Assembly (NCBI GenBank): GCA_020059605.1
Contig: JAGVBT010000012.1
Span: forward strand, 1 to 64,000
DNA: 64,000 bases
DNA from: Deltaproteobacteria bacterium
GTDB taxonomy: Bacteria > Desulfobacterota > BSN033 > UBA1163
Direction of reading: 5' to 3'
A program made the position numbers and the translations under genes. The first letter of the stretch is position 1, and every line of letters starts with the position of its first letter. The notes under the pieces are model-generated. The model had not been told where the DNA came from, did no database searches, and worked only from the letters and a program-made list of their open reading frames with translations. Shown one piece after another: positions 1 through 64,000 of the stretch.

Positions 1-120
1 AGTTCTTGAAACTGTTGGATGCTGAAACAAGTCGGTACGACTCGAAACCGAGTTCAGCATGACATTGTTTCTGTTTTTTGACTTTTTACGAGATCATCAT
101 GTATAACGAGATAAATTTTT

Positions 121-1422
121 TCATTTGGCAAGGTTGGGCAGAAACAGGGCAATCTTTGGGAAGGCCATCAATAGGGCTGCATTGATGAATAGGGCAATGA
201 GAAACGGAAAGATACCTTTAAAGATGGTCTCCAGAGGAATTTCCGGAGCGATCCCCTTGATCACATAGACATTGACTCCGACCGGGGGGGTGATGACGCC
301 CATCTCGCTGATCAATACGATGATAACGCCGAACCATATCGGATCGAATCCAAGACGAATGACCACCGGATAGATCACCGGCACCGTCAGAACGACCAAT
401 GCCATGGCATCCATGAAACACCCACCGATCAGATAGATCAAGACGATCACGCCCATGATGGCCATGGGAGGAAGGGGGAGTCCTTCGACCCAGTCCGCAA
501 GGATAAACGGAATGGTGGAGACGGCCATGAAATGGCCGAAAACGGTAGCGCCCGCAATCACGCAGAGAACCATGCAGGAGGTCCGCAATCCATCCTTGGT
601 GGACTCCCAAAAGGTCCGCCAGCTCAATTGCCGCCTCACCAGGCCGATCATCAAGGCCCCTGCCGCTCCCACCCCTCCTGCTTGAGTCGGGGTGAACCAG
701 CCGAGGAAGAGTCCTCCAATCACGATGCCGAATAGAATAAGGGCTTCGCCGATTCCCGTAAGCGCCCTTGTCTTCTCTTTCAGGGTGGTCGGCGTGCCTG
801 CCGGAGCGCAGGAGGGATTATGCCAGCAAATGACCCTGACCGTTAAAACGAAAAGGATGGAGAGGATGATTCCCGGGAGGATGCCTGCCACAAAGAGCTT
901 GCCGATGGATTGTTCGGTAATGATCCCGTAAACAAGAAAGATGGTGCTTGGCGGGATGAGAATCCCGAGCGTCCCTGCGCTCGCCACGCAACCCGCAGCC
1001 AGCGTGTCGTCGTAATGATACCGTTTCATCTCCGGGAGGGCGATCTTGCCGATGGTGGCGGCTGTGGCCGAGGTGGACCCACAGATGGCCGCAAAGAACC
1101 CGCAGGATACGACCGTGGCCATGGTCAGTCCCCCGGGCAGACCTCCAAGAATCGTATAGGCCGCGTCATAAAGTCTTTTTCCAATGCCCGAGGCGAAAGC
1201 AAACGAGCCCATGAGAATAAACATGGGGATGGCGCTTAATGGGAAGTTGGAGAATTGTTCAAAGATGTCCCGCGCCAGGAGTTTGAGACCCGATTGGAAA
1301 GAACTCAGGTAGGAAAAGCCAAGAAATCCGATAAAGGCCATGGCAAAGGCCACCGGCATCCGGATGAGAAAGAGGAGGATCAACAGGGCAATGCCGATGA
1401 CGCCGATGCTAACCGGATCCAT
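121..1422 (-). CDS. dctM: TRAP transporter large permease (DctM family)
   Basis: Multi-TM protein with DctM-like motifs (MPVAFAMAFIGFLGF, GCFMDAMALVVLTVPVIYPV). Follows DctP and DctQ. Start placed at the internal Met (MDPVS) at 1422. Confidence 0.93.
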   Translation of the reverse strand: MDPVSIGVIGIALLILLFLIRMPVAFAMAFIGFLGFSYLSSFQSGLKLLARDIFEQFSNFPLSAIPMFILMGSFAFASGIGKRLYDAAYTILGGLPGGLTMATVVSCGFFAAICGSTSATAATIGKIALPEMKRYHYDDTLAAGCVASAGTLGILIPPSTIFLVYGIITEQSIGKLFVAGILPGIILSILFVLTVRVICWHNPSCAPAGTPTTLKEKTRALTGIGEALILFGIVIGGLFLGWFTPTQAGGVGAAGALMIGLVRRQLSWRTFWESTKDGLRTSCMVLCVIAGATVFGHFMAVSTIPFILADWVEGLPLPPMAIMGVIVLIYLIGGCFMDAMALVVLTVPVIYPVVIRLGFDPIWFGVIIVLISEMGVITPPVGVNVYVIKGIAPEIPLETIFKGIFPFLIALFINAALLMAFPKIALFLPNLAK

Positions 1423-1924
1423 CTTCCAATACCTCAGCAAGGGACTTGAAGACCTCGATCAAAAAAACCAGGCAGACCGGGAGGGAGCAGAAGGCGATGA
1501 GATAGGCAAAGGGGAAGAAGGGAATATGCGAGGTGGATCCGATTTCACCGGCTTTTCGAAGGGAGTGACCATACAAATAACTTTGCCAGGCGATCAACAC
1601 AAAGATGGTCAAACCGAAGAAGGAGCTGATACAACTGAGCGTTGCCCGGAAACGTTTCGGCAACCTCATCAGAATAAATTCCACCCGGATGTGACGATTC
1701 AAGAGAAGGGCCATCGCGATGGCAGGCGCGATGGCAACGATCTGCGCCAGGCCGATGACTTCCGTGGCGCCCGGGACCGGCCAAAGAAAGAGTTTCGCCC
1801 CGACGACATCGACGAAATTGACCAGAAACATGAGAAGGATCCCTCCCATCCCTAACCACTCGATGGAACCGCTGAATGCCGATGTAAATCTTGCCAATCG
1901 ATCCAGCCCTTTTTTCGCTTCCAT
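1409..1924 (-). CDS. dctQ: TRAP transporter small permease (DctQ family)
   Basis: 171 aa, four-TM pattern, between DctP and DctM and overlapping DctM. Confidence 0.88.
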   Translation of the reverse strand: MEAKKGLDRLARFTSAFSGSIEWLGMGGILLMFLVNFVDVVGAKLFLWPVPGATEVIGLAQIVAIAPAIAMALLLNRHIRVEFILMRLPKRFRATLSCISSFFGLTIFVLIAWQSYLYGHSLRKAGEIGSTSHIPFFPFAYLIAFCSLPVCLVFLIEVFKSLAEVLEDGSG

Positions 1925-1951
1925 GCTCTATCCCTTCATGCCCTTCTTTTC

Positions 1952-1987
1952 CCCCGCAGGGAACGCCCGAAGGCGTTCCCTGCGGGG
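1952..1987. repeat. Perfect 16-bp inverted repeat with CGAA loop in the dctP-dctQ intercistronic gap
   Basis: CCCCGCAGGGAACGCC-CGAA-GGCGTTCCCTGCGGGG read directly. Confidence 0.9.
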
Positions 1988-2009
1988 AGATTCCATCCCT
2001 ATCGGTTGC

Positions 2010-3083
2010 TTACTTGACCCGGACCTCTGCAGGACCGGTCGAGGATTTGATCCCCAGCTCTTTTTGCTTCTTCGTCCAGAACTCTGCCCTCATGCGCGCA
2101 AAATTAATCAACTCCCTGGTCTCTTTTTCGGAATACCCTGCGGCGACCATGGATTTTACATATTTATCCAAAACCGGCTCAACGGCGGCCTTCCATTTTT
2201 TGATCTCTTCGCCCGGAAGCTCGATGAACTGCAATCCTTTTTCGATTCCCAGCTGTTTCCCGTCGATGTCGACATCATTCCACATCGCGGCCAGTTTTTC
2301 TTCGAAAGGATACTCGTTGAAGACCTTCTGAAGGGCCGGAGGAAGTTTGTTCCAGGCATCCCTGTTCATCACCAGGTAGAAGGTATAGACCTGGCCGATC
2401 TGCCAGCATTCGGTGACATACTTGGCGACTTCTGCCAATCGAAAGGCCCGGAGGGTCTCCATGGGGATCATCAACCCATCGATCACCCTCTTCTGGACCG
2501 CCTCGTAGGCCTCGGGCATCGGAATGGACCGGGGTGTTCCGCCCAATGCGCTCACCACCTCGGCAATGAAACCGAGGCCCCTCAGGGTCATCCCTTTGAG
2601 GTCCTCTATCTTATTCACCGGCTTGGTCGATGAAAGCACTACGTTGACCGGGCTGGTGTGCATCGAGAGCATATGAATCTTATCCCATTCCTTCGGTTTG
2701 AATTGGCGATAGAAATCGTTTGCCACCCGGTTGGAAACCCACGCATTCGGAAAACCGAGGGGCAGGTCAAGAGCCTCGGTCATCCGGAAGCGGCCATACG
2801 TGTAGCTGATATTAGAAAAACCGATGTCTGCAATTCCTTCGGCGACCCCGTCATAGATCTTGGCGGGCGTCAGCAGCGTCCCTGCGGGGAAATAGCGGAT
2901 CTTCAACTGTCCGCCCGAACGGGCTTCCAGATCCTTTACGAATTCCTCACAAATTTTGGACTGTCGAGCAGGAGCCGGAAAATAATTGACGAGTTTTAAT
3001 TCAACGGCTCCCCAAACCATTCCGGGCACCCCCATGACCAATAACCCCAGACAAACCCAGATCGCTTTCTTTCCCATGTCCAT
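2010..3083 (-). CDS. dctP: TRAP transporter substrate-binding protein (DctP family)
   Basis: Signal peptide; DctP motifs (FPAGTLLTPAKIYDGVAEGIADIGF, MPEAYEAVQKRVIDGLMIPMETL). Confidence 0.92.
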   Translation of the reverse strand: MDMGKKAIWVCLGLLVMGVPGMVWGAVELKLVNYFPAPARQSKICEEFVKDLEARSGGQLKIRYFPAGTLLTPAKIYDGVAEGIADIGFSNISYTYGRFRMTEALDLPLGFPNAWVSNRVANDFYRQFKPKEWDKIHMLSMHTSPVNVVLSSTKPVNKIEDLKGMTLRGLGFIAEVVSALGGTPRSIPMPEAYEAVQKRVIDGLMIPMETLRAFRLAEVAKYVTECWQIGQVYTFYLVMNRDAWNKLPPALQKVFNEYPFEEKLAAMWNDVDIDGKQLGIEKGLQFIELPGEEIKKWKAAVEPVLDKYVKSMVAAGYSEKETRELINFARMRAEFWTKKQKELGIKSSTGPAEVRVK

Positions 3084-3201
3084 TTACCTCCTGTTTGAAA
3101 AAGATTAAATTCTTGACGCCCCCCTTCCTTCTTGCCCTGGCCGCTGGAGATTCGAATCTCCTTGTTTCCTATTCTGATTCACCTCCTCCCATCAGGGGCT
3201 T

Positions 3202-4872
3202 TTATGTTTTTCCTTCCTTCTTCAGTTTTTTGATAATCTCCTCCTTTAATCGCTTTTTATCAACTTTTCCTACATTCGTCAAGGGCATTTCTTCGAGGAC
3301 CTCCATTCGTTCCGGCAGGAAGATCACCGAAACCTTCTTGCCCTTCAGATAGGCAATGATCTCGTCGAAAGAGACCTTCATCCCCTGTTTCGGTTTGACG
3401 AAGGCGCAGACCCGCTCCCCAAGGATAGGGTCCGGCATGGCAACCGCGGCGACCTGTTCCACACTGGGATGGCTGATAATCAACTCCTCCACTTCCCTGG
3501 CGCTGATATTTTCTCCCCCGCGGATGATGATGTCTTTCCTTCGTCCTGTCAGGACCATGCGGCCTTCGCGATCAAATTTGGCAATGTCTCCCGTCCGGTA
3601 AAACCCGTCCGGGGTAAACGCCTCCCTATTTTCAGCCTCTGACTTGTAGTAACCTCGAAAGATCGTGGGCCCCCCGGCCACCAACTCCCCTTCTTCTCCG
3701 CGGGGAAGTTCGTTTCCTATGGAATCGATCACTTTGTACTCGTCATAGGGACAGATCGGCCATCCGACGGTGTGAAAGACCGCCTCCTCCAGGTCATCCA
3801 GCCTTGTCTGAGCGCAGGGTCCCTCCGAACTGCCGTAGACATTAAAAAATTTGCATTTCAATCGATCATAAATTTTTCGTATCACATCTGGAGGCATATG
3901 GGAGCCGCCCGTTCCGATCACCCGGAGCGATGAAAGGTCGTATCGGTCCAGTTCCGGCGCATCGAGGATCTGTTGAACCTGGGCCACGGCGAGGATGGTC
4001 GTGGTCACCCTCTCCTTTTCGATCGCTTCCAGGATCTCCCTCGGCCGGGTGGAAGAGATCATCACCACTTTCCCTCCCGTGAGAAAAGCGGGATTCATGG
4101 AAACCTCGATCGCCATGTTATGAGTGACGGGAGTGGCGATCAGAGTGATATCCCTCGGACTTCGTTCCCAGGCTTTTGAACGGTACTCGACATTACAGAG
4201 CCAATCGTTATGGGTTCTGGGGACGAGCTTCGGGAGACCGGTTGTTCCTCCCGTAGGCATGAGATGGCAGATTTCTTCAGGGTCCGGGCGGAAGGGCTGG
4301 AGGTAATCGTTGGGATATCGTTTCAGGTCGGTTTGGCTTAAAAGCTCTTGAAAGGAGAGTGTTCCTTCGGGCAGATCCCCTCCTGATTCAGGGAGGCCCG
4401 CCACAAGGATATGTTTCAAGGAGAAGGGGCGGGACCGGAAGGCTTCGATCATCGGAAGATAATCTATTTTTTCAAACCTTCTCGGGACAATCCACGCCCG
4501 GGCCTCCGTGATCTCACAAAATTGCTCCATCTCCCTTTGAGAGAATCGGGGGACGCACATGACGGGGATAGCCCCCATTTTATGAAGACCGAAATAGGCA
4601 AAAACAAACTCGGCCCAATTGGGGACCTGAAGTAAAACCCGGTCCAGTTTCCGGATGTCCAATTCGAGAAAAGCGATGGCGGCTCGATCCGTCCATTCCT
4701 TTAGTTGCCGGTAGGTCAGCCTTACATCCCCTGCCACAAGAGCTTCTTTGTATGGGTATAGGTCGCAGGTTCGATCCAACATCTCCCCCAGAGGGATTCC
4801 TAACCACCACCGTTTTCTGCAGTATAAGTCAACCCTTTCCTTTGGGAAGGGATTCACCCCTTCAAGGACCAT
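3202..4872 (-). CDS. AMP-dependent synthetase / acyl-CoA (aryl-CoA) ligase
   Basis: AMP-binding motifs (LMPTGGTTGLPKLVPRTHND, YRTGDIAKFDREGRMVLTGRRKDIIIRGGENISARE). Start placed at MVLEGVNPF. Confidence 0.92.
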   Translation of the reverse strand: MVLEGVNPFPKERVDLYCRKRWWLGIPLGEMLDRTCDLYPYKEALVAGDVRLTYRQLKEWTDRAAIAFLELDIRKLDRVLLQVPNWAEFVFAYFGLHKMGAIPVMCVPRFSQREMEQFCEITEARAWIVPRRFEKIDYLPMIEAFRSRPFSLKHILVAGLPESGGDLPEGTLSFQELLSQTDLKRYPNDYLQPFRPDPEEICHLMPTGGTTGLPKLVPRTHNDWLCNVEYRSKAWERSPRDITLIATPVTHNMAIEVSMNPAFLTGGKVVMISSTRPREILEAIEKERVTTTILAVAQVQQILDAPELDRYDLSSLRVIGTGGSHMPPDVIRKIYDRLKCKFFNVYGSSEGPCAQTRLDDLEEAVFHTVGWPICPYDEYKVIDSIGNELPRGEEGELVAGGPTIFRGYYKSEAENREAFTPDGFYRTGDIAKFDREGRMVLTGRRKDIIIRGGENISAREVEELIISHPSVEQVAAVAMPDPILGERVCAFVKPKQGMKVSFDEIIAYLKGKKVSVIFLPERMEVLEEMPLTNVGKVDKKRLKEEIIKKLKKEGKT

Positions 4873-5056
4873 GGCTATTTCTCCAAGAGAGGACGACGGC
4901 ATGAGGAAAGTAATCGATATCATAGTTTTAATTTTCCCTCCCGTCAAGGGGAAGTCGTCCGAAATGGAGGTCTCGCTTCAAGGTTTTTCCTGAAAAAAAC
5001 CCCGTCACGTTTTCACCTGTTTTACTGATAGGTTACAAATTTTTTGTCGATTTTAC

Positions 5057-5084
5057 TTGACAAAAGTTCTGTTTCCAATATACT
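5057..5084 (+). promoter_or_regulatory. Candidate sigma-70-type promoter upstream of the second TRAP cassette
   Basis: TTGACA (5057-5062), 16 nt spacer, TATACT (5079-5084). Confidence 0.5.
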
Positions 5085-5289
5085 TGTTAAAAAATTCTCA
5101 AGTTCAAGAGGTGATGGAAGGGTTTTATCTATTTTTTAAAAGAAGCTGATTTTAGCGCCGAATTAAATCGAGGTTGTTTCCGTCAAATATTTTAGGAAGG
5201 AGGTGGTTTGAAAAGAATATAAGATTAAGGTTTTCAATTATAACTGTTTGATTTTAAAACGTATTCAAATCAAAAAGGAGGTTAGGAAA

Positions 5290-6300
5290 ATGAGACATTG
5301 GAAGTTGGTAGCATTCATTCTTGGTTTGTCCATAATGGTATTTGTAGCTTCGCCTGCCCTGGCGCAGATCAAGCTCAATTATTCGGTTTTCTTCCCTGCC
5401 CCTCATAAGAACGCGGTGCTTGCCACGGAGTGGGCCAAGGAGATTGAGAAGAGAACAGGCGGAAAGGTTCAGATCACGGTATTTCCGGGTGGGACCCTGA
5501 CCCCTCCGGATAAGAACTATGACGGCGTCGTTAAGGGGATTTCAGATATTGGTTTTTCAGTAATGGCCTATACCCGGGGAAAATTCCCTTTGACCGAGGT
5601 TTCTGACTTGCCCATGGGCATTAAATCCGGTCTGGTTGCTACGAAAGTGATCAGTGACTATTACAAGAAATTTACCCCCAAGGAATTTGATGAAGTAAAA
5701 ATCATGTACCTCCATGGCCATGGCCCCGGAATCCTTCACAGCAAAAAGGAGATCACAAAGCTTGAAGACCTTAAAGGGTTGAAGATCCGGTGCACGGGGA
5801 TGGCCGCCAAAATAGTCGCGGCTCTCGGGGCTACTCCTGTGGCCATGCCCATGGGCGAGACCTACGACGCCTTGAGCAGAGGCGTGGTTGATGCCTCCAT
5901 GGCGCCCCAGGAAGCACTGCAAGGGTGGAAATGGGGAGAAGTGGTGAAGTTCACCATTGAGAACTTCACCACCTCCTACAGCACCGGCATGTTTGTCGTA
6001 ATGAATAAGGCAAAGTGGAATTCCCTTCCCCCCGACATTCAGAAGATCATCGAGCAGGTCAACGAGGAGTATATCGAAAAACAGGGGAAGGTGTGGGATG
6101 AGATCGATAAAGCGGGAAGGGATTATACGATAGGCCGGGGCAACAAAATCATCTCTCTTTCACAGGACGAAAGCCTGAGATGGGAAAAGACGGTCAAACC
6201 CCTTCTTGATGAATATAAGAAAAACATGAAAGATAAAGGCCTGCCCGGAGAAGAGGTGCTCAGTTTCTATTTCCAGACGATCTACAAATACCAGAAGTAA
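5290..6300 (+). CDS. dctP: TRAP transporter substrate-binding protein (DctP family)
   Basis: Signal peptide; FPGGTLTPPDKNYDGVVKGISDIGFSVMAY; RBS AAGGAGG just before ATG at 5290. Confidence 0.93.
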   Translation: MRHWKLVAFILGLSIMVFVASPALAQIKLNYSVFFPAPHKNAVLATEWAKEIEKRTGGKVQITVFPGGTLTPPDKNYDGVVKGISDIGFSVMAYTRGKFPLTEVSDLPMGIKSGLVATKVISDYYKKFTPKEFDEVKIMYLHGHGPGILHSKKEITKLEDLKGLKIRCTGMAAKIVAALGATPVAMPMGETYDALSRGVVDASMAPQEALQGWKWGEVVKFTIENFTTSYSTGMFVVMNKAKWNSLPPDIQKIIEQVNEEYIEKQGKVWDEIDKAGRDYTIGRGNKIISLSQDESLRWEKTVKPLLDEYKKNMKDKGLPGEEVLSFYFQTIYKYQK

Positions 6301-6307
6301 TTGAGAC

Positions 6308-6342
6308 AAAGGGGAAGGGCGGATATCCCTCTCTTCCCCTTT
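6308..6342. repeat. Stem-loop in the dctP-dctQ gap of the second TRAP cassette
   Basis: AAAGGGGAAG ... CTTCCCCTTT, 10-bp arms. Confidence 0.6.
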
Positions 6343-6382
6343 ATATCATCCTGCAGAACCAGCGAGAGAAAAGGAGTCGTTC

Positions 6383-6865
6383 ATGAGGGCTTTTTTAAAC
6401 GGAACCAGAGCGTTAAGCCGTTTCCTAAATATCATCGCAGGGGTCAGCCTGACCTTCCTGATGTTGCTCACCGTGATGGACGTCATTTTAAGGGGATTGA
6501 GGATCCCGATTGTCGGGACCTATGAACTGGTGGCTTTTGCGGGGGCCGTTGTCATCGGATTCGCCATTCCCTATACCTCCTGGCTGAGGGCCCATATCTT
6601 CGTCGATTTTTTTATTTTGAAATTTTCGCAAAAGGTAAGAAATATATTCAATATTTCCACGCGGACGGTGGTGACCGTCTTATTCTTCCTGGTCGGTTGG
6701 AATATGATCAAATTCGGGATCGACCTGCAGCGGTCAGGAGAAGTCTCGCTCACCCTGCAGATGCCTTTCTACCCCGTTGCCTATGGCGTGGGGTTCTGTT
6801 GCTTTGTGCAATGTCTGGTGATGGTTTGCGATATTGTCAAGATTGCCGGAGGAGAATATGAGTGA
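6383..6865 (+). CDS. dctQ: TRAP transporter small permease (DctQ family)
   Basis: 160 aa four-TM protein between DctP and DctM. Confidence 0.9.
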   Translation: MRAFLNGTRALSRFLNIIAGVSLTFLMLLTVMDVILRGLRIPIVGTYELVAFAGAVVIGFAIPYTSWLRAHIFVDFFILKFSQKVRNIFNISTRTVVTVLFFLVGWNMIKFGIDLQRSGEVSLTLQMPFYPVAYGVGFCCFVQCLVMVCDIVKIAGGEYE

Positions 6866-8159
6866 AGTGACCATTGGAATTTTAGGCCTGGTGTTGGTGC
6901 TGGTCTTGTTTCTCACGGGCATCGAATTGGGTTTTGCCATGGCCTTAATCGGTTTCCTCGGGTTCAGTTATATTGTCTCTTTCCATGCCGGTTTGAACTT
7001 ATTGGCCAAGGACTTCTTTGATGTTTTTGCGTCCTATGGGTTTACGGTCATTCCCCTCTTCGTGCTCATGGGCCAGATCGCCTTTAATGCGGGGATTGCC
7101 AAAAGGCTCTACGACGCCTCCTACAAATTCATCGGCCACATTCCAGGAGGGCTGGCCATGGCGACCGTGGCGGGGGCCACAGCCTTCAAGGCGATCTGCG
7201 GGTCGTCGCCGGCCACGGCGGCCACGTTCGCCAGCGTGGCTGTTCCCGAGATGGACCGTTACAACTATGACAAGAAACTTTCCACGGGGATCGTTGCCAC
7301 GGTGGGAACGCTCGGCATTCTCATCCCGCCCAGCGTGACGCTGATCGTTTTCGGGATTATTACGGAACAATCCATCGGCAAGCTATTTTTGGCCGGGATT
7401 ATTCCCGGGCTGATCATTGCCTTCTTTTTCGTCGTCATCATCTATGCCTGGTGTAAGATCAATCCGAACCTGGGTCCCAAGGGCGGGAAATCGACCTGGA
7501 GGGCGAGAATCGCCTCCCTGCCGGAGGTGATCTGGGTTGTGGTGATTTTCCTGCTCATCATCTTCGGATTGATGAAAGGATTTTTCACTCCCACCGAGGC
7601 GGGCAGCGTGGGGACCTTTGCCGTTCTCGTTCTCACCGTCCTCAAGAGGGATATGAATTTCAAGGGATATCTCAAATCGGTGTCAGAATCGCTGCGAACC
7701 GCGTGCATGGTCCTGATGCTCATCGCCGGGTCGACGGTCCTCGGACATTTTCTGGCCGTGACCAAGATCCCGATGATTGCCGCCGACTGGATTATTGAAC
7801 TTCCTTTCCATAAACATACCATCATGGTCCTGATCGCGTTCATTTACCTTTTGGGCGGTTCCTTTATCGATGACCTGGCTTTCATGGTGTTAGCCACCCC
7901 CATCTTCTACCCAGTCATCATCAAGATGGGTTTTGATCCGATCTGGTTCGGAATGATCATCGGCGTCACGGTGATGATCGGGGTGGTCATTCCTCCCGTG
8001 GCCATCAATGTCTTCGTCGTGAAGAATATTACCAAGGTGCCCTTTGGTGTGATCTACGCGGGAGTTCTGCCTTTTCTGATCAGCCTCGTCGTTGGCGGCG
8101 CCTTGTTGTTTCTATTTCCACAACTTGCCCTTTATCTTCCCTCGGTATTGATGAAATAG
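6858..8159 (+). CDS. dctM: TRAP transporter large permease (DctM family)
   Basis: DctM motifs; paralogous to 121..1422. RBS GGAGGAG before ATG at 6858. Confidence 0.94.
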   Translation: MSEVTIGILGLVLVLVLFLTGIELGFAMALIGFLGFSYIVSFHAGLNLLAKDFFDVFASYGFTVIPLFVLMGQIAFNAGIAKRLYDASYKFIGHIPGGLAMATVAGATAFKAICGSSPATAATFASVAVPEMDRYNYDKKLSTGIVATVGTLGILIPPSVTLIVFGIITEQSIGKLFLAGIIPGLIIAFFFVVIIYAWCKINPNLGPKGGKSTWRARIASLPEVIWVVVIFLLIIFGLMKGFFTPTEAGSVGTFAVLVLTVLKRDMNFKGYLKSVSESLRTACMVLMLIAGSTVLGHFLAVTKIPMIAADWIIELPFHKHTIMVLIAFIYLLGGSFIDDLAFMVLATPIFYPVIIKMGFDPIWFGMIIGVTVMIGVVIPPVAINVFVVKNITKVPFGVIYAGVLPFLISLVVGGALLFLFPQLALYLPSVLMK

Positions 8160-8184
8160 AGAGACTGTAAGAGGAACGTTTTAC

Positions 8185-8232
8185 TTGAGGATCGCTTCGC
8201 TTGAGGAGCGCTTCGTTTGAGGATGTAGGATC
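8185..8232. repeat. 16-bp tandem repeat, about 2.5 copies
   Basis: TTGAGGATCGCTTCGC / TTGAGGAGCGCTTCGT / TTGAGGATGTAGGATC. Confidence 0.75.
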
Positions 8233-8268
8233 GGTTTTGTTTAAGCGAAGGGGCCTTTGCCTCAAACC

Positions 8269-9546
8269 TCAAGTTCTCCGAAGGAGAACGCTCCTCCAAC
8301 TTGATCTTCGTCGTCTTTTCTTCGGCCTTTGGGGCCACCAGGGCAATAAATCAGAGGGGACCGCGTTGCGAAGGAGACGGGGGACCTCCTCCCCTTTCGC
8401 CCGAGCTTTCAGGCCAAAGAGAAGAACCGCCTCCTCGAAATATTTCTTCGTTCTCATCCTCCTGGGAATGATTCCCCGATCGATCGCCTTCTTCAAATAA
8501 GGTTGGGCCAACAGAATTAATGAAGTCATCTCTTTTGTTCCTTTTGGGACAGAGAAAGGGGTGAGGATATCCCGAATGACGAGCCGCATGGTCTGGGCCC
8601 GGTAGAAGTGTTGCTCCTTTTCACCCAGAAAAGGGTGCTCAGGCGTTAAAACCTTCAAGGCGGGAGTCAGAAAAAGGGCAAAGAGAATATAATCCAAAAC
8701 AGGCCTGCCTATTTTTACCAGCTCATCCACGAGACCGAAAAGCGTCAGGAATACTTCCCGGTCGCGGTCTTTGTAGGGATTTCGATCTCCGAAAACCCTG
8801 TCAAGGCCGGGAAAGAGGGAGAGGAGAAGGTCCGTCCGGAGTATTAAACTCAGAGAGGGTTTTGCCGCCCCGTCCTTCAAATCCCGGAGGAATTCATCCC
8901 TCAGGCGGGAGGGGGAGCACTTTTTAATCTCTTCCCGGCGCCATAGAATTGCCTGATAGGTCCGGTCATCTATGGAGAATCCTGTACGGGTGGCATGACG
9001 GATGACCCGGATCATCCGGACCGGGTCCTGCTGAAATCTTTCATCCGGGTCGCCAATGGTGCGAATGATCTTCCGTTGGAGGTCGGCCATCCCGCCGACA
9101 TAGTCGATAATTGAGAAATCCGCAATGTTGTAAAAGAGGCCGTTGATCGTAATGTCCCGGCGAAAGGCATCCTCCCTGGGCGTTCCAAAACTGTCTGCCC
9201 TTATGGTTTCACCCTCTTCGTTTTGTGTCTCCTCAAACTCGGACCGGCTTCGGAAAGTCGAAACCTCGATGATCTTCCGATCTTTAAAGAAGATATGGAT
9301 GAGCCGAAACCTTCGTCCGATGGCGCGGCTGTTTTTAAAGAGGGCGCTGATTTCGTGGGGATGGGCGTTGGTGGCGATATCGAAGTCCTTGGGGACCTTT
9401 CCGAGAAGAAGGTCGCGAACGCTTCCTCCAACGAGGTAAGAGGTAAACCCATGCCGGTGGAGGCGGTACAGAACCTTGAGCGCCTCCTCGTCGATCATCG
9501 ATCTTGAAATCGGGTGTTCCGGTCTTGGAATGACAAGCGGATTCAT
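8269..9546 (-). CDS. pcnB: Poly(A) polymerase / CCA-adding-type nucleotidyltransferase (PcnB-like)
   Basis: YLVGGSVRDLLLGKVPKDFDIATNA, RRDITINGLFYN, RMIRVIRHATRTGFSID. Start at MNPLVIPRPEHPISR. Confidence 0.9.
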   Translation of the reverse strand: MNPLVIPRPEHPISRSMIDEEALKVLYRLHRHGFTSYLVGGSVRDLLLGKVPKDFDIATNAHPHEISALFKNSRAIGRRFRLIHIFFKDRKIIEVSTFRSRSEFEETQNEEGETIRADSFGTPREDAFRRDITINGLFYNIADFSIIDYVGGMADLQRKIIRTIGDPDERFQQDPVRMIRVIRHATRTGFSIDDRTYQAILWRREEIKKCSPSRLRDEFLRDLKDGAAKPSLSLILRTDLLLSLFPGLDRVFGDRNPYKDRDREVFLTLFGLVDELVKIGRPVLDYILFALFLTPALKVLTPEHPFLGEKEQHFYRAQTMRLVIRDILTPFSVPKGTKEMTSLILLAQPYLKKAIDRGIIPRRMRTKKYFEEAVLLFGLKARAKGEEVPRLLRNAVPSDLLPWWPQRPKKRRRRSSWRSVLLRRT

Positions 9547-9911
9547 TTTGAGAGTGTGAGCGCCCCTGGAGTACAAACCTTGATACACTGAGGATTTCCC
9601 AGGCACAAATCACAATGGTAAGCGTTCCCGCCGAGAATCGTCAAGGCATCAAAAGGACATCTTTTTGCTCTTTTATAACTCCAAATAAATTTTTTCTTTT
9701 CCTGATGACGACCACCTTCCTCCCCATCGAGGCATTTCATTTCTCTACACTGACGGCAGAGAAGAGGCGTATTGAGGCTCGTATCGAGGTCGTCTTTTTT
9801 AATATGAATGGCTGATCTTCCTGAATTGATGATCCCTAAATGAAAAAGGGAACAGACCATTTCACAGAGATGACAGCCGCTGCATTTTTCTTTGTTAACC
9901 TTAATTTTCAT
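9543..9911 (-). CDS. 4Fe-4S ferredoxin-type protein, AOR-associated
   Basis: CSGCHLCEMVCS, CRQCREMKCL, CDLCLGNPQCIKVC; overlaps AOR and pcnB ends. Confidence 0.88.
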   Translation of the reverse strand: MKIKVNKEKCSGCHLCEMVCSLFHLGIINSGRSAIHIKKDDLDTSLNTPLLCRQCREMKCLDGEEGGRHQEKKKFIWSYKRAKRCPFDALTILGGNAYHCDLCLGNPQCIKVCTPGALTLSK

Positions 9912-11779
9912 CCGGACAGCCCAAGTTTCTTCAAGCTCTCTCTTTTCGGAATTCCATTCTTATCCCAACCGTGAAGCCGATAATACTCATCGAGCATCCC
10001 GTCAAATCCTTCACTTGAGATGACTTCCCCCTTGGCAGGCCCTGCCGGGATGGGTGTTTCAAAGTACCGTTTGGGAAGGGTATCATCCTTACGGGAGATC
10101 CCATCCCTGACCAGCATCATTCTCTCCAGGGTATAGATCCTTTCCCCGATGATTTTCAATTCTCTTGGAGTCATTGCAAGCCCCGTGGAAAGTCCGATCA
10201 GTTTAGAAAATTGCTGATACTGGGGTGCATGAGGGCTTGAAAAAACCGTGAGGAAACGGCAGAACCCCAGGGAATCGCATACGGCATTGAGAAGCTCATG
10301 CCACCAGACCATCCTCCCTTTGCCCGAATAGGATGAAAATTGGCTGCTCACAGGTCCGCCGTAAATCTTCTTCAGGACTTCCTCCGGAAGCCCAAGAACA
10401 TCGAGAGAAGGGCGGCTTCTCATGTGGCAGGCGCCCCGCGTGGAGGTCGCCATCCCAAGAGCAAAACTTTTAGGGAGACGTTCATCGGTCATCTCGATCG
10501 GGAAATTTTTAATGTCGAGGAGATAGTCTCTTGAGAGTTCTTTGAAGATCTTCTTGGCGAAAGCGCCCTCCGCTAAAATACTCCCAAAACCTTTGCGATG
10601 GGCAATCCGGTGAATGAGTTGGAGGATGGCTTTCCCATCTCCCCAATGCAATGGAGTTTCTGTCATTCCCCGATCGATAATTCCCCTCTGGTAGAGTTCC
10701 ATGGCCCAGGCGATGTAAGAGCCCGTGGAAATGGTGTCCATGCCATAACGGTTGCAGAGTTCCGTGGCATAGATGATATTTTCCAAATCGAGGTTTCCTA
10801 ACTTGGTTCCCAGCGAACCGATGGAGGCATATTCCGGCCCTTCGCCTTTTGTCCCCTTATATCTTCCTTCTGTTAGGGAATAGCGATGACGGCAATGGGC
10901 AGGACAACCGAAGCAAGAGAGCATTCCGGTAGAATAAGGTTCGAGCGCCTCGGCCTCCAGGGCATATCCCTGATCGCCGATGGAGGTGGATTGATTATTC
11001 CGGATGCTTAAAAAACCCATGGCGTTCGCATACTGGAAGAGCAGGGGGGTTCCATATTTCCCGAGGGCCTGAACCCACTTCGTTTCCATCAGTTTCTTCA
11101 ACTGCAGACGATAGGCCTTAAGACAGTTATTGGGGTCGGAAATCGTGATGTCCAGAGTCCCCCTGACGGCGACGGCTTTCAGATTCTTGGAGCCCATGAC
11201 AGCCCCCATCCCGGTCCTTCCCGCACTATTCTTCAAACCGGTACGAATGGCTGCATAACGCACCAGATTCTCTCCAGCCGGACCGATACAGGCGATTTGA
11301 ATCTTTTCATCTCGGAGCGCTTGCCGGATCGCCCGCTGCGTTTCAACGGTGTCGAGTTCTTTCCATGTTCCGGCATCTCGAATCTCTATCTGTTTGTTCT
11401 TGACCATGAGATAGACGGGTCTCCGGCTTTTTCCCGTGATGACCAGGTGGCCAAAGCCGGCCTTGACCAGCTCGGCTCCGAAATCTCCACCCATGTTCGA
11501 ATCACCCAGATGGCCTGATTCCGGCGATTTCGCTGTGATGTTGACCCTGGATCCAAACCCGATGGTTCCGGTAAGTAGACCGGCTCCGAAGATGAGAGGA
11601 TTTTCCGGGGAGAAAGGATCCAATTCCTGAGAATAGACCTTTGAGAGAAGATGCATATTGATCCCTCTTCCCCCAAGGAATTTTCTGCGGAGGTCCGAGG
11701 GAACAGGGGAGATGCGGACGGAGGCGTCGCTGAGATTGATGTAAGCAATTTTTCTTGAGAGGACCATTTTGATCTCCAT
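9908..11779 (-). CDS. aor: Aldehyde:ferredoxin oxidoreductase family (tungsten)
   Basis: AOR motifs: FLGGRGINMHLL, RTGMGAVMGSKNLKAVAVRG, SCFGCPAHCRH, CDSLGFCRF. Confidence 0.93.
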   Translation of the reverse strand: MEIKMVLSRKIAYINLSDASVRISPVPSDLRRKFLGGRGINMHLLSKVYSQELDPFSPENPLIFGAGLLTGTIGFGSRVNITAKSPESGHLGDSNMGGDFGAELVKAGFGHLVITGKSRRPVYLMVKNKQIEIRDAGTWKELDTVETQRAIRQALRDEKIQIACIGPAGENLVRYAAIRTGLKNSAGRTGMGAVMGSKNLKAVAVRGTLDITISDPNNCLKAYRLQLKKLMETKWVQALGKYGTPLLFQYANAMGFLSIRNNQSTSIGDQGYALEAEALEPYSTGMLSCFGCPAHCRHRYSLTEGRYKGTKGEGPEYASIGSLGTKLGNLDLENIIYATELCNRYGMDTISTGSYIAWAMELYQRGIIDRGMTETPLHWGDGKAILQLIHRIAHRKGFGSILAEGAFAKKIFKELSRDYLLDIKNFPIEMTDERLPKSFALGMATSTRGACHMRSRPSLDVLGLPEEVLKKIYGGPVSSQFSSYSGKGRMVWWHELLNAVCDSLGFCRFLTVFSSPHAPQYQQFSKLIGLSTGLAMTPRELKIIGERIYTLERMMLVRDGISRKDDTLPKRYFETPIPAGPAKGEVISSEGFDGMLDEYYRLHGWDKNGIPKRESLKKLGLSG

Positions 11780-11812
11780 TATAACAGAATCGTATTCAAA
11801 AGGCCTCCTCTC

Positions 11813-11955
11813 CCCCATGAGACTGTGTCATAATGCCGTTCATGCTTCGAGAACCTCACCACGAAGGGATAACGGCATGTTAAAATCAATCACTTAGCCG
11901 TTCGTCCTGAGCGTGTCGAAGGGCGAATGGCTCATTACGACACAGTCTCCATGGG
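11813..11955. mobile_element. MITE-like element, copy A (~16-21 bp terminal inverted repeats)
   Basis: GAGACTGTGTCATAAT (11819-11834) versus inverted ATTACGACACAGTCTC (11934-11949), 15/16 match; interior palindromes. Confidence 0.65.
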
Positions 11956-12059
11956 GAGAAGATGAAGGCGAGGGGATGGGGCTTAAATTGTTCTTGACAA
12001 TCAAACAGAATCGTCAAAGAATGTTATTAAGAGATTGGTTTCATTTCAAGGAGCTTAAA

Positions 12060-12254
12060 ATGAAGATGCAGGAGGTTAGAGAAAAGGCAAAAGTCTTAGG
12101 ATTGAAAAATACATTTGGGTTATCCAAATCGGAATTGATCCGGAGAGTCCAGAAAGCCGAGGGAAATTTCGATTGTTTTGGAACCGCAAAGGATTACTGT
12201 GATCAATTCCAATGCTGTTTCCGTGACGATTGCTTTCGCTTCGTAAAAGATTGA
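12060..12254 (+). CDS. Small SAP-like domain protein with C-terminal Cys cluster
   Basis: MKMQEVREKAKVLGLKNTFGLSKSELIRRVQKAEGNFDCFGTAKDYCDQFQCCFRDDCFRFVKD; RBS AAGGAG upstream. Confidence 0.65.
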   Translation: MKMQEVREKAKVLGLKNTFGLSKSELIRRVQKAEGNFDCFGTAKDYCDQFQCCFRDDCFRFVKD

Positions 12255-12367
12255 TTCTCAAGGTTGTGTCCGAATGTTAATGCAATCCCCGAATTCATTC
12301 CTTTTTCCTCGGTGGGAAGGCGGCTGCAGACGGCCTACTTCCGGGGTGAAATCAGTTTTTTAACCAT

Positions 12368-12958
12368 GTGAAAAGGAGTCTTTCAATGAGTTATTCATCC
12401 TATTTAAAACCACGGCATGAGGTCATTTCTGAAGAAGGGGTTGAGGGAATCGTTGACCTGGCAAACCTTAAGGATGATTCGAAAACTAAACTTGAGGCCC
12501 GGCCAAGAGATTTTTTAACTCTTACCTATCCCACAAACGATCTCATCAAGGCGCTGGAACAGATCAATCTGAGATTTTCTTCCGATAAGGAAGAGCATAA
12601 AAAGCGGTTCCAGGATACCTATCCCTTTTCTCCCTCCCTCATGGATATCATCCTCAAAAAGATTCCCGCCCAAGGTGGTTTTCAGAACGTCCGTGGAGCT
12701 TTATCCTTTCTCGGAAACATGGTCCGGCTGACGCATACTGCAAGTGATATCATTACCCCTGCTGATGCCTCTCTCAAAGACAAGGCTACTACAATAATGC
12801 TCAAGGACCTGGACCCAAGTGGAGACTTAATCAATCGGGCCAGTGAGAATATGGATGAATTGATTCCGAAGGCACCCCTATCCATTCAATTTGCATCCGC
12901 TGTCCTTCTTTATACCCTGACCGGCAGGGGAAGCGATATCGGCGCTTCACGAGAATAA
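12368..12958 (+). pseudogene. DUF499 / BrxC-PglY-like ATPase, N-terminal half; P-loop region absent, ends at in-frame TAA
   Basis: N-terminal-type segment (SSYLKPRHEVI...FLTLTYPTNDLIKALEQI) joined directly to a post-ATPase segment (RFQDTYPFSPSLMDII...FQNVRGALSFLGNMVR). No GxxxxGK[ST]. Same frame as 12959..14410. Confidence 0.6.
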
Positions 12959-14410
12959 TTGATTATGGACATCCTTTCACCATCTCTCGATATCAATGCT
13001 TTCGAACAGACATTGATGGGCTTCCAGAAGTATGCTTCCTACTTCTATCACCAGGAAAATCGGTATTATTTTGATTTAGAAGAGAATTCAGAGGCCAAGG
13101 TGGAATTTAAGTCCCTTCAATATTCAGACGACCAGGCCAGGGAAAAACTCTTCGAAATTCTGAAGACTGAAATTTTCAAAGAATCCGGGAACACCACGGT
13201 CTTCGTTTCGATCCAGCAGGTTCAGGAATCACTGAAGCAATTTGATAAAACCCGTCCCCGCTATGTCCTCACCGGAAGAAGATTAACACAGGAGGAACGA
13301 CACCTTATCTATCATGGGATGGACTATCGCAATCTTATTCTTCTGCTTGAGCCCAAAGATGACGCATTTCAACTTTCGACCGATAAAGATCTTCTTAAAT
13401 GGGCAAAGAGAATTCTTGCGGCGAAAGATCTTGCAGGAAGCACCAAAAAGACCGCACGTCAGGCTGATTATGAGCGTATTGCAAAGGGGGATCAAAACAA
13501 TGTCATAGACAGGATAAAGAAGGCAGGAATTGTTTTTGCAAGCTGGCAGAAGTATGGTTCCTCCCCCACTGAAGACCAAATAGAGCTGGAACCCCTCCCA
13601 GTGGATTTTTCGAAAGATAAGGTTCTTGAAAAGCTGAATCAGGAATATTTTCCACCTCTCACGTTTAAAGAGCATATGGAAAAAAGGCTTGAAGAAATAA
13701 TAGAACGCCTTGTCAAAGAGATTGATGCTGAGTATAGAGCTACCCTCGGTTTTCCTGTCCCTGTATCTTTAACAGCAGTTTCAAGGGGCATCCAGGAGCT
13801 TTGCAATGAAGGGCTTATCGGCATTCAGCACAGCGCTGGAAATTTCTGCCATGTCAAACCCAATCTTACAGAAACTGAAATATCTAATGCCCAAATAACG
13901 CCTCCTTTTGAAAAACCCCCCACTAAAGAAGCCTGCCCAAAATGTGGAAAGAAACCATGCGTGTGTCCTCCGGTATCACCGGAGACCTGTCCGGTTTGTG
14001 GTCAGCTTCCCTGTCAATGTGTCCCAACACCGGAGGTTGTTTGCCCAAAGTGTGGGAAAAAACCTTGCATCTGTTCAAAAAGAGAAAATATTTCTCTGGC
14101 AATAACGCCCCAGACAAGCATTGGTAGTCTTCGGCAGGAAACAGCCCATCGCCTTCAGCAACGTGAAGGGGCAGTGATAACCAAGGTGAGCTATAAGATC
14201 TTCTTTCAGAAGAACAACATCGGCGATCTGAGCACATTGCCCCCAGTGCTGAGGGGATCCCTGAGTGGTCAAGGTGATTTGACGGCTGAGATTACCATTT
14301 CAAAAAGTGGAAGATTTCCCAAATCTCAGGTCGAAACGCAGATTGAAAGCCTGCCTGCTCTTGCCGGAGCCGAGTACTCAGCCGATCTGGAAATTGAAGT
14401 TTTGTTGTAA
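12959..14410 (+). CDS. DUF499 / BrxC-PglY-like protein, C-terminal half with triple CPxCGxxPCxC cluster
   Basis: In-frame continuation of 12368..12958 after one TAA; C-terminal Cys-rich linker and a domain ending LAGAEYSADLEIEVLL. Confidence 0.6.
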   Translation: MIMDILSPSLDINAFEQTLMGFQKYASYFYHQENRYYFDLEENSEAKVEFKSLQYSDDQAREKLFEILKTEIFKESGNTTVFVSIQQVQESLKQFDKTRPRYVLTGRRLTQEERHLIYHGMDYRNLILLLEPKDDAFQLSTDKDLLKWAKRILAAKDLAGSTKKTARQADYERIAKGDQNNVIDRIKKAGIVFASWQKYGSSPTEDQIELEPLPVDFSKDKVLEKLNQEYFPPLTFKEHMEKRLEEIIERLVKEIDAEYRATLGFPVPVSLTAVSRGIQELCNEGLIGIQHSAGNFCHVKPNLTETEISNAQITPPFEKPPTKEACPKCGKKPCVCPPVSPETCPVCGQLPCQCVPTPEVVCPKCGKKPCICSKRENISLAITPQTSIGSLRQETAHRLQQREGAVITKVSYKIFFQKNNIGDLSTLPPVLRGSLSGQGDLTAEITISKSGRFPKSQVETQIESLPALAGAEYSADLEIEVLL

Positions 14411-14425
14411 TTCATTATTATAACC

Positions 14426-14449
14426 CCCTCTCCCTTTGATGGGAGAGGG
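14426..14449. repeat. CCCTCTCCC-N6-GGGAGAGGG palindrome
   Basis: Perfect 9-bp arms between the ATPase-like ORF and pglZ. Confidence 0.7.
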
Positions 14450-14479
14450 AGGGGTGAGGGTGGAAAAGGAACTTAAGAG

Positions 14480-15451
14480 ATGAACCAAACCCTTTTCAAC
14501 AAATTAATCGAACCTGGGCCGCGTCTTCCCTGGATCAAAGATTGGCTGCTAAATGAAGTGTGGAGCTGCGATCGCTATTCAAATAGCAGCAGGATTGACT
14601 TTCTTCACAAAGGCGAAGAAGAGATTAACCGTTTCGAGTCATTAATCTCCTCTGCTGCGGGTAGAATTTATGACGAGCTTTTTTCAACAACAGACCCGAC
14701 GAAGAGGCTTCTCAACGCCCTTTCTGACTCGGGGACAGCCGTTGTAGTTTTCGATGGTCTGTCTATAAGAGAAATCCCGATCATTTTAACTCTCGCAGGA
14801 AAATCTGGACTAAAAGTCTCCAATGTCGATTCTTCACTGGCTGCCTTGCCCTCAGAGACTGTTGATTTCATCGAGCGTGAATTGCCATGCGGTCGTATTG
14901 GACCTTCACAGTTGCAGGGAAGGAAAGAGTTGAAGGGGAAAGGGATTTCAGCCATATACCACCAGAACTATGGCCTGGCGCTTTCAGGGGAATATGAGGG
15001 ATCTCCACTGCTTGTCTGGTCCTCTTTCCCGGATTTGACATACAGGGACAGCGGAGCAAAGTTTGAAAACCATTTTGAAAATATCCACGTCCTTTTTGAG
15101 ACCGCCTGGGTAAACACCGTCCAACAGATTAAAGGGAAAAAAAGAATTATTGTAACCAGTGACCATGGATACATCTTTTTCGGCTCAGGAATGGATTTTC
15201 CAAGGACCTCTTCCTCCGAACAGAAGGAGTTGAATGATTATTTCGGAAACGACCGGAATGTCTCCTTGAGTGAAAAACCGCATCCGCCCAAAAGCGACGA
15301 TGTTTTTATAGATACTGTTCACAATGTGGCCATGATTAAAGGCCGGGTCAAGACAAAATCAACCGGAGATGCCGCCTCCAGACTTTACAAGCACGGCGGT
15401 CTTTCTTTAATGGAAATGGTAACTCCCTGGATTGAAATTCAATGTGTCTAA
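14480..15451 (+). CDS. pglZ: PglZ-domain protein (alkaline phosphatase superfamily), compact
   Basis: AVVVFDGLSIREIPIIL, IIVTSDHGYIFFGSG, HGGLSLMEMVTPWIEI, all typical of PglZ. Confidence 0.85.
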   Translation: MNQTLFNKLIEPGPRLPWIKDWLLNEVWSCDRYSNSSRIDFLHKGEEEINRFESLISSAAGRIYDELFSTTDPTKRLLNALSDSGTAVVVFDGLSIREIPIILTLAGKSGLKVSNVDSSLAALPSETVDFIERELPCGRIGPSQLQGRKELKGKGISAIYHQNYGLALSGEYEGSPLLVWSSFPDLTYRDSGAKFENHFENIHVLFETAWVNTVQQIKGKKRIIVTSDHGYIFFGSGMDFPRTSSSEQKELNDYFGNDRNVSLSEKPHPPKSDDVFIDTVHNVAMIKGRVKTKSTGDAASRLYKHGGLSLMEMVTPWIEIQCV

Positions 15452-15554
15452 GGCTTTATTTATGCTCCCATTAAATCATCTTACCTCAATGGGAGAAGGA
15501 CACGTGGAGGTGATTGATTCAGCCAAAAAGGAAGGATAAGAAAAGGATAAAAAA

Positions 15555-16619
15555 ATGATGACCCTTCGCCAGTTTTCCCTTAAACCAGAATCCATCCCAG
15601 CATCTACTTCTTGGTATTTAGCTGACTTAGGTGAAGCCCGCGGCAAACAGGATCTCTTCACAAAACAGTCTCCTCAGAAACTTAAAGTCTTGCGTGAGAA
15701 CGCAATGATTGAAAGTGCGGTCTCTTCAAATCGGATTGAAGGAGTTACTGTTGATCAAACCCGCGTTCGTACCCTCGTCTTCGGGAAACCTGTGTTGCGT
15801 GACAGGGATGAAGAAGAAGTGCGGGGTTACCGGGACGCACTCAAACTTATTCACGAACAAGGTAAGAGTCTACCTGTGTCAGAGGAAACTATTTTGAATT
15901 TCCATCGGTTGTGTCGTGGTGATATATGGGATGCGGGGAAATACAAAGAAAGAGATGGCGATATTATCGAAAGGTATGCCAATGGTCGGGAGCGGATAAG
16001 GTTCAAGCCTGTTGAGGCGACCCCAACCCCCCCCTTTATGCACGACTTGATCAAAATGTGGGACCACTGTATTTTTGAAAGATGGGTGCATCCTCTTATC
16101 GCTATGGCAGCCTTTAACCTTGATTTTCTTTGCATCCATCCATTTAGGGATGGAAATGGACGGGTATCGCGACTTCTGCTTTTGCTCCAATGTTATCATC
16201 TTGGATTAGAGGTAGGGCGCTATATCAGCATTGAGCGTTTAATCGAGCAGAATAAGGAACGATACTACGAGACATTAGAACAAAGTTCCCATGGTTGGCA
16301 TGAAGGCAAACATGACCCCTGGCCTTATGTAAATTATCTTCTTTATACTCTTAAAACTGCTTATCGAGAGTTTGAAGAAAGGGTTGGGCAGATTACTTCT
16401 CCCAAAGGCGCAAAAGCGGAAATGGTCTTAAATGCAATCCGATCTCAAAGGGGAGAGTTCCGTTTAGTCGATATTGAACGTGGCTGCCCTGGAGTGGGAA
16501 GGGAATGGATCCGGGCATTGTTGGCCGGTTTGAAGAAGTCTGGTGAAGTTAAATGTCATGGTAAAGGGCCCGCTGCAAGATGGGCCTACCAAGGGGAAAA
16601 GGGTAGTACCCTTAAGTGA
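15555..16619 (+). CDS. fic: Fic family AMPylase with N-terminal inhibitory motif (class II-like)
   Basis: HPFRDGNGRVSRLL active site; SSNRIEG matches [ST]xxxE[GN]; winged-helix-like C-terminus. Confidence 0.93.
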   Translation: MMTLRQFSLKPESIPASTSWYLADLGEARGKQDLFTKQSPQKLKVLRENAMIESAVSSNRIEGVTVDQTRVRTLVFGKPVLRDRDEEEVRGYRDALKLIHEQGKSLPVSEETILNFHRLCRGDIWDAGKYKERDGDIIERYANGRERIRFKPVEATPTPPFMHDLIKMWDHCIFERWVHPLIAMAAFNLDFLCIHPFRDGNGRVSRLLLLLQCYHLGLEVGRYISIERLIEQNKERYYETLEQSSHGWHEGKHDPWPYVNYLLYTLKTAYREFEERVGQITSPKGAKAEMVLNAIRSQRGEFRLVDIERGCPGVGREWIRALLAGLKKSGEVKCHGKGPAARWAYQGEKGSTLK

Positions 16620-16666
16620 GGGTATTGGTAAGGGTATAATCCCTTTTGTTACCTTCTCTATAACCG

Positions 16667-16817
16667 TCTCCCCTGGCGGCTGTGTCGTAATTACTGTTTT
16701 GTCACCATGAACTTGGTTCAGGGTCTCGTAACTATTTGATTCTATTAGATGCCGAAACAAGTTCGGCATGACATTTTTTACGGTTTCCCCTATTACGACA
16801 CAGTCTCCCCGGGGGAG
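16667..16817. mobile_element. MITE-like element, copy B
   Basis: CTGTGTCGTAAT (left) versus ATTACGACACAG (right) within longer inverted ends; same ends as copy A. Confidence 0.6.
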
Positions 16818-16847
16818 AGGATGAAGGTGAGGGGGACATTTCTTATC

Positions 16848-19800
16848 ATGAAAAATTCAAAAAGAGCAATTGAAGAGAGTTTTCCCATTGTTGAGATTAA
16901 CCGCCTTGCCGTTCCCGAGAGGAATGCGTTCAAACCTATCTACCAGATGCACACATGTTTTGCCCGAAGAGCTTCCTGTGTCTTCAGGGCTATCCTCCTC
17001 GGAGCCATGAAGCCTGCCGGGACCGATATCATGAACGAGTTTTATAAAGACCACACCCATGATCCCGACACCAATGGGGTTAGAATCCTTGATCCTTTTA
17101 TGGGAGGAGGCACGACAGTAGTTGAAGCGCTTCGCCTGGGTTGCCACGTCACCGGTATCGATCTCAATCCGGTGGCCTGGTTCATTGTAAAAACCGAAGT
17201 TGAACCTGTAAATATTGAAGATTTGAAAGCGGCCTTTAAGAGATTGGAAGAAAGACCTACCTCAAGCGGGAAAACATTAAAGGAAGAACTCCTGAGTCAT
17301 TACAAAACCGAGTGCCCCTGCTGTGGGGCAGGAAGAGAAGAAGCCGATATCATCTATAACTTCTGGGTCAAATCAGCCATCTGCACAAATCCCACCTGCC
17401 GGAAACCAGTCCCATTATTTTCGGATTACATCATTGCCATGAAATCACCCACTGTTCGTTACCTTTCGGATTACAAATGTAATTTCTGCAGCAAGGAATT
17501 CGACCTCGATATAGGGAGAGCATCACTCATCTCTGAAGAAAACCTGATGGCCAACAACCCGAGGGATGCGTCCGGAGACAGAAGAAGCAATAAACGCTGG
17601 GCTCCTTATAATCCGATTGAGAAAAATGTAAAGTGCCCATGGTGTTCTGAGACAATCATGGTGGGACCGGTCAATACGGTTAAAAAGGAAAAGAAGAAAG
17701 TACCATTGGCAGTCCTTTTCTGTCCACATTGCAGCTCCGTATGGCAATACCGGGGAACACTTCCGGATGAAGCCACCTGCCCGGTATGCTCAAAAAGTTA
17801 TTCACCGCATAAAGGAAACATTTCAGAAAAAGGAAGCTTTATCTGCCCTTCTTGCGGGATTAAGGATAAAGTCATAAATTCCATTAGGAAACTTCCTGAA
17901 GACCAACTTCTTCCAACCACGCCCTATGCCATTGAGGGTTACTGCCCTGAATGTGCGGGAGATGGAGACGCTCAATCTCCCCTCCCCTGGCGCCTGCCCG
18001 CCGAACAGGTTCTTTGGCAGGCGGGGGAGGGGATGAAGGGGAGGGGGAAAAAAGAAGTCTCTCACCTGTGCAACATAAGAGACAATAATGGGAAGTTTTT
18101 CAAGAAGATTACTCCTTCTGACTTGAAGAGGTATCAGGATGCTGAAAAGAGATGGGAAAAAGATAAAGGAGTTCTAAAATATCCAACGTCAAAAGTACCG
18201 GAAGGGGACAAGACAAAAACTGACCTGATCGGCCATCACTATGTTTATTGGCATCAATTGTTTAACTCACGTCAGATTTTACTACTTTCAACTTTGATAG
18301 AAGCCATAGATGCAGAGAATAATGGTATTCTCAAGGAGATGTTGTTGAGTGCATTCTTCCAGGCACTAAGAAATCAATGCATGTTGTGCTTTTATAACGT
18401 TACTGCTGGCAAACTAGAGCCCGCTATGTCTGGTCATGATTTTCGGGACCCAAATACTATCTGTGAAAACTCTGTATGGGGTACCAACTATGGTAGAGGA
18501 ACATTTTTAAGTATTATCGAGAAGATATTAGAAGGTAAATTATTTAATCTCGAACCTTTCGATACTGTCTATGAAGAGGACTTAAAAAATGGTTCTAAAA
18601 AAACGAAAAAATTCCCAAGCCAGGAGAAAATCGAAGGCAACCAAAATTGTTTTTTGTCTTCTTCAGATTCAAAGCAAATAGCTGATTATTTAAAAGGACA
18701 ACAATTTGATCTGCTCATTACTGATCCTCCTTACGCAGGAAATGTTAACTATTCGGAGTTGTCAGACTTCTTTTATGTTTGGTTGAGATTGGCATTAGTC
18801 AATAAATATAAATGGTTTGCCCCGGAATACACACCTAAATTAGAGGAGGTCATTCTTAACAAAACCAGGGGGCATGATTTGTCAAAATTTCAGGAAGGGT
18901 TATCAAAAGTATTTGCCGAGAGTTGTCACTTACTGAAGGACGAAGGTTTATTAGTCTTCACTTTTCATCATGAGGCTAACGAAGCTTGGGTGGCTGTTTT
19001 ACAGTCCATTTTTGATGCGGGTTTCTACCTTATTGCAGTATACCCCTACGAATCTGATGCCCGAAAAGGGGGGTCTTTAGGAGCCCAAAAGATTGCTTAT
19101 GATACCATACATGTCTGTGGGAAAAGGACTCAAACAGGAGAGATAAAACAGCGATCTTGGGCAGGGGTGCGTCAGGAGATACGCCAAAAAGCCCGGGAAG
19201 AGATTAAGGTGATAGAATCTGGACGATATGGAAAGGAAAAATTATCCCCGGAAGACGTAAATATCATCTTAATAGGGAAATGCCTTGAGTTATACAGCAG
19301 GCATTATGGCCAGATTGTTGATTATAAGGGAGAAGTGGTTCCTCTTCAGGAAGCCCTGACTGCCATCCGTATGATGGTGGAGCAGATTGTATCTGCCCAG
19401 CGTCCACTCCCATCGGAATTAGAGCACATTGACCCAATCAGCTACGTCTACCTCACCTGTCTATGTGACCGAAAAGAAATCCAGAGTGATGAAGTGCACA
19501 AGACGACAAGAGGCATCATGGAGCCGGAGGTGCTAATTAAGGCAGGCGTGATTAGGAAAGGCCGAGCCAAGCGCGGGAGAACTTATGAGGTAAAGCTTCC
19601 CGACGAAAGATACAAGGAACTTCAGAAACTCTTTCTTAGCACAAGAAAGACCATTGACCAGAAGTTTCTCTTTCCGGAGATGGAAGAGGCCAAATTCGAT
19701 AGAATACCGTTGGTCGATGCGCTTCATTATCTAATGGGCCTTGCCGGGGCCTCGGAGAATATCGTCCCGTGGTTGAATGAGTTCCGCCCAATCGTTCCGC

Positions 19801-19889
19801 AGATTCGGGTTTCACTCGAATACATGAGAGAGAAAAACCCCACCTTTCGGGAACCGATCAACAGAGTGCTCAGTTTAATCGAGGTGTGA
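16848..19889 (+). CDS. DUF1156 / COG1743 adenine-specific DNA methylase with Zn ribbons (PglXI-like)
   Basis: [31 protein letters not shown] (motif I), [25 protein letters not shown] (motif IV), many CxxC pairs. Start at [14 protein letters not shown], outside the MITE. Confidence 0.92.
   Translation: [1013 protein letters not shown]
17976..18047. repeat. GC-rich palindromic repeat inserted in frame in the methylase gene
   Basis: CTCCCCTCCCCTGGCGCCTGCC...GGCAGGCGGGGGAGGGGATGAAGGGGAGGGGG; resembles intergenic GGGGAGAGGATGAAGGTGAGGGG units. Confidence 0.7.
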
Positions 19890-19890
19890 G

Positions 19891-20313
19891 ATGCCTGGCT
19901 ATAAGATGTTTGAAGAGCGTTATCTAAATATTTACAAGGAGGACGGCATTGCTCCCAACGAAATCAAAATCGGTCTTCTCGACTTTCTCCGTGAGTTAAG
20001 AGGTGGAGCCGAAGGAATACCAAGATTATCTTCCTTTATGGTTATCGGTATTGATGAGGTCTTGTATCTGGCAGAAGATCGGGAGAAGATCTCGCTTTCC
20101 ATCCACAAAATCCTCCAATCAGCAGCAGCGACCCTTGAGCGAAAGATGGTCGAGGTGCAGATTTCCTGTAAAGGGAAACTTTTTAAGGCTGATTCTTTCT
20201 GGTTAGAATACCGGATGGGAAAATACCCCATGGATATTATTTTTGGCACTCCAACCAGACTTGAAATCCGGGGACTCCCTGTCTTCGCCACAGGCTTCAA
20301 TTTATCAAGTTAA
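19891..20313 (+). CDS. Uncharacterised protein encoded directly after the methylase
   Basis: 140 aa ORF starting 2 nt after the methylase stop. Confidence 0.7.
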   Translation: MPGYKMFEERYLNIYKEDGIAPNEIKIGLLDFLRELRGGAEGIPRLSSFMVIGIDEVLYLAEDREKISLSIHKILQSAAATLERKMVEVQISCKGKLFKADSFWLEYRMGKYPMDIIFGTPTRLEIRGLPVFATGFNLSS

Positions 20314-20315
20314 TA

Positions 20316-20467
20316 GTAGCACAGGCTTCCAGCCTGTGAACAGGTAGCACAGGCCTCTGGCCTGTGAATAAAAATGGTAGCCCAGGCCTCCGGCCTGTGA
20401 ATAAAAAGCATAAGAGTCAAACCCATGTCGATAACAAAATCAGGTGGCACAGGCTTTCAGCCTGTGT
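20316..20467. repeat. REP-like palindrome cluster upstream of RAYT (4 units)
   Basis: GTAGCACAGGCTTCCAGCCTGTG (20316), GGTAGCACAGGCCTCTGGCCTGTG (20343), GGTAGCCCAGGCCTCCGGCCTGTG (20376), GGTGGCACAGGCTTTCAGCCTGTG (20443). Confidence 0.92.
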
Positions 20468-21006
20468 CCTCTTTTAAGATTACCAGAAGAAACTTGCCTC
20501 ACTGGCAAGAACCTGAAAGGATATACTTCATTACCTGGCGTTGTGCAAAAGAACAGGGTCTCTCTCCAGAAGAACGCACAACAGTGTTGGAAGCAGTTCG
20601 ATACTGGGATAATCGTAAATGGACAGTCTATGCCGCCGTCGTCATGCCCGACCACGTACATGCGTTGGTTCAACCCCTTATTCAGAGTAAAGGAGGAACT
20701 TTCGATTTGGCTGAGATCTTACATAGCGTTAAAAGTTTTAGCGCTCACCAAATAAACCGGCAGAGAGAAAGACATGGGTCTATTTGGCAGGATGAACGGT
20801 TTGATCGCATTGTGCGTGACGAGATGGAATTTAAGGAAAAATGGGAATATATCAGAAATAATCCGGTGAAAAATGCCTTATGCGAAAGTCCGGAAAAGTA
20901 TCCTTGGCTTTATGAGAGAGCCTGGTGGCACAGGCCAGAGGCCTGTGCCACCAGAAAAGTGTCTTTTGGTTTTATTTTTAATAGAGGCCTTAATCTTTCA
21001 AGTTGA
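20425..21006 (+). mobile_element. RAYT: REP-associated tyrosine (Y1/HUH) transposase ORF
   Basis: YFITWRCA, VVMPDHVHALVQPL (HUH), SIWQDERFDRIVRDEMEFKEKWEYIRNNPVKNALC; bracketed by REPs. Confidence 0.93.
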
Positions 21007-21071
21007 TTTAAAGGTGATAGCGCGGGCCTCTGGCCTGTGAATAGATTGGTAGCACGGGCCTCTGGCCTGTG
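20923..21071. repeat. REP-like palindrome cluster downstream of RAYT (3 units)
   Basis: TGGTGGCACAGGCCAGAGGCCTGTGCCACCA (20923), GATAGCGCGGGCCTCTGGCCTGTG (21016), TAGCACGGGCCTCTGGCCTGTG (21050). Confidence 0.9.
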
Positions 21072-21093
21072 TCATTTGAATTTTGGTAACTAA

Positions 21094-23883
21094 ATGGAAC
21101 TTAAGGAGTATACAAAAGTTAAGGTCATCTATCGGCCGGAACTTGGATCAGGAGAGGTGCTCCGGGTAGAGGAGCGACATGGGGAATACCTGGTCGATGT
21201 CGTCTTTGAGAAAGACGGTAAGAGATTCCTTGAGACTTTCCCCCAACATCTCCTGGAACCTGTACCGAACCTCTTACAGCGATTCCAGAAAGGTGAGTCT
21301 GACGATCCTTTAGATTTTTTTTTAAAAAAGTTAGCCTACCAGTTTCCCCTCGAAAATTCCGGCGGCAAACTCTCTAACAGCAGGACGGACCTTCTTCCCC
21401 ATCAAATCCTATTAACGCATCAGGTTGTAAATGCGACGAGACGAAAATTTCTGGTTGCGGATGAAGTTGGTCTTGGAAAGACCATTGAAGTGGGGATGAT
21501 CATAAGGGAACTTTTATCACGAGGAGACGCAAGGCGGATATTAATCGTTTGCCCTGCAGGTCTGATCGAAAACTGGCGAAATGAGATGAGAGACTGCTTC
21601 CGCATCTATTTTGACATCTTCGGCCAGGATTTCACCGATGCAAACCCTCTTGCCTGGGAACGGCATAACCTGGCGATTATTTCAATTGATACGATCAAAA
21701 AACTCCAGAGATTGGAAAAAATGGCCCCAGGGCCGGATTGGGATCTCATTGTTTTCGATGAGGCCCATCATCTCACACGAAAAAAATATGGGAAAAAGAT
21801 CGATATCACTCAGAATTATCGGTTGGCGGAGAGGTTAAAGGGAAAGACGAGAGATCTGCTATTTCTTACCGCTACACCTCATCAAGGGAATGCCTATCAG
21901 TTCTGGTCATTGATTCAACTCTTAGATGATCAACTCTTTGAAGCGCCTGAAGCCATGCAAGAGAATAGAGGCCTTTTAGGTCGGGTAATGTTCCGGAGAA
22001 CCAAAAGAGAGGTAACGGATGCCCAGGGAAACCCAATCTTTATGCGTAGGCAGGTCACCACACAGAAATTCCAGCTTTCTATTCGGGAACAGAGATTTTA
22101 CGATAAACTGACCGATTACCTCAAAGAAGGATACGATGCCGCAGGTTTCGGACAGGATAAGACCACCAAGCAGCAACGGGCCGTTGGGTTTGTCATGGCT
22201 ACTTTCCAGAAGATCATGTCATCCAGCCCGAGGGCTATCAAACAGGCGCTCCGACGGCGTTTGATTGCGCTTTATGCCAGAAAACAGATGGCCCTGGAAA
22301 GCGGATTCCATGGAGGACTGACGAAGGCAGAGATATCTTCAAAAATCGTCCAATATCAAGAATTAATGCGGAGCGTGGTTGCCGATCTGCTTTCATTCAC
22401 CAGGGGCAGGATAGATTACATTGAGGCTGATGCCTACATTACAAGCTTGAAACAGCGACTTAAGAAAAGGCCGAAATTTGAAGAAGAAGTGACCCATTGG
22501 GCGCTGGATGCTACAGAAAAAGAAGACGAGGTCATCGAAGCTAAAGCCAATATCCCAAATGAGGGAGAAAAGGTAAAGGAGCTAATCGACCTGGTAGACG
22601 ACCGTGCAGATAGAAAATATGATACCTTAATCCGTGCCATCGAACAGTTCCGACGGGAAAACCGGGACGAAAAGATGCTCATATTTACCCAATATCTTGA
22701 GACCCTGTATTTTCTCCAGAAGGAACTGGGGAAATATTACCCCCCTGAAAAAATAGCCATTCTCAAGGGAGGCCCTTTGGAGGATAAGATCGCATCCTGT
22801 GAATCCTTCTGGGATGAAAACGGCGCTCAATTTCTTCTATCGACCACAGCCGGAGGAGAGGGGATCAACCTCCAGGTCTGCCGCATTTTATTCAACTACG
22901 ATTTGCCCTGGAATCCCATGGCAGTGGAACAGCGTATCGGCCGAATCCATCGATATGGCCAGACCGAGACAGCTCAGGTTTATAGCCTCGTAGCTGAAGG
23001 GACCATTGAAGAGAAGGTCTATGCGATTCTTGAAGAGAAACTTCTTGAAATCGCCCAAACCATTGGCAAGGTCGACTCTGTAACAGGTGAAGTAACTGAA
23101 GATTTTAGATCAGAGATCCTCGGATTTCTCGGCTCGTCAGCAAATTATCAAGACCTCTATAAGGAGGCGCTCGTCAATCGAGACTATAAACGAACCGAAA
23201 AAGAGATTTCTGAAGCGATCCTCAAGGCGAAGGAAGCAAGCGAGGCGTTGCGGCAACTCACCCAGGATCTCCTAACTTTTAATCTGGAACAATACAAAGA
23301 GCTTGAGGGGAAATTTACCCTCGATGATTTAAGGTGTTTTACGGAAAAGGCGATTTTAAGATTGGGGGGTAGTTTTATCCCTTCAGGAGATATTGTCCAG
23401 ATCACCACTCCTCCAGCACTAAAAAAGTATTCAAATGTAGCCTCCCGATATGAAAATGTGACTTTTTCGCGGAAGATAGCAACCAGAAAGAAAAATGTTG
23501 ACTTGCTTGGGATAGGTCATCCCCTTATGGATGCTTTGATTGATTATTTGAAAGGGGAAGGGATATCTGGAGAGGTATTGATCGCAAAATATGATGCAGT
23601 CCCATCAAACCGTTCGGTACGATATCTATTTATGATAGATTTTGAAAATGGAACCAAAAGAGAACTCTATAAGAAATTTCTGCTCGATGGAGCCGAACTC
23701 CCAGAGGACCTGGTTTTTCTGCAAGACAGCATGTGTAAGGGTGAAACCCCTATTAACATCCTTTCGGATCTTGAAAGTAAAGTAGAGATGCTAATCAGAA
23801 ATGAAGAAGCCAAAATCCGGTCCACTTATGATGGGGTTATCAACATCAGGAATAAATGTGTGGGAATACAACTGATAAATTGA
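21094..23883 (+). CDS. SNF2/RapA-type helicase (BrxHII / DrmD-like)
   Basis: DEVGLGKTIEVGMII (Walker A), VFDEAHHL (DEAH), FLTATPHQGN, LLSTTAGGEGINLQ, PWNPMAVEQRIGRIHRYGQ. Confidence 0.93.
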   Translation: MELKEYTKVKVIYRPELGSGEVLRVEERHGEYLVDVVFEKDGKRFLETFPQHLLEPVPNLLQRFQKGESDDPLDFFLKKLAYQFPLENSGGKLSNSRTDLLPHQILLTHQVVNATRRKFLVADEVGLGKTIEVGMIIRELLSRGDARRILIVCPAGLIENWRNEMRDCFRIYFDIFGQDFTDANPLAWERHNLAIISIDTIKKLQRLEKMAPGPDWDLIVFDEAHHLTRKKYGKKIDITQNYRLAERLKGKTRDLLFLTATPHQGNAYQFWSLIQLLDDQLFEAPEAMQENRGLLGRVMFRRTKREVTDAQGNPIFMRRQVTTQKFQLSIREQRFYDKLTDYLKEGYDAAGFGQDKTTKQQRAVGFVMATFQKIMSSSPRAIKQALRRRLIALYARKQMALESGFHGGLTKAEISSKIVQYQELMRSVVADLLSFTRGRIDYIEADAYITSLKQRLKKRPKFEEEVTHWALDATEKEDEVIEAKANIPNEGEKVKELIDLVDDRADRKYDTLIRAIEQFRRENRDEKMLIFTQYLETLYFLQKELGKYYPPEKIAILKGGPLEDKIASCESFWDENGAQFLLSTTAGGEGINLQVCRILFNYDLPWNPMAVEQRIGRIHRYGQTETAQVYSLVAEGTIEEKVYAILEEKLLEIAQTIGKVDSVTGEVTEDFRSEILGFLGSSANYQDLYKEALVNRDYKRTEKEISEAILKAKEASEALRQLTQDLLTFNLEQYKELEGKFTLDDLRCFTEKAILRLGGSFIPSGDIVQITTPPALKKYSNVASRYENVTFSRKIATRKKNVDLLGIGHPLMDALIDYLKGEGISGEVLIAKYDAVPSNRSVRYLFMIDFENGTKRELYKKFLLDGAELPEDLVFLQDSMCKGETPINILSDLESKVEMLIRNEEAKIRSTYDGVINIRNKCVGIQLIN

Positions 23884-24270
23884 TTGATGGGGTTATATTT
23901 GTGAACAATAAAGTCTGTGGGGTCGGACCAAACCAAGTCTTTGAAATTAGCGAGAAATCTATAAAAATACGCCTGGGAAAAGGGGTTAGAAGGGCATTTT
24001 TGGCCCTGAAAAGGGCTAAATAAGGAGAGGCAAATGGGGTCAAAGCTAAACTATACACTTTACAATAAAGACGAATTAGACGTTTAATTTGGAAGGGGTT
24101 CCTATTTTAAGCAGATTTACATAAAAGAAGAATAGATGACGGGGATAGTGAAACATATCGATTCATGGATGCGCCATATTTGGCTGAAGGTTGTCAAAAA
24201 AGAATACGACAGCAGTAGGATTTTTGAGGAATTCAAAACGCAAGTGTGATGAGACTATTCTGATGGGCGT

Positions 24271-24936
24271 ATGAAAGTATACAAGAAGAAAATTGCTGAT
24301 CGCTATGATGTGTCTGAATTGGTGGATGCCCAATTTGAATCAGGTTCCCGTCGCCGAGTCTTAAAGAATTTGCTTGGAATTAGGCGTAAGCGTGAAATGG
24401 ATCGTCTGGAGGGAATAGAACAACTCCGTGCTCTTCGTGAATTGATAAAGATCTATGGGAAAAATCACCGATTCACCGCTGCTGATATATGCCGAATTCA
24501 TAAAATATGGTTAGGGAACATATACCCTTGGTCAGGAAAATACCGGCGGGTCAACCTCACCAAGAACAACTTTACATTCGCCGCCGCAAGCCAGGTAGGA
24601 CGGCTGATGGAAGAACTTGAAAAGGGGCCTCTTCGTGAGTTCACCCCTTGCAGGTTCGATACGATTGAAAAGACAGTCAAAGCCCTGGCCGTGGTTCACA
24701 CCGAACTGGTGTTGATTCATCCATTTCGCGATGGAAATGGGCGTGTTGCCCGGTTAATGACTACGCTGATGGCATTACAGGCAGGGTTACCGCCCTTGGA
24801 TTTCAGTGGCCTGAAGGGGGATAAAAGAAAGGCGTACTACGCGGCGATACGAGCAGGTCTGGATCGGGACTACAAACCGATGGAGGATGTCTTCAGCGGC
24901 GTGATCCGGGAGACTTTGCGGAAACGTAGGACCTAA
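24271..24936 (+). CDS. fic: Fic family protein, class I-like (no internal inhibitory helix seen)
   Basis: HPFRDGNGRVARLMTTLMALQAGL; KIWLGNIYPWSGKYRRVNL. Confidence 0.92.
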   Translation: MKVYKKKIADRYDVSELVDAQFESGSRRRVLKNLLGIRRKREMDRLEGIEQLRALRELIKIYGKNHRFTAADICRIHKIWLGNIYPWSGKYRRVNLTKNNFTFAAASQVGRLMEELEKGPLREFTPCRFDTIEKTVKALAVVHTELVLIHPFRDGNGRVARLMTTLMALQAGLPPLDFSGLKGDKRKAYYAAIRAGLDRDYKPMEDVFSGVIRETLRKRRT

Positions 24937-25111
24937 TGTGTTTCTCAGAGGTAGAAAGTGATTTCCCCAGCTCCTCCCAATCTAAATGGACGCCTTCGAT
25001 TGCTGTTGAAGAGACGACTGTTTTGGCAAGTAGCGCTTCTCGCCGTTTTGAATCTCTGAGATAAGAATTCGTATTAATCAGGGAGTCTTTACGCACACTT
25101 TTTATTAACAC
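24893..25111 (-). CDS. Candidate Fic antitoxin-like protein carrying an inhibitory motif
   Basis: SYLRDSKRREALLAKTVVSSTAIEGVHLDWEEL; STAIEG fits [ST]xxxE[GN]; convergent with fic. Confidence 0.6.
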   Translation of the reverse strand: MLIKSVRKDSLINTNSYLRDSKRREALLAKTVVSSTAIEGVHLDWEELGKSLSTSEKHIRSYVSAKSPGSRR

Positions 25112-25177
25112 ATTTTTCGCTTTCAGTCTATGGTGAACTGCGAAAGAAGCGGTATTGGCTTAAATAAATAAGCATCT

Positions 25178-25339
25178 ATGGTGTTATACGACGAACTTCG
25201 CTATATTCTCGACCCGAAGGATGTATATGGCCCCGATTTCCCCGGCGAAACCTTCCGTGTCCTCAAAGAAAAGGAGGAAAAGCAATACGGCGGATACCGC
25301 ACCCGCCGTTTGGTTTTGGAAGCATGGGATAATTATTAG
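25178..25339 (+). CDS. Short uncharacterised ORF (53 aa)
   Basis: MVLYDELRYILDPKDVYGPDFPGETFRVLKEKEEKQYGGYRTRRLVLEAWDNY; below the ORF-track cutoff. Confidence 0.35.
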   Translation: MVLYDELRYILDPKDVYGPDFPGETFRVLKEKEEKQYGGYRTRRLVLEAWDNY

Positions 25340-25639
25340 GGCAATGCATAAATCTGACGGTGTTCGATAGAACTGCTGTGAAAGCAGTCACTCTAAAAGA
25401 AAAGCATGGGGATAGAGATAGATGCCTGAATAGAAAGGGGTAAGATATTAATTATGTTGATAAATACGTAGGAATTCTGTAAACTGCAAAAAGGGACAGA
25501 TTGTGGTACTTTTTGCAACTGGAAGATTCAATAGCTTTGAGCCTGTTGATTTAAAGGTGATGGGTATGAGGTACAATATACTGGCCGATTTTGTTGCAGA
25601 TTTACAGAGCAAGGGGCGATATACATTTAGTCATTACCA

Positions 25640-26332
25640 TTAGAACGATAAAGCTGAAGTGACGGCGTGGCAACGGCAGGCCGTGCTGATCAGAATGAGG
25701 CGGTCGGAAGAGCCTGCCTTTTTTATTTCCCTCACTTTTTTCAATAAATCTTCAGATAAATATCCTCCTATTCCTAATCTCAGCTGCTTGCTCCGGATGA
25801 CCTTCGATTCAAAAGGACCGCGTAAATCTTCGAGGATCTTATAAAGAGATTTCCCCCGCTTCCCTCTTGTAACAGTGCAATATCGAGCGGGTTCCGGGCA
25901 ATCCTCCGGGCAGAGGAAATCGGCAATACTTGCGTAGAGGTCTCCTCCTTTGCCTCTCATGGGGTTAGGTAATCCTGTGAAGTCAGGGACCTTCTCCCTT
26001 TTTCCACCCAATGGTTTTAATTGAGAGAGAATAAATTGGAAAGCGAAATGGAAAGGCACTGCAGGAATGATATAGTCAAATAGAGGTCTTTTTGATAAAG
26101 ATCGGTTTAAAAATAACCGCCCATCACAGAGGGCAGTTTCTACTGGAAGATGAGAGAATATTTGAAGGAGTCCTTTTTTCTTAGCGACCATTGCGATCGA
26201 TTCCAATGCTGCTTCAGAGAGGATTGTCTCAGGTTCATTAGAAAATGATTCCTCGAAGAGGCTCAACGAAGAGAAAAACGCCAGGCACAGTGCCAACCGG
26301 GCTGGGGAGGATCGGGAGGACATCCTATACAT
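25640..26332 (-). CDS. Paralogue of 27080..27727 with divergent N-terminus
   Basis: Shares IPAVPFH.AF.FILSQLKPLG, FLCPEDC.EP, GPFESKVIRS.QL and STACRCH.VTSALSF with 27080..27727; no GxGxxG-type N-terminus. Confidence 0.6.
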   Translation of the reverse strand: MYRMSSRSSPARLALCLAFFSSLSLFEESFSNEPETILSEAALESIAMVAKKKGLLQIFSHLPVETALCDGRLFLNRSLSKRPLFDYIIPAVPFHFAFQFILSQLKPLGGKREKVPDFTGLPNPMRGKGGDLYASIADFLCPEDCPEPARYCTVTRGKRGKSLYKILEDLRGPFESKVIRSKQLRLGIGGYLSEDLLKKVREIKKAGSSDRLILISTACRCHAVTSALSF

Positions 26333-27027
26333 TCGGTCTGAATGCGTGAATCGACGGTCTCCGCAAACGTGCGATATTCAATAATACTGCCAGACTTGCA
26401 TGGATAGTTTTCCAATCCTTTAAGCTGTCGGGAGGTCTGGACGCGGCACTCGATCATTCGAAAAACAAAAGAACCTGTTTTTTCTTCCACGATATCCTGT
26501 TTGTTGATGCGTGCATATAAACGGAATTGAAGCGCCGTTTTGAGAGCCTCCAATCCTCCTTGCTCCGGCAGGCCCAATAGAGTTTTGATGCGGTAGGCTT
26601 CATAGGGTGAAAACCGGGTCCAGCAGGTATCATTGCATCGTTTCGCATCAAACATACCAAATTTATTTTCAATAGCCTGAAACCAGACGCCATCATTGGC
26701 CAACCAATTGAGGCAGAGGGCGTCCAGGAGTTCCTCCAGTTGTTTTTCCTCCATCCGGTAGAGAACCGCCGGCAGTCCATCCTGCAATTCAATGTTGAGG
26801 ATTTTTGCAAATCGCTTTGCCTGGATTGCAAAGCTCGTTTCTGCCACCTCTTTTTCTATCTCGAGGGCAGCCTTCATTCCGAACTGGTGTTCCACCTCCT
26901 TGAGCCAATAGCCATAATGGACCATGGTCCGGCGGAGCGCATCTGCCATCCAACGGATTAAAAACTCTTTATTCGGTTTCGGCGAATTTCCCTCGGGCCG
27001 ATCGAGTTCATTTTTTTCACCTTTCAT
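26263..27027 (-). CDS. DUF6125-like Cys-containing protein
   Basis: CRVQTSRQLKGLENYPCKSGSIIEYRTFAETVDSRIQTECIGCPPDP. Confidence 0.65.
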   Translation of the reverse strand: MKGEKNELDRPEGNSPKPNKEFLIRWMADALRRTMVHYGYWLKEVEHQFGMKAALEIEKEVAETSFAIQAKRFAKILNIELQDGLPAVLYRMEEKQLEELLDALCLNWLANDGVWFQAIENKFGMFDAKRCNDTCWTRFSPYEAYRIKTLLGLPEQGGLEALKTALQFRLYARINKQDIVEEKTGSFVFRMIECRVQTSRQLKGLENYPCKSGSIIEYRTFAETVDSRIQTECIGCPPDPPQPGWHCAWRFSLR

Positions 27028-27079
27028 ATCTCTTGACTCCTCCCGTCTGAAATTTGCTCATCGGAATAGATTCCTCCGG

Positions 27080-27727
27080 CTAAAACGATAAGGCCGAGGT
27101 GACCCCGTGGCAGCGGCAGGCCGTGCTGACCAGAATGAGGCGGTCGCTATTTTTTTTCTTCTTCAATTCCTTCGTCAGGTTGATCAACCTCTCAAAGCGG
27201 AATCCTCCCACCCCCTGTCCCAATTGAAGGCTGCGGATCACTTTTGATTCAAATGGACCCTCCAGGTTCATCAACACCCTGAAGAGAGGTTCGGAACGGT
27301 GCTCGCCGGTCACGGAACAATGAAGGGGCTCGGAACAGTCTTCGGGACAAAGGAAATCGGCGAAACTCGTATAGAGGTCGCCCGTTCGGCCCACCGAGGG
27401 ATTGGGCAACCCATGGAGAGGGGGAATCTCGCCCCTTGTCGCTCCCAGGGGTTTGAGCTGTGAAAGAATAAATTCAAAGGCCAGGTGAAACGGGACCGCG
27501 GGAATGACCTGATCGACCCCTTGATCCTCGGATAAAATGTGACGCAGGTAGGCAATGCCATCGCATGCCTTGGTCAAGACCGGAAGGTGAGCCACCCTCC
27601 GGAGCGCCCTCTTGCTTTGATCGACGACGATGATCTTCGAATGCGGATTCTTTTGGAAGAGTGTTGCCGCCGCCCGGCTCCCGAAACGGCCGCATCCGGT
27701 CACAAGGTAGGTCAGGGTCGGCTTCAA
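27080..27727 (-). CDS. NAD(P)-binding Rossmann-like protein (TrkA-N-like N-terminus)
   Basis: LTYLVTGCGRFGSRAAATLFQKNPHSKIIVVDQSK. Confidence 0.65.
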   Translation of the reverse strand: MKPTLTYLVTGCGRFGSRAAATLFQKNPHSKIIVVDQSKRALRRVAHLPVLTKACDGIAYLRHILSEDQGVDQVIPAVPFHLAFEFILSQLKPLGATRGEIPPLHGLPNPSVGRTGDLYTSFADFLCPEDCSEPLHCSVTGEHRSEPLFRVLMNLEGPFESKVIRSLQLGQGVGGFRFERLINLTKELKKKKNSDRLILVSTACRCHGVTSALSF

Positions 27728-28803
27728 CTCGATCTCCTTCCTTTATCAAGTAACAAACGTTTCAGAATATTCGCCGCGATTCGATAGGTCCGGTCTATTC
27801 CATCTCCAGGCAAGGCCTGTCCTGCTTTCCGTGGATTCATCTCCGACAGGTCCATGCCGGCCAAACGGATGCCGCGTGAGAGGATGCCTCTCAGGGCCTC
27901 CACCCATTGATAGATCTGCGCCTCGTTGAGTCCCTGGCGTTCAAGAAACCTGACGCCTTCCACGGCATTGCGGGCCCCGATGTCCATATCGATAGAAATG
28001 TAGACATAAGGGGTTTTGATTCCGCCCAGCGCATGTTTGGCCTTTGAGGGCGAGATCACCAGATCCTGCTTGGTCAAAAGGGTCACGCCTTTTTTCTTTA
28101 ATTCGGAAAAGACGCGGACATGGCTCTCGACCCTCGGATCCTTGCTCCGGAAGGCGCTTTTGGGGGGATAATCGCCGACGCCGAGGATATAGAGATGATG
28201 CGGGTGGATGATTCCCCTGGCCAGAAGCTCCTGCAGAAAGGAAGAGGCATTGTAAGAGTCGGGCCGATCATAGAGAAACGGGTCGTTCCGGTCATAAAGG
28301 GTATCGGGGTTGGAATCGATATCGTAATGGATGATGCCGGACAAGACCGACATCGGCAATGCATCGGTATGGCTGTCGAGAACGATCAGAGAAATCGTTT
28401 CGGGCTTGTAGAGTTCCGTTAGTTTTTTAAAGGCCCCGCCGGTGAGGGAGTGATCCACCGAAAGCATGCAGGGGATGTCGGGAAAGATGCGATCGGCGAT
28501 CCAATCTCCCACCCTCTGGGCATAGGATTCAAACCCTCCACGGTCGACAAAATCGACGAAGGCCTCCGTATGAATCCTTCCTGCATCGGCCAGGGGGGGG
28601 ATCGGGCGAAGCCAGGAGGGAAGTTCCATGGACCCGAGTTCGGCCCAGCCTTCGGGGTCCGTCTCCCGGCGGAGGATCTCCATCACCCCCTCATAAGGAT
28701 CCTCCGGCCCTTCATGAGATCCCATCCTCCAGCGTTTTTCTTCGATCGATTCATGCCGCTCATCCGCATCGAGGGAGCAACCGAAGAAGATGATCTTTTT
28801 CAT
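27724..28803 (-). CDS. Arginase / agmatinase / formiminoglutamase superfamily protein
   Basis: SVDHSLTGG, VLDSHTDA, SIDMDIGARNAV, GMDLSEMNP. Confidence 0.82.
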   Translation of the reverse strand: MKKIIFFGCSLDADERHESIEEKRWRMGSHEGPEDPYEGVMEILRRETDPEGWAELGSMELPSWLRPIPPLADAGRIHTEAFVDFVDRGGFESYAQRVGDWIADRIFPDIPCMLSVDHSLTGGAFKKLTELYKPETISLIVLDSHTDALPMSVLSGIIHYDIDSNPDTLYDRNDPFLYDRPDSYNASSFLQELLARGIIHPHHLYILGVGDYPPKSAFRSKDPRVESHVRVFSELKKKGVTLLTKQDLVISPSKAKHALGGIKTPYVYISIDMDIGARNAVEGVRFLERQGLNEAQIYQWVEALRGILSRGIRLAGMDLSEMNPRKAGQALPGDGIDRTYRIAANILKRLLLDKGRRSS

Positions 28804-29822
28804 TGAAAAAAATCGTCTCTTGCTTTTTTAAGCTGCAGGATGTTCTCAAGAGGGGAGCGGGGGGCGATCCCGCAACCGGGGCAGAGAAAGTCTGTCCCGT
28901 TTTCGAGGGACTTGATCGCCTCCTGATAGACCTCTTCGGGCGTGCCGCTGAACAGGGTGGTGGCCGTTGCCACATTTCCGAACACCTTCACCCCCTTCGC
29001 ATGGGCAATTTCAACCGCCCGCTTGAGATCCGCTTTTTCTTCAATACTGATTCCCGCAACGCCGGTTTCGCACATCATCTCGATAATCGAATCGGTGTTC
29101 GCGCAGATATGGAGGACGACCGGCCCCCTCACCTTGTCGACGATCTCCTTTTCATGGGGCAATACAAATTTTTCATAGAGCCTCGGACTCAATAAGGCAG
29201 GCCCGGAGGTCGGTTCGGCGTAAACATAATAGTCCGCCCCATGATCAAAGGCGAAGTTGGCTGCCGCAATCGCTGCCTCCTTGGTCACTTCCAACACCTT
29301 CAAAACAGCGTCTGGTTTTTTCATACACCATTTCATAAACTGTTCCGTTCCAACCAGGTTGGCCGCACAGGTAAAGGCCCCTTCGGATTCTCCGAACATC
29401 ACGAGCTCTTCCCCCACCTTTTGCTTGAGAAGTCTTAAGTTCTCTTTGTAGACGGGGAATCTGCCCCTTTCGAGGAAGTTGGAAGGGAAGGCGAGCTGAT
29501 CCACTCCCTCTGCATAGGGATGACCTTTCACCGAGTACTGCAGATCGATTTTTGGAGTTCCCAATTCACATCCAAAGGCTTCGCTCAGGGGCAAGATGTC
29601 CCATCCCATGGCCTTCACCCATTCGAATCCGCCGTATTGATACCCTGCGTAGGCAAGCCCGGTCATGGCGACGGGGTCCGTATCGGCAAGAGGCCTTTCA
29701 TAACCACATTTTGTCATGAAATCCACCACCCCATAAGTGGTGGTACAACCCACAGGAGTTCGATCCACTTCTTTTCCCGTCAGTCGATTCATAAATCTCT
29801 CTTTGAGTGTCATCGCCGCCAT
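28800..29822 (-). CDS. Uroporphyrinogen decarboxylase-fold protein (MtaA/UroD family)
   Basis: TPVGCTTTYGVVDF, YVYAEPTSGPALLSPRLYEKFVLP, HICANTDSIIEMM, CPGCGIAPRSPLENI. Confidence 0.9.
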   Translation of the reverse strand: MAAMTLKERFMNRLTGKEVDRTPVGCTTTYGVVDFMTKCGYERPLADTDPVAMTGLAYAGYQYGGFEWVKAMGWDILPLSEAFGCELGTPKIDLQYSVKGHPYAEGVDQLAFPSNFLERGRFPVYKENLRLLKQKVGEELVMFGESEGAFTCAANLVGTEQFMKWCMKKPDAVLKVLEVTKEAAIAAANFAFDHGADYYVYAEPTSGPALLSPRLYEKFVLPHEKEIVDKVRGPVVLHICANTDSIIEMMCETGVAGISIEEKADLKRAVEIAHAKGVKVFGNVATATTLFSGTPEEVYQEAIKSLENGTDFLCPGCGIAPRSPLENILQLKKARDDFFQ

Positions 29823-29908
29823 CTTTTTCCTCCTTTGATCTCAAGGATTTTCCATTTCCATTCCTTCATATCACAAAAACGATGAAGGGTGCAAGGAGAT
29901 ATCGACCT

Positions 29909-30316
29909 TCAACGAAATGGATTTTCAACCCAATTGCCTTTAAATGTTTGGATATGCTTTAATGCATCCTCTTTCTTAGCAAAGACATGAATCCGATTCT
30001 TCACATGGGGAACGGTGACCACCTCACTTTCTACAAAAAATGCCCCTAAGGCATTGATTTTGTTTCCGGATGGTTCATCGACCACCCTCACCTCCCTAAT
30101 TTGTTTCTTGAGTGCTGAAAAACTCATAGAGGCGCATACGAGGGAACAGTATTTCTTCTCTGAGCCATCTTGAAGAGAAAAATAGACGGCATACAGCGGC
30201 TGGACGTGGAATCCATCATAGTCACAACGATCCTCAGACGTTCTGTTTTTACAGCCAGCGATTAGGATGGGGATGAGGGCGATGATCAAGAGGATCCATT
30301 CTCTTTTTTGTTTCAT
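29909..30316 (-). CDS. NosL-like lipoprotein
   Basis: Lipobox-like IAGC; CSLVCA; NosL-like C-terminal layout. Confidence 0.6.
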   Translation of the reverse strand: MKQKREWILLIIALIPILIAGCKNRTSEDRCDYDGFHVQPLYAVYFSLQDGSEKKYCSLVCASMSFSALKKQIREVRVVDEPSGNKINALGAFFVESEVVTVPHVKNRIHVFAKKEDALKHIQTFKGNWVENPFR

Positions 30317-30317
30317 C

Positions 30318-31319
30318 CTAACTCACCAGCCCATGGATGAGAAGCATCATCAACGAAGCCGATAAAAAGAAAAGAGCAAATAAATAAATCTTTTTCAAAA
30401 AGACGGGTAATAAATGGATGCCTTCTCCCTGCCTCCCGAAGAGATCTGTTGTGAATCCCCATCCCACGGAGAATGTCCCCAGAATAAAAAGCAAGTACAG
30501 GACGATGCTTACCGGCACATATTGCCAGAGACAATAGAGGCAGTGGTGAAAGGGAAGACGCATCATGGCCGGGGCAAAGACCTCTATTTGAGATAAAATG
30601 AAGAGGACGGCATTCAGGATTGAAAGGAGAAAGAGGAAGCCCAAGATCGGCCGGCGAAATATTTTAAACTTCAGGTTTGCGCCGATGAACCCGATCAGGG
30701 CAAGGTGGGAGATGAAAAAGAGGATCCGGAGCGATTGAGCATAATCCGGGCCGAAGACGGATTCCGGGGTTGTCCGGGTCGGCCGGCTGGAGATATCCGT
30801 GACCGTAGTGCAACAGGATACGAGCGAGTCCGGCACAATCCCGATCATCAGGAGGATATCTCCCATGGAATCGATTAACACCAAGAGCGAGATGAAGGAT
30901 AGTAGCAGTAATTTCCTCTTCATCAAAGGGGAGGTCTTGGTCGCCCTATCGAGGACGTGAAGAATAAACCATCCTCCGATGAGGAAGAAGTTGATCGGCT
31001 TAAGGAACTCTAAAAAACGGGTAAGACCCACCTTTACCTGGGTCACACCGAAGATGCACATCGCCCCTTCAATGTCCGGGATGAAACTCTGAAGGGTAAC
31101 GTAGAAAAGGGGCCAGTTGATCAGCCTGATGATCAGCACAATGGCCATTATTAAAAGAACCAAATAGGAATGATCTTCTAAGGAAGTCTTCTCTTCAGGC
31201 TTGAAAGGCCTTCCCCACTTTTTGTATAGGATAAAAGATGAAATTCCTCCCCATAGGGCCAAGAGGGCTGAAAGAAAACCGATAAAGATCAGGGTGATGC
31301 TAAGGGCATTTAAAATCAT
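30318..31319 (-). CDS. Multi-TM membrane protein, function unknown
   Basis: About 8 hydrophobic segments; overlaps the ABC ATPase gene. Confidence 0.7.
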   Translation of the reverse strand: MILNALSITLIFIGFLSALLALWGGISSFILYKKWGRPFKPEEKTSLEDHSYLVLLIMAIVLIIRLINWPLFYVTLQSFIPDIEGAMCIFGVTQVKVGLTRFLEFLKPINFFLIGGWFILHVLDRATKTSPLMKRKLLLLSFISLLVLIDSMGDILLMIGIVPDSLVSCCTTVTDISSRPTRTTPESVFGPDYAQSLRILFFISHLALIGFIGANLKFKIFRRPILGFLFLLSILNAVLFILSQIEVFAPAMMRLPFHHCLYCLWQYVPVSIVLYLLFILGTFSVGWGFTTDLFGRQGEGIHLLPVFLKKIYLFALFFLSASLMMLLIHGLVS

Positions 31320-32004
31320 TTGGATTCTCTATATCGATCAGCTTCCCATCCTTTAAGAGGAACATGGTTTCGCTATAATCGAGGAAGACGGGATCGTGAC
31401 TGGAGACGATGATCGTCTTTCCCTTCCCCTTAAGATCCATGAGAATGCCCAGGAGGGTTTTTATCGATTTGGCATCGATGTTGGAGGTGGGTTCATCGGC
31501 CATCACAATGTCCGGATCATTGATTAAAGCCCTGGCAATGGCGACCCTCTGCTGTTCCCCTCCGCTCATCTGTTCCGGAGGATGATCGATTCTCTTCTCC
31601 AATCTCAATTGGGTGAGCATCTCCACTGATCGTCGGCGTCTTTCCTTTTCCATCACCCCCAAGGGAATCAAGGGGAAAGAAACATTTTCCCAGGCGGGCA
31701 GGCGGGGTAAAAGGTTAAAATTCTGGAAAATCAAGCCGATCCTCTTTTGCCGGAGCCGGGAGAGCCCGACATCGGAATATTTCGAAACGTCTTCTCCGAA
31801 GAGAAAGATAAAGCCCTCTGTCGGACGATCGATTGTGCTGATCACATTGAGCAGGGTGGTTTTCCCTGAACCGGAGGGGCCTCGCAAAAGGACAAATCGG
31901 TTCTTGAAGATTTCGAGGTCGATCTGATGTAAGGCCCGAACTTCTTCGGGTTTTCCCCGGTAATATACTTTATCCACTTTCTCTGTTCGGATGATGGTTT
32001 CCAT
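31300..32004 (-). CDS. ABC transporter ATP-binding protein (LolD/MacB-type)
   Basis: LLRGPSGSGKTTLLNVIS, MSGGEQQRVAIARAL, VMADEPTSNID. Start at METIIRTEK. Confidence 0.92.
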   Translation of the reverse strand: METIIRTEKVDKVYYRGKPEEVRALHQIDLEIFKNRFVLLRGPSGSGKTTLLNVISTIDRPTEGFIFLFGEDVSKYSDVGLSRLRQKRIGLIFQNFNLLPRLPAWENVSFPLIPLGVMEKERRRRSVEMLTQLRLEKRIDHPPEQMSGGEQQRVAIARALINDPDIVMADEPTSNIDAKSIKTLLGILMDLKGKGKTIIVSSHDPVFLDYSETMFLLKDGKLIDIENPNDFKCP

Positions 32005-33176
32005 CAGCGCATCGCCTCCGCAGGGGGCACGGCCGCCGTTCTCCACGTCGAGTAAAGGCTTCCCACCATCGTTAGAATCACCGCAAAAAGGAAGGCCAAA
32101 ATGGATGGAAGAGGGAGAAAGCGCGATGGGATCGGGAATGGCGCCATCAAGCCGATCTCTGCAATAAAAAACTGAGCGATCCATGCCCCATTCAACCATT
32201 TCAACCAGACCATTGACATGAGGATAGCCAGCGGAGCGCTTGTGAGGCTAATGACAAGATTTTCTATCGCCACCATCTCCATGACCTCTTGAGTTTGCCA
32301 GCCTGTTGCTTTGAGGACACCGATCTCTTTCTTCCTCTCGGTCTGCCCGAACCCGGAGATGACCAGAAGGGCAGGGATGGCGAGGGCAAAGGCAACCGTG
32401 TAGAGGGCGGTAAATACGCCGGCCTTATAATTGAAGCCCCTTTGAAAATATCTCTTGACCAGTGCTTTATCCTGGACCCTCAAGGGAGGGTCCCATCCCG
32501 CCTCCTGGATCTCTTTCGCCAGGACAGATCCATATCCCGGTCTTGTATAGACCAGAATGTCCGTTGCCTTTCCTTTCATTTTGAAGAATTCGCCGGCATC
32601 GTCGAAAGCCATCAAGATCAGATTGGAGCTCCATATCGTTGCATCCGCATCAAAAATGCCCATCACCTTCAATAGCTTGGATGGATTGATCGAAAGGGAG
32701 AAGCGAACTCCGGGCTGCAGGCCGAATTCCTGCGCCAAACCTTTCCCAACCATGACTTCCCCTTTCTCAAGAAACGTTCTTCCCCGGGCAAGATGAATTG
32801 ATTTGGGCAGATTTTCAGGGAGAATTCCGACGATCGTTGCCAACCGGTTGACAAAATAAGCCCTGCCAACAATGCGGGGAAAAACGCTTACCACCCCTTC
32901 CATTTTTCTAAAACGATCGAGGTAGTCAAGGGGAATAGGTCCGTTGCTTCCAAAGTAGTCCGAGGTGACATAGATATCGGCCCCTTCCTCCACGGAGAGA
33001 AGGGACTGGAATTTAATCCCTTCAGAGATTGAAATGGCTGTAATCCAGGGGAAGAGGACGGCCATCAGGCAGAGGATGAGCAAGATAGTCCGGACCTTAT
33101 TTCGAAGGATATTCGCCGTTGCCGTAAAAAGAAGATTAAGGTGTCGACTCATATCACCTGTTTGATTTCCCTTCAT
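32004..33176 (-). CDS. ABC transporter permease (FtsX/MacB family)
   Basis: N-terminal TM plus large periplasmic loop; ERKKEIGVLKATGWQTQEV; C-terminal TMs. Confidence 0.88.
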   Translation of the reverse strand: MKGNQTGDMSRHLNLLFTATANILRNKVRTILLILCLMAVLFPWITAISISEGIKFQSLLSVEEGADIYVTSDYFGSNGPIPLDYLDRFRKMEGVVSVFPRIVGRAYFVNRLATIVGILPENLPKSIHLARGRTFLEKGEVMVGKGLAQEFGLQPGVRFSLSINPSKLLKVMGIFDADATIWSSNLILMAFDDAGEFFKMKGKATDILVYTRPGYGSVLAKEIQEAGWDPPLRVQDKALVKRYFQRGFNYKAGVFTALYTVAFALAIPALLVISGFGQTERKKEIGVLKATGWQTQEVMEMVAIENLVISLTSAPLAILMSMVWLKWLNGAWIAQFFIAEIGLMAPFPIPSRFLPLPSILAFLFAVILTMVGSLYSTWRTAAVPPAEAMR

Positions 33177-33555
33177 TTTTCTCCTCTCCCCTCGGTTGCG
33201 AGTCGTACCGACTGGGGGGAGAGGGTTGGGGTGAGGGGGAAATAAATAATTGATTTACCGGGATCTCCTCAAAGTAGGAAACGGTTGCCGTCCGGTCCGG
33301 GCTGTAAGAATAGCCCCCTGGAATAGGCCATAGCGTGGAATCATCAACCGATTGGATACGAGGATCAAAATTGATAAAGTTCCAGATGGGAGAACTGATG
33401 GCTCCCATTCCCAGCCCTCCGACCATTTTTTGGAAGGCGACCATTTGGTCCGAACGGATCCCCTTCCACGAATACTGATCCCATGCCATGGCCAGGATGG
33501 TTAAGCAGACCAGAACTATTAGAAAAAGCAAGTAGAATCGGATTTTTTTGCCCAT
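33154..33555 (-). CDS. Small membrane-anchored protein; C-terminus encoded by a repeat
   Basis: N-terminal TM; C-terminal SPSPQPSPPSRYDSQPRGEEK is repeat-encoded. Confidence 0.55.
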   Translation of the reverse strand: MGKKIRFYLLFLIVLVCLTILAMAWDQYSWKGIRSDQMVAFQKMVGGLGMGAISSPIWNFINFDPRIQSVDDSTLWPIPGGYSYSPDRTATVSYFEEIPVNQLFISPSPQPSPPSRYDSQPRGEEKNEGKSNR

Positions 33556-33676
33556 CTTTTTTTAATGACCAAATTTCAAGCACCAATAACCAAATAAATT
33601 CCAATGACCAATACCCAATTTTAAAATTGATTTATTGGTTATTATTTGTCCCGCCTTGGCGGGATTGGGATTTGAC

Positions 33677-34108
33677 TTATTTCATCTGCTCTTTCCAGAT
33701 TTCCAAGGCCTCTTGATAGGTGACCACTTTTCCACCGAAGCCCTTCTGGAATTTTTCGGCATTGGTCCTTGTCACAAAGGAGATGAACCCCGGAGCCATG
33801 TCCGTGATGGCCGTGCTCTTATAGACATAGAACCCCTTTTGCGCATCGAAAGAGCGGTTGCTCAGGAGATCCGAGGCGGTCGCAGATTTGAATTTATTTT
33901 TCAGGCGCAAGTGGAGGGTGAGGCCGCATTGAACGCCGCAGGTGACAAATTCCTCGCCCTCGGTTGTCGCCACGACGTATCTCGTATGGGGATATTTTGA
34001 CACATCCATTCCGCAAACAATGCACCGCTTGATCTCTCCGCTTGATGGGGATACGAATGCGAGGACACATATCAGATAAAAGATCGATCTATAAATTTTT
34101 TTTCTCAT
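33677..34108 (-). CDS. NosL family protein
   Basis: CIVCGMDVSKYPHTRYVV, FVTCGVQCGLTL, MAPGFISFVTRTNAEKFQKGFGGKVVTYQEAL. Confidence 0.82.
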   Translation of the reverse strand: MRKKIYRSIFYLICVLAFVSPSSGEIKRCIVCGMDVSKYPHTRYVVATTEGEEFVTCGVQCGLTLHLRLKNKFKSATASDLLSNRSFDAQKGFYVYKSTAITDMAPGFISFVTRTNAEKFQKGFGGKVVTYQEALEIWKEQMK

Positions 34109-34149
34109 TTTAGCCCTCCCCTGATTAATACGAACGTAATAAATATTTT

Positions 34150-34201
34150 GTAGTGCAGGGGCTTGTCCCCCTTTATTGGCGCCCATAAAGGGCTACACTA
34201 C
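34150..34201. repeat. Interspersed palindromic repeat (GTAGTG...CACTAC)
   Basis: GTAGTGCAGGGGCTTGTCCCC...GGGCTACACTAC. Confidence 0.55.
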
Positions 34202-34224
34202 GTAAAAAATTTAATACGTTTGTG

Positions 34225-34971
34225 TCATTTCATCGGCCTCAGGCTCCAGATATAGAGGGTGATAGAATGAAGGTCCTTTTCATCGATTTTTCCTTCATAC
34301 CCGTGCATGTTCGGGACTCCCTTTGTAATCGCCTCTTTGATTTTGACCCGGTTGTCCATCCGTTTGATAAATCCCGGGGAATCCCATCCTGACGCGGACC
34401 TGCCTTTTCCTTCTTCTCCATGGCATTGATAACACCCATGTTTTCCTGCCAAATCCTTACCCATTTTAACCCTTTCAGCCACCCTGGCCATGATCATCTT
34501 TCTATCCGATCCCATATCAGAGAGGGTTCGGTTTAAGGCATCGTCGAAGTTGCCGATCGTTCCCCCATGTTTCTTTTGATATCTCTGCACATCTTCTCTT
34601 GACAAAAAGGCAATCTTGCCGATGGCCGTCATCACCCCTGGAATGTCGCTTCCAATGAGCCAGTGGGCCTTTCTGGCATCGATCCATCCTTTCGTTTCGT
34701 AATCCACGACCTCCCATCGATCGATCTCTGCGGGTCTCTTCTCATAGAATTGAGCGGCGCAAAAGATGCTGCATGTCTGGTCTTTCTTGCCATCAGAATA
34801 AGTGAGACGGTTACTCGTCTGATGATACATTTTGAGATTCATCCCGCACAGGGGACACCATTGGGGTTCCTCCTTGGCTTCGATATTGAAGGAGACGACA
34901 TGAAAGATGAGGATTCCAATGATCATGAAACCTGAAACGTTTGGCCAGCAGAGTTTCCTTTTTTTTCTCAT
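34225..34971 (-). CDS. NosL-cytochrome c fusion protein
   Basis: CPLCGMNLKMYHQTSNRL (NosL) plus C-terminal CYQCHGEEGKGRS...PNMHGYEGKIDEKDLHSITLYIWSL (cyt c). Confidence 0.85.
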   Translation of the reverse strand: MRKKRKLCWPNVSGFMIIGILIFHVVSFNIEAKEEPQWCPLCGMNLKMYHQTSNRLTYSDGKKDQTCSIFCAAQFYEKRPAEIDRWEVVDYETKGWIDARKAHWLIGSDIPGVMTAIGKIAFLSREDVQRYQKKHGGTIGNFDDALNRTLSDMGSDRKMIMARVAERVKMGKDLAGKHGCYQCHGEEGKGRSASGWDSPGFIKRMDNRVKIKEAITKGVPNMHGYEGKIDEKDLHSITLYIWSLRPMK

Positions 34972-34988
34972 TTTTGTTCCCCCCTTCG

Positions 34989-35516
34989 TTAAAATTTAAA
35001 ATAATCCTTGAGCAAATCCCGCAACACGGTTTCTTCCCTGAAGACTTCCCCGATCAAGATTTCACGAATGAGGCCTTGCCGGTCGATGAGAAAATTGGTG
35101 GGAATGGCGTACACCCCGTATCTTCGAGCGAGTTTGCCGTCCGGATCTAATGGGACGGGAAAGGTGACGTCGAGCTGCGCGATAAAGGCCAGAGCCACCT
35201 GGGCACTCTGTTTGACATTGACGGCCAAAACTAAAAAACCTTCTTTCTTCAATTTCCGATAATACTTATCAATGATAGGCATCTCATAACGACAGTAGGG
35301 ACACCAATCCGCCCAAAACCTGAGCAGCAAAACTTTCCCTTTGGTGTCTTCCAATGTCCATGTGCGCCCTTCCAGGTCCCGGCAGTTGAAATCGAGAGCC
35401 ACCGTTCCCAATGCTGGGAGAGAAGTCCCAACCGTTTTTTCCTTACAGGCGAAGACCGATAAGAGGATAAAGAGGAAAACGCTTAAGAACTTTAAAAACT
35501 TGGGTTTTTCTTGCAT
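34989..35516 (-). CDS. TlpA-like thioredoxin-fold lipoprotein
   Basis: LLLRFWADWCPYCRYEMPIID, YGVYAIPTNFLIDRQGLI. Confidence 0.9.
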   Translation of the reverse strand: MQEKPKFLKFLSVFLFILLSVFACKEKTVGTSLPALGTVALDFNCRDLEGRTWTLEDTKGKVLLLRFWADWCPYCRYEMPIIDKYYRKLKKEGFLVLAVNVKQSAQVALAFIAQLDVTFPVPLDPDGKLARRYGVYAIPTNFLIDRQGLIREILIGEVFREETVLRDLLKDYFKF

Positions 35517-35550
35517 TTCTTTCTATGGCGCCTGCCTTTATCCCTTCCTT

Positions 35551-35634
35551 AACCCCCCTTCATCCCCCCTTATTTAAGGGGGGGAATAGGGGAGGTTGCA
35601 TCCCCCTTAGTGAAGGGGGGAATATAGGGGGGTT
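35551..35634. repeat. G/C-tract nested palindromes (terminator-like)
   Basis: AACCCCCCTTCATCCCCCCTTATTTAAGGGGGGG...GAAGGGGGGAATATAGGGGGGTT. Confidence 0.65.
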
Positions 35635-36430
35635 ACCATTTTGGTTTAATGCTCTTCGGGTCGGGAGGAACCCAGTCCTCGGGAATGCAGCATCCTAAGG
35701 GCTTAAGAAGTTCTTCATATAAGACTTTCTTTCCGGTTTGCGTATCGATAAACACAGCCCAACCGCCAACGACGGAGGCTGGATGAAGAGCTTCTTCGGG
35801 GAAAAAATTAAAGGCATAAACTCGATAGTAGTCAATCGAGTTTTTCTTTTTAACCGGATAGATGAGGACACTTTCGGCCAGCAGTATGCATTTCAGTTTT
35901 TTAAAGTCTTTAATTTGTCTCTGGCCAATTTTCAGCGCTTCCTCATGGCTTACCTTAGAGGTCACTGGCGCTTGAACATGGGGGTAGAGTAAAGCCCCCA
36001 TAGATTTTATTCGTCCACGGGAATCTATGGCATATCCAAGAGAGGACTCATAAATGATCACACCCTGAAAGGTCTGCCAGTAACTCACATACCAGGTATC
36101 TGATATTTTTTCGGCTCCTTTCAATCTCAATTGGTCAGGCTCAATTTGAAGTAGAGATTTATACTTGTTGACCATCAGAGGCCCTGTATGAGTAATCTTA
36201 TCTCTGGACAATTTCGAAAAATTTTTAATTTCTAAGAGATTTGACTCTATTCCCCGGATGATCACGGGAGCTTGAGTAAAAGAATCCCTTAGGACAGATA
36301 ACTTTTGGCCTTTGTAGTTGACTGTTTCGTAATCCGGTCTTCCACTCCCCAAAACTGGATCTGAAAGGAGGGGCAGAAAGAGGAGAGTTGATAGGATGGC
36401 TGTAACAATCTGAGGTTTTTTGGAAATCAT
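35633..36430 (-). CDS. Secreted protein of unknown function
   Basis: Signal-peptide-like N-terminus; two-domain appearance. Confidence 0.6.
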   Translation of the reverse strand: MISKKPQIVTAILSTLLFLPLLSDPVLGSGRPDYETVNYKGQKLSVLRDSFTQAPVIIRGIESNLLEIKNFSKLSRDKITHTGPLMVNKYKSLLQIEPDQLRLKGAEKISDTWYVSYWQTFQGVIIYESSLGYAIDSRGRIKSMGALLYPHVQAPVTSKVSHEEALKIGQRQIKDFKKLKCILLAESVLIYPVKKKNSIDYYRVYAFNFFPEEALHPASVVGGWAVFIDTQTGKKVLYEELLKPLGCCIPEDWVPPDPKSIKPKW

Positions 36431-36444
36431 TAAAACCAACAAAT

Positions 36445-37146
36445 TTAAACCTTAACACTTAAATAACGCTCCTGAATGTCCATTGCGCCTTCCAGCTCCG
36501 AAGGCGTTCCCTCGTAGACAATGGCCCCCTTTTCCATGATATAAACGCCCTCGCAAATATTCTTGATGGTCTTCAGATTTTGTTCGACCAGCAGGATGGT
36601 CGTCCCTTTTTGATTGATGATTTTCACGGTATCCGCGATCAATTTAACCAACAACGGCATTAAGCCTTCCATGGGTTCATCCATCAGGATCAATTTGGGG
36701 TTGATGATTAAGGCTCTTCCCACCGCAAGCATCTGCTGTTCCCCGCCCGAAAGGGTTCCGGCCTTCTGGTTTAATCGTTCTTTCAACCTTGGAAAGTATT
36801 GAAAGATTTCCTCAAGAAGGCGCTTGTCCAAGGGCCCCTCCACGATCGGGATTCTCAAGTTTTCCATGACGGTCAACTTGGGAAAGAGATGCCGCCCCTG
36901 GGGCATATAGGAGATCCCCATGCGGGGGATTTGGTAAGGAGGCAAGTCAGAAAGGTTCGTCTCATAAAAATGGACCGATCCCTTTTTGCGAGGAACCATC
37001 CCCATGATCGATTTTAAGGTGGTGGTTTTCCCGACGCCATTTCTCCCGATCAGGCCAATCAGTTTTCCCTCGCCAACTTCCAGAGACGTATCGTAGAGAA
37101 CCTGGCACTCGCCGTAACTGCAATTTAAATTTTTCATTTTAAGCAT
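36445..37146 (-). CDS. livF: Branched-chain amino acid-type ABC transporter ATPase
   Basis: GLIGRNGVGKTTTLKSIMG, LSGGEQQMLAVGRAL; GlnAsnLeu-type linker in order LivF-G-M-H. Confidence 0.93.
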   Translation of the reverse strand: MLKMKNLNCSYGECQVLYDTSLEVGEGKLIGLIGRNGVGKTTTLKSIMGMVPRKKGSVHFYETNLSDLPPYQIPRMGISYMPQGRHLFPKLTVMENLRIPIVEGPLDKRLLEEIFQYFPRLKERLNQKAGTLSGGEQQMLAVGRALIINPKLILMDEPMEGLMPLLVKLIADTVKIINQKGTTILLVEQNLKTIKNICEGVYIMEKGAIVYEGTPSELEGAMDIQERYLSVKV

Positions 37147-37897
37147 CTTCGGTCCCCAGATAAACCTTCTTCACTTCTTCATTCTCCTTGATCTTGGCGG
37201 GAGGTCCCTCCGCAATAATGGACCCGTAGTGAAGCACGGAAATGGTGTCGGCAAGTTCCATCACCACTCCCATGTCATGCTCCACCAGGATAATCGTCTG
37301 CCCTGAAAGCATGGTTCTCATCTTCTTGACCAGAGCCATGGACTCCTGGCTGTTGAGCCCCGCGGTGGGTTCGTCCAATAGAAGGAGCTTGGGCTCCGTG
37401 CTTAATGCGATCCCCATCTCGAGGATGCGTTGATCCCCGTAGGACAGTTCGGAGCAAATCAAAGAGGCTTTCTCCTTCAGCCCTGTCAGCTCCAGCATGG
37501 CTTCGGTTTTTTCCTGCACATCTCGCCATCTTCTTGCGGGGAGAAAGGGATTGAAGAATTTCTTTCGCGACTGCGCCGCTGTCCAGACATTCTCATGGAC
37601 GGTCAAGCCCGGAAAGAGGCTGGTAATCTGGAGCGTCCTGGCAATTCCGATGTGAGAGATGCGATGGGGACTCAGATTGGTGATCTCCTGGCCGTTAAAA
37701 AGGATGTTTCCGCCGGATACATGAAGGATGCCGTTAATCAGGTTCAGGAGGGTGGTTTTCCCTGCTCCATTGGGTCCGATCAATGCGTGGAGTTCCCCTT
37801 TTTTCACCGAAAGGTTGACATGATTGACGGCTAATAATCCACCGAAGGATTTATTCACATTTTTAATTTCAAGGATGCCGCTGTTGGTTTCAGGCAC
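37139..37897 (-). CDS. livG: Branched-chain amino acid-type ABC transporter ATPase
   Basis: ALIGPNGAGKTTLLNLING, LSYGDQRILEMGIAL, LLLDEPTAGLN. Confidence 0.93.
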   Translation of the reverse strand: MPETNSGILEIKNVNKSFGGLLAVNHVNLSVKKGELHALIGPNGAGKTTLLNLINGILHVSGGNILFNGQEITNLSPHRISHIGIARTLQITSLFPGLTVHENVWTAAQSRKKFFNPFLPARRWRDVQEKTEAMLELTGLKEKASLICSELSYGDQRILEMGIALSTEPKLLLLDEPTAGLNSQESMALVKKMRTMLSGQTIILVEHDMGVVMELADTISVLHYGSIIAEGPPAKIKENEEVKKVYLGTEDA

Positions 37898-38858
37898 TTG
37901 CTTTCCCTTTCTTCCGTCTGGATTGAATCAGCCCCACAATTCCCTTGGGAGCCAGCAAGACCATGACGACCAGGACAATTCCCACCACCAGATCCGTGGC
38001 CTGAAGAAAATTGACCAGATAATGTTCCAGGGACAGGATGATCCCCGTTCCCACGACAGGGCCGATCAATGTTCCCATGCCTCCCACAATGGTGTAAACG
38101 ACCGCATGCCCTGAAACCGACCAGTGGAGATAACCGGCCCCCGCATATTTGAGCGTGAGGCTGTAAAGACCTCCGGCCAACCCGCTTAACCCCCCGGCAA
38201 TGATAAAGGCGATGAGTTTATACCGCTGGACATGATAACCGATCAGCCGGGCCCGCTCTTCATTTTCTCTGATCGAGACGAATATTTTACCCAACGGGGA
38301 CTGGACGATTCTCCTTAAGATGAGATAACAAAGGGCGACAACAGCCAGGACGAAGTAATAGTTTCCCTTGATATCCATCAGATTGATTTGAAAGAACCCC
38401 AGCCGGAATGGGCGAGGCGAAAAGGTGAGGCCATCCTTCCCGCCCGTTAAGGAGGTCCACGTGTCTCCTATGATATTTGCAATGATGGCAAAAATGATCG
38501 TAATGATCACAAAATGGATACCGGTCAGCTTGACCGAGAAGTATCCTACAAACCATGCAAAGACCATCGGGATCAGGATGCATAAAAGAAGCCCGGGTTC
38601 CGTCCCCAGGCCATATTTCCGCGTCAAGATGGTGATGGTATATCCGCCTATGCCGAAAAAAAGCGCCTGTCCAAAGCTCAAGAGGCCCGTGTAGCCAAAA
38701 ATCAAGTCAAAGGATATGGCGAACAATATCCAGACGAAGAGCTCTGTCAGAAAGGTTTGATAGTAAAGTTCGGTAAAAAAGGGCAAGATGACCAAGCCAA
38801 GGATGACGAGCCCGAAGATCAAGGTAAATCCAAACGGTTTCTCTTTCCAAGAAGACAC
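37890..38858 (-). CDS. livM: Branched-chain amino acid-type ABC permease
   Basis: FGYTGLLSFGQALFFGIGGYT; multi-TM. Confidence 0.92.
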   Translation of the reverse strand: MSSWKEKPFGFTLIFGLVILGLVILPFFTELYYQTFLTELFVWILFAISFDLIFGYTGLLSFGQALFFGIGGYTITILTRKYGLGTEPGLLLCILIPMVFAWFVGYFSVKLTGIHFVIITIIFAIIANIIGDTWTSLTGGKDGLTFSPRPFRLGFFQINLMDIKGNYYFVLAVVALCYLILRRIVQSPLGKIFVSIRENEERARLIGYHVQRYKLIAFIIAGGLSGLAGGLYSLTLKYAGAGYLHWSVSGHAVVYTIVGGMGTLIGPVVGTGIILSLEHYLVNFLQATDLVVGIVLVVMVLLAPKGIVGLIQSRRKKGKASA

Positions 38859-38868
38859 GATTTTACTC

Positions 38869-39720
38869 CTATTCCCCGAAGAGTCCTTGCGGTCGAACCA
38901 GCAACACGATGATCAGGATGGCCAGGGAAAACACCATGGCCATCGAGGGGGATACAAAGATGGATCCCACTCCCTGGATGAGGGAGATCAGAACAGCGGC
39001 GACCACCGAACCTGCCAGATTTCCCATTCCGCCAACGATGACAATGATGAAGGCCATAATGAGAACCTCGCGGCCCATCATAAATTCAACTGAAACGATG
39101 GGGGCGGCCAGCACTCCGGAAAAGGCGGCCAAAGCCGACCCTACGGCAAAGGTCCACATGTAGACCTTGGTGACCGGAATTCCCAAACCCACTGCCATCT
39201 CGCGGTCCTGGACCACGGCTCTCATCCAGAGCCCATACTTTGTCTTTTTTAAGAAGATCCAGAGGCCGCTCATCAGGATAATCGAGATGAAAGCGATCAT
39301 GATCCGCATCGCCGGGTATTGCAACTCGAAGATCGGGAACCGCTGGGTAATCGGCGAATCGATCCGTCTGGGAGCGCCTCCGAAGATCATGAGCACCAGC
39401 TCCTGAATAACCAGCATAATGCCGAAGGTGCAGATGATGGTGATGATCGGTTTATCCTCGATTGTCCGGATTAAGCCCCTCTCAATCATAATGCCAACGA
39501 TGCCGACGAAAAGGGGAGCGATGATCAAGGCGATCCAAAAACTACCTGTGAGTTCGATAAGGTACCATGCCGCCACTGCCCCTAACATGTAGAGGGCCCC
39601 GTGGGCCATATTGATCACGTGAAGAAGGCCGAAGATCAGGTTCAGACCAAGAGCGATCAGGGCCATGATCAATCCCCAGACAATCCCATTCATCAAGGCT
39701 ATAGAGATATTGGAAATCAC
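38869..39720 (-). CDS. livH: Branched-chain amino acid-type ABC permease
   Basis: LGLNLIFGLLHVINMAHGALYMLGA. Confidence 0.92.
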   Translation of the reverse strand: MISNISIALMNGIVWGLIMALIALGLNLIFGLLHVINMAHGALYMLGAVAAWYLIELTGSFWIALIIAPLFVGIVGIMIERGLIRTIEDKPIITIICTFGIMLVIQELVLMIFGGAPRRIDSPITQRFPIFELQYPAMRIMIAFISIILMSGLWIFLKKTKYGLWMRAVVQDREMAVGLGIPVTKVYMWTFAVGSALAAFSGVLAAPIVSVEFMMGREVLIMAFIIVIVGGMGNLAGSVVAAVLISLIQGVGSIFVSPSMAMVFSLAILIIVLLVRPQGLFGE

Positions 39721-39811
39721 TGGTTCTGTCCTTTTATGAATTTAAGCCCCTCCCTCATTCTTCCATTGGAGAGAAAAGAGGGAGGGGTTTCTACACAAGA
39801 ACAGCCTTCTC

Positions 39812-41128
39812 TTAAATCTTCTTTGTTAAATCTGTTTCCGGTGGGTACATCACCTTCTCTTTGGGAACACGCTCAATGACCTTGAGCTTGAGATCGGGTT
39901 CCACCTTCGAGATATAAAAATCACTAAAACCCTGATGATCCTGCTCCCTCATCACCAGGTCACCGATCGGACACCATGGGCCGGCTTTCAGCTTCTGGCT
40001 GCGGATGGCCCGGATCATATCCGCATTATTATTCCTGTTTTTCCAGCCGGTCTGTTCGATGGCCAGTTTGATCTGGTAAGGATAGATCCACATGGAATAC
40101 ATATGAGATCCCGCAATGGTCACCTTCGGATTTCCAATCTCCTTTCCATTCTCATCCACCCCGCAGGCTTTGCGATAGGCCATTTCGTAAGGATGAAGTT
40201 CTTTGGGGACCTGATCCAGGTGCCGGGGATGGTATTCGATATAATAGGCTCCGATCGATTCCTTTCCCACAACCTCCTGGCCGATGCCTTCCGTGCAGCA
40301 AATGACGGTATATCTCTGAAGTCGTTTGTGAAGGCCTATTTCGACGGTCTGCCTCAGGACGCCAAGTGCGGCGGTCCCTAAGAAGGCGGTAAACAGGACT
40401 TCTGTGTCAGGATCCACTTTCTGTAAGTAGGGAATGAAATCAGCCGTGGCCGGCGGAGCGAAGATGTCCTGTGTTTTGCCGCCTGCCGCCTTGATGAGCG
40501 TTCCAAACTCCCGGGCCAGGGAATGCCCCCATGCATAATCGGCATTCAGAAACGTCCATTTTTTCCCCAGATTGTCAAAGGCCCATTTCCAGCCGGCGAG
40601 AGCTTGAGACCTTGCATGAGAATGGTTCCGGATATAGTAGGGGATGGCATCCTTTCCGGTGAACTCATAGGTCATGGCGCCGCCGCTAAATAATGGGACT
40701 TTATACTCCTCGGCAAGAGGAAAACAGGCCTTCTGGACTCCGGAGTGAATCGACCCCATGACCATGTCGACTTTATCCTCCAGGACCATTTTCCGGAACA
40801 TGCTGGCAGCCCATTTCGGGTCACACTTGGTATCATAGTCGAAAAGTTCAATTTTACGTCCCGCGATTCCTCCCTCGGCATTCATCTTGGCAACAGCCGT
40901 CTTCGCGACCTTTCCCATCCAGTATCCGTATTCGGTTGCAAACACGCTATACTCATTGAACATTCCGATTCGAATGGGCGGTTCTGCTCCATAGGTAAAG
41001 GGAACGGTCAGCCATGAGCCAATCCCCAATCCCGCTGCTCCCATGGCGGTGGTTTTAATAAAATCACGGCGTGAGATCTCCTTTTTCAATATTCCTTTCT
41101 CTGTTGATTTCGTTCTTTTTAGTTCCAT
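39812..41128 (-). CDS. ABC transporter substrate-binding protein (Liv type, Tat-like signal)
   Basis: SRRDFIKTTAMGAAGLGIGSWL twin-arginine signal; periplasmic binding fold. Confidence 0.88.
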   Translation of the reverse strand: MELKRTKSTEKGILKKEISRRDFIKTTAMGAAGLGIGSWLTVPFTYGAEPPIRIGMFNEYSVFATEYGYWMGKVAKTAVAKMNAEGGIAGRKIELFDYDTKCDPKWAASMFRKMVLEDKVDMVMGSIHSGVQKACFPLAEEYKVPLFSGGAMTYEFTGKDAIPYYIRNHSHARSQALAGWKWAFDNLGKKWTFLNADYAWGHSLAREFGTLIKAAGGKTQDIFAPPATADFIPYLQKVDPDTEVLFTAFLGTAALGVLRQTVEIGLHKRLQRYTVICCTEGIGQEVVGKESIGAYYIEYHPRHLDQVPKELHPYEMAYRKACGVDENGKEIGNPKVTIAGSHMYSMWIYPYQIKLAIEQTGWKNRNNNADMIRAIRSQKLKAGPWCPIGDLVMREQDHQGFSDFYISKVEPDLKLKVIERVPKEKVMYPPETDLTKKI

Positions 41129-41241
41129 AATCCCCTCCCGATTGGTTAAATGTTATAAGGTTATCATCTCCCACCTCCCAAAAACATTTCCACCCCCTTT
41201 CTCCCGTCGATCATCAGTGTGGTGTTAATGAGCTTTGTCCT

Positions 41242-41306
41242 GTCATTCCCGAGAAAGCGGGAATCCAGATTGAAAACACTGGATTCCGGATCGAGTCCGG
41301 AATGAC
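41242..41306. repeat. Interspersed palindromic repeat GTCATTCC...GGAATGAC
   Basis: GTCATTCCCGAGAAAGCGGGAATCCAG...CTGGATTCCGGATCGAGTCCGGAATGAC. Confidence 0.7.
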
Positions 41307-41326
41307 AACAGTATGATCTCCCTTCT

Positions 41327-42640
41327 TTAAGCGATCGCCTTATCGATCAGCTCCGTGAGGTCAAAGAGTTTCATCTTACTTCCGATTCCCTGAGCCCCCT
41401 GGTTGAGGTTATAATGGCAGAAGGGGCAGATGGAGACCATGTGGTCTGCGCCGGTTTCCATGCCCTCCTGGATTCGGAGGCCTGCATTTCTCTGGGCCCA
41501 ATCGTTATACCCGGTCATGACGCCGCCGCCCCCGCCGCAGCAATAGGAATTGGACCTGATCCTCCTCATTTCCCTCAGATCGATCCCGGGGATGGCCTTC
41601 AGAAGTTCTCTCGGGATATCATAGAGGCAATCTTTTTCATCCAAGTTGACATAGGCGCCTGCCCAGAGCTGGGTCCCTTCTTTGTCGATGATGTACTTTG
41701 TGAGATGGCGACCCGCATGGCACGGATCATGATAGGTCACTTTCCATGGCAACGATTCAGAAAATTTCAACTGTCCCATCTGGAAGAGATCGTGTAAGAA
41801 TTGGGTGATGTGGGTGACCCGAATTCCTTCCATCATCCTTCCATACTCGTCGGCCATGGGGTAATCTTTCATGAAAGCCCTGTAACAGCCGGCGCAGGAT
41901 GTGACAATGGTCTTTACCCCTTTTTCCTCATGTAGCTTTCGGAACATTTCCAGATTCGATTCGGCGATTCTCTGAAAAGCCTCCGCATCCCCCAGTCTCA
42001 TCGCGGTCGATCCGCAACAGACTTCCTGTTCTCCAAGGATGCCAAAATCAAGGCCCAGTTTGTGGAAGATGGATGCTGTCGCCTGGGGAACGGTTCTGAC
42101 CGGAATGTTGTAGCCTCCTGTGCACCCGACATAATATAAAATCGGGGCCGGCTCTTCGAGGATATTCTTGATGGGTTTGCCTTCTTTCTTGAAGGGCCGG
42201 GTCCAGTCCAATCTCACCCGGCGTGGACCCTGATAGGGATTGTCATAGCTGCTCAAGGATTGGGCAATGACTTTTTGCTTGGGCATGGGACCCACGCCGT
42301 CGGTTACGGCCTTGCGTCTCATTGCCTCGATGATCTCCGGAATAAATGGCTTGTGATCGAGTTGGCATTGACTCTGGCATCCGCCGCATATATTGCACCG
42401 ATAAATGGCATCGACCAGCGCATCATTCCATTGCAGCTCTCCGCTCAGGATTCCCCTGGCATAGGCGATTTTGCCTTTGGAGGATAAAAATCCTTCAAAC
42501 CCAAACTCCTCTCCGGCAGGGCAGATCGGAGCGCTGAAAGGAGGAGGGCCATAGTCGTAGGCCTCTTTGCAGGTTCCGCAGGCGGTGCATCTCCAGAGGA
42601 TATCTTCTAATTCTTCCAGACTGGGAATGTTCCATTTCAT
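41327..42640 (-). CDS. (Fe-S)-binding CCG-domain protein (GlcF/HdrD-like)
   Basis: CTACGTCKEAYDYGP, CNICGGCQSQC, CCGSTAMRLGD, YHDPCHAGRH, SYCCGGGGGVMTG. Confidence 0.9.
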   Translation of the reverse strand: MKWNIPSLEELEDILWRCTACGTCKEAYDYGPPPFSAPICPAGEEFGFEGFLSSKGKIAYARGILSGELQWNDALVDAIYRCNICGGCQSQCQLDHKPFIPEIIEAMRRKAVTDGVGPMPKQKVIAQSLSSYDNPYQGPRRVRLDWTRPFKKEGKPIKNILEEPAPILYYVGCTGGYNIPVRTVPQATASIFHKLGLDFGILGEQEVCCGSTAMRLGDAEAFQRIAESNLEMFRKLHEEKGVKTIVTSCAGCYRAFMKDYPMADEYGRMMEGIRVTHITQFLHDLFQMGQLKFSESLPWKVTYHDPCHAGRHLTKYIIDKEGTQLWAGAYVNLDEKDCLYDIPRELLKAIPGIDLREMRRIRSNSYCCGGGGGVMTGYNDWAQRNAGLRIQEGMETGADHMVSICPFCHYNLNQGAQGIGSKMKLFDLTELIDKAIA

Positions 42641-42686
42641 GACAACCTCCTATTTTGTAAATCCGGAGCACAAAATCCAAAATTGT

Positions 42687-42737
42687 GTAACTCAAGGCTT
42701 CAGCCTTGACCAAGTCAACCCTGAAGGGTTGAGTTAC
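42687..42737. repeat. GTAACTCAA...TTGAGTTAC palindromic repeat
   Basis: GTAACTCAAGGCTTCAGCCTTGACCAAGTCAACCCTGAAGGGTTGAGTTAC. Confidence 0.65.
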
Positions 42738-42767
42738 AGCATTTCGTGCTTAAGATTTTATTTTTAA

Positions 42768-44252
42768 TCAGATACCCAGCTTCCCGGGGTTCATAATATC
42801 ATTCGGATCTAAAAATTTCTTCAATCGCTTCATCAGCATGAGGTAACCAGGATGCGCCCGTTTGTTAATCTCCGCGGCGAAGTCAACAGGAGGCTTATAA
42901 GGCATGCCGCCATTGTCCAAATCCACCTTTAAGCACTCAACGATGGCTTGTCTCGCATTCTCGGTTTCTTTCGGGTTCTTTTTATTAAAAGGGGTCATCG
43001 CCCTGAGCATCCCATAATGGACACCCCGGTACATGCTCATCCGGATGGAAGGAGAAAGATTCCGACCAATCATGATCTTCTTCCATTCCTTATAAATGGG
43101 GGCCCACCGGTTTGCAGGAGTGAAGGTGCCCGGCCAGGAGATGCCCGCTCCGCCCATCTTGCAGTAATTCTTCGTGGAGCCCACGATCTGGCTGGGCAAC
43201 TGGGTCCTGGCTTTTAACGCTTCTTCCGGGTAATGGGTGACCTGGATGCTCGTTCCCTTGTTTTTCTCCTCGTTGACGACCTTTTCCCAGATCTCGGTTC
43301 GAGCTTCTTTCTCTTTTTCCGTGAAGGAAAAGGTGGTGGCATAGCTAAACCATTCCGGGGCATCCTCCGGCTTGGGTTTATACGGGTAGGGAATCGGAAC
43401 CTGGGATAACCACCAGGAGACGGCTGTGAGGTCGTCACAGATTTCATAATTGCTCAGGTTGAGCATGTAGGAATACATGTCGTCCACATGGTCGCAGGAA
43501 ACGGTAAAGATCTTTAAAAGGGGAGGGATGTGATGGATGGCGATTCCAAGCTTGGTCACAATACCCGTGGAGCCGAGCCATCCCTTAAACAGCCCGTCCA
43601 TTTGCGGCATTGGCAAACAACTGTGCCAGGCATCCGAATTGATGGCGCAGGACCCCACCCTGACCAGTTCACCGGTCGGAAGAACCACCTCCATGCTTGT
43701 AATCTCCTGGCTGTTCAATCCATACCTTGCATTCATGTGGCCAATTCCATGGCTGATCGCACAGGAGGAGACGGAAGAGGAAGGGGGACCCACAGGCCAA
43801 CCGAACCGGAGATTGTATTTATATAAGGCGTTGGCAAGCTGACCATGGGAGACGCCGGGTTCGATCACGGCATAGAGGGCCTCGGGGTCAAGCTTTACAA
43901 TTTTATTCATTTTCTTTAAATCCAGGATGATCCCGCCACGTTCAGGAATACAGAGTCCCCCGATATTGGTCCCTGATGTATAAGGCACCACTGGAATTTT
44001 TTCCTTATTAGAAAATTTCATCAACTTTTGTATCTCTTCGACGGTGTGGGCCATGACCACATAATCAGGCAGTTTGGGTGTGACAAAAGACATATCGTAA
44101 GAATAGGCGTAAAGAATATGTTCTTCCGCTGTGGCATTTTTTTCCCCGACAATCGTTTTTAATTCCTTCAGGATTCTTTCTTTCTTGTCGGTCCTCAATG
44201 CCTTTACGACCTTTCCCCCTTTACCTTTTTTATCTTCCTTTTTAGCTGTCAA
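42768..44252 (-). CDS. FAD-binding oxidase (GlcD / vanillyl-alcohol oxidase family)
   Basis: VVPYTSGTNIGGLCIPERGGIILDLKKMNKI; C-terminal FLDPNDIMNPGKLGI. Confidence 0.9.
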   Translation of the reverse strand: MTAKKEDKKGKGGKVVKALRTDKKERILKELKTIVGEKNATAEEHILYAYSYDMSFVTPKLPDYVVMAHTVEEIQKLMKFSNKEKIPVVPYTSGTNIGGLCIPERGGIILDLKKMNKIVKLDPEALYAVIEPGVSHGQLANALYKYNLRFGWPVGPPSSSVSSCAISHGIGHMNARYGLNSQEITSMEVVLPTGELVRVGSCAINSDAWHSCLPMPQMDGLFKGWLGSTGIVTKLGIAIHHIPPLLKIFTVSCDHVDDMYSYMLNLSNYEICDDLTAVSWWLSQVPIPYPYKPKPEDAPEWFSYATTFSFTEKEKEARTEIWEKVVNEEKNKGTSIQVTHYPEEALKARTQLPSQIVGSTKNYCKMGGAGISWPGTFTPANRWAPIYKEWKKIMIGRNLSPSIRMSMYRGVHYGMLRAMTPFNKKNPKETENARQAIVECLKVDLDNGGMPYKPPVDFAAEINKRAHPGYLMLMKRLKKFLDPNDIMNPGKLGI

Positions 44253-44380
44253 TGGAGCACCTCCTTTGAGACTCCGATGAGAATCGATGGAATCTCTTCG
44301 TTAATCAAGAATGACATCCTATCAAAATCATGGCCATGATAAATATCCCTGTCCGGGAAGTCAAGGTTTTTCGTTAGGAA

Positions 44381-45460
44381 TTAATTGAGTTTGCCGTATT
44401 TCCTGGCCGCCGCCATCAATGTTTCCATGTTTTCCTTCGGCACCATGGGCCAGATATCGCAGCCGGGCCAGATGGCGTTGACCCCTCTCTCCACGGCTTC
44501 CTTAACCGCCTGATCCACATCACCGGGTTTCCCCTGGGAAAGGACCCCGTAAGCGTCCAATTCTCCGAAGATCAAGGCCTCCGGGCCCAGTTTCTTCCTG
44601 GTTTCGGTCACGTTATTCTTTTTTTCCACACTGAGGGCATCCGCCCCGCAGAGGGCCATCTGGTCAATAATCGCATTCGTATCCCCGCAGATATGAAGCA
44701 CCTTGGGCGATTCAATCCCGTCGAATACCCGCCTCAAGGGAGGTCGTATCAGGGATTCAAACATGCGCGGACTTAATATGTCCGGACCTGCGCCCATCTC
44801 GCGGACGGTAATATAATCGGCCCCGGCCTCCCGATAGATCTTGATCAGTTGGATGAGCACCCCGGCCAACTGGTCAAGCAACTTCCCCACCAAATCTTTC
44901 TTCTTAAAGGCGGCCTTGGCAAGCTGTGAGAGGTCGAGCAGCTGTCCGGCCAAGGTGTAGGGACCCAGAACCCATGAACCGATGGCGATCTGGTCGCCCA
45001 CTTCCTGTTTCAAAATCCGGAGGGCCTCCGTGACCAGAGGGATCCTTCCGGCCCGGGCCAGATCGGAGGGAACTTGCAGATTCAAATCTTCCACCTTTTC
45101 CGCAGGGTGCTGGCTGATCGTAGGATAAAGGATGTCCGTGGCGTGAGTGTAATAATTCACTTTGCTGCCCAGCGCTTCCGCTTCGACTCCCATATCGAAG
45201 GGAACCACCGCGGACTCGAAGCCGAACAGTCGGAAAGTGGAGGCGGCCATATCCGCCATTTTTCGCGCATCGGTGTGAATCTCAGGAAATTTCCAGCCGT
45301 ATTTCTCCAGGCCGTGAACGGTAATGTTCCCATAACCGCTGAAGAGAGGGATATAATCTAAAGGTTCCCTGCGAAAGAGCTTGAGCACTCGCTCCCTTGA
45401 GTTTTGACTTGTTGCCATATTCTTATTCTCCTTTTTCTTGTTTAAATTGCTTGACGACAT
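44381..45460 (-). CDS. UroD-fold methyltransferase (MtaA/MtbA-like)
   Basis: REMGAGPDILSPRMFESLIRPPLRRVFDGI, HICGDTNAIIDQMALCGADALSVE, WPGCDIWPMVPKENMETLM. Confidence 0.9.
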   Translation of the reverse strand: MSSSNLNKKKENKNMATSQNSRERVLKLFRREPLDYIPLFSGYGNITVHGLEKYGWKFPEIHTDARKMADMAASTFRLFGFESAVVPFDMGVEAEALGSKVNYYTHATDILYPTISQHPAEKVEDLNLQVPSDLARAGRIPLVTEALRILKQEVGDQIAIGSWVLGPYTLAGQLLDLSQLAKAAFKKKDLVGKLLDQLAGVLIQLIKIYREAGADYITVREMGAGPDILSPRMFESLIRPPLRRVFDGIESPKVLHICGDTNAIIDQMALCGADALSVEKKNNVTETRKKLGPEALIFGELDAYGVLSQGKPGDVDQAVKEAVERGVNAIWPGCDIWPMVPKENMETLMAAARKYGKLN

Positions 45461-46367
45461 CGGGGAAGAGAAGGTTCAAAGGATGATTCCCCGCGGGCAA
45501 GAAGGAGCTTTCTACATAGGCCAGAGCGGCCGTCATGCTCGCAGCTGAAGCAACGGCCGGGAAGACTCTGTTAATTCCTGTCAATGGCCCGAAAAAGAGA
45601 AAATCGCTCATTAGGGCAGAGATGGCGTGGACCCCTGCATCGATGGCCGGGAACTTATTCCTGTCTTTCTCGCTTGCCGCCTTTCTCCACATATAGGTCC
45701 CATTCGACGGGGCAAATCCCACGGGTAAGCCGAATTCTTTTTTAATCAGATGGTTGGCGAGCAGGGAAAACGTTGTGGTTGGAAGGTTCATCACCGCCGT
45801 GTCAATGAGGATGCTCTCAAAATTGCCCTTTTCCACCAGGGGCAGCAATGACTTAAGCGATTTCACCCTGCCGGTGGGCCTCTTATCCTCCATGTCGAAA
45901 ACCTGAATCACCACATGTTTGATGCCCATCTCCTTCAATTCCGATACCTGGGCAGGAATGTCTTCGTCCCAGGGTGTGATGCTGTTATAGAGGACGCGGT
46001 TCTGGAGGCCCCGCCCTGCGACGTAGCGAGCCGCCTCCAGCCGGATTTTCTGTTGCCAGATGTCAATGGCAAAGGGCATCTCCGTGAAAGCGGTGAAGAA
46101 ATCGATGTAAGTTTTCATCTCCTCCGCCGAGTTGGCCACCATGGCGATCATTGCGGGCACACCGGTTTCCCTGGACGTCTGCTCCAGCTCCCGGATTTTC
46201 TCTTCGGCCACTTCCCGGTTAAATTTTCCCTCTTTCCTGCTCTCCAGAATCAAATCGCCTTTTTGAAACATATTGCCGATGAGCAGGGGAGGGTTCTCTC
46301 CTAACGGACCGCCGACCTTGATGCCACCGATGTCACAAACCCTCTGGTCCAATGGATACCTGAACAT
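45423..46367 (-). CDS. MtrH-like tetrahydropterin S-methyltransferase
   Basis: VCDIGGIKVGGPLGENPPLLIGNMFQKGDLIL; LPVGFAPSNGTYMW. Confidence 0.9.
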   Translation of the reverse strand: MFRYPLDQRVCDIGGIKVGGPLGENPPLLIGNMFQKGDLILESRKEGKFNREVAEEKIRELEQTSRETGVPAMIAMVANSAEEMKTYIDFFTAFTEMPFAIDIWQQKIRLEAARYVAGRGLQNRVLYNSITPWDEDIPAQVSELKEMGIKHVVIQVFDMEDKRPTGRVKSLKSLLPLVEKGNFESILIDTAVMNLPTTTFSLLANHLIKKEFGLPVGFAPSNGTYMWRKAASEKDRNKFPAIDAGVHAISALMSDFLFFGPLTGINRVFPAVASAASMTAALAYVESSFLPAGNHPLNLLFPDVVKQFKQEKGE

Positions 46368-46419
46368 TCTTATGCCCCCTTAAAAAAGATCATTTCAAAT
46401 TTGTCCATTAACCCCACCA

Positions 46420-46488
46420 AACCTCCCCTTATTTTAAGGGGAGGGATATACCCCCTCTTAAATTAAGAGGGGGTAAGGAGGAGTTACC
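46420..46488. repeat. G/C-tract nested palindromes (terminator-like)
   Basis: AACCTCCCCTTATTTTAAGGGGAGG and TACCCCCTCTTAAATTAAGAGGGGGTA. Confidence 0.65.
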
Positions 46489-46490
46489 AT

Positions 46491-49400
46491 TCATTTCTTC
46501 TCCGGAAGGAGATGGGCCAGATGGGGAAACTTGTCCTTCATATGGGGAATCCACATCGCCTCAGCAAAGATTTTGTCAAAGCCCGGTTCCAACGTCAGTT
46601 CCAAATAGTTGACGCGCCGCGCCCATGTGTCAGCCTCTTTCCTCTTCTCGACATTCAGAAGGGCCATGCGGGCCCCGTCTCCGGCGGCATTGCCCACCGA
46701 GTAGATGTTCTCAAGATCGCAATCCGGAAAAAGTCCGAGCACTGCGGCCGATACTTTGTCGATATAACTTCCAAAGGCGCCCGCTAAAATGACCTTATCC
46801 ACCTTCTCCACGCCAAAGTGGCGCATCATAATCTTCGAGCCGGCATACATTGCGCCTTTGGCGAGCTGGATTGCCCTCACATCGCTCTGGCAGACGACAA
46901 TATCCTGGCCGATCGATGTCTCTTTCGCCCAGGCGATGACGAATTCGGGCTCGCCGTTATTTTCACGGGAACGGGGGGTCTTTAAATCTTTTTTGAAGCG
47001 TCCGGTCCGGTCGATGATCCCTGCCAGGAATAACTGCGGAACCACATCGATGATCCCTGAGCCGCAGATGCCCTTGGCTCCCACTTCCTCCATCTCCGTG
47101 TTCCATCCCTCCCTGTCAATCACTTTGTAACGCACGTCTTTGGTCTCAGGATCGATGACGATCTTTTCAATGGCGCCTGGAGCGGCGCGCATCCCGTATC
47201 GGATCTCCGCCCCCTCAAAGGCAGGGCCCGTGGCGCAGGAGGAAGAGATGAGCTTCTGCCGATTTCCCAGGATCAGCTCGCCATTTGTGCCGATATCGAT
47301 AATCAGTTCGATGCTATCCTGAAAGTAAGGGGTCTCCGCGATCAGGACGCCCACATTGTCCGCGCCGACGAAGCCGGCTTCAATAGGAAGGACATGGACG
47401 TAAGCACCCGGGGCGATCTTGATCCCGATATCCCGGGACACACCGGTTTCGGCAGCTCCTTTTTCGGCGTAAATGCCGCAGTTAAGACAGCGTTTCGATT
47501 CCTCAATCGCGGTCTCCAGTTGAGCTGCAAAGCCCGGATCCACTTCGGTAAACCCGGTCCTTTTCTCAGGCTCAAGAAGGGGCAACTCTTTTCTTGGTTC
47601 TTTGTCCACCCCTTCGATTGGAATCTCTTCCACTTTCTTGAGCTTGGCGGGCCTTCCTTTGATTAAATCAATGTTTTCCAGGTAGAGTTCAATGGAGGTG
47701 GCCGCTTCCTGGCCGGCCCCGATTGCGGAAATCATATCCGAGGCGCCTAAGACAACATCTCCACCGGCGAAAACCCCTTCCATGCTTGTTTTTAAAGTCA
47801 CCGGGTCCACGGTGAGGGTTCCGGGATTGGAATATCCAAGTTCTTCAAGGATCCCTTTCCCATTGACTTTCTGCCCAATCGCAACGATGAGGTGATCCGT
47901 TTCCATTTCAAATTCCGATCCCTTGACAGGGAAGGGCGCTCTGCGGCCGTCTTCTCCGGGCTCGCCCAGTTCCATTCGTATGCACCGGAGTCCGGCGATT
48001 CGACCCTGTAGGTTCAGGAGTTCAACCGGTGCCGCCAGAAAATTGAAATGTACCCCTTCTTTCATCGCTTCGTCCACTTCGGTTTTGATGGCCGGCATTT
48101 CATCGCGGGAGCGGCGGTAAACAACCAGGACCTCTTCGGCGCCAAGACGTTTCATGACGCGGGCGGCATCCACGGCCGCATTCCCTCCACCCACGACGAC
48201 CACGCGGTTTCCTGCTTCTACCTTTTCTCCGGAATTGACTTTTCTTAAGAGATCAAGGGCATGGGAAACTCCCTTCGCATCCTCGTGGGGGAGGTCCAGT
48301 GTCTCACTCACCCAGGCCCCCGTCGCGAGGAAGATGGCCTGGTATCCCTGCCCCCAAATGCCCTGAAGGCTATTTACCGGATGATCGGTTTTAATCTCCA
48401 CGCCCAATTCTTCAATGTAGCGGATCTCGTCGTCCAGCACTTCTTTGGGCAGCCGATAATCCGGGATCCCGTAACGGAGCATCCCGCCTGCCTTTGGGGC
48501 CGATTCAAAGACCGTCACCGGGTAGCCCCGCCTCACCAGTTCATAGGAGCAGGCAAGGCCTGCCGGTCCAGAGCCGATGATCGCCACCTTCTTTTCCTTC
48601 GTTTTCTCTACCGGGGTAGTCTTTGGCCTGCCTTTTTTCAACTCGTGGTCGGCCACAAAGCGATGAAGAGCCCGGATGGACAGGGGGGCATCCACCCTGC
48701 TCCTTTCGCATTCGGGCTCACAGGGATGGGTGCATACACGGCCGCAGACTCCTGCAAAGGGCATCGCTCTCCTGACCTCTTCGAGAGCCTCGTCAAACTT
48801 GCCCTGCGCAATAAAGTATAGAAAATCCTGACCGCTGATGCCGGCCGGGCAGGCAACCTGGCACGGAGGATAGCCGCCGATCTCAACGGTTTCTGCTTCA
48901 GGAGCGATCTTGAGTCCCCAGTCGCGTGCTTTAATGTCCATGGAATGGTGAAGCGCCGGAGGGAAGGGGGCCCGTCCGATATTCCGGGGGTCGATGTTCA
49001 GGAAAAGATGGTGCATGCAGGTATTTCCGACAATCGTCATATCCAGGATGTCTGTGCGTTTAATTCCTGCGATGGCGGAGGCTTCTTCCACAATGCCATT
49101 GAGACCATCAATGATGGCCTTGTTCATGTATTCGAGGCCTTCCGGGTTGGTCATGGTGTAACTGATCCGGGACATGACATCCTCCCCGTAAATCACCTGG
49201 GGGTTCATCATGGAGGCCGTGGCGACCAATTTGCCGTCGGTCAGGTCACAGAGATAGCCCGCCACCGTGGTCGACCCGACATCGACCGCCAGGCCGTAAG
49301 CCTTTTTCACGAGCCCCGGTTCCACTTTGATCACCTCTTTGTCATGCCATACGGAAACCGTGACCTTCCAATCCCCTTCACGCACCGCTTCTTGCAAACT

Positions 49401-49943
49401 CATGAGCGTCTGGTAGTCCATCGTAAGATTTTTGAGCCCATGAGATTTTTCGAGCCCCATTTCGAGGCGTTCCCAGTCTCCAAGGGTGTCCTCTAATGTG
49501 GCTTTCGGAATTTCCACATAGTACTTTTTGACCGCCGGTTTCAACTCGATCTGTATTTCTTTAGCGGCCTTCCGGACGACCTGCTTTCCCATCCGGCTCT
49601 CTTCGGGGACGAAGACAATGACATCCCCCAGCACCTTTGCCTGGCAGGCCAAACGATAACCGCCGCGTTCCTGTTGCAAGCTGAAAAATTTTCTCTCGGT
49701 GGGCCCCATGGAAGAGAGGTGTTCCCGGCTCGATTCGATGCCGTATTTTTCAAAGAACCCCTGGTCAATTCTTACCTTGCATTTTCCGCAGATGGCTTTC
49801 TCGCCGCAGATCCCCTCGATATCCACTCCGAGCGCGACCGAAGCTTCCTTAAGCGTTTTTCCTTTCTCAACAAAACCCCTCCGACCCGAGGGTTGGAAAA
49901 TAACCATGCACTGGTCGGCTTTTTCTTTCTTTCCCTGCATCAT
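46491..49943 (-). CDS. RACo-type corrinoid activator (2Fe-2S plus ASKHA/DUF4445) with an internal GltD-like NAD(P)H/FAD oxidoreductase domain
   Basis: N-terminal CGEKAICGKCKVRID; ASKHA AVDVGSTTVAGYLCDL and IDIGTNGELILGN; between them PPCQVACPAG, CGRVCTHPCEPECE, VAIIGSGPAGLACSYEL, VVVVGGGNAAVDAARV. Confidence 0.93.
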   Translation of the reverse strand: MMQGKKEKADQCMVIFQPSGRRGFVEKGKTLKEASVALGVDIEGICGEKAICGKCKVRIDQGFFEKYGIESSREHLSSMGPTERKFFSLQQERGGYRLACQAKVLGDVIVFVPEESRMGKQVVRKAAKEIQIELKPAVKKYYVEIPKATLEDTLGDWERLEMGLEKSHGLKNLTMDYQTLMSLQEAVREGDWKVTVSVWHDKEVIKVEPGLVKKAYGLAVDVGSTTVAGYLCDLTDGKLVATASMMNPQVIYGEDVMSRISYTMTNPEGLEYMNKAIIDGLNGIVEEASAIAGIKRTDILDMTIVGNTCMHHLFLNIDPRNIGRAPFPPALHHSMDIKARDWGLKIAPEAETVEIGGYPPCQVACPAGISGQDFLYFIAQGKFDEALEEVRRAMPFAGVCGRVCTHPCEPECERSRVDAPLSIRALHRFVADHELKKGRPKTTPVEKTKEKKVAIIGSGPAGLACSYELVRRGYPVTVFESAPKAGGMLRYGIPDYRLPKEVLDDEIRYIEELGVEIKTDHPVNSLQGIWGQGYQAIFLATGAWVSETLDLPHEDAKGVSHALDLLRKVNSGEKVEAGNRVVVVGGGNAAVDAARVMKRLGAEEVLVVYRRSRDEMPAIKTEVDEAMKEGVHFNFLAAPVELLNLQGRIAGLRCIRMELGEPGEDGRRAPFPVKGSEFEMETDHLIVAIGQKVNGKGILEELGYSNPGTLTVDPVTLKTSMEGVFAGGDVVLGASDMISAIGAGQEAATSIELYLENIDLIKGRPAKLKKVEEIPIEGVDKEPRKELPLLEPEKRTGFTEVDPGFAAQLETAIEESKRCLNCGIYAEKGAAETGVSRDIGIKIAPGAYVHVLPIEAGFVGADNVGVLIAETPYFQDSIELIIDIGTNGELILGNRQKLISSSCATGPAFEGAEIRYGMRAAPGAIEKIVIDPETKDVRYKVIDREGWNTEMEEVGAKGICGSGIIDVVPQLFLAGIIDRTGRFKKDLKTPRSRENNGEPEFVIAWAKETSIGQDIVVCQSDVRAIQLAKGAMYAGSKIMMRHFGVEKVDKVILAGAFGSYIDKVSAAVLGLFPDCDLENIYSVGNAAGDGARMALLNVEKRKEADTWARRVNYLELTLEPGFDKIFAEAMWIPHMKDKFPHLAHLLPEKK

Positions 49944-50088
49944 TTATTCCCCATTTAATCTCTCACATTTAAATTAGAAATCCGAATATCGAAATCCGAA
50001 ACCCAAGTTCAATATCAAAATTCTAAACTTTTTTTAGGACATTTGGATTTTGAACATTCGTGCTTGTTTCGAATTTCGTATTTCGGAT

Positions 50089-50772
50089 TTATTTTTTAGA
50101 AAGCTCCTCTTCCTTCAGCATCTTGAGAAGTTTGATCGCTTCATCGACAGCGGTCCCGGCATCTTTGGCGTAGCCGTCCGCCCCGTATTTTTCAGCCACT
50201 TCCGGATTTACCGGAGCGCCGCCGATCATGATCCGGACTTTAGGGTTCTTGGCCCGCAACCTTTTAATCACCTCGGGCATATTGAGCATGCTCGTCGTCA
50301 TCAACGCCGAGATCCCGACGACATTCGACTCTGTCCTGATCTGCTCTTCAACAAACTTGTCGAGAGGGACATCTTTTCCCAGGTCGTAAACCGTCCAGCC
50401 GGCCACCTCAAACATCAGCTTGACCAGGTTTTTCCCGATGTCGTGAACATCGCCCTCCACAACGCCCAGGACGATCGATCCTTTCACCTCTGATTTTCGG
50501 CCCGAGGCTTCAATGGCTGGTTTTAAAAGGTCCAGGCCGGCATAGAGCGCGTCCGCACACATGAGCAGTTCGGGGACAAAGTATTCCTTTTTATTGTATT
50601 TATCTCCGGCCTCCATCATCCCCTCAGCCAGCCCCTCCATGGTGGCGATAAAGGGATCGACCCCTTCCTCCAAGGCAATCTTCGACCATTTTGCCGCCTC
50701 TTCCTCTTCAAATTGAGCGACGGCTTCGTGAAGCCCTTTCAAAATTTCTTTCGTCCTCTCCTCTGTCGCCAT
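50089..50772 (-). CDS. Corrinoid (B12-binding) methyltransferase protein
   Basis: GVVEGDVHDIGKNLV cobalamin-binding motif; IMIGGAPV; N-terminal helical cap. Confidence 0.95.
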   Translation of the reverse strand: MATEERTKEILKGLHEAVAQFEEEEAAKWSKIALEEGVDPFIATMEGLAEGMMEAGDKYNKKEYFVPELLMCADALYAGLDLLKPAIEASGRKSEVKGSIVLGVVEGDVHDIGKNLVKLMFEVAGWTVYDLGKDVPLDKFVEEQIRTESNVVGISALMTTSMLNMPEVIKRLRAKNPKVRIMIGGAPVNPEVAEKYGADGYAKDAGTAVDEAIKLLKMLKEEELSKK

Positions 50773-50803
50773 AAATGGTTCCTCCTGAACTTAAAAAAAA
50801 TTG

Positions 50804-51727
50804 TCATGGTTGATCGGACGGATTACCCAAGGCCATAAAAAAAAGTTCCCCGGTTCCCATCCTTCGAAAAATGACTCCTCGTTGATTCAGCCTGTCGGTC
50901 AATTCCTGGCCAAGAACTTCGGATAAATCTTTCGGCATGAACACGTCATGGGGGGATTGATCTAAAGGGATGGGCGTCTGTTGAGGGCGGAGGGGATGGT
51001 CGTCACTCAGAAGCAACGTTGGATCAAAGGGTTGGGTTCCATTGAGCCTGGCCATATGGTTCCCCACGATCAGCAGGTCATCAATGATCTCTCTCCTCGC
51101 CCCCACTCCGTCTCTTTGTTTTAAGCATTCGAGGATGGCCCGATGGGATTTGGTCACTTTATGATAGAATTCGGGTCCGAGGTTCAGGTTAAACTTAATA
51201 TCATTCAGAATATTATCGATAAAATCCATCACCAGTATCAGGATGGGGTTTTCGGTCATCCTGGCCAGGTAACGATGGAATCCTATCTCTCTGGCAACAA
51301 TGGTATGAGGGGTGGCCGGAATTTCCGTGATCATGCTCTCCAACTTAACAATGTCCTCCGGCAGGATGCGCGAGGCTGCAATCTGGGCAACAGGCGGCTC
51401 GAGCAAATAGCGGATCATGGTAATATCTCTGACGGAGATGGTCTTGAAGTGGAGAAAGTTGATGATGCTGTGGATCGTCGTCTTCATATCCACTTCTGCA
51501 ATAAAGACGCCGCCGGTGATTCCCTTTCGAATCTGCACTAACCCCATGCCTTCGAGTACCCTTAAAGATTCCCGCAGGGTGGCTTTACTGACGCCAAACT
51601 GCGACATGAGTTCCTTTTCAGAGGCCACTTTATCCCCCGGTTTAAACTGGCCCGACAGGATGGCATTTCTTATCTGCTCGATAATCTGGTCGGAAATCTT
51701 TAGCGTTTTGTTGGCAGTCTGAAACAA
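50804..51727 (-). CDS. FadR/GntR family transcriptional regulator
   Basis: ILSGQFKPGDKVASEKELMSQFGVSKATLRESLRVLEGMGLV; FCD-type C-domain. Confidence 0.9.
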   Translation of the reverse strand: MFQTANKTLKISDQIIEQIRNAILSGQFKPGDKVASEKELMSQFGVSKATLRESLRVLEGMGLVQIRKGITGGVFIAEVDMKTTIHSIINFLHFKTISVRDITMIRYLLEPPVAQIAASRILPEDIVKLESMITEIPATPHTIVAREIGFHRYLARMTENPILILVMDFIDNILNDIKFNLNLGPEFYHKVTKSHRAILECLKQRDGVGARREIIDDLLIVGNHMARLNGTQPFDPTLLLSDDHPLRPQQTPIPLDQSPHDVFMPKDLSEVLGQELTDRLNQRGVIFRRMGTGELFFMALGNPSDQP

Positions 51728-51841
51728 AGGCCTATCTCGCTTGTGTTGAATGATGAAGTGTGGAGCTATCTTACACAGAACTAAATAGAAATGTCAAGAA
51801 AAAATGTTATAAATATTATAATAAATTAATTATTAATATAA

Positions 51842-52867
51842 TCATGGCGTTATATCAGCATTCCCTTGAATGGATATACTTTTTGAGGGTTGGTAAACAA
51901 TTCCAGTGATCTTATCTTCTTGAAAATCAAAAAGTTTCCTGTTTTCTCGCCCATCTTTTATGGTGACGGTGGGTCCATCAATGACCTTGCCAATCATGGA
52001 GGCCTTAATCTCCCTCCCCTGGAAGAGGTCAATGACCCGCTGGGACCGATCCGGGGCAACAGAGAGAACAAACCCGAAGCTCTGAAAGCAAACGAGCCAG
52101 TCCGAAAGTTCAATGTCAGGCGGTTTCGGGATGGAAGGCAGGTCGATGATAGCGCCCTTGCCGGAGTTTTCCATCATAATCGAAACCGTTCCCAGAATTC
52201 CTGCATTGCTCACATCCTTTGCGGCTTGAGCCCATTTTTTTTCAGCGAGGATGGGCAGGGCTTCCAGACGATACAGCAACTCTTCCGTTGTCTTTCCGGA
52301 GTTGGCATCCCAGCTCACCACGGAGTGGCACCCCTTATCGCCTTTGAGGTCTATGGCAAGAATGAGATCGTCTCCTACGTTTGCCAGATGACCCCTGAGC
52401 AGCTTATTGGCATGACCTAAAATAGCGACAGCCAATGAAGGAGAAGTGGCGGGTGCATCCGGGTGTAAGTGACCCCCCACCATGGGGACCCCCAGTTTGT
52501 TACAACCCTTCCTGATTCCTTCCACGACTTTTGATCGCTGCTCTTCCTCTCCGCTGGCGAGGACATTGACCATGGCCAGGGGTCTGCCACCCATGGAATA
52601 AATATCGTTGACCGTGACCATCACCGATGCTTTCCCGGCCGCATAGGGTTCGTTCACCAGCAACCTGGTCATGATGCCATCAGCGGCAAGAAGCAAGAAG
52701 CCATCTTTCCAGGGAATGATGGCCGCGTCGTCCCCAAAATTGGGCAACTGCGGTCCCGGCTGTCCTTGTAAAACCAGTTTATCGAAAACATCTTTAATGG
52801 GTTGTTTGCGCAATAACCCTTCGTAATTTCGAACTCTTTCAACAATCTGAGATAAGTTGATACTCAC
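51842..52867 (-). CDS. AIR synthase-related protein (sll0787-like / Nit1C type)
   Basis: NFGDDAAIIPWKDGFLLLAADGIM, VMVTVNDIYSMGGRPLAMVNVLA. Confidence 0.85.
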   Translation of the reverse strand: MSINLSQIVERVRNYEGLLRKQPIKDVFDKLVLQGQPGPQLPNFGDDAAIIPWKDGFLLLAADGIMTRLLVNEPYAAGKASVMVTVNDIYSMGGRPLAMVNVLASGEEEQRSKVVEGIRKGCNKLGVPMVGGHLHPDAPATSPSLAVAILGHANKLLRGHLANVGDDLILAIDLKGDKGCHSVVSWDANSGKTTEELLYRLEALPILAEKKWAQAAKDVSNAGILGTVSIMMENSGKGAIIDLPSIPKPPDIELSDWLVCFQSFGFVLSVAPDRSQRVIDLFQGREIKASMIGKVIDGPTVTIKDGRENRKLFDFQEDKITGIVYQPSKSISIQGNADITP

Positions 52868-52960
52868 AAAGGCCTCTTCAATTTAATGTGCGCTTCCGAA
52901 TGGCATAGAGGCTTGCGTCAAATTCTTTACGCCTAACGCTTTGCGCTATGCGCTTTGCCC

Positions 52961-54472
52961 TTAGTCGTCCAGGTTGGCTTCCATAAGCTGGTGGGGCTTA
53001 CCAAAATATTCTTTCACAGCCTCAATTGTTTTCCAACCAAGTTGAGAAAAAAAGGGAACATTTTCAACCTGGATGTGGGCCGTAAATTTAGTGCAGCTCT
53101 GGCTCTTAACGCAGCGCATCGCTTCCCGAACCAATAATTCGCCCGCGCCCGTATTTCTGAACCCTTTTCTCACGGCTAACCTTCCTCCGATCCAGTGGCC
53201 ATTTGCCTTGACAGGAAAGAGCCGGACCGTTCCAACGACCTGATGATCCAGTTCCGCTATCAAATGGATGCTCTTGGCATCATCCTCGTCGCAGTCCGAA
53301 TCTGGAAAGAGATTTTGCTCCTGGACAAAGACCTCCCTTCGAATTTCGAAGGCCTTCTGCTGTTCCGCACCGGTTCTGACAGGATGACAGATTAGGGGAT
53401 CTCTTTCTTGCTCATAGGCATGAAGGGCCGAACAGGCGCCGCAACGGACACAGCCGGCATGCGACCGACGGGCGGAAAGCCCCTTGCTCTTCAATATCAA
53501 GGAAACGGTCTCATAGAGGAACTTCATCGTTTCCGGATCAGGGGGCAGGGCATCTTCCATGAGAGAACCGGGGATGGGTCTCAATGGAATGATGAAAGGA
53601 TAGACACCGAGATCGGCTAAAAATTCGCTCCCCCGGATGACCGATTCTTTCTTTTCTCCGAGTCCTCCGATCAGGAAGCTGCTGACCTGATTGGGACCGA
53701 ACACCTCCACCGCGATCTTCCATGCTTCCTCATATTTTTTAAGACCCATGGCGGCTTTCGCCGGGGCCACCCGGGATAAGGTTTCAAGATCAAAGCTTTC
53801 AATATGAATTCCCACCGTATCCACTCCGGCGTCTTTCAACTCAACGTACATCTCAGGATCGGGGGAAGGGGTGAATTGGGCATGGATGGGCAAACCGGCG
53901 GCTTTTTTAATGGCTGCCGCACAACGCGCCAGATGGGAGATCTCCCGGTTGATGGGTCGAACGGTTCCGGTCGTTAAAACGATGTGCTGAATCGAATCGA
54001 GTTTTTTTGCTTTGGCCGCCACTTCGGCGATCTGTTCAGGGGTTTTGATCCTGATGGTTTGTCCGCTTTCATAGGACAGGTTGATTCCACAAAATAGGCA
54101 CTGTTTGTCCGTATGCCAGTGGGCACAGGTTTGGACGACCGTCGTGGCAAGACAGTCTTTCCCATGAAGAAGAGCAATTTGGGGATAGGAGATCCCATCC
54201 TCCGTCGAATCACTATAAAACGCCGGCCGCTCGACAAATTTCACGGAACGGAGCAATTTTCCATCCTTGAAAATGTGATATCTCCCGTCTTCTTCTTTTA
54301 AGAGGTAAGGGGATTCCAGAACATATCGGCTGCTCATCGGGAGAGAGACAGGAATCCCCTCGATGAGCAGGGTTCCGCCTTCGGCCGGGCCTGCCCCGCC
54401 TTTCCGGTTTAAGAGCTGTCTCTCAAAACGCAGGCCAAAGCTCTGAAGTTCTGTAATCAGATGGGGAATCAT
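52961..54472 (-). CDS. Fused radical SAM (MSMEG_0568-like) and GNAT (MSMEG_0567-like) protein
   Basis: CAHWHTDKQCLFCG radical SAM Cys motif; C-terminal REVFVQEQNLF...VVGTVRLF...GRLAV...FTAHIQVENVPFFSQLGW...GKPHQLMEANL. Confidence 0.87.
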   Translation of the reverse strand: MIPHLITELQSFGLRFERQLLNRKGGAGPAEGGTLLIEGIPVSLPMSSRYVLESPYLLKEEDGRYHIFKDGKLLRSVKFVERPAFYSDSTEDGISYPQIALLHGKDCLATTVVQTCAHWHTDKQCLFCGINLSYESGQTIRIKTPEQIAEVAAKAKKLDSIQHIVLTTGTVRPINREISHLARCAAAIKKAAGLPIHAQFTPSPDPEMYVELKDAGVDTVGIHIESFDLETLSRVAPAKAAMGLKKYEEAWKIAVEVFGPNQVSSFLIGGLGEKKESVIRGSEFLADLGVYPFIIPLRPIPGSLMEDALPPDPETMKFLYETVSLILKSKGLSARRSHAGCVRCGACSALHAYEQERDPLICHPVRTGAEQQKAFEIRREVFVQEQNLFPDSDCDEDDAKSIHLIAELDHQVVGTVRLFPVKANGHWIGGRLAVRKGFRNTGAGELLVREAMRCVKSQSCTKFTAHIQVENVPFFSQLGWKTIEAVKEYFGKPHQLMEANLDD

Positions 54473-55068
54473 GATCCGTGCATTCTTGCGGCGACTTCCG
54501 ACACTCGCTTACCAAGGTTTCGCGCTGTTTCCAAACCCAAGCTGTCCTTTTCTATTCCATCCGGATGGCCGCTCCACAGGGCGGCCCCATAGTGTGAGGT
54601 TGGTTGGCCTTCGCTGACGACCACCATATCCTGGACTAACATCGCCGCCTGCACCGCCCGGATGGCGAGTTCCTGTCCCCCGTTTCGAACTCCGCCTACT
54701 GCGATGACACCGCCCACTTTATTGCGCAAAAGGAATCCATTTCTCCTGAACATGACGCAACGGTCAAGAAAAGCCTTGCACTGTGAGGTCATGGAGCCGA
54801 AATAAACAGGGGTCGCTACCACCAACCCCGCCAATTTTGGATCCGAAAGGATAGGAATCATCTTTAGGAAATCATCCTTTTGACTGCATTCTAAAACCTT
54901 TAAGCATTTCCCACAGGCAATGCACCCATTGATCTTCATTTCCGAAAGATCGATCAGAGTCGTTTCGACTTCAGGGGCAGCCACTTTTACCGCCTGGAGA
55001 CAAGTTTCCAATGCATAAAAGGTGGATTTCCCTTTACGGGGACTGCAGGCGATTCCAATGATCCTCAT
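54469..55068 (-). CDS. NAD(P)H-dependent FMN reductase / iron-sulfur flavoprotein family
   Basis: IIGIACSPRKGKSTFYAL, CIACGKCLKVLECSQKDDF, VVATPVYFGSMTSQCKAFLDRC. Confidence 0.88.
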   Translation of the reverse strand: MRIIGIACSPRKGKSTFYALETCLQAVKVAAPEVETTLIDLSEMKINGCIACGKCLKVLECSQKDDFLKMIPILSDPKLAGLVVATPVYFGSMTSQCKAFLDRCVMFRRNGFLLRNKVGGVIAVGGVRNGGQELAIRAVQAAMLVQDMVVVSEGQPTSHYGAALWSGHPDGIEKDSLGLETARNLGKRVSEVAARMHGS

Positions 55069-55837
55069 CTCGAACCTCCTCCCTTTTCATCTCCTCTTCT
55101 AAAATTTTTAAAATATCTCTTCTGATATGGTTGCATACTTCGCCGGTGCGGTCCCTGGGCCTTGGAAACGCCACCTCAATCCGTTCAAGCATCCTGGCAG
55201 GCCTTCTGGAAAGGACGACAATCTCATCGCTCAGGAAAACGGCTTCTTCGACATTGTGCGTGACAAAGATGATGGTGTCGCCTCTTTTCAACCAGATCTT
55301 GAGGAGAAATTCCTGCATGGCATTGCGGGTCTGGCTATCGAGGGAACCGAACGGTTCGTCCATTAAAACGACACGGGGGTTCATGACCAGGGTTCTTGCA
55401 ATGGCCACCCTCTGCTTCATCCCGCCCGAAAGTTCCCGGGGATAGCGATGTTCAAATCCGTTTAAGTCAAAGGTCTTAATGTATTCCATGGCGATTGAAC
55501 GCCTCCTGACCTTATCCATTCCCCGGATCTCAAGTCCCATCTCAATGTTCTGGAGAGTCGTCCTCCAGGGAAAGAGCGCATATTCCTGAAAGACCATCCC
55601 CACATCTTCCGATCCCCGGACCATCTCCTTCCCGTCCAGAAGAACTTTTCCGACCGAGGCTTTTTCGAGTCCGGCAATGATCCTGAGAAGCGTCGTCTTT
55701 CCGCACCCGCTTGGCCCGATGAGGGAGACAAATCTTCCATTGTCAATCCGGTGCTGGAGCTGATCCAGGACGTGGACGCTCTCCCCCCGGCTCCCGCCTG
55801 AAAAGGTCTTGCTGAGGCCAAGAATTTCTAAACCCAA
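55034..55837 (-). CDS. ABC transporter ATP-binding protein (SsuB/TauB type)
   Basis: LIGPSGCGKTTLLRIIAGLE, LSGGMKQRVAIARTLVMNPRVVLMDEPFGSLDSQTR. Confidence 0.93.
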   Translation of the reverse strand: MGLEILGLSKTFSGGSRGESVHVLDQLQHRIDNGRFVSLIGPSGCGKTTLLRIIAGLEKASVGKVLLDGKEMVRGSEDVGMVFQEYALFPWRTTLQNIEMGLEIRGMDKVRRRSIAMEYIKTFDLNGFEHRYPRELSGGMKQRVAIARTLVMNPRVVLMDEPFGSLDSQTRNAMQEFLLKIWLKRGDTIIFVTHNVEEAVFLSDEIVVLSRRPARMLERIEVAFPRPRDRTGEVCNHIRRDILKILEEEMKREEVRDEDHWNRLQSP

Positions 55838-55858
55838 AGGACCACTCCTTTATCCCGT

Positions 55859-56617
55859 TTAACCCCTCCACCGGAGGACCCTTGACTCAAATGTCCTTAA
55901 GCCCGCATTGATCAAGAGGCCGATCAATCCGATGACCAGCATGCCCGCTAAGATTTGATCCGGCCTCTGGATGTCCCGGGCCGTCATGATCATGTAGCCC
56001 ACGCCGTACCCTTCCTTCACCCCCGTGAATTCAGCTGCCACCAGCGTCATCCAGCCAATGCCGATTCCAATCCGCATTCCTACAAAAATCGATGGGATGG
56101 ATCCGGGGAGCAGCACCTTGAGAAAGATTTTCTTCTCTGTGGCATGCAGGGTTCTTGCGGCCTCAACCAGAATGGGGTTGATCGAGAGGACCCCGGCGAT
56201 CGTATTCAAAAGAATCGGGAAGAAGGCGCCCAGAAAGATGATAAAGGCCGCTGATTGGATGCCTATCCCAAACCATACGATGGCAATGGGAATCCAGGCC
56301 AGGGGAGGAATGGGTCTGACAAGTTCGATGAGAGGGTTTATCATCCTCCGGATGCGTGGGGACCATCCCATCAACAATCCCAGGGGGATGGCCAGCAAAG
56401 CTGCTACCCCATAGCCTAATCCAACGCGATAAAGGCTGTAGAGCACATGTTTATGGAGAAGGTTTCCGGGAGGCATTCCAATCCACAGGAGATCTTTCAG
56501 CCCCAGAAGAATTGCAATCGGCGAAGGAAGCTTATAATCGGGTATCCAGTATAGAGATGACAACCCCTGCCAGATCAAAATCAGTAACAGCGGCAGGAGG
56601 TAACTCTCCTTTTTCAT
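55859..56617 (-). CDS. ABC transporter permease (SsuC/TauC type)
   Basis: EAARTLHATEKKIFLKVLLPGSIPSIFVGMRIGIGIGWMTLVAAE. Confidence 0.93.
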   Translation of the reverse strand: MKKESYLLPLLLILIWQGLSSLYWIPDYKLPSPIAILLGLKDLLWIGMPPGNLLHKHVLYSLYRVGLGYGVAALLAIPLGLLMGWSPRIRRMINPLIELVRPIPPLAWIPIAIVWFGIGIQSAAFIIFLGAFFPILLNTIAGVLSINPILVEAARTLHATEKKIFLKVLLPGSIPSIFVGMRIGIGIGWMTLVAAEFTGVKEGYGVGYMIMTARDIQRPDQILAGMLVIGLIGLLINAGLRTFESRVLRWRG

Positions 56618-57564
56618 CTCTTGATAACCTCTTTCAGGATCTCGGTCCTTATCAGCCGGTCAAGAAAATCTGGAGTATCCTCCACCCTGATATATTTGAG
56701 TCTGGTAAGAAATTCAATGTATTCCCTGATTTCACCCACGCTTGGAACGTAGGTAAAATGAACGTTCTCCATGGCTAACCGGATGGTCCCGTCATCCATC
56801 CCCGTGTATTTGATGGCAATCTGGATGGCCTCCTCCCGGTGACGTTGGATAAAATCGGTCGCCGCCACATGACCGCGGACGACGGCCTTCACCTTCTGAG
56901 GATGGGTTTCGAGAAATCCACTATCCGCTACCAGGCCACAACAGGGATGGGCCTTCCAGATGTCCCGGGAGTGGGCCAACACTCTTCCGACTCCTATGGT
57001 TTGGGCTTTGGCAGGGTGGGGCTCCCAGGCGATGAAGGCATCAATCTGACCGGTTCTCAATGCCCCTATCATCTCCGGAGGTTTTAGGACGATCGTCTTG
57101 ACCTGATCCGCCTGAATATTGTGTTTGATGAAGGCCTTCCGCAGGAGAAAATCCTGAACCGTGGCATGTCCCGGGATGGCCACCCCTTTGCCAACCAGGT
57201 CCGGAAGGGTATGGAGCTTTCCGTCTTTTCTCACCACAATGGCCGACCCCTCGGTGTTCACCTGGGCCAAAATCGCCACCCTAACCGTCCGGTTGGCCAG
57301 GGCTGTGATCGTTGGGGCATTTCCAACAAAACCCATGTCAAGGGATCCGGCGGTAAAAGCGCTCATCATCTCCGGGCCCGCCTTGAAAATACCGGCCACC
57401 TCAACACGAACCCCCTCTTTTTCAAAGAGCCCTTTCTCCATTGCCACCCAGAGAGGGAGATGATGGATATCGCTCTGAAGATAGGCGATCCGAACTGGCT
57501 GGGAAAGGGCGTCTCCGGTAAACAAGAAAAAAAAGGATAGGAGCAGAAAAACGATTTTTTTCAT
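56614..57564 (-). CDS. ABC transporter substrate-binding protein (SsuA/NrtA/ThiY type)
   Basis: RIAYLQSDIHHLPLWVAMEKGLFEKEGVRVEV. Confidence 0.9.
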   Translation of the reverse strand: MKKIVFLLLSFFFLFTGDALSQPVRIAYLQSDIHHLPLWVAMEKGLFEKEGVRVEVAGIFKAGPEMMSAFTAGSLDMGFVGNAPTITALANRTVRVAILAQVNTEGSAIVVRKDGKLHTLPDLVGKGVAIPGHATVQDFLLRKAFIKHNIQADQVKTIVLKPPEMIGALRTGQIDAFIAWEPHPAKAQTIGVGRVLAHSRDIWKAHPCCGLVADSGFLETHPQKVKAVVRGHVAATDFIQRHREEAIQIAIKYTGMDDGTIRLAMENVHFTYVPSVGEIREYIEFLTRLKYIRVEDTPDFLDRLIRTEILKEVIKR

Positions 57565-57620
57565 CGGATGGACTCCTTATCGGATGGTCTTAAAACCAGA
57601 TCTTTTTCGCAGAACAGGTC

Positions 57621-59435
57621 TCAATTCTCTTTTGTCTCTTCGTCTTTGACCATTCTTGCGGAGGGCAGACCCATTGCCAGGGCGACCAGCTCAACGAGAT
57701 CTCTCATCCGGATGGGAGAACCCATGGACATGATTTCTTTCTGCAGTCCCTGGTAACAGAAAGGGCAAGCGCTGACCAGGTCGGTGGCACCGGTAAGTTC
57801 GGCATCTCTTACTCGCTCCCTTGTCATCTTTTGCTGGATTTCCGGAAACCCTGCCTTCAGTCCCCCTCCAGCGCCACAACACCTGGAGTTTTCCCTGATT
57901 CTTTCCATTTCAATGAATTCAACCCCTGCTTCCGAAAGGGCGGTGAGAACTTTTCTCGGGATATCATATTCACCGCTTGCCCTTCCCAGATGGCATGGAT
58001 CATGGTAGGTTACCTTGATGTTCAATTTTTTCCGAAAGGTTATCTTCCCCGCTTCGATGAGTCTCAAGAGCAGAGTGGCAAAGGGGATGACTTCGAAATT
58101 TAATGCTTCGACCTTGGGGTAGTCCTGCTTGATGGTTTTAAAGCACCCTGCGCAGGAAGTGACCAGGGTCTTGATCCCGTATTGATGGAAGAGCCGGATA
58201 TTCTCCGAGGCGATTCTTTCAAATTCCTTATCCCCCATCCTCAAGAGAACACTCCCGCAACATTTCTCCTGGTTTGCCAGAAAACCCCAATCCAATTCGA
58301 GGGTGTTCAGGATGTTCGTCGTATTGATGGCGATTTCCCTCAAATTTGCATCGAACGAAGCGGTGCAGCCCACAAAGTAAAGAATTTCTGTTCCTTCCTT
58401 GATCTCCCTGGGGGGCGCGATCAGGGTCTTCTCTTTTTTGCCCGCTCTCGCCCAGTGAGCCCGGCTTGACCTGGGTTGACCCCAGGGATTGTCATAAGCC
58501 TTCGTGTTTTTGACCAGAAGGGCCTGGTTTTCCAGGGGGCCGAAACCGAGATCAACGATGCAGCGCCGGATGCCCTCCCACATTTCAACGGTGTCGATTC
58601 TCGATGGACAGACGAAGTGGCATTGACCGCAGGTGCTGCACTCATAAAGACTCTTGGTAAACTCTTTCAGCGCCTCAGGGTCCACAGGATTGCAATCAAA
58701 GAAAACAGCGTTGGGACCGTGCTGGGCCTCGACCATCTTTTTGAAATCAGCGATTTTTTTCCGGGGAGTGATGGCCTCCCGCTCATCTTGAAGATAGACC
58801 GGACACCACGTGACACACTCTCCGCAACTCGTGCACGCATCCAGTTCCATCAACCGGAGTTGATCCAGGTCCTGGATGGGGATCTTGGGCAAATCCACTG
58901 AATCAAGAATCTTTTTCCTGGCTTGAATGCTCCACACCACCAATCCTAAAAAGATCCAGAAACCCCCGAGGAAGAGAAGGCGGAGGATCGTATAACGAAC
59001 GGGACGGGTATCCGGGAGTGTGGCCACATAATCCAGGACCCGATCGACCTGGGCCTCCGACAATTTCTCCTTGAACGCGGGCTGGGAAAGGGTCGAATCC
59101 GTCCCCTCCACTTTGGACCCCTTCAGGACCAATTCCTTGATGATCTTTCGGTTCCAGGCCTCACCGAAGGTATCGGTGGTTATTGCGAGTTTGATGGAAC
59201 CCGTATTGAGAGAAGGGATCGTTCGGCTTGCAGGGTTCTTGGCGCCGAAATTTCCCTGTCCCCCTATGCCCAACTCCCCGTGACACCGGAGGCAATGTTC
59301 CCGGTAAAGCTTTTCGCCGGGAGGCATTTCAGGCTTCTCCGTGGCGGAACTGCCTTCGGCAAAGAGCATGGGAGCAAGAAGGATGCCCAAGAAGAGAACG
59401 ATCCAAAGAGATGGATTGTAGCGGAACGTTTTCAT
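57621..59435 (-). CDS. Cytochrome c - TM - 4Fe-4S - CCG-domain (HdrD-like) fusion protein
   Basis: CLRCHGELGIGG heme c; CTSCGECVTWCP and CSTCGQCHFVCPS; CCGSVLLRMGD, YHDPCHLGRASGEYD, SRCCGAGGG. Start at MKTFRYN. Confidence 0.9.
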   Translation of the reverse strand: MKTFRYNPSLWIVLFLGILLAPMLFAEGSSATEKPEMPPGEKLYREHCLRCHGELGIGGQGNFGAKNPASRTIPSLNTGSIKLAITTDTFGEAWNRKIIKELVLKGSKVEGTDSTLSQPAFKEKLSEAQVDRVLDYVATLPDTRPVRYTILRLLFLGGFWIFLGLVVWSIQARKKILDSVDLPKIPIQDLDQLRLMELDACTSCGECVTWCPVYLQDEREAITPRKKIADFKKMVEAQHGPNAVFFDCNPVDPEALKEFTKSLYECSTCGQCHFVCPSRIDTVEMWEGIRRCIVDLGFGPLENQALLVKNTKAYDNPWGQPRSSRAHWARAGKKEKTLIAPPREIKEGTEILYFVGCTASFDANLREIAINTTNILNTLELDWGFLANQEKCCGSVLLRMGDKEFERIASENIRLFHQYGIKTLVTSCAGCFKTIKQDYPKVEALNFEVIPFATLLLRLIEAGKITFRKKLNIKVTYHDPCHLGRASGEYDIPRKVLTALSEAGVEFIEMERIRENSRCCGAGGGLKAGFPEIQQKMTRERVRDAELTGATDLVSACPFCYQGLQKEIMSMGSPIRMRDLVELVALAMGLPSARMVKDEETKEN

Positions 59436-59440
59436 AGCAG

Positions 59441-59827
59441 TTACTCTCCTAAGACGGCCCAGAAGCTCAAAATAAAAAGAAGAAGAAGGGCCACCACGCC
59501 AATCCAGATCAGCCGGCGATGATCCCGGAAACTGCGGATCTCTTTTGTGTCCACAAAGGGTAAAAGGATTAAGGCTCCGGCGATGAGGAAGGGAACCAGC
59601 ACCCCGATCGCCGGGGGGACCAGTTTCATCACCTGAAAGAGCCAGAGAAAATACCATTCCGGATTGATCGTGGAGGGAGTAACCAGGGGGTTCGCCATCT
59701 CTTCGTAACCGATGGGGAGCACGACCGCAAGGGTGACCACCACTCCGATGATGAATACAAAGAGGATGAGCTCCTTGAAAAATTGGTCCGGATAGAAGGT
59801 GAGTTTTCTTTTTTTCCTTTCCTCCAT
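59441..59827 (-). CDS. Cytochrome b C-terminal subunit (PetD-like)
   Basis: ANPLVTPSTINPEWYFLWLFQVMKLVP. Confidence 0.87.
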   Translation of the reverse strand: MEERKKRKLTFYPDQFFKELILFVFIIGVVVTLAVVLPIGYEEMANPLVTPSTINPEWYFLWLFQVMKLVPPAIGVLVPFLIAGALILLPFVDTKEIRSFRDHRRLIWIGVVALLLLFILSFWAVLGE

Positions 59828-59837
59828 GCGCCGCTCC

Positions 59838-60500
59838 TTAAAAAGGCTCCTTGACGCCCTGACGCCGGATCATGAAAAAATGGGCGATGAGCAAACCAAT
59901 GAGCAAGATGGGGAGAACGATCACATGGGAAACATAAAAACGGATGATCGTCGGCTGTTTGACTCCGTACCCCCCCTGAAGAAAAATCATGAGGTATTCG
60001 CCGATCAAGGGAATCTCGCTGGCCATTCCCGTTCCGATCCGGGTCGCCCAGTACCCCCTCTGGTCCCAGGTCAATAAATATCCTGTAAAGGAGAAGGCAA
60101 AACATAGCAGGAGGAGAAAGACTCCGCTGACCCAGGTCATCTCCCGGGGGGGTTTGTAAGCGCCGCGAAAGAAGACGATCAACGTGTGGACCGCGACGGT
60201 GACGATGATCAGATAGCTGGCATAATGGTGGATCCCCCGGATCAACCAACCCAGGTGAACCTGATCCGTAATGAAGACAATGCTCTGGAATGCGCCTTTT
60301 ACGCTGGGCTGGTAGTAGTAGGCGAGAAAGATCCCTGTGGCCAGTTCGATCACGATGAGCGCAAAGGTCATGCCTCCCCAGCAGAATCTGACCTTCTGTT
60401 TATAGTCCGTCACCTCGGTATCCAGAATGGGGGTTAAGACTTCCTTTAGATCCCATCTCTTTTCAGCCCACCGGGATAGTTTCGATGTCCAACTCGCCAT
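59838..60500 (-). CDS. Cytochrome b N-terminal subunit (PetB-like)
   Basis: GWLIRGIHHYASYLIIVTVAVHTLIVFFRGAYKPPREMTWVSG, FTGYLLTWDQRGYWATRIGT. Confidence 0.92.
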   Translation of the reverse strand: MASWTSKLSRWAEKRWDLKEVLTPILDTEVTDYKQKVRFCWGGMTFALIVIELATGIFLAYYYQPSVKGAFQSIVFITDQVHLGWLIRGIHHYASYLIIVTVAVHTLIVFFRGAYKPPREMTWVSGVFLLLLCFAFSFTGYLLTWDQRGYWATRIGTGMASEIPLIGEYLMIFLQGGYGVKQPTIIRFYVSHVIVLPILLIGLLIAHFFMIRRQGVKEPF

Positions 60501-60502
60501 GT

Positions 60503-61027
60503 CTATACTCCACTGATCATTGTAATCCGGAACCAGGAAGGGTATCCATGGAGCTTCTCTTCCGGAAGTCTCACTGAAATCATTTCCCCTTCCACCTTGA
60601 GATCGAAGGGGAGAAGAGCGTCTTTCAGGGGTCCTTTGACCACTTTCCCACTCTTATCGAAAATCGCATCATGACAGGGACAGAGGAAGGTTTTCTTCTT
60701 CTCGTCCCATTGGATAATACAACCGAGATGCGGACAGACCGCGGAGAAGACGCGGAGTCCGAGCTCTTCCTTCATCAACAGGATGGGAAGGCCAAAATAG
60801 ACTTTCGAGAGGCTCAGGGCCTCCTTAAACTCAGAGAGGTTTCCCACCACCTGCCAACCCCCCACCTTCTTCAATGCGCTGCGGGGAGGGGTCAGGAAGG
60901 CGATGGTGGATGAAAAGACTGCCCCCAATCCAAAGAGGCCAAGAAAGGCCGTGATGAACTTCAGGAGCTTTCTGCGAGAAAACGAGGAGGTTGGATTTTC
61001 TTTGTCGATCGCCTTCTTTTCATCCAT
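60503..61027 (-). CDS. Rieske [2Fe-2S] protein
   Basis: CPHLGCIIQWDEKKKTFLCPCHDAIFDKSG. Start at MDEKKAIDKENP. Confidence 0.93.
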   Translation of the reverse strand: MDEKKAIDKENPTSSFSRRKLLKFITAFLGLFGLGAVFSSTIAFLTPPRSALKKVGGWQVVGNLSEFKEALSLSKVYFGLPILLMKEELGLRVFSAVCPHLGCIIQWDEKKKTFLCPCHDAIFDKSGKVVKGPLKDALLPFDLKVEGEMISVRLPEEKLHGYPSWFRITMISGV

Positions 61028-61044
61028 GGATGCTTCTCCCTTTC

Positions 61045-61935
61045 CTATCTTCTCGAAACCGTTGCGGTTACAGGGCAAGTGACAATATGGACGAATTTGC
61101 TATACGGGACATAAGCGATGAAAGCAAATGCGAGGAGAAAGTGAAAATTCCACATGTAAAAATGAAAGGTGGTCCAATTCAGGGGCAATTCGCGAAATAA
61201 CAGGGCCAGAGTAAATCCAACGAAAGAAGCGCTGTGCTTCATGGAAAAAGGAAGCACCGCGATCCTGAAGGCCTCCAACAAGAAACCGGTGACCACAATC
61301 AAAAAGATGAAGAGCAAGGCGACATGATCCTTGATCTCCGTCTTCAGTTGAGGGAGCTTGAACACATATCTCCTCAACGCGGAAAGGACGACGCCCGCAA
61401 GAATGCTCAATCCCAAGAAGTCCATCAGGAAATCCAGAGCCCTTCCTCCAAGGGATGGGATCCCAAAGGTCCTTACATCGAAGAGGATGGCGATTCCATA
61501 AACAAATAACATCAGTATCAACAAAGCGGTAAACCCCATCGAAAGCATCATGTAATTTGCCCACCGAAGAAGATTCAACCGGAGAATGCCTCTTTGCAAC
61601 AGGGCATCTGCAAACAGAAACCGAAAGATGTTCTTCTTCTTTGTCGGCCAATTTTTTTTCCCTTTCCTCCAGATCCATACCTTCGTCGCCATGCCGTAAG
61701 AAAAAATCACCATGGAGACTCCGAAGGCTCCCCACATGAAAACCCATTTGTACACACTTTCCGCTTCATAGAAGCTTTTGCCGGGGTAGGCATGATCCAT
61801 ATGACAGTGAATACATAAGACTCGGGGTTCCTTCTTAAATTCTTTCATATAGTCGACGGTTGCGTCAACAGATAATCCGAGCGGCGTCAGGATGAGCATC
61901 GCGGTGAATACGACCCACACGGCGTTTCGAAACAT
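61045..61935 (-). CDS. NarI/HdrE-like membrane cytochrome with one CxxCH
   Basis: CIHCHMDHAYPGKSF; multi-TM with conserved His. Confidence 0.72.
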   Translation of the reverse strand: MFRNAVWVVFTAMLILTPLGLSVDATVDYMKEFKKEPRVLCIHCHMDHAYPGKSFYEAESVYKWVFMWGAFGVSMVIFSYGMATKVWIWRKGKKNWPTKKKNIFRFLFADALLQRGILRLNLLRWANYMMLSMGFTALLILMLFVYGIAILFDVRTFGIPSLGGRALDFLMDFLGLSILAGVVLSALRRYVFKLPQLKTEIKDHVALLFIFLIVVTGFLLEAFRIAVLPFSMKHSASFVGFTLALLFRELPLNWTTFHFYMWNFHFLLAFAFIAYVPYSKFVHIVTCPVTATVSRR

Positions 61936-61966
61936 GAGAATGCTCCTCGGAGAGATGTTCCAAAGT

Positions 61967-63190
61967 TCAGGCTTGCGCCCTGACCGTTTCCGTCCTCTTG
62001 GCTCTAAAATAAATCGTTAAGAAATCAGAGGCGACCTTCTTTAAAAGTAAAAAAAGATCTTCGGCCAATCCATTTGTGCTTTGAGCCCGATCATGCTCTT
62101 TTTTCATCGTCCTCAGGAGACCGGTCGTTTCCTTGAGACGGTTTATCATCCCCTTTTGATCTTCAGGGGTAACGTCCACTCCTTCTCCTGATTCCAAATA
62201 GTTCAATCGCCTCCATAGAGCCTCTAAAAACACTCGAATTTTTTCCGGCTCATACCATTTATTGCCGATCATCCACCGAATAGGCAGCATTTCCAGTCCG
62301 AAGGCCACCATCCGTGAATGGCTCAGTTCTCTTCTCCATTCTTCAAAAAAAGACTGCCCGGTCTTTGAGGAAGGTGGTTCCGGTCGAAAAGAACGCGTTG
62401 CCCTGTTCTTTCCCTCCCTGAGAATGATCCGGGCAAGGATGCCGTTGGCCTCGGGATAGTTGGGATGTTCAAAGTGAGGCCCGAAGATATAGAGATAACC
62501 CTTTCCCATCCGTTTTCGTGACGCGGCAATGTTTCCATGTAGGGTCTTCTCCGCCAGGTCTTCCCGGACAAGGAATTTTGTCTTTTCCGTAAAACCCCGG
62601 TAGGTGGCAATGGCCTGCATATCCTCCGAGGGCAACATCGATGGGCCCCCATAAAGAGGGGCGATCACCTTTTTGCTGCCATTGGCTTGATGCCCTCCCT
62701 CCATCTCCAGAAGAACGTCCTCCCTCGCCACATGATAAACAAACTCACAACCGTAGGGGGTGCAGGCGTGTTCCTGGAAGAGCCCACGTTCGGATTCTGA
62801 AAGCCTTCGTGAAATATTGGAGATTTTTACATTAATCCAATTGAATTGATTCAGGAATGCCATGGAGGACCTCAGCGGAAGATAAGCTCCGGCACAGGTG
62901 CCGATATACAGCCCTCCCTCTTCGATGAAATGTTTCAACCTCCTCGACCCCTCGGCGCCAAGACTGCGTGCCATCGCAAAGGTGTCTCCCCCGGACATCA
63001 TTAAGGAATCCACGCCCTCCAGAGCGCCGATGAGGATCTCTTTTTCATTGATAAAACGGACATCGTTCAACCCCCACTGATCCAGGAGGTCAACGAACCA
63101 GAGCCAGGAATGAGAAGCGCCTGCCCCCACAAAGATTCCTATCTTAGGAGGAGATAAAGGTGGATTCGGGGATGAAGGGAATTCCTTCAT
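61967..63190 (-). CDS. BPL_N / class I glutamine amidotransferase-like protein
   Basis: KIGIFVGAGASHSWLWFVDLL, LMMSGGDTFAM, LYIGTCAGAYLPL. Confidence 0.75.
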   Translation of the reverse strand: MKEFPSSPNPPLSPPKIGIFVGAGASHSWLWFVDLLDQWGLNDVRFINEKEILIGALEGVDSLMMSGGDTFAMARSLGAEGSRRLKHFIEEGGLYIGTCAGAYLPLRSSMAFLNQFNWINVKISNISRRLSESERGLFQEHACTPYGCEFVYHVAREDVLLEMEGGHQANGSKKVIAPLYGGPSMLPSEDMQAIATYRGFTEKTKFLVREDLAEKTLHGNIAASRKRMGKGYLYIFGPHFEHPNYPEANGILARIILREGKNRATRSFRPEPPSSKTGQSFFEEWRRELSHSRMVAFGLEMLPIRWMIGNKWYEPEKIRVFLEALWRRLNYLESGEGVDVTPEDQKGMINRLKETTGLLRTMKKEHDRAQSTNGLAEDLFLLLKKVASDFLTIYFRAKRTETVRAQA

Positions 63191-64000
63191 TTTAAAATAT
63201 CTCCCACCACCTGTTCGAGGGTTTCTGGAGTGAACTCTAATCCCGTCCCCATCGTTGCAAGCTCCAATAGTTTTTCCTCGGTTAATTCAGGGGACATCAG
63301 GGCAAAGATCGGATGGATGCCAAAAATGTAAGCCATGGCTTGCCTTCTTTTCCACCAATCGGCAGTTTGACTGCCGTCCGGGGAGAGAGCAAAATCGGCA
63401 AACATCGGCGCTGGGGGCGCCCAGGGACTAAAAGGTTCTTTTGATAAATGTTCCAGGGGACCCTTCACATCGCCGAAGGACCGCTTGATTTCTTCCAATT
63501 GCGTCATACCGGCCTTTTGGTTCAACTCGGCAACGGCGACCGCGTCAATCCCCGCTCTTGCACATTCCCTCAGCAACGCAGAGGAGTCTTGGGCCGACAA
63601 ACCCATTTTGTTAAAACCCAATAGGCCATAAACATCCGTGATCAAAAAACCAGGCTCATTCTTCTCGCTCTCCTTCAGATGTTTTGGATCCTCATCAAGA
63701 AAGACAAACGTGTTGGTAGGGAAGGGGGTGTTGAAACAGGACAGATGCCTGTGGATGATCGGCTCCAGCCATTTTCGTATGTCCTCTCCCATCTCAGCGG
63801 AGAGCTCCGCAATCCCTTGCTTTCCTGCAAACGGTCCATTCTTGACGGCCAGAAGCAGTTCCTTGCATGCCTGGACAAATCCCTCGGGATCGGCGATTTC
63901 CAGAAGACTCATTCCTCTTAAAGCAACCGATTTCAGTTTCTTCCGGCCGAAGAGTTTGCCAAACCCCCATCGATCGCCACTTGCCCAATAGTTGATGCAG
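63187..64000 (-). CDS. Aldehyde:ferredoxin oxidoreductase-like protein, 3' part only (truncated by window edge)
   Basis: Frame stays open past the annotated Met to the edge: CINYWASGDRWGFGKLFGRKKLKSVALRGMSLLEIADPEGF, aligning with RTGMGAVMGSKNLKAVAVRG of the AOR at 9908..11779; C-terminus IFALMSPELTEEKLLELATMGTGLEFTPETL. Confidence 0.6.
   Translation of the reverse strand, partial: CINYWASGDRWGFGKLFGRKKLKSVALRGMSLLEIADPEGFVQACKELLLAVKNGPFAGKQGIAELSAEMGEDIRKWLEPIIHRHLSCFNTPFPTNTFVFLDEDPKHLKESEKNEPGFLITDVYGLLGFNKMGLSAQDSSALLRECARAGIDAVAVAELNQKAGMTQLEEIKRSFGDVKGPLEHLSKEPFSPWAPPAPMFADFALSPDGSQTADWWKRRQAMAYIFGIHPIFALMSPELTEEKLLELATMGTGLEFTPETLEQVVGDILK

Follow-up and report, generated by a model that had tools for sequence, protein, structure and literature searches.

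What kind of locus is the gene cluster headed by a damaged ATPase gene in the 64,000-nucleotide stretch of deltaproteobacterial DNA analysed here (the window), does it still work, and why is a Fic gene nested within it? The original prediction placed the cluster with BREX type 3 and took it to be either a decaying locus or a variant with Fic as an accessory effector. The genes that it listed are all present on the + strand, in the order and at the positions that it gave. BREX-Related (BR) systems were separated from BREX only in 2026 (PMC12839542), and we consider it very probable that the locus is a recently broken operon of the Type-3 BR class described by Rakesh & Krishnan 2026 (PMC12839542), with a nested SoFic-like Fic as a second defence.

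The whole cassette occupies 12332..23883 (+), that is, 11.5 kb. An intact copy, L006, was found on the Deltaproteobacteria MAG contig VGSF01000001.1 (positions 6961-19492), and the same kind of locus is present in genome G140. In blastn, window and L006 are colinear over exactly 12332-23883 at a DNA identity of about 91-92%, and similarity ends at the start of the ATPase gene and at the end of the helicase gene; at the protein level, the PglZ copies are 94% and the small ORFs 97% identical. G140 belongs to a family different from that of the window genome, and the pcnB products of the two are 49% identical. An operon identity of about 92% beside a pcnB identity of only 49% therefore indicates that the cassette moved horizontally, and that the 11.5-kb operon was acquired as a whole. 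In G015, which is of the same family as the window genome, the Rho_N ORF and the gene corresponding to 26263-27027 are adjacent with nothing between them, so the window carries inserted DNA of roughly 13-14 kb. On either side of the 26263 gene lie two paralogues, the genes at 25640 and 27080 (window 25640-27727); since G015 has only one of them, the duplication may have arrived with the island.

This insertion also includes a second Fic gene (24271..24936, +; Pfam 4e-19; PADLOC PDC-S04), which the original prediction had counted as part of the locus. It is unrelated to the nested Fic and adjoins the cassette from outside, beyond the segment common to L006. A 72-aa antisense ORF (24893-25111, -) overlaps its 3' end and contains SSTAIEG, a sequence resembling the Fic inhibitory motif; this ORF has no Pfam match and is possibly an antitoxin or a Fic fragment.

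The Type-3 BR parts seen in the cassette are a DUF499 ATPase, a standalone PglZ of 323 aa, a DUF1156 methylase, an SNF2 helicase free of a nuclease, and a small ORF. The same gene set and order are shared by the window, L006, L008, L022, L029, Ensifer, Aminobacter, Ca. Tenderia, and enterobacterial plasmids, so the core genes do co-occur elsewhere, as had been expected of a BREX-like core. In each of these loci a short ORF fills the place of the iSTAND gene, which belongs to the core locus in 82% of known Type-3 BR systems (PMC12839542). All reading frames of the cassette other than that of the ATPase are open.

The PglZ (14480..15451, +; PADLOC PglZ E 6e-6) is a putative phosphodiesterase/nuclease-type effector whose alignment to PglZ profiles is confined to their C-terminal third. 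Damage as the cause of its shortness was ruled out, because 320-340 aa is normal for the class; the protein keeps every residue that is invariant among eight relatives, and its active-site residues are intact. The small ORF (19891..20313, +), 140 aa long, has homologous ORFs at the corresponding site in L007, L008, L022, and L042 (in G094), and its position and conservation make it a candidate iSTAND protein, a BrxB/BrxF-like sensor. HMM scans of it at loose thresholds gave no match, hhalign comparisons with the BrxB of L025 and with a 166-aa ORF of L029 gave no signal, and PDB sequence searches with the PglZ and the small ORF returned nothing useful. Its AlphaFold model, with few sequences in the alignment, has a pLDDT of 49, and Foldseek gave no iSTAND proof. 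A RAYT (REP-associated tyrosine transposase) gene (20425..21006, +; NF047646, 105.5 bits, cut-off 80) is inserted between the iSTAND candidate and the helicase, at the same site as in L006. In the SNF2/RapA-like helicase (21094..23883, +; 929 aa), domain searches found helicase domains only and no nuclease domain. Its last 170 residues (23370-23883) are 75% identical to L006 and the rest 97%, which suggests a fast-evolving C-terminal domain.

The methylase (16848..19889, +; PADLOC HmaB 8e-33; NCBIfam DUF1156_antiphage 5e-34) belongs to the DUF1156 N6-adenine DNA methylases with Zn ribbons. The start that is conserved lies at 16848, and the ORF may open further upstream, at 16749. An internal recognition insert and Zn fingers are present, as in Type-3 BR. 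At 16941..16961 (+), the HKW motif reads HTC, while K and W are kept (HKW or SKW) in 6 of the 6 other BR methylases compared, and these two changes point to decay. The middle of the protein, from approximately 18000 to 19110 (+) and including the target-recognition region, shows a drop in amino-acid identity to L006, to 52% (42-69%), between an N-terminal part at 93% and a C-terminal part at 96% (flanks 92-100%). The independent pair L022 and L031 shows the same arrangement, with flanks 82-98% and the middle 21-66% identical. A stretch of the L031 middle reaches 84-86% identity to L006 and L007, two loci of one recognition type, the rest being much less similar. These alignments indicate that the central segment, target-recognition region included, has been exchanged between loci in two pairs.

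The ATPase had been described as damaged, and comparison with the intact L006 protein of 903 aa (PADLOC HmaC 4e-12, DUF499 3.5e-11) proves it. The 5' part of the DUF499-type pseudogene (12368..12958, +) is followed in the same frame by a 3' part with a wHTH/RRM-type region (12959..14410, +; HmaC E 2e-5; open frame, 89% aa identity to L006), with an in-frame TAA codon (12956..12958, +) between the two. Relative to L006, the window copy is missing 630 bp (210 codons), in frame, which in L006 lie between the 10-bp repeats GACAAGGAAG and GATAAGGAAG; GATAAGGAAG remains as the deletion scar at 12584..12593 (+). The TAA stands 122 codons past the deletion and is two base changes away from the lysine codon of L006. 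Nine relatives all keep Walker A (G70/G72/K73/S74) and Walker B (D178/E179) unchanged, and both motifs fall within the deleted 630 bp, so the predicted product has no catalytically competent AAA+ core. The lesions are known from one assembly, a MAG. A second ATPase copy was sought elsewhere in the genome, and none was found. When substitutions after the stop are polarised with an outgroup, the window branch has 24 nonsynonymous (N) and 33 synonymous (S) changes, and the L006 branch 21 N and 30 S. As the counts on the two branches are equal and there is no excess of replacements on the window branch, the ATPase loss, and with it the decay of the locus, is dated by these counts as recent. Of the two readings that the original prediction offered as alternatives, both are correct, as the Fic-bearing variant is intact in L006 and decayed in the window.

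Headless ATPases also occur among 34 mostly conjugative enterobacterial plasmids (L065, L071, and 32 others), which carry a Type-3 BR operon with SIR2-HerA. The ATPase is full in 8 of the 34 and truncated in 26, which are without the N-terminal 77 or 213 residues. In 25 of the 34 it begins at nucleotide 640 of 2766, without Walker A or B; these 25 share one breakpoint and are one event that spread. In a single plasmid it begins at nucleotide 233, adjoining an IS6-family transposase. PglZ, SIR2-HerA, and methylase are unbroken on the truncated-ATPase plasmids. Taking plasmids and window together, the N-terminal part of the ATPase has been lost at least three times independently, with the downstream genes open. 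One of the 34 operons sits near blaKPC-2.

The nested Fic gene (15555..16619, +; Pfam Fic 1e-14; PADLOC SoFic 1e-34) encodes an AMP-transferase of the SoFic family and lies between PglZ and methylase. SoFic is a tested single-gene abortive infection defence (PMC12249575). The suggested role as an accessory effector is plausible. The catalytic HPFRDGNGR and the N-terminal inhibitory SSNRIEG are intact, and both motifs are found in 7/7 homologues. The C-terminal ~65 aa (window 16420-16619) are 45% identical to L006 and the remainder 93%, so this region was either replaced or is evolving very fast. Both G008 and G014 have an intact Fic next to a PglZ stump (77 or 39 residues), and lack any ATPase relative or full-length close methylase. 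In G014 (L025, G014:C238), the PglZ stump, the intact Fic, and a 172-residue methylase piece adjoin SIR2, BrxA, BrxB, and BrxC, as if BREX had replaced BR. Near relatives of the nested Fic are found outside BR loci in G013, with a type III-like methylase gene and an HTH-type regulator as neighbours, and in G002. These solo relatives weaken the case for Fic as a BR-specific component, and the link between the two may therefore be opportunistic; independent usefulness accounts for the survival of Fic in relics equally well as a BR-linked role.

What occupies the PglZ-methylase junction differs among loci. Nothing is inserted there in L007, L008, L029, L081, Ensifer, Aminobacter, Ca. Tenderia, or haloarchaea. 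The window and L006 have Fic at this place, L022 and L031 a PIN gene (in L031 with a small putative antitoxin ORF ahead of it), the 34 plasmids SIR2-HerA, G267 a PDC-M47A/B (AAA) pair, and G094 a set made up of Ppl, GajA, GajB, and an AlbA-type ATP-binding protein. The G094 locus (L023/L042, G094:C16) has a complete Gabija plus Ppl within a BR-like operon, and its helicase is unusually short, at 531 aa. Turnover of cargo at this junction is established at the level of gene content. Other places are also used: ahead of the helicase there is RAYT in the window and L006, DUF433-DUF5615 in L007, and a four-helix-bundle-like ORF in L080, and in L081 (9621-11365) a HEC-01-like pair, an AAA ATPase with a DUF4276 protein, separates the methylase from the iSTAND candidate. 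Counted in 13 lineages, the insertions at the four junctions number 0, 5, 1, and 3; by our own calculation p is about 0.2, which is suggestive, not significant, and a statistical concentration of cargo at one junction was dropped for this reason. Auxiliary nucleases in BREX and BR loci have been described (PMC12839542); the words Fic and SIR2 are absent from the main text of that paper.

The lesions and the nested gene can be read in other ways. The locus might be a functional, downsized variant, in which the C-terminal part of the ATPase restarts just past the stop (TAATTGATTATG) and the other proteins carry on methylation or defence with no AAA+ motor. Every downstream frame is open, the ATPase past the stop bears no mark of relaxed selection, and the 26 nearly identical plasmid copies with a headless ATPase persist with their other genes unbroken. 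However, no intact relative departs from the Walker A and B residues, one plasmid truncation abuts a transposase and the other 25 share one breakpoint and hence one event, the two changes in the methylase motif point to decay, and the time since the loss may be too short for relaxed selection to appear; we therefore regard this variant as improbable. It is more improbable still that the deletion and the stop are assembly or sequencing errors in an intact operon. The lesions do come from one metagenome-assembled genome, but the 10-bp repeats are far below usual assembly k-mers, the deletion is clean and in frame, and it is accompanied by an independent nonsense codon needing two base changes and by two missense changes in the methylase motif. 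A recently broken Type-3 BR operon remains the reading that we prefer.

As for the Fic gene, there is a considerable possibility, if somewhat short of an even one, that it is a toxin gene, selfish or mobile, with no relation to BR function, which landed between PglZ and methylase and was kept for its own sake. Members of the same family are found in further defence neighbourhoods (G013, G002) and persist in BR relics, L007 and L008 are without Fic, and the insertions are not significantly uneven among junctions. Against this, defence modules (SoFic, SIR2-HerA, Gabija, PIN, PDC-M47) recur as cargo of the junction, beyond what random genes would give. A bolder proposal is that the junction is a dedicated slot, that the modules swapped into it are abortive effectors of a second line, coupled to the BR core and possibly firing when the core is inhibited, and that this cargo, not the restriction core, outlasts ATPase loss, as in the window and on the majority of the enterobacterial plasmids; we put it forward tentatively and consider it rather unlikely as a whole. 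For the preferred reading, a broken Type-3 BR operon with Fic as its second defence, we infer the biochemical steps of the intact form, all of them, from the domain families as follows. The DUF1156 methylase would mark self DNA by adenine methylation, at a motif that its exchangeable target-recognition region dictates. Scanning for unmarked invading DNA would fall to three proteins, namely the DUF499 AAA+ ATPase, the SNF2 helicase, and the iSTAND-like small protein, and PglZ would nick or degrade such DNA. Fic, restrained by an inhibitory helix of its own, may serve as a back-up by AMPylating a host target and aborting infection. As the window ATPase has neither an AAA+ core nor an unbroken frame, the first defence layer is probably off here.

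The locus and its relatives show how the BR class evolves, by whole-operon transfer, exchange of the recognition region, and turnover of nested modules at one junction. Headless ATPases beside intact siblings make it testable whether BR restriction and methylation need the AAA+ motor, and whether nested effectors are autonomous or core-dependent. What deserves further attention is the pattern of nested modules together with the headless ATPases.

Among known systems, DISARM is similar in its helicase, as the SNF2 core matches DrmD (NF038317) with 356 bits, under the cut-off of 610; in contrast to DISARM, the window is without DrmA, DrmB, and DrmC, and its methylase is of a different family. 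Hma (HmaA helicase, HmaB methylase, HmaC ATPase), which is Type-1 BR, has a homologous ATPase, methylase, and helicase, and HmaB and HmaC are the best PADLOC matches here. But Hma has a C-terminal PD-(D/E)XK nuclease on its helicase and no PglZ, whereas the window has PglZ and the small ORF, and no nuclease was found.

With BREX type 3, the locus has in common a PglZ domain, a COG1743-type methylase, an SNF2 helicase related to BrxHII, and a large AAA+ ATPase. The prediction of a BREX type 3-like core did not hold, although the absence of BrxA- and BrxF-like genes that came with it did: among the locus ORFs nothing matched BrxA and no BrxF was recognisable, and the ATPase gave matches to DUF499/HmaC but none to BrxC (DUF6079). 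The PglZ of BREX type 3 has about 800 aa with N-terminal domains, and that of the window is under half this length. Missing BrxA, no BrxC match, and a short PglZ rule out membership of BREX type 3.

The nested gene resembles SoFic as a class-2 Fic with an N-terminal inhibitory motif (S/T)xxxE(G/N), a catalytic HPFx(D/E)GNGR, and a C-terminal domain. SoFic of E. coli has a reported antitoxin, AS1, of 47 aa, encoded downstream; the window Fic differs in sitting within a BR operon, and no AS1-type gene was recognised in the window, nor is there room for one in L006, where the Fic-methylase gap is 70 bp. Compared with Type-3 BR as described (PMC12839542), the window has a pseudogenised ATPase, Fic between PglZ and methylase, a RAYT insertion, and an iSTAND gene that is only a candidate. 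The likeness to Type-3 BR lies in the DUF499 ATPase, the standalone PglZ, the DUF1156 methylase with its internal recognition insert and Zn fingers, the helicase without a nuclease, and the small gene at the iSTAND position.
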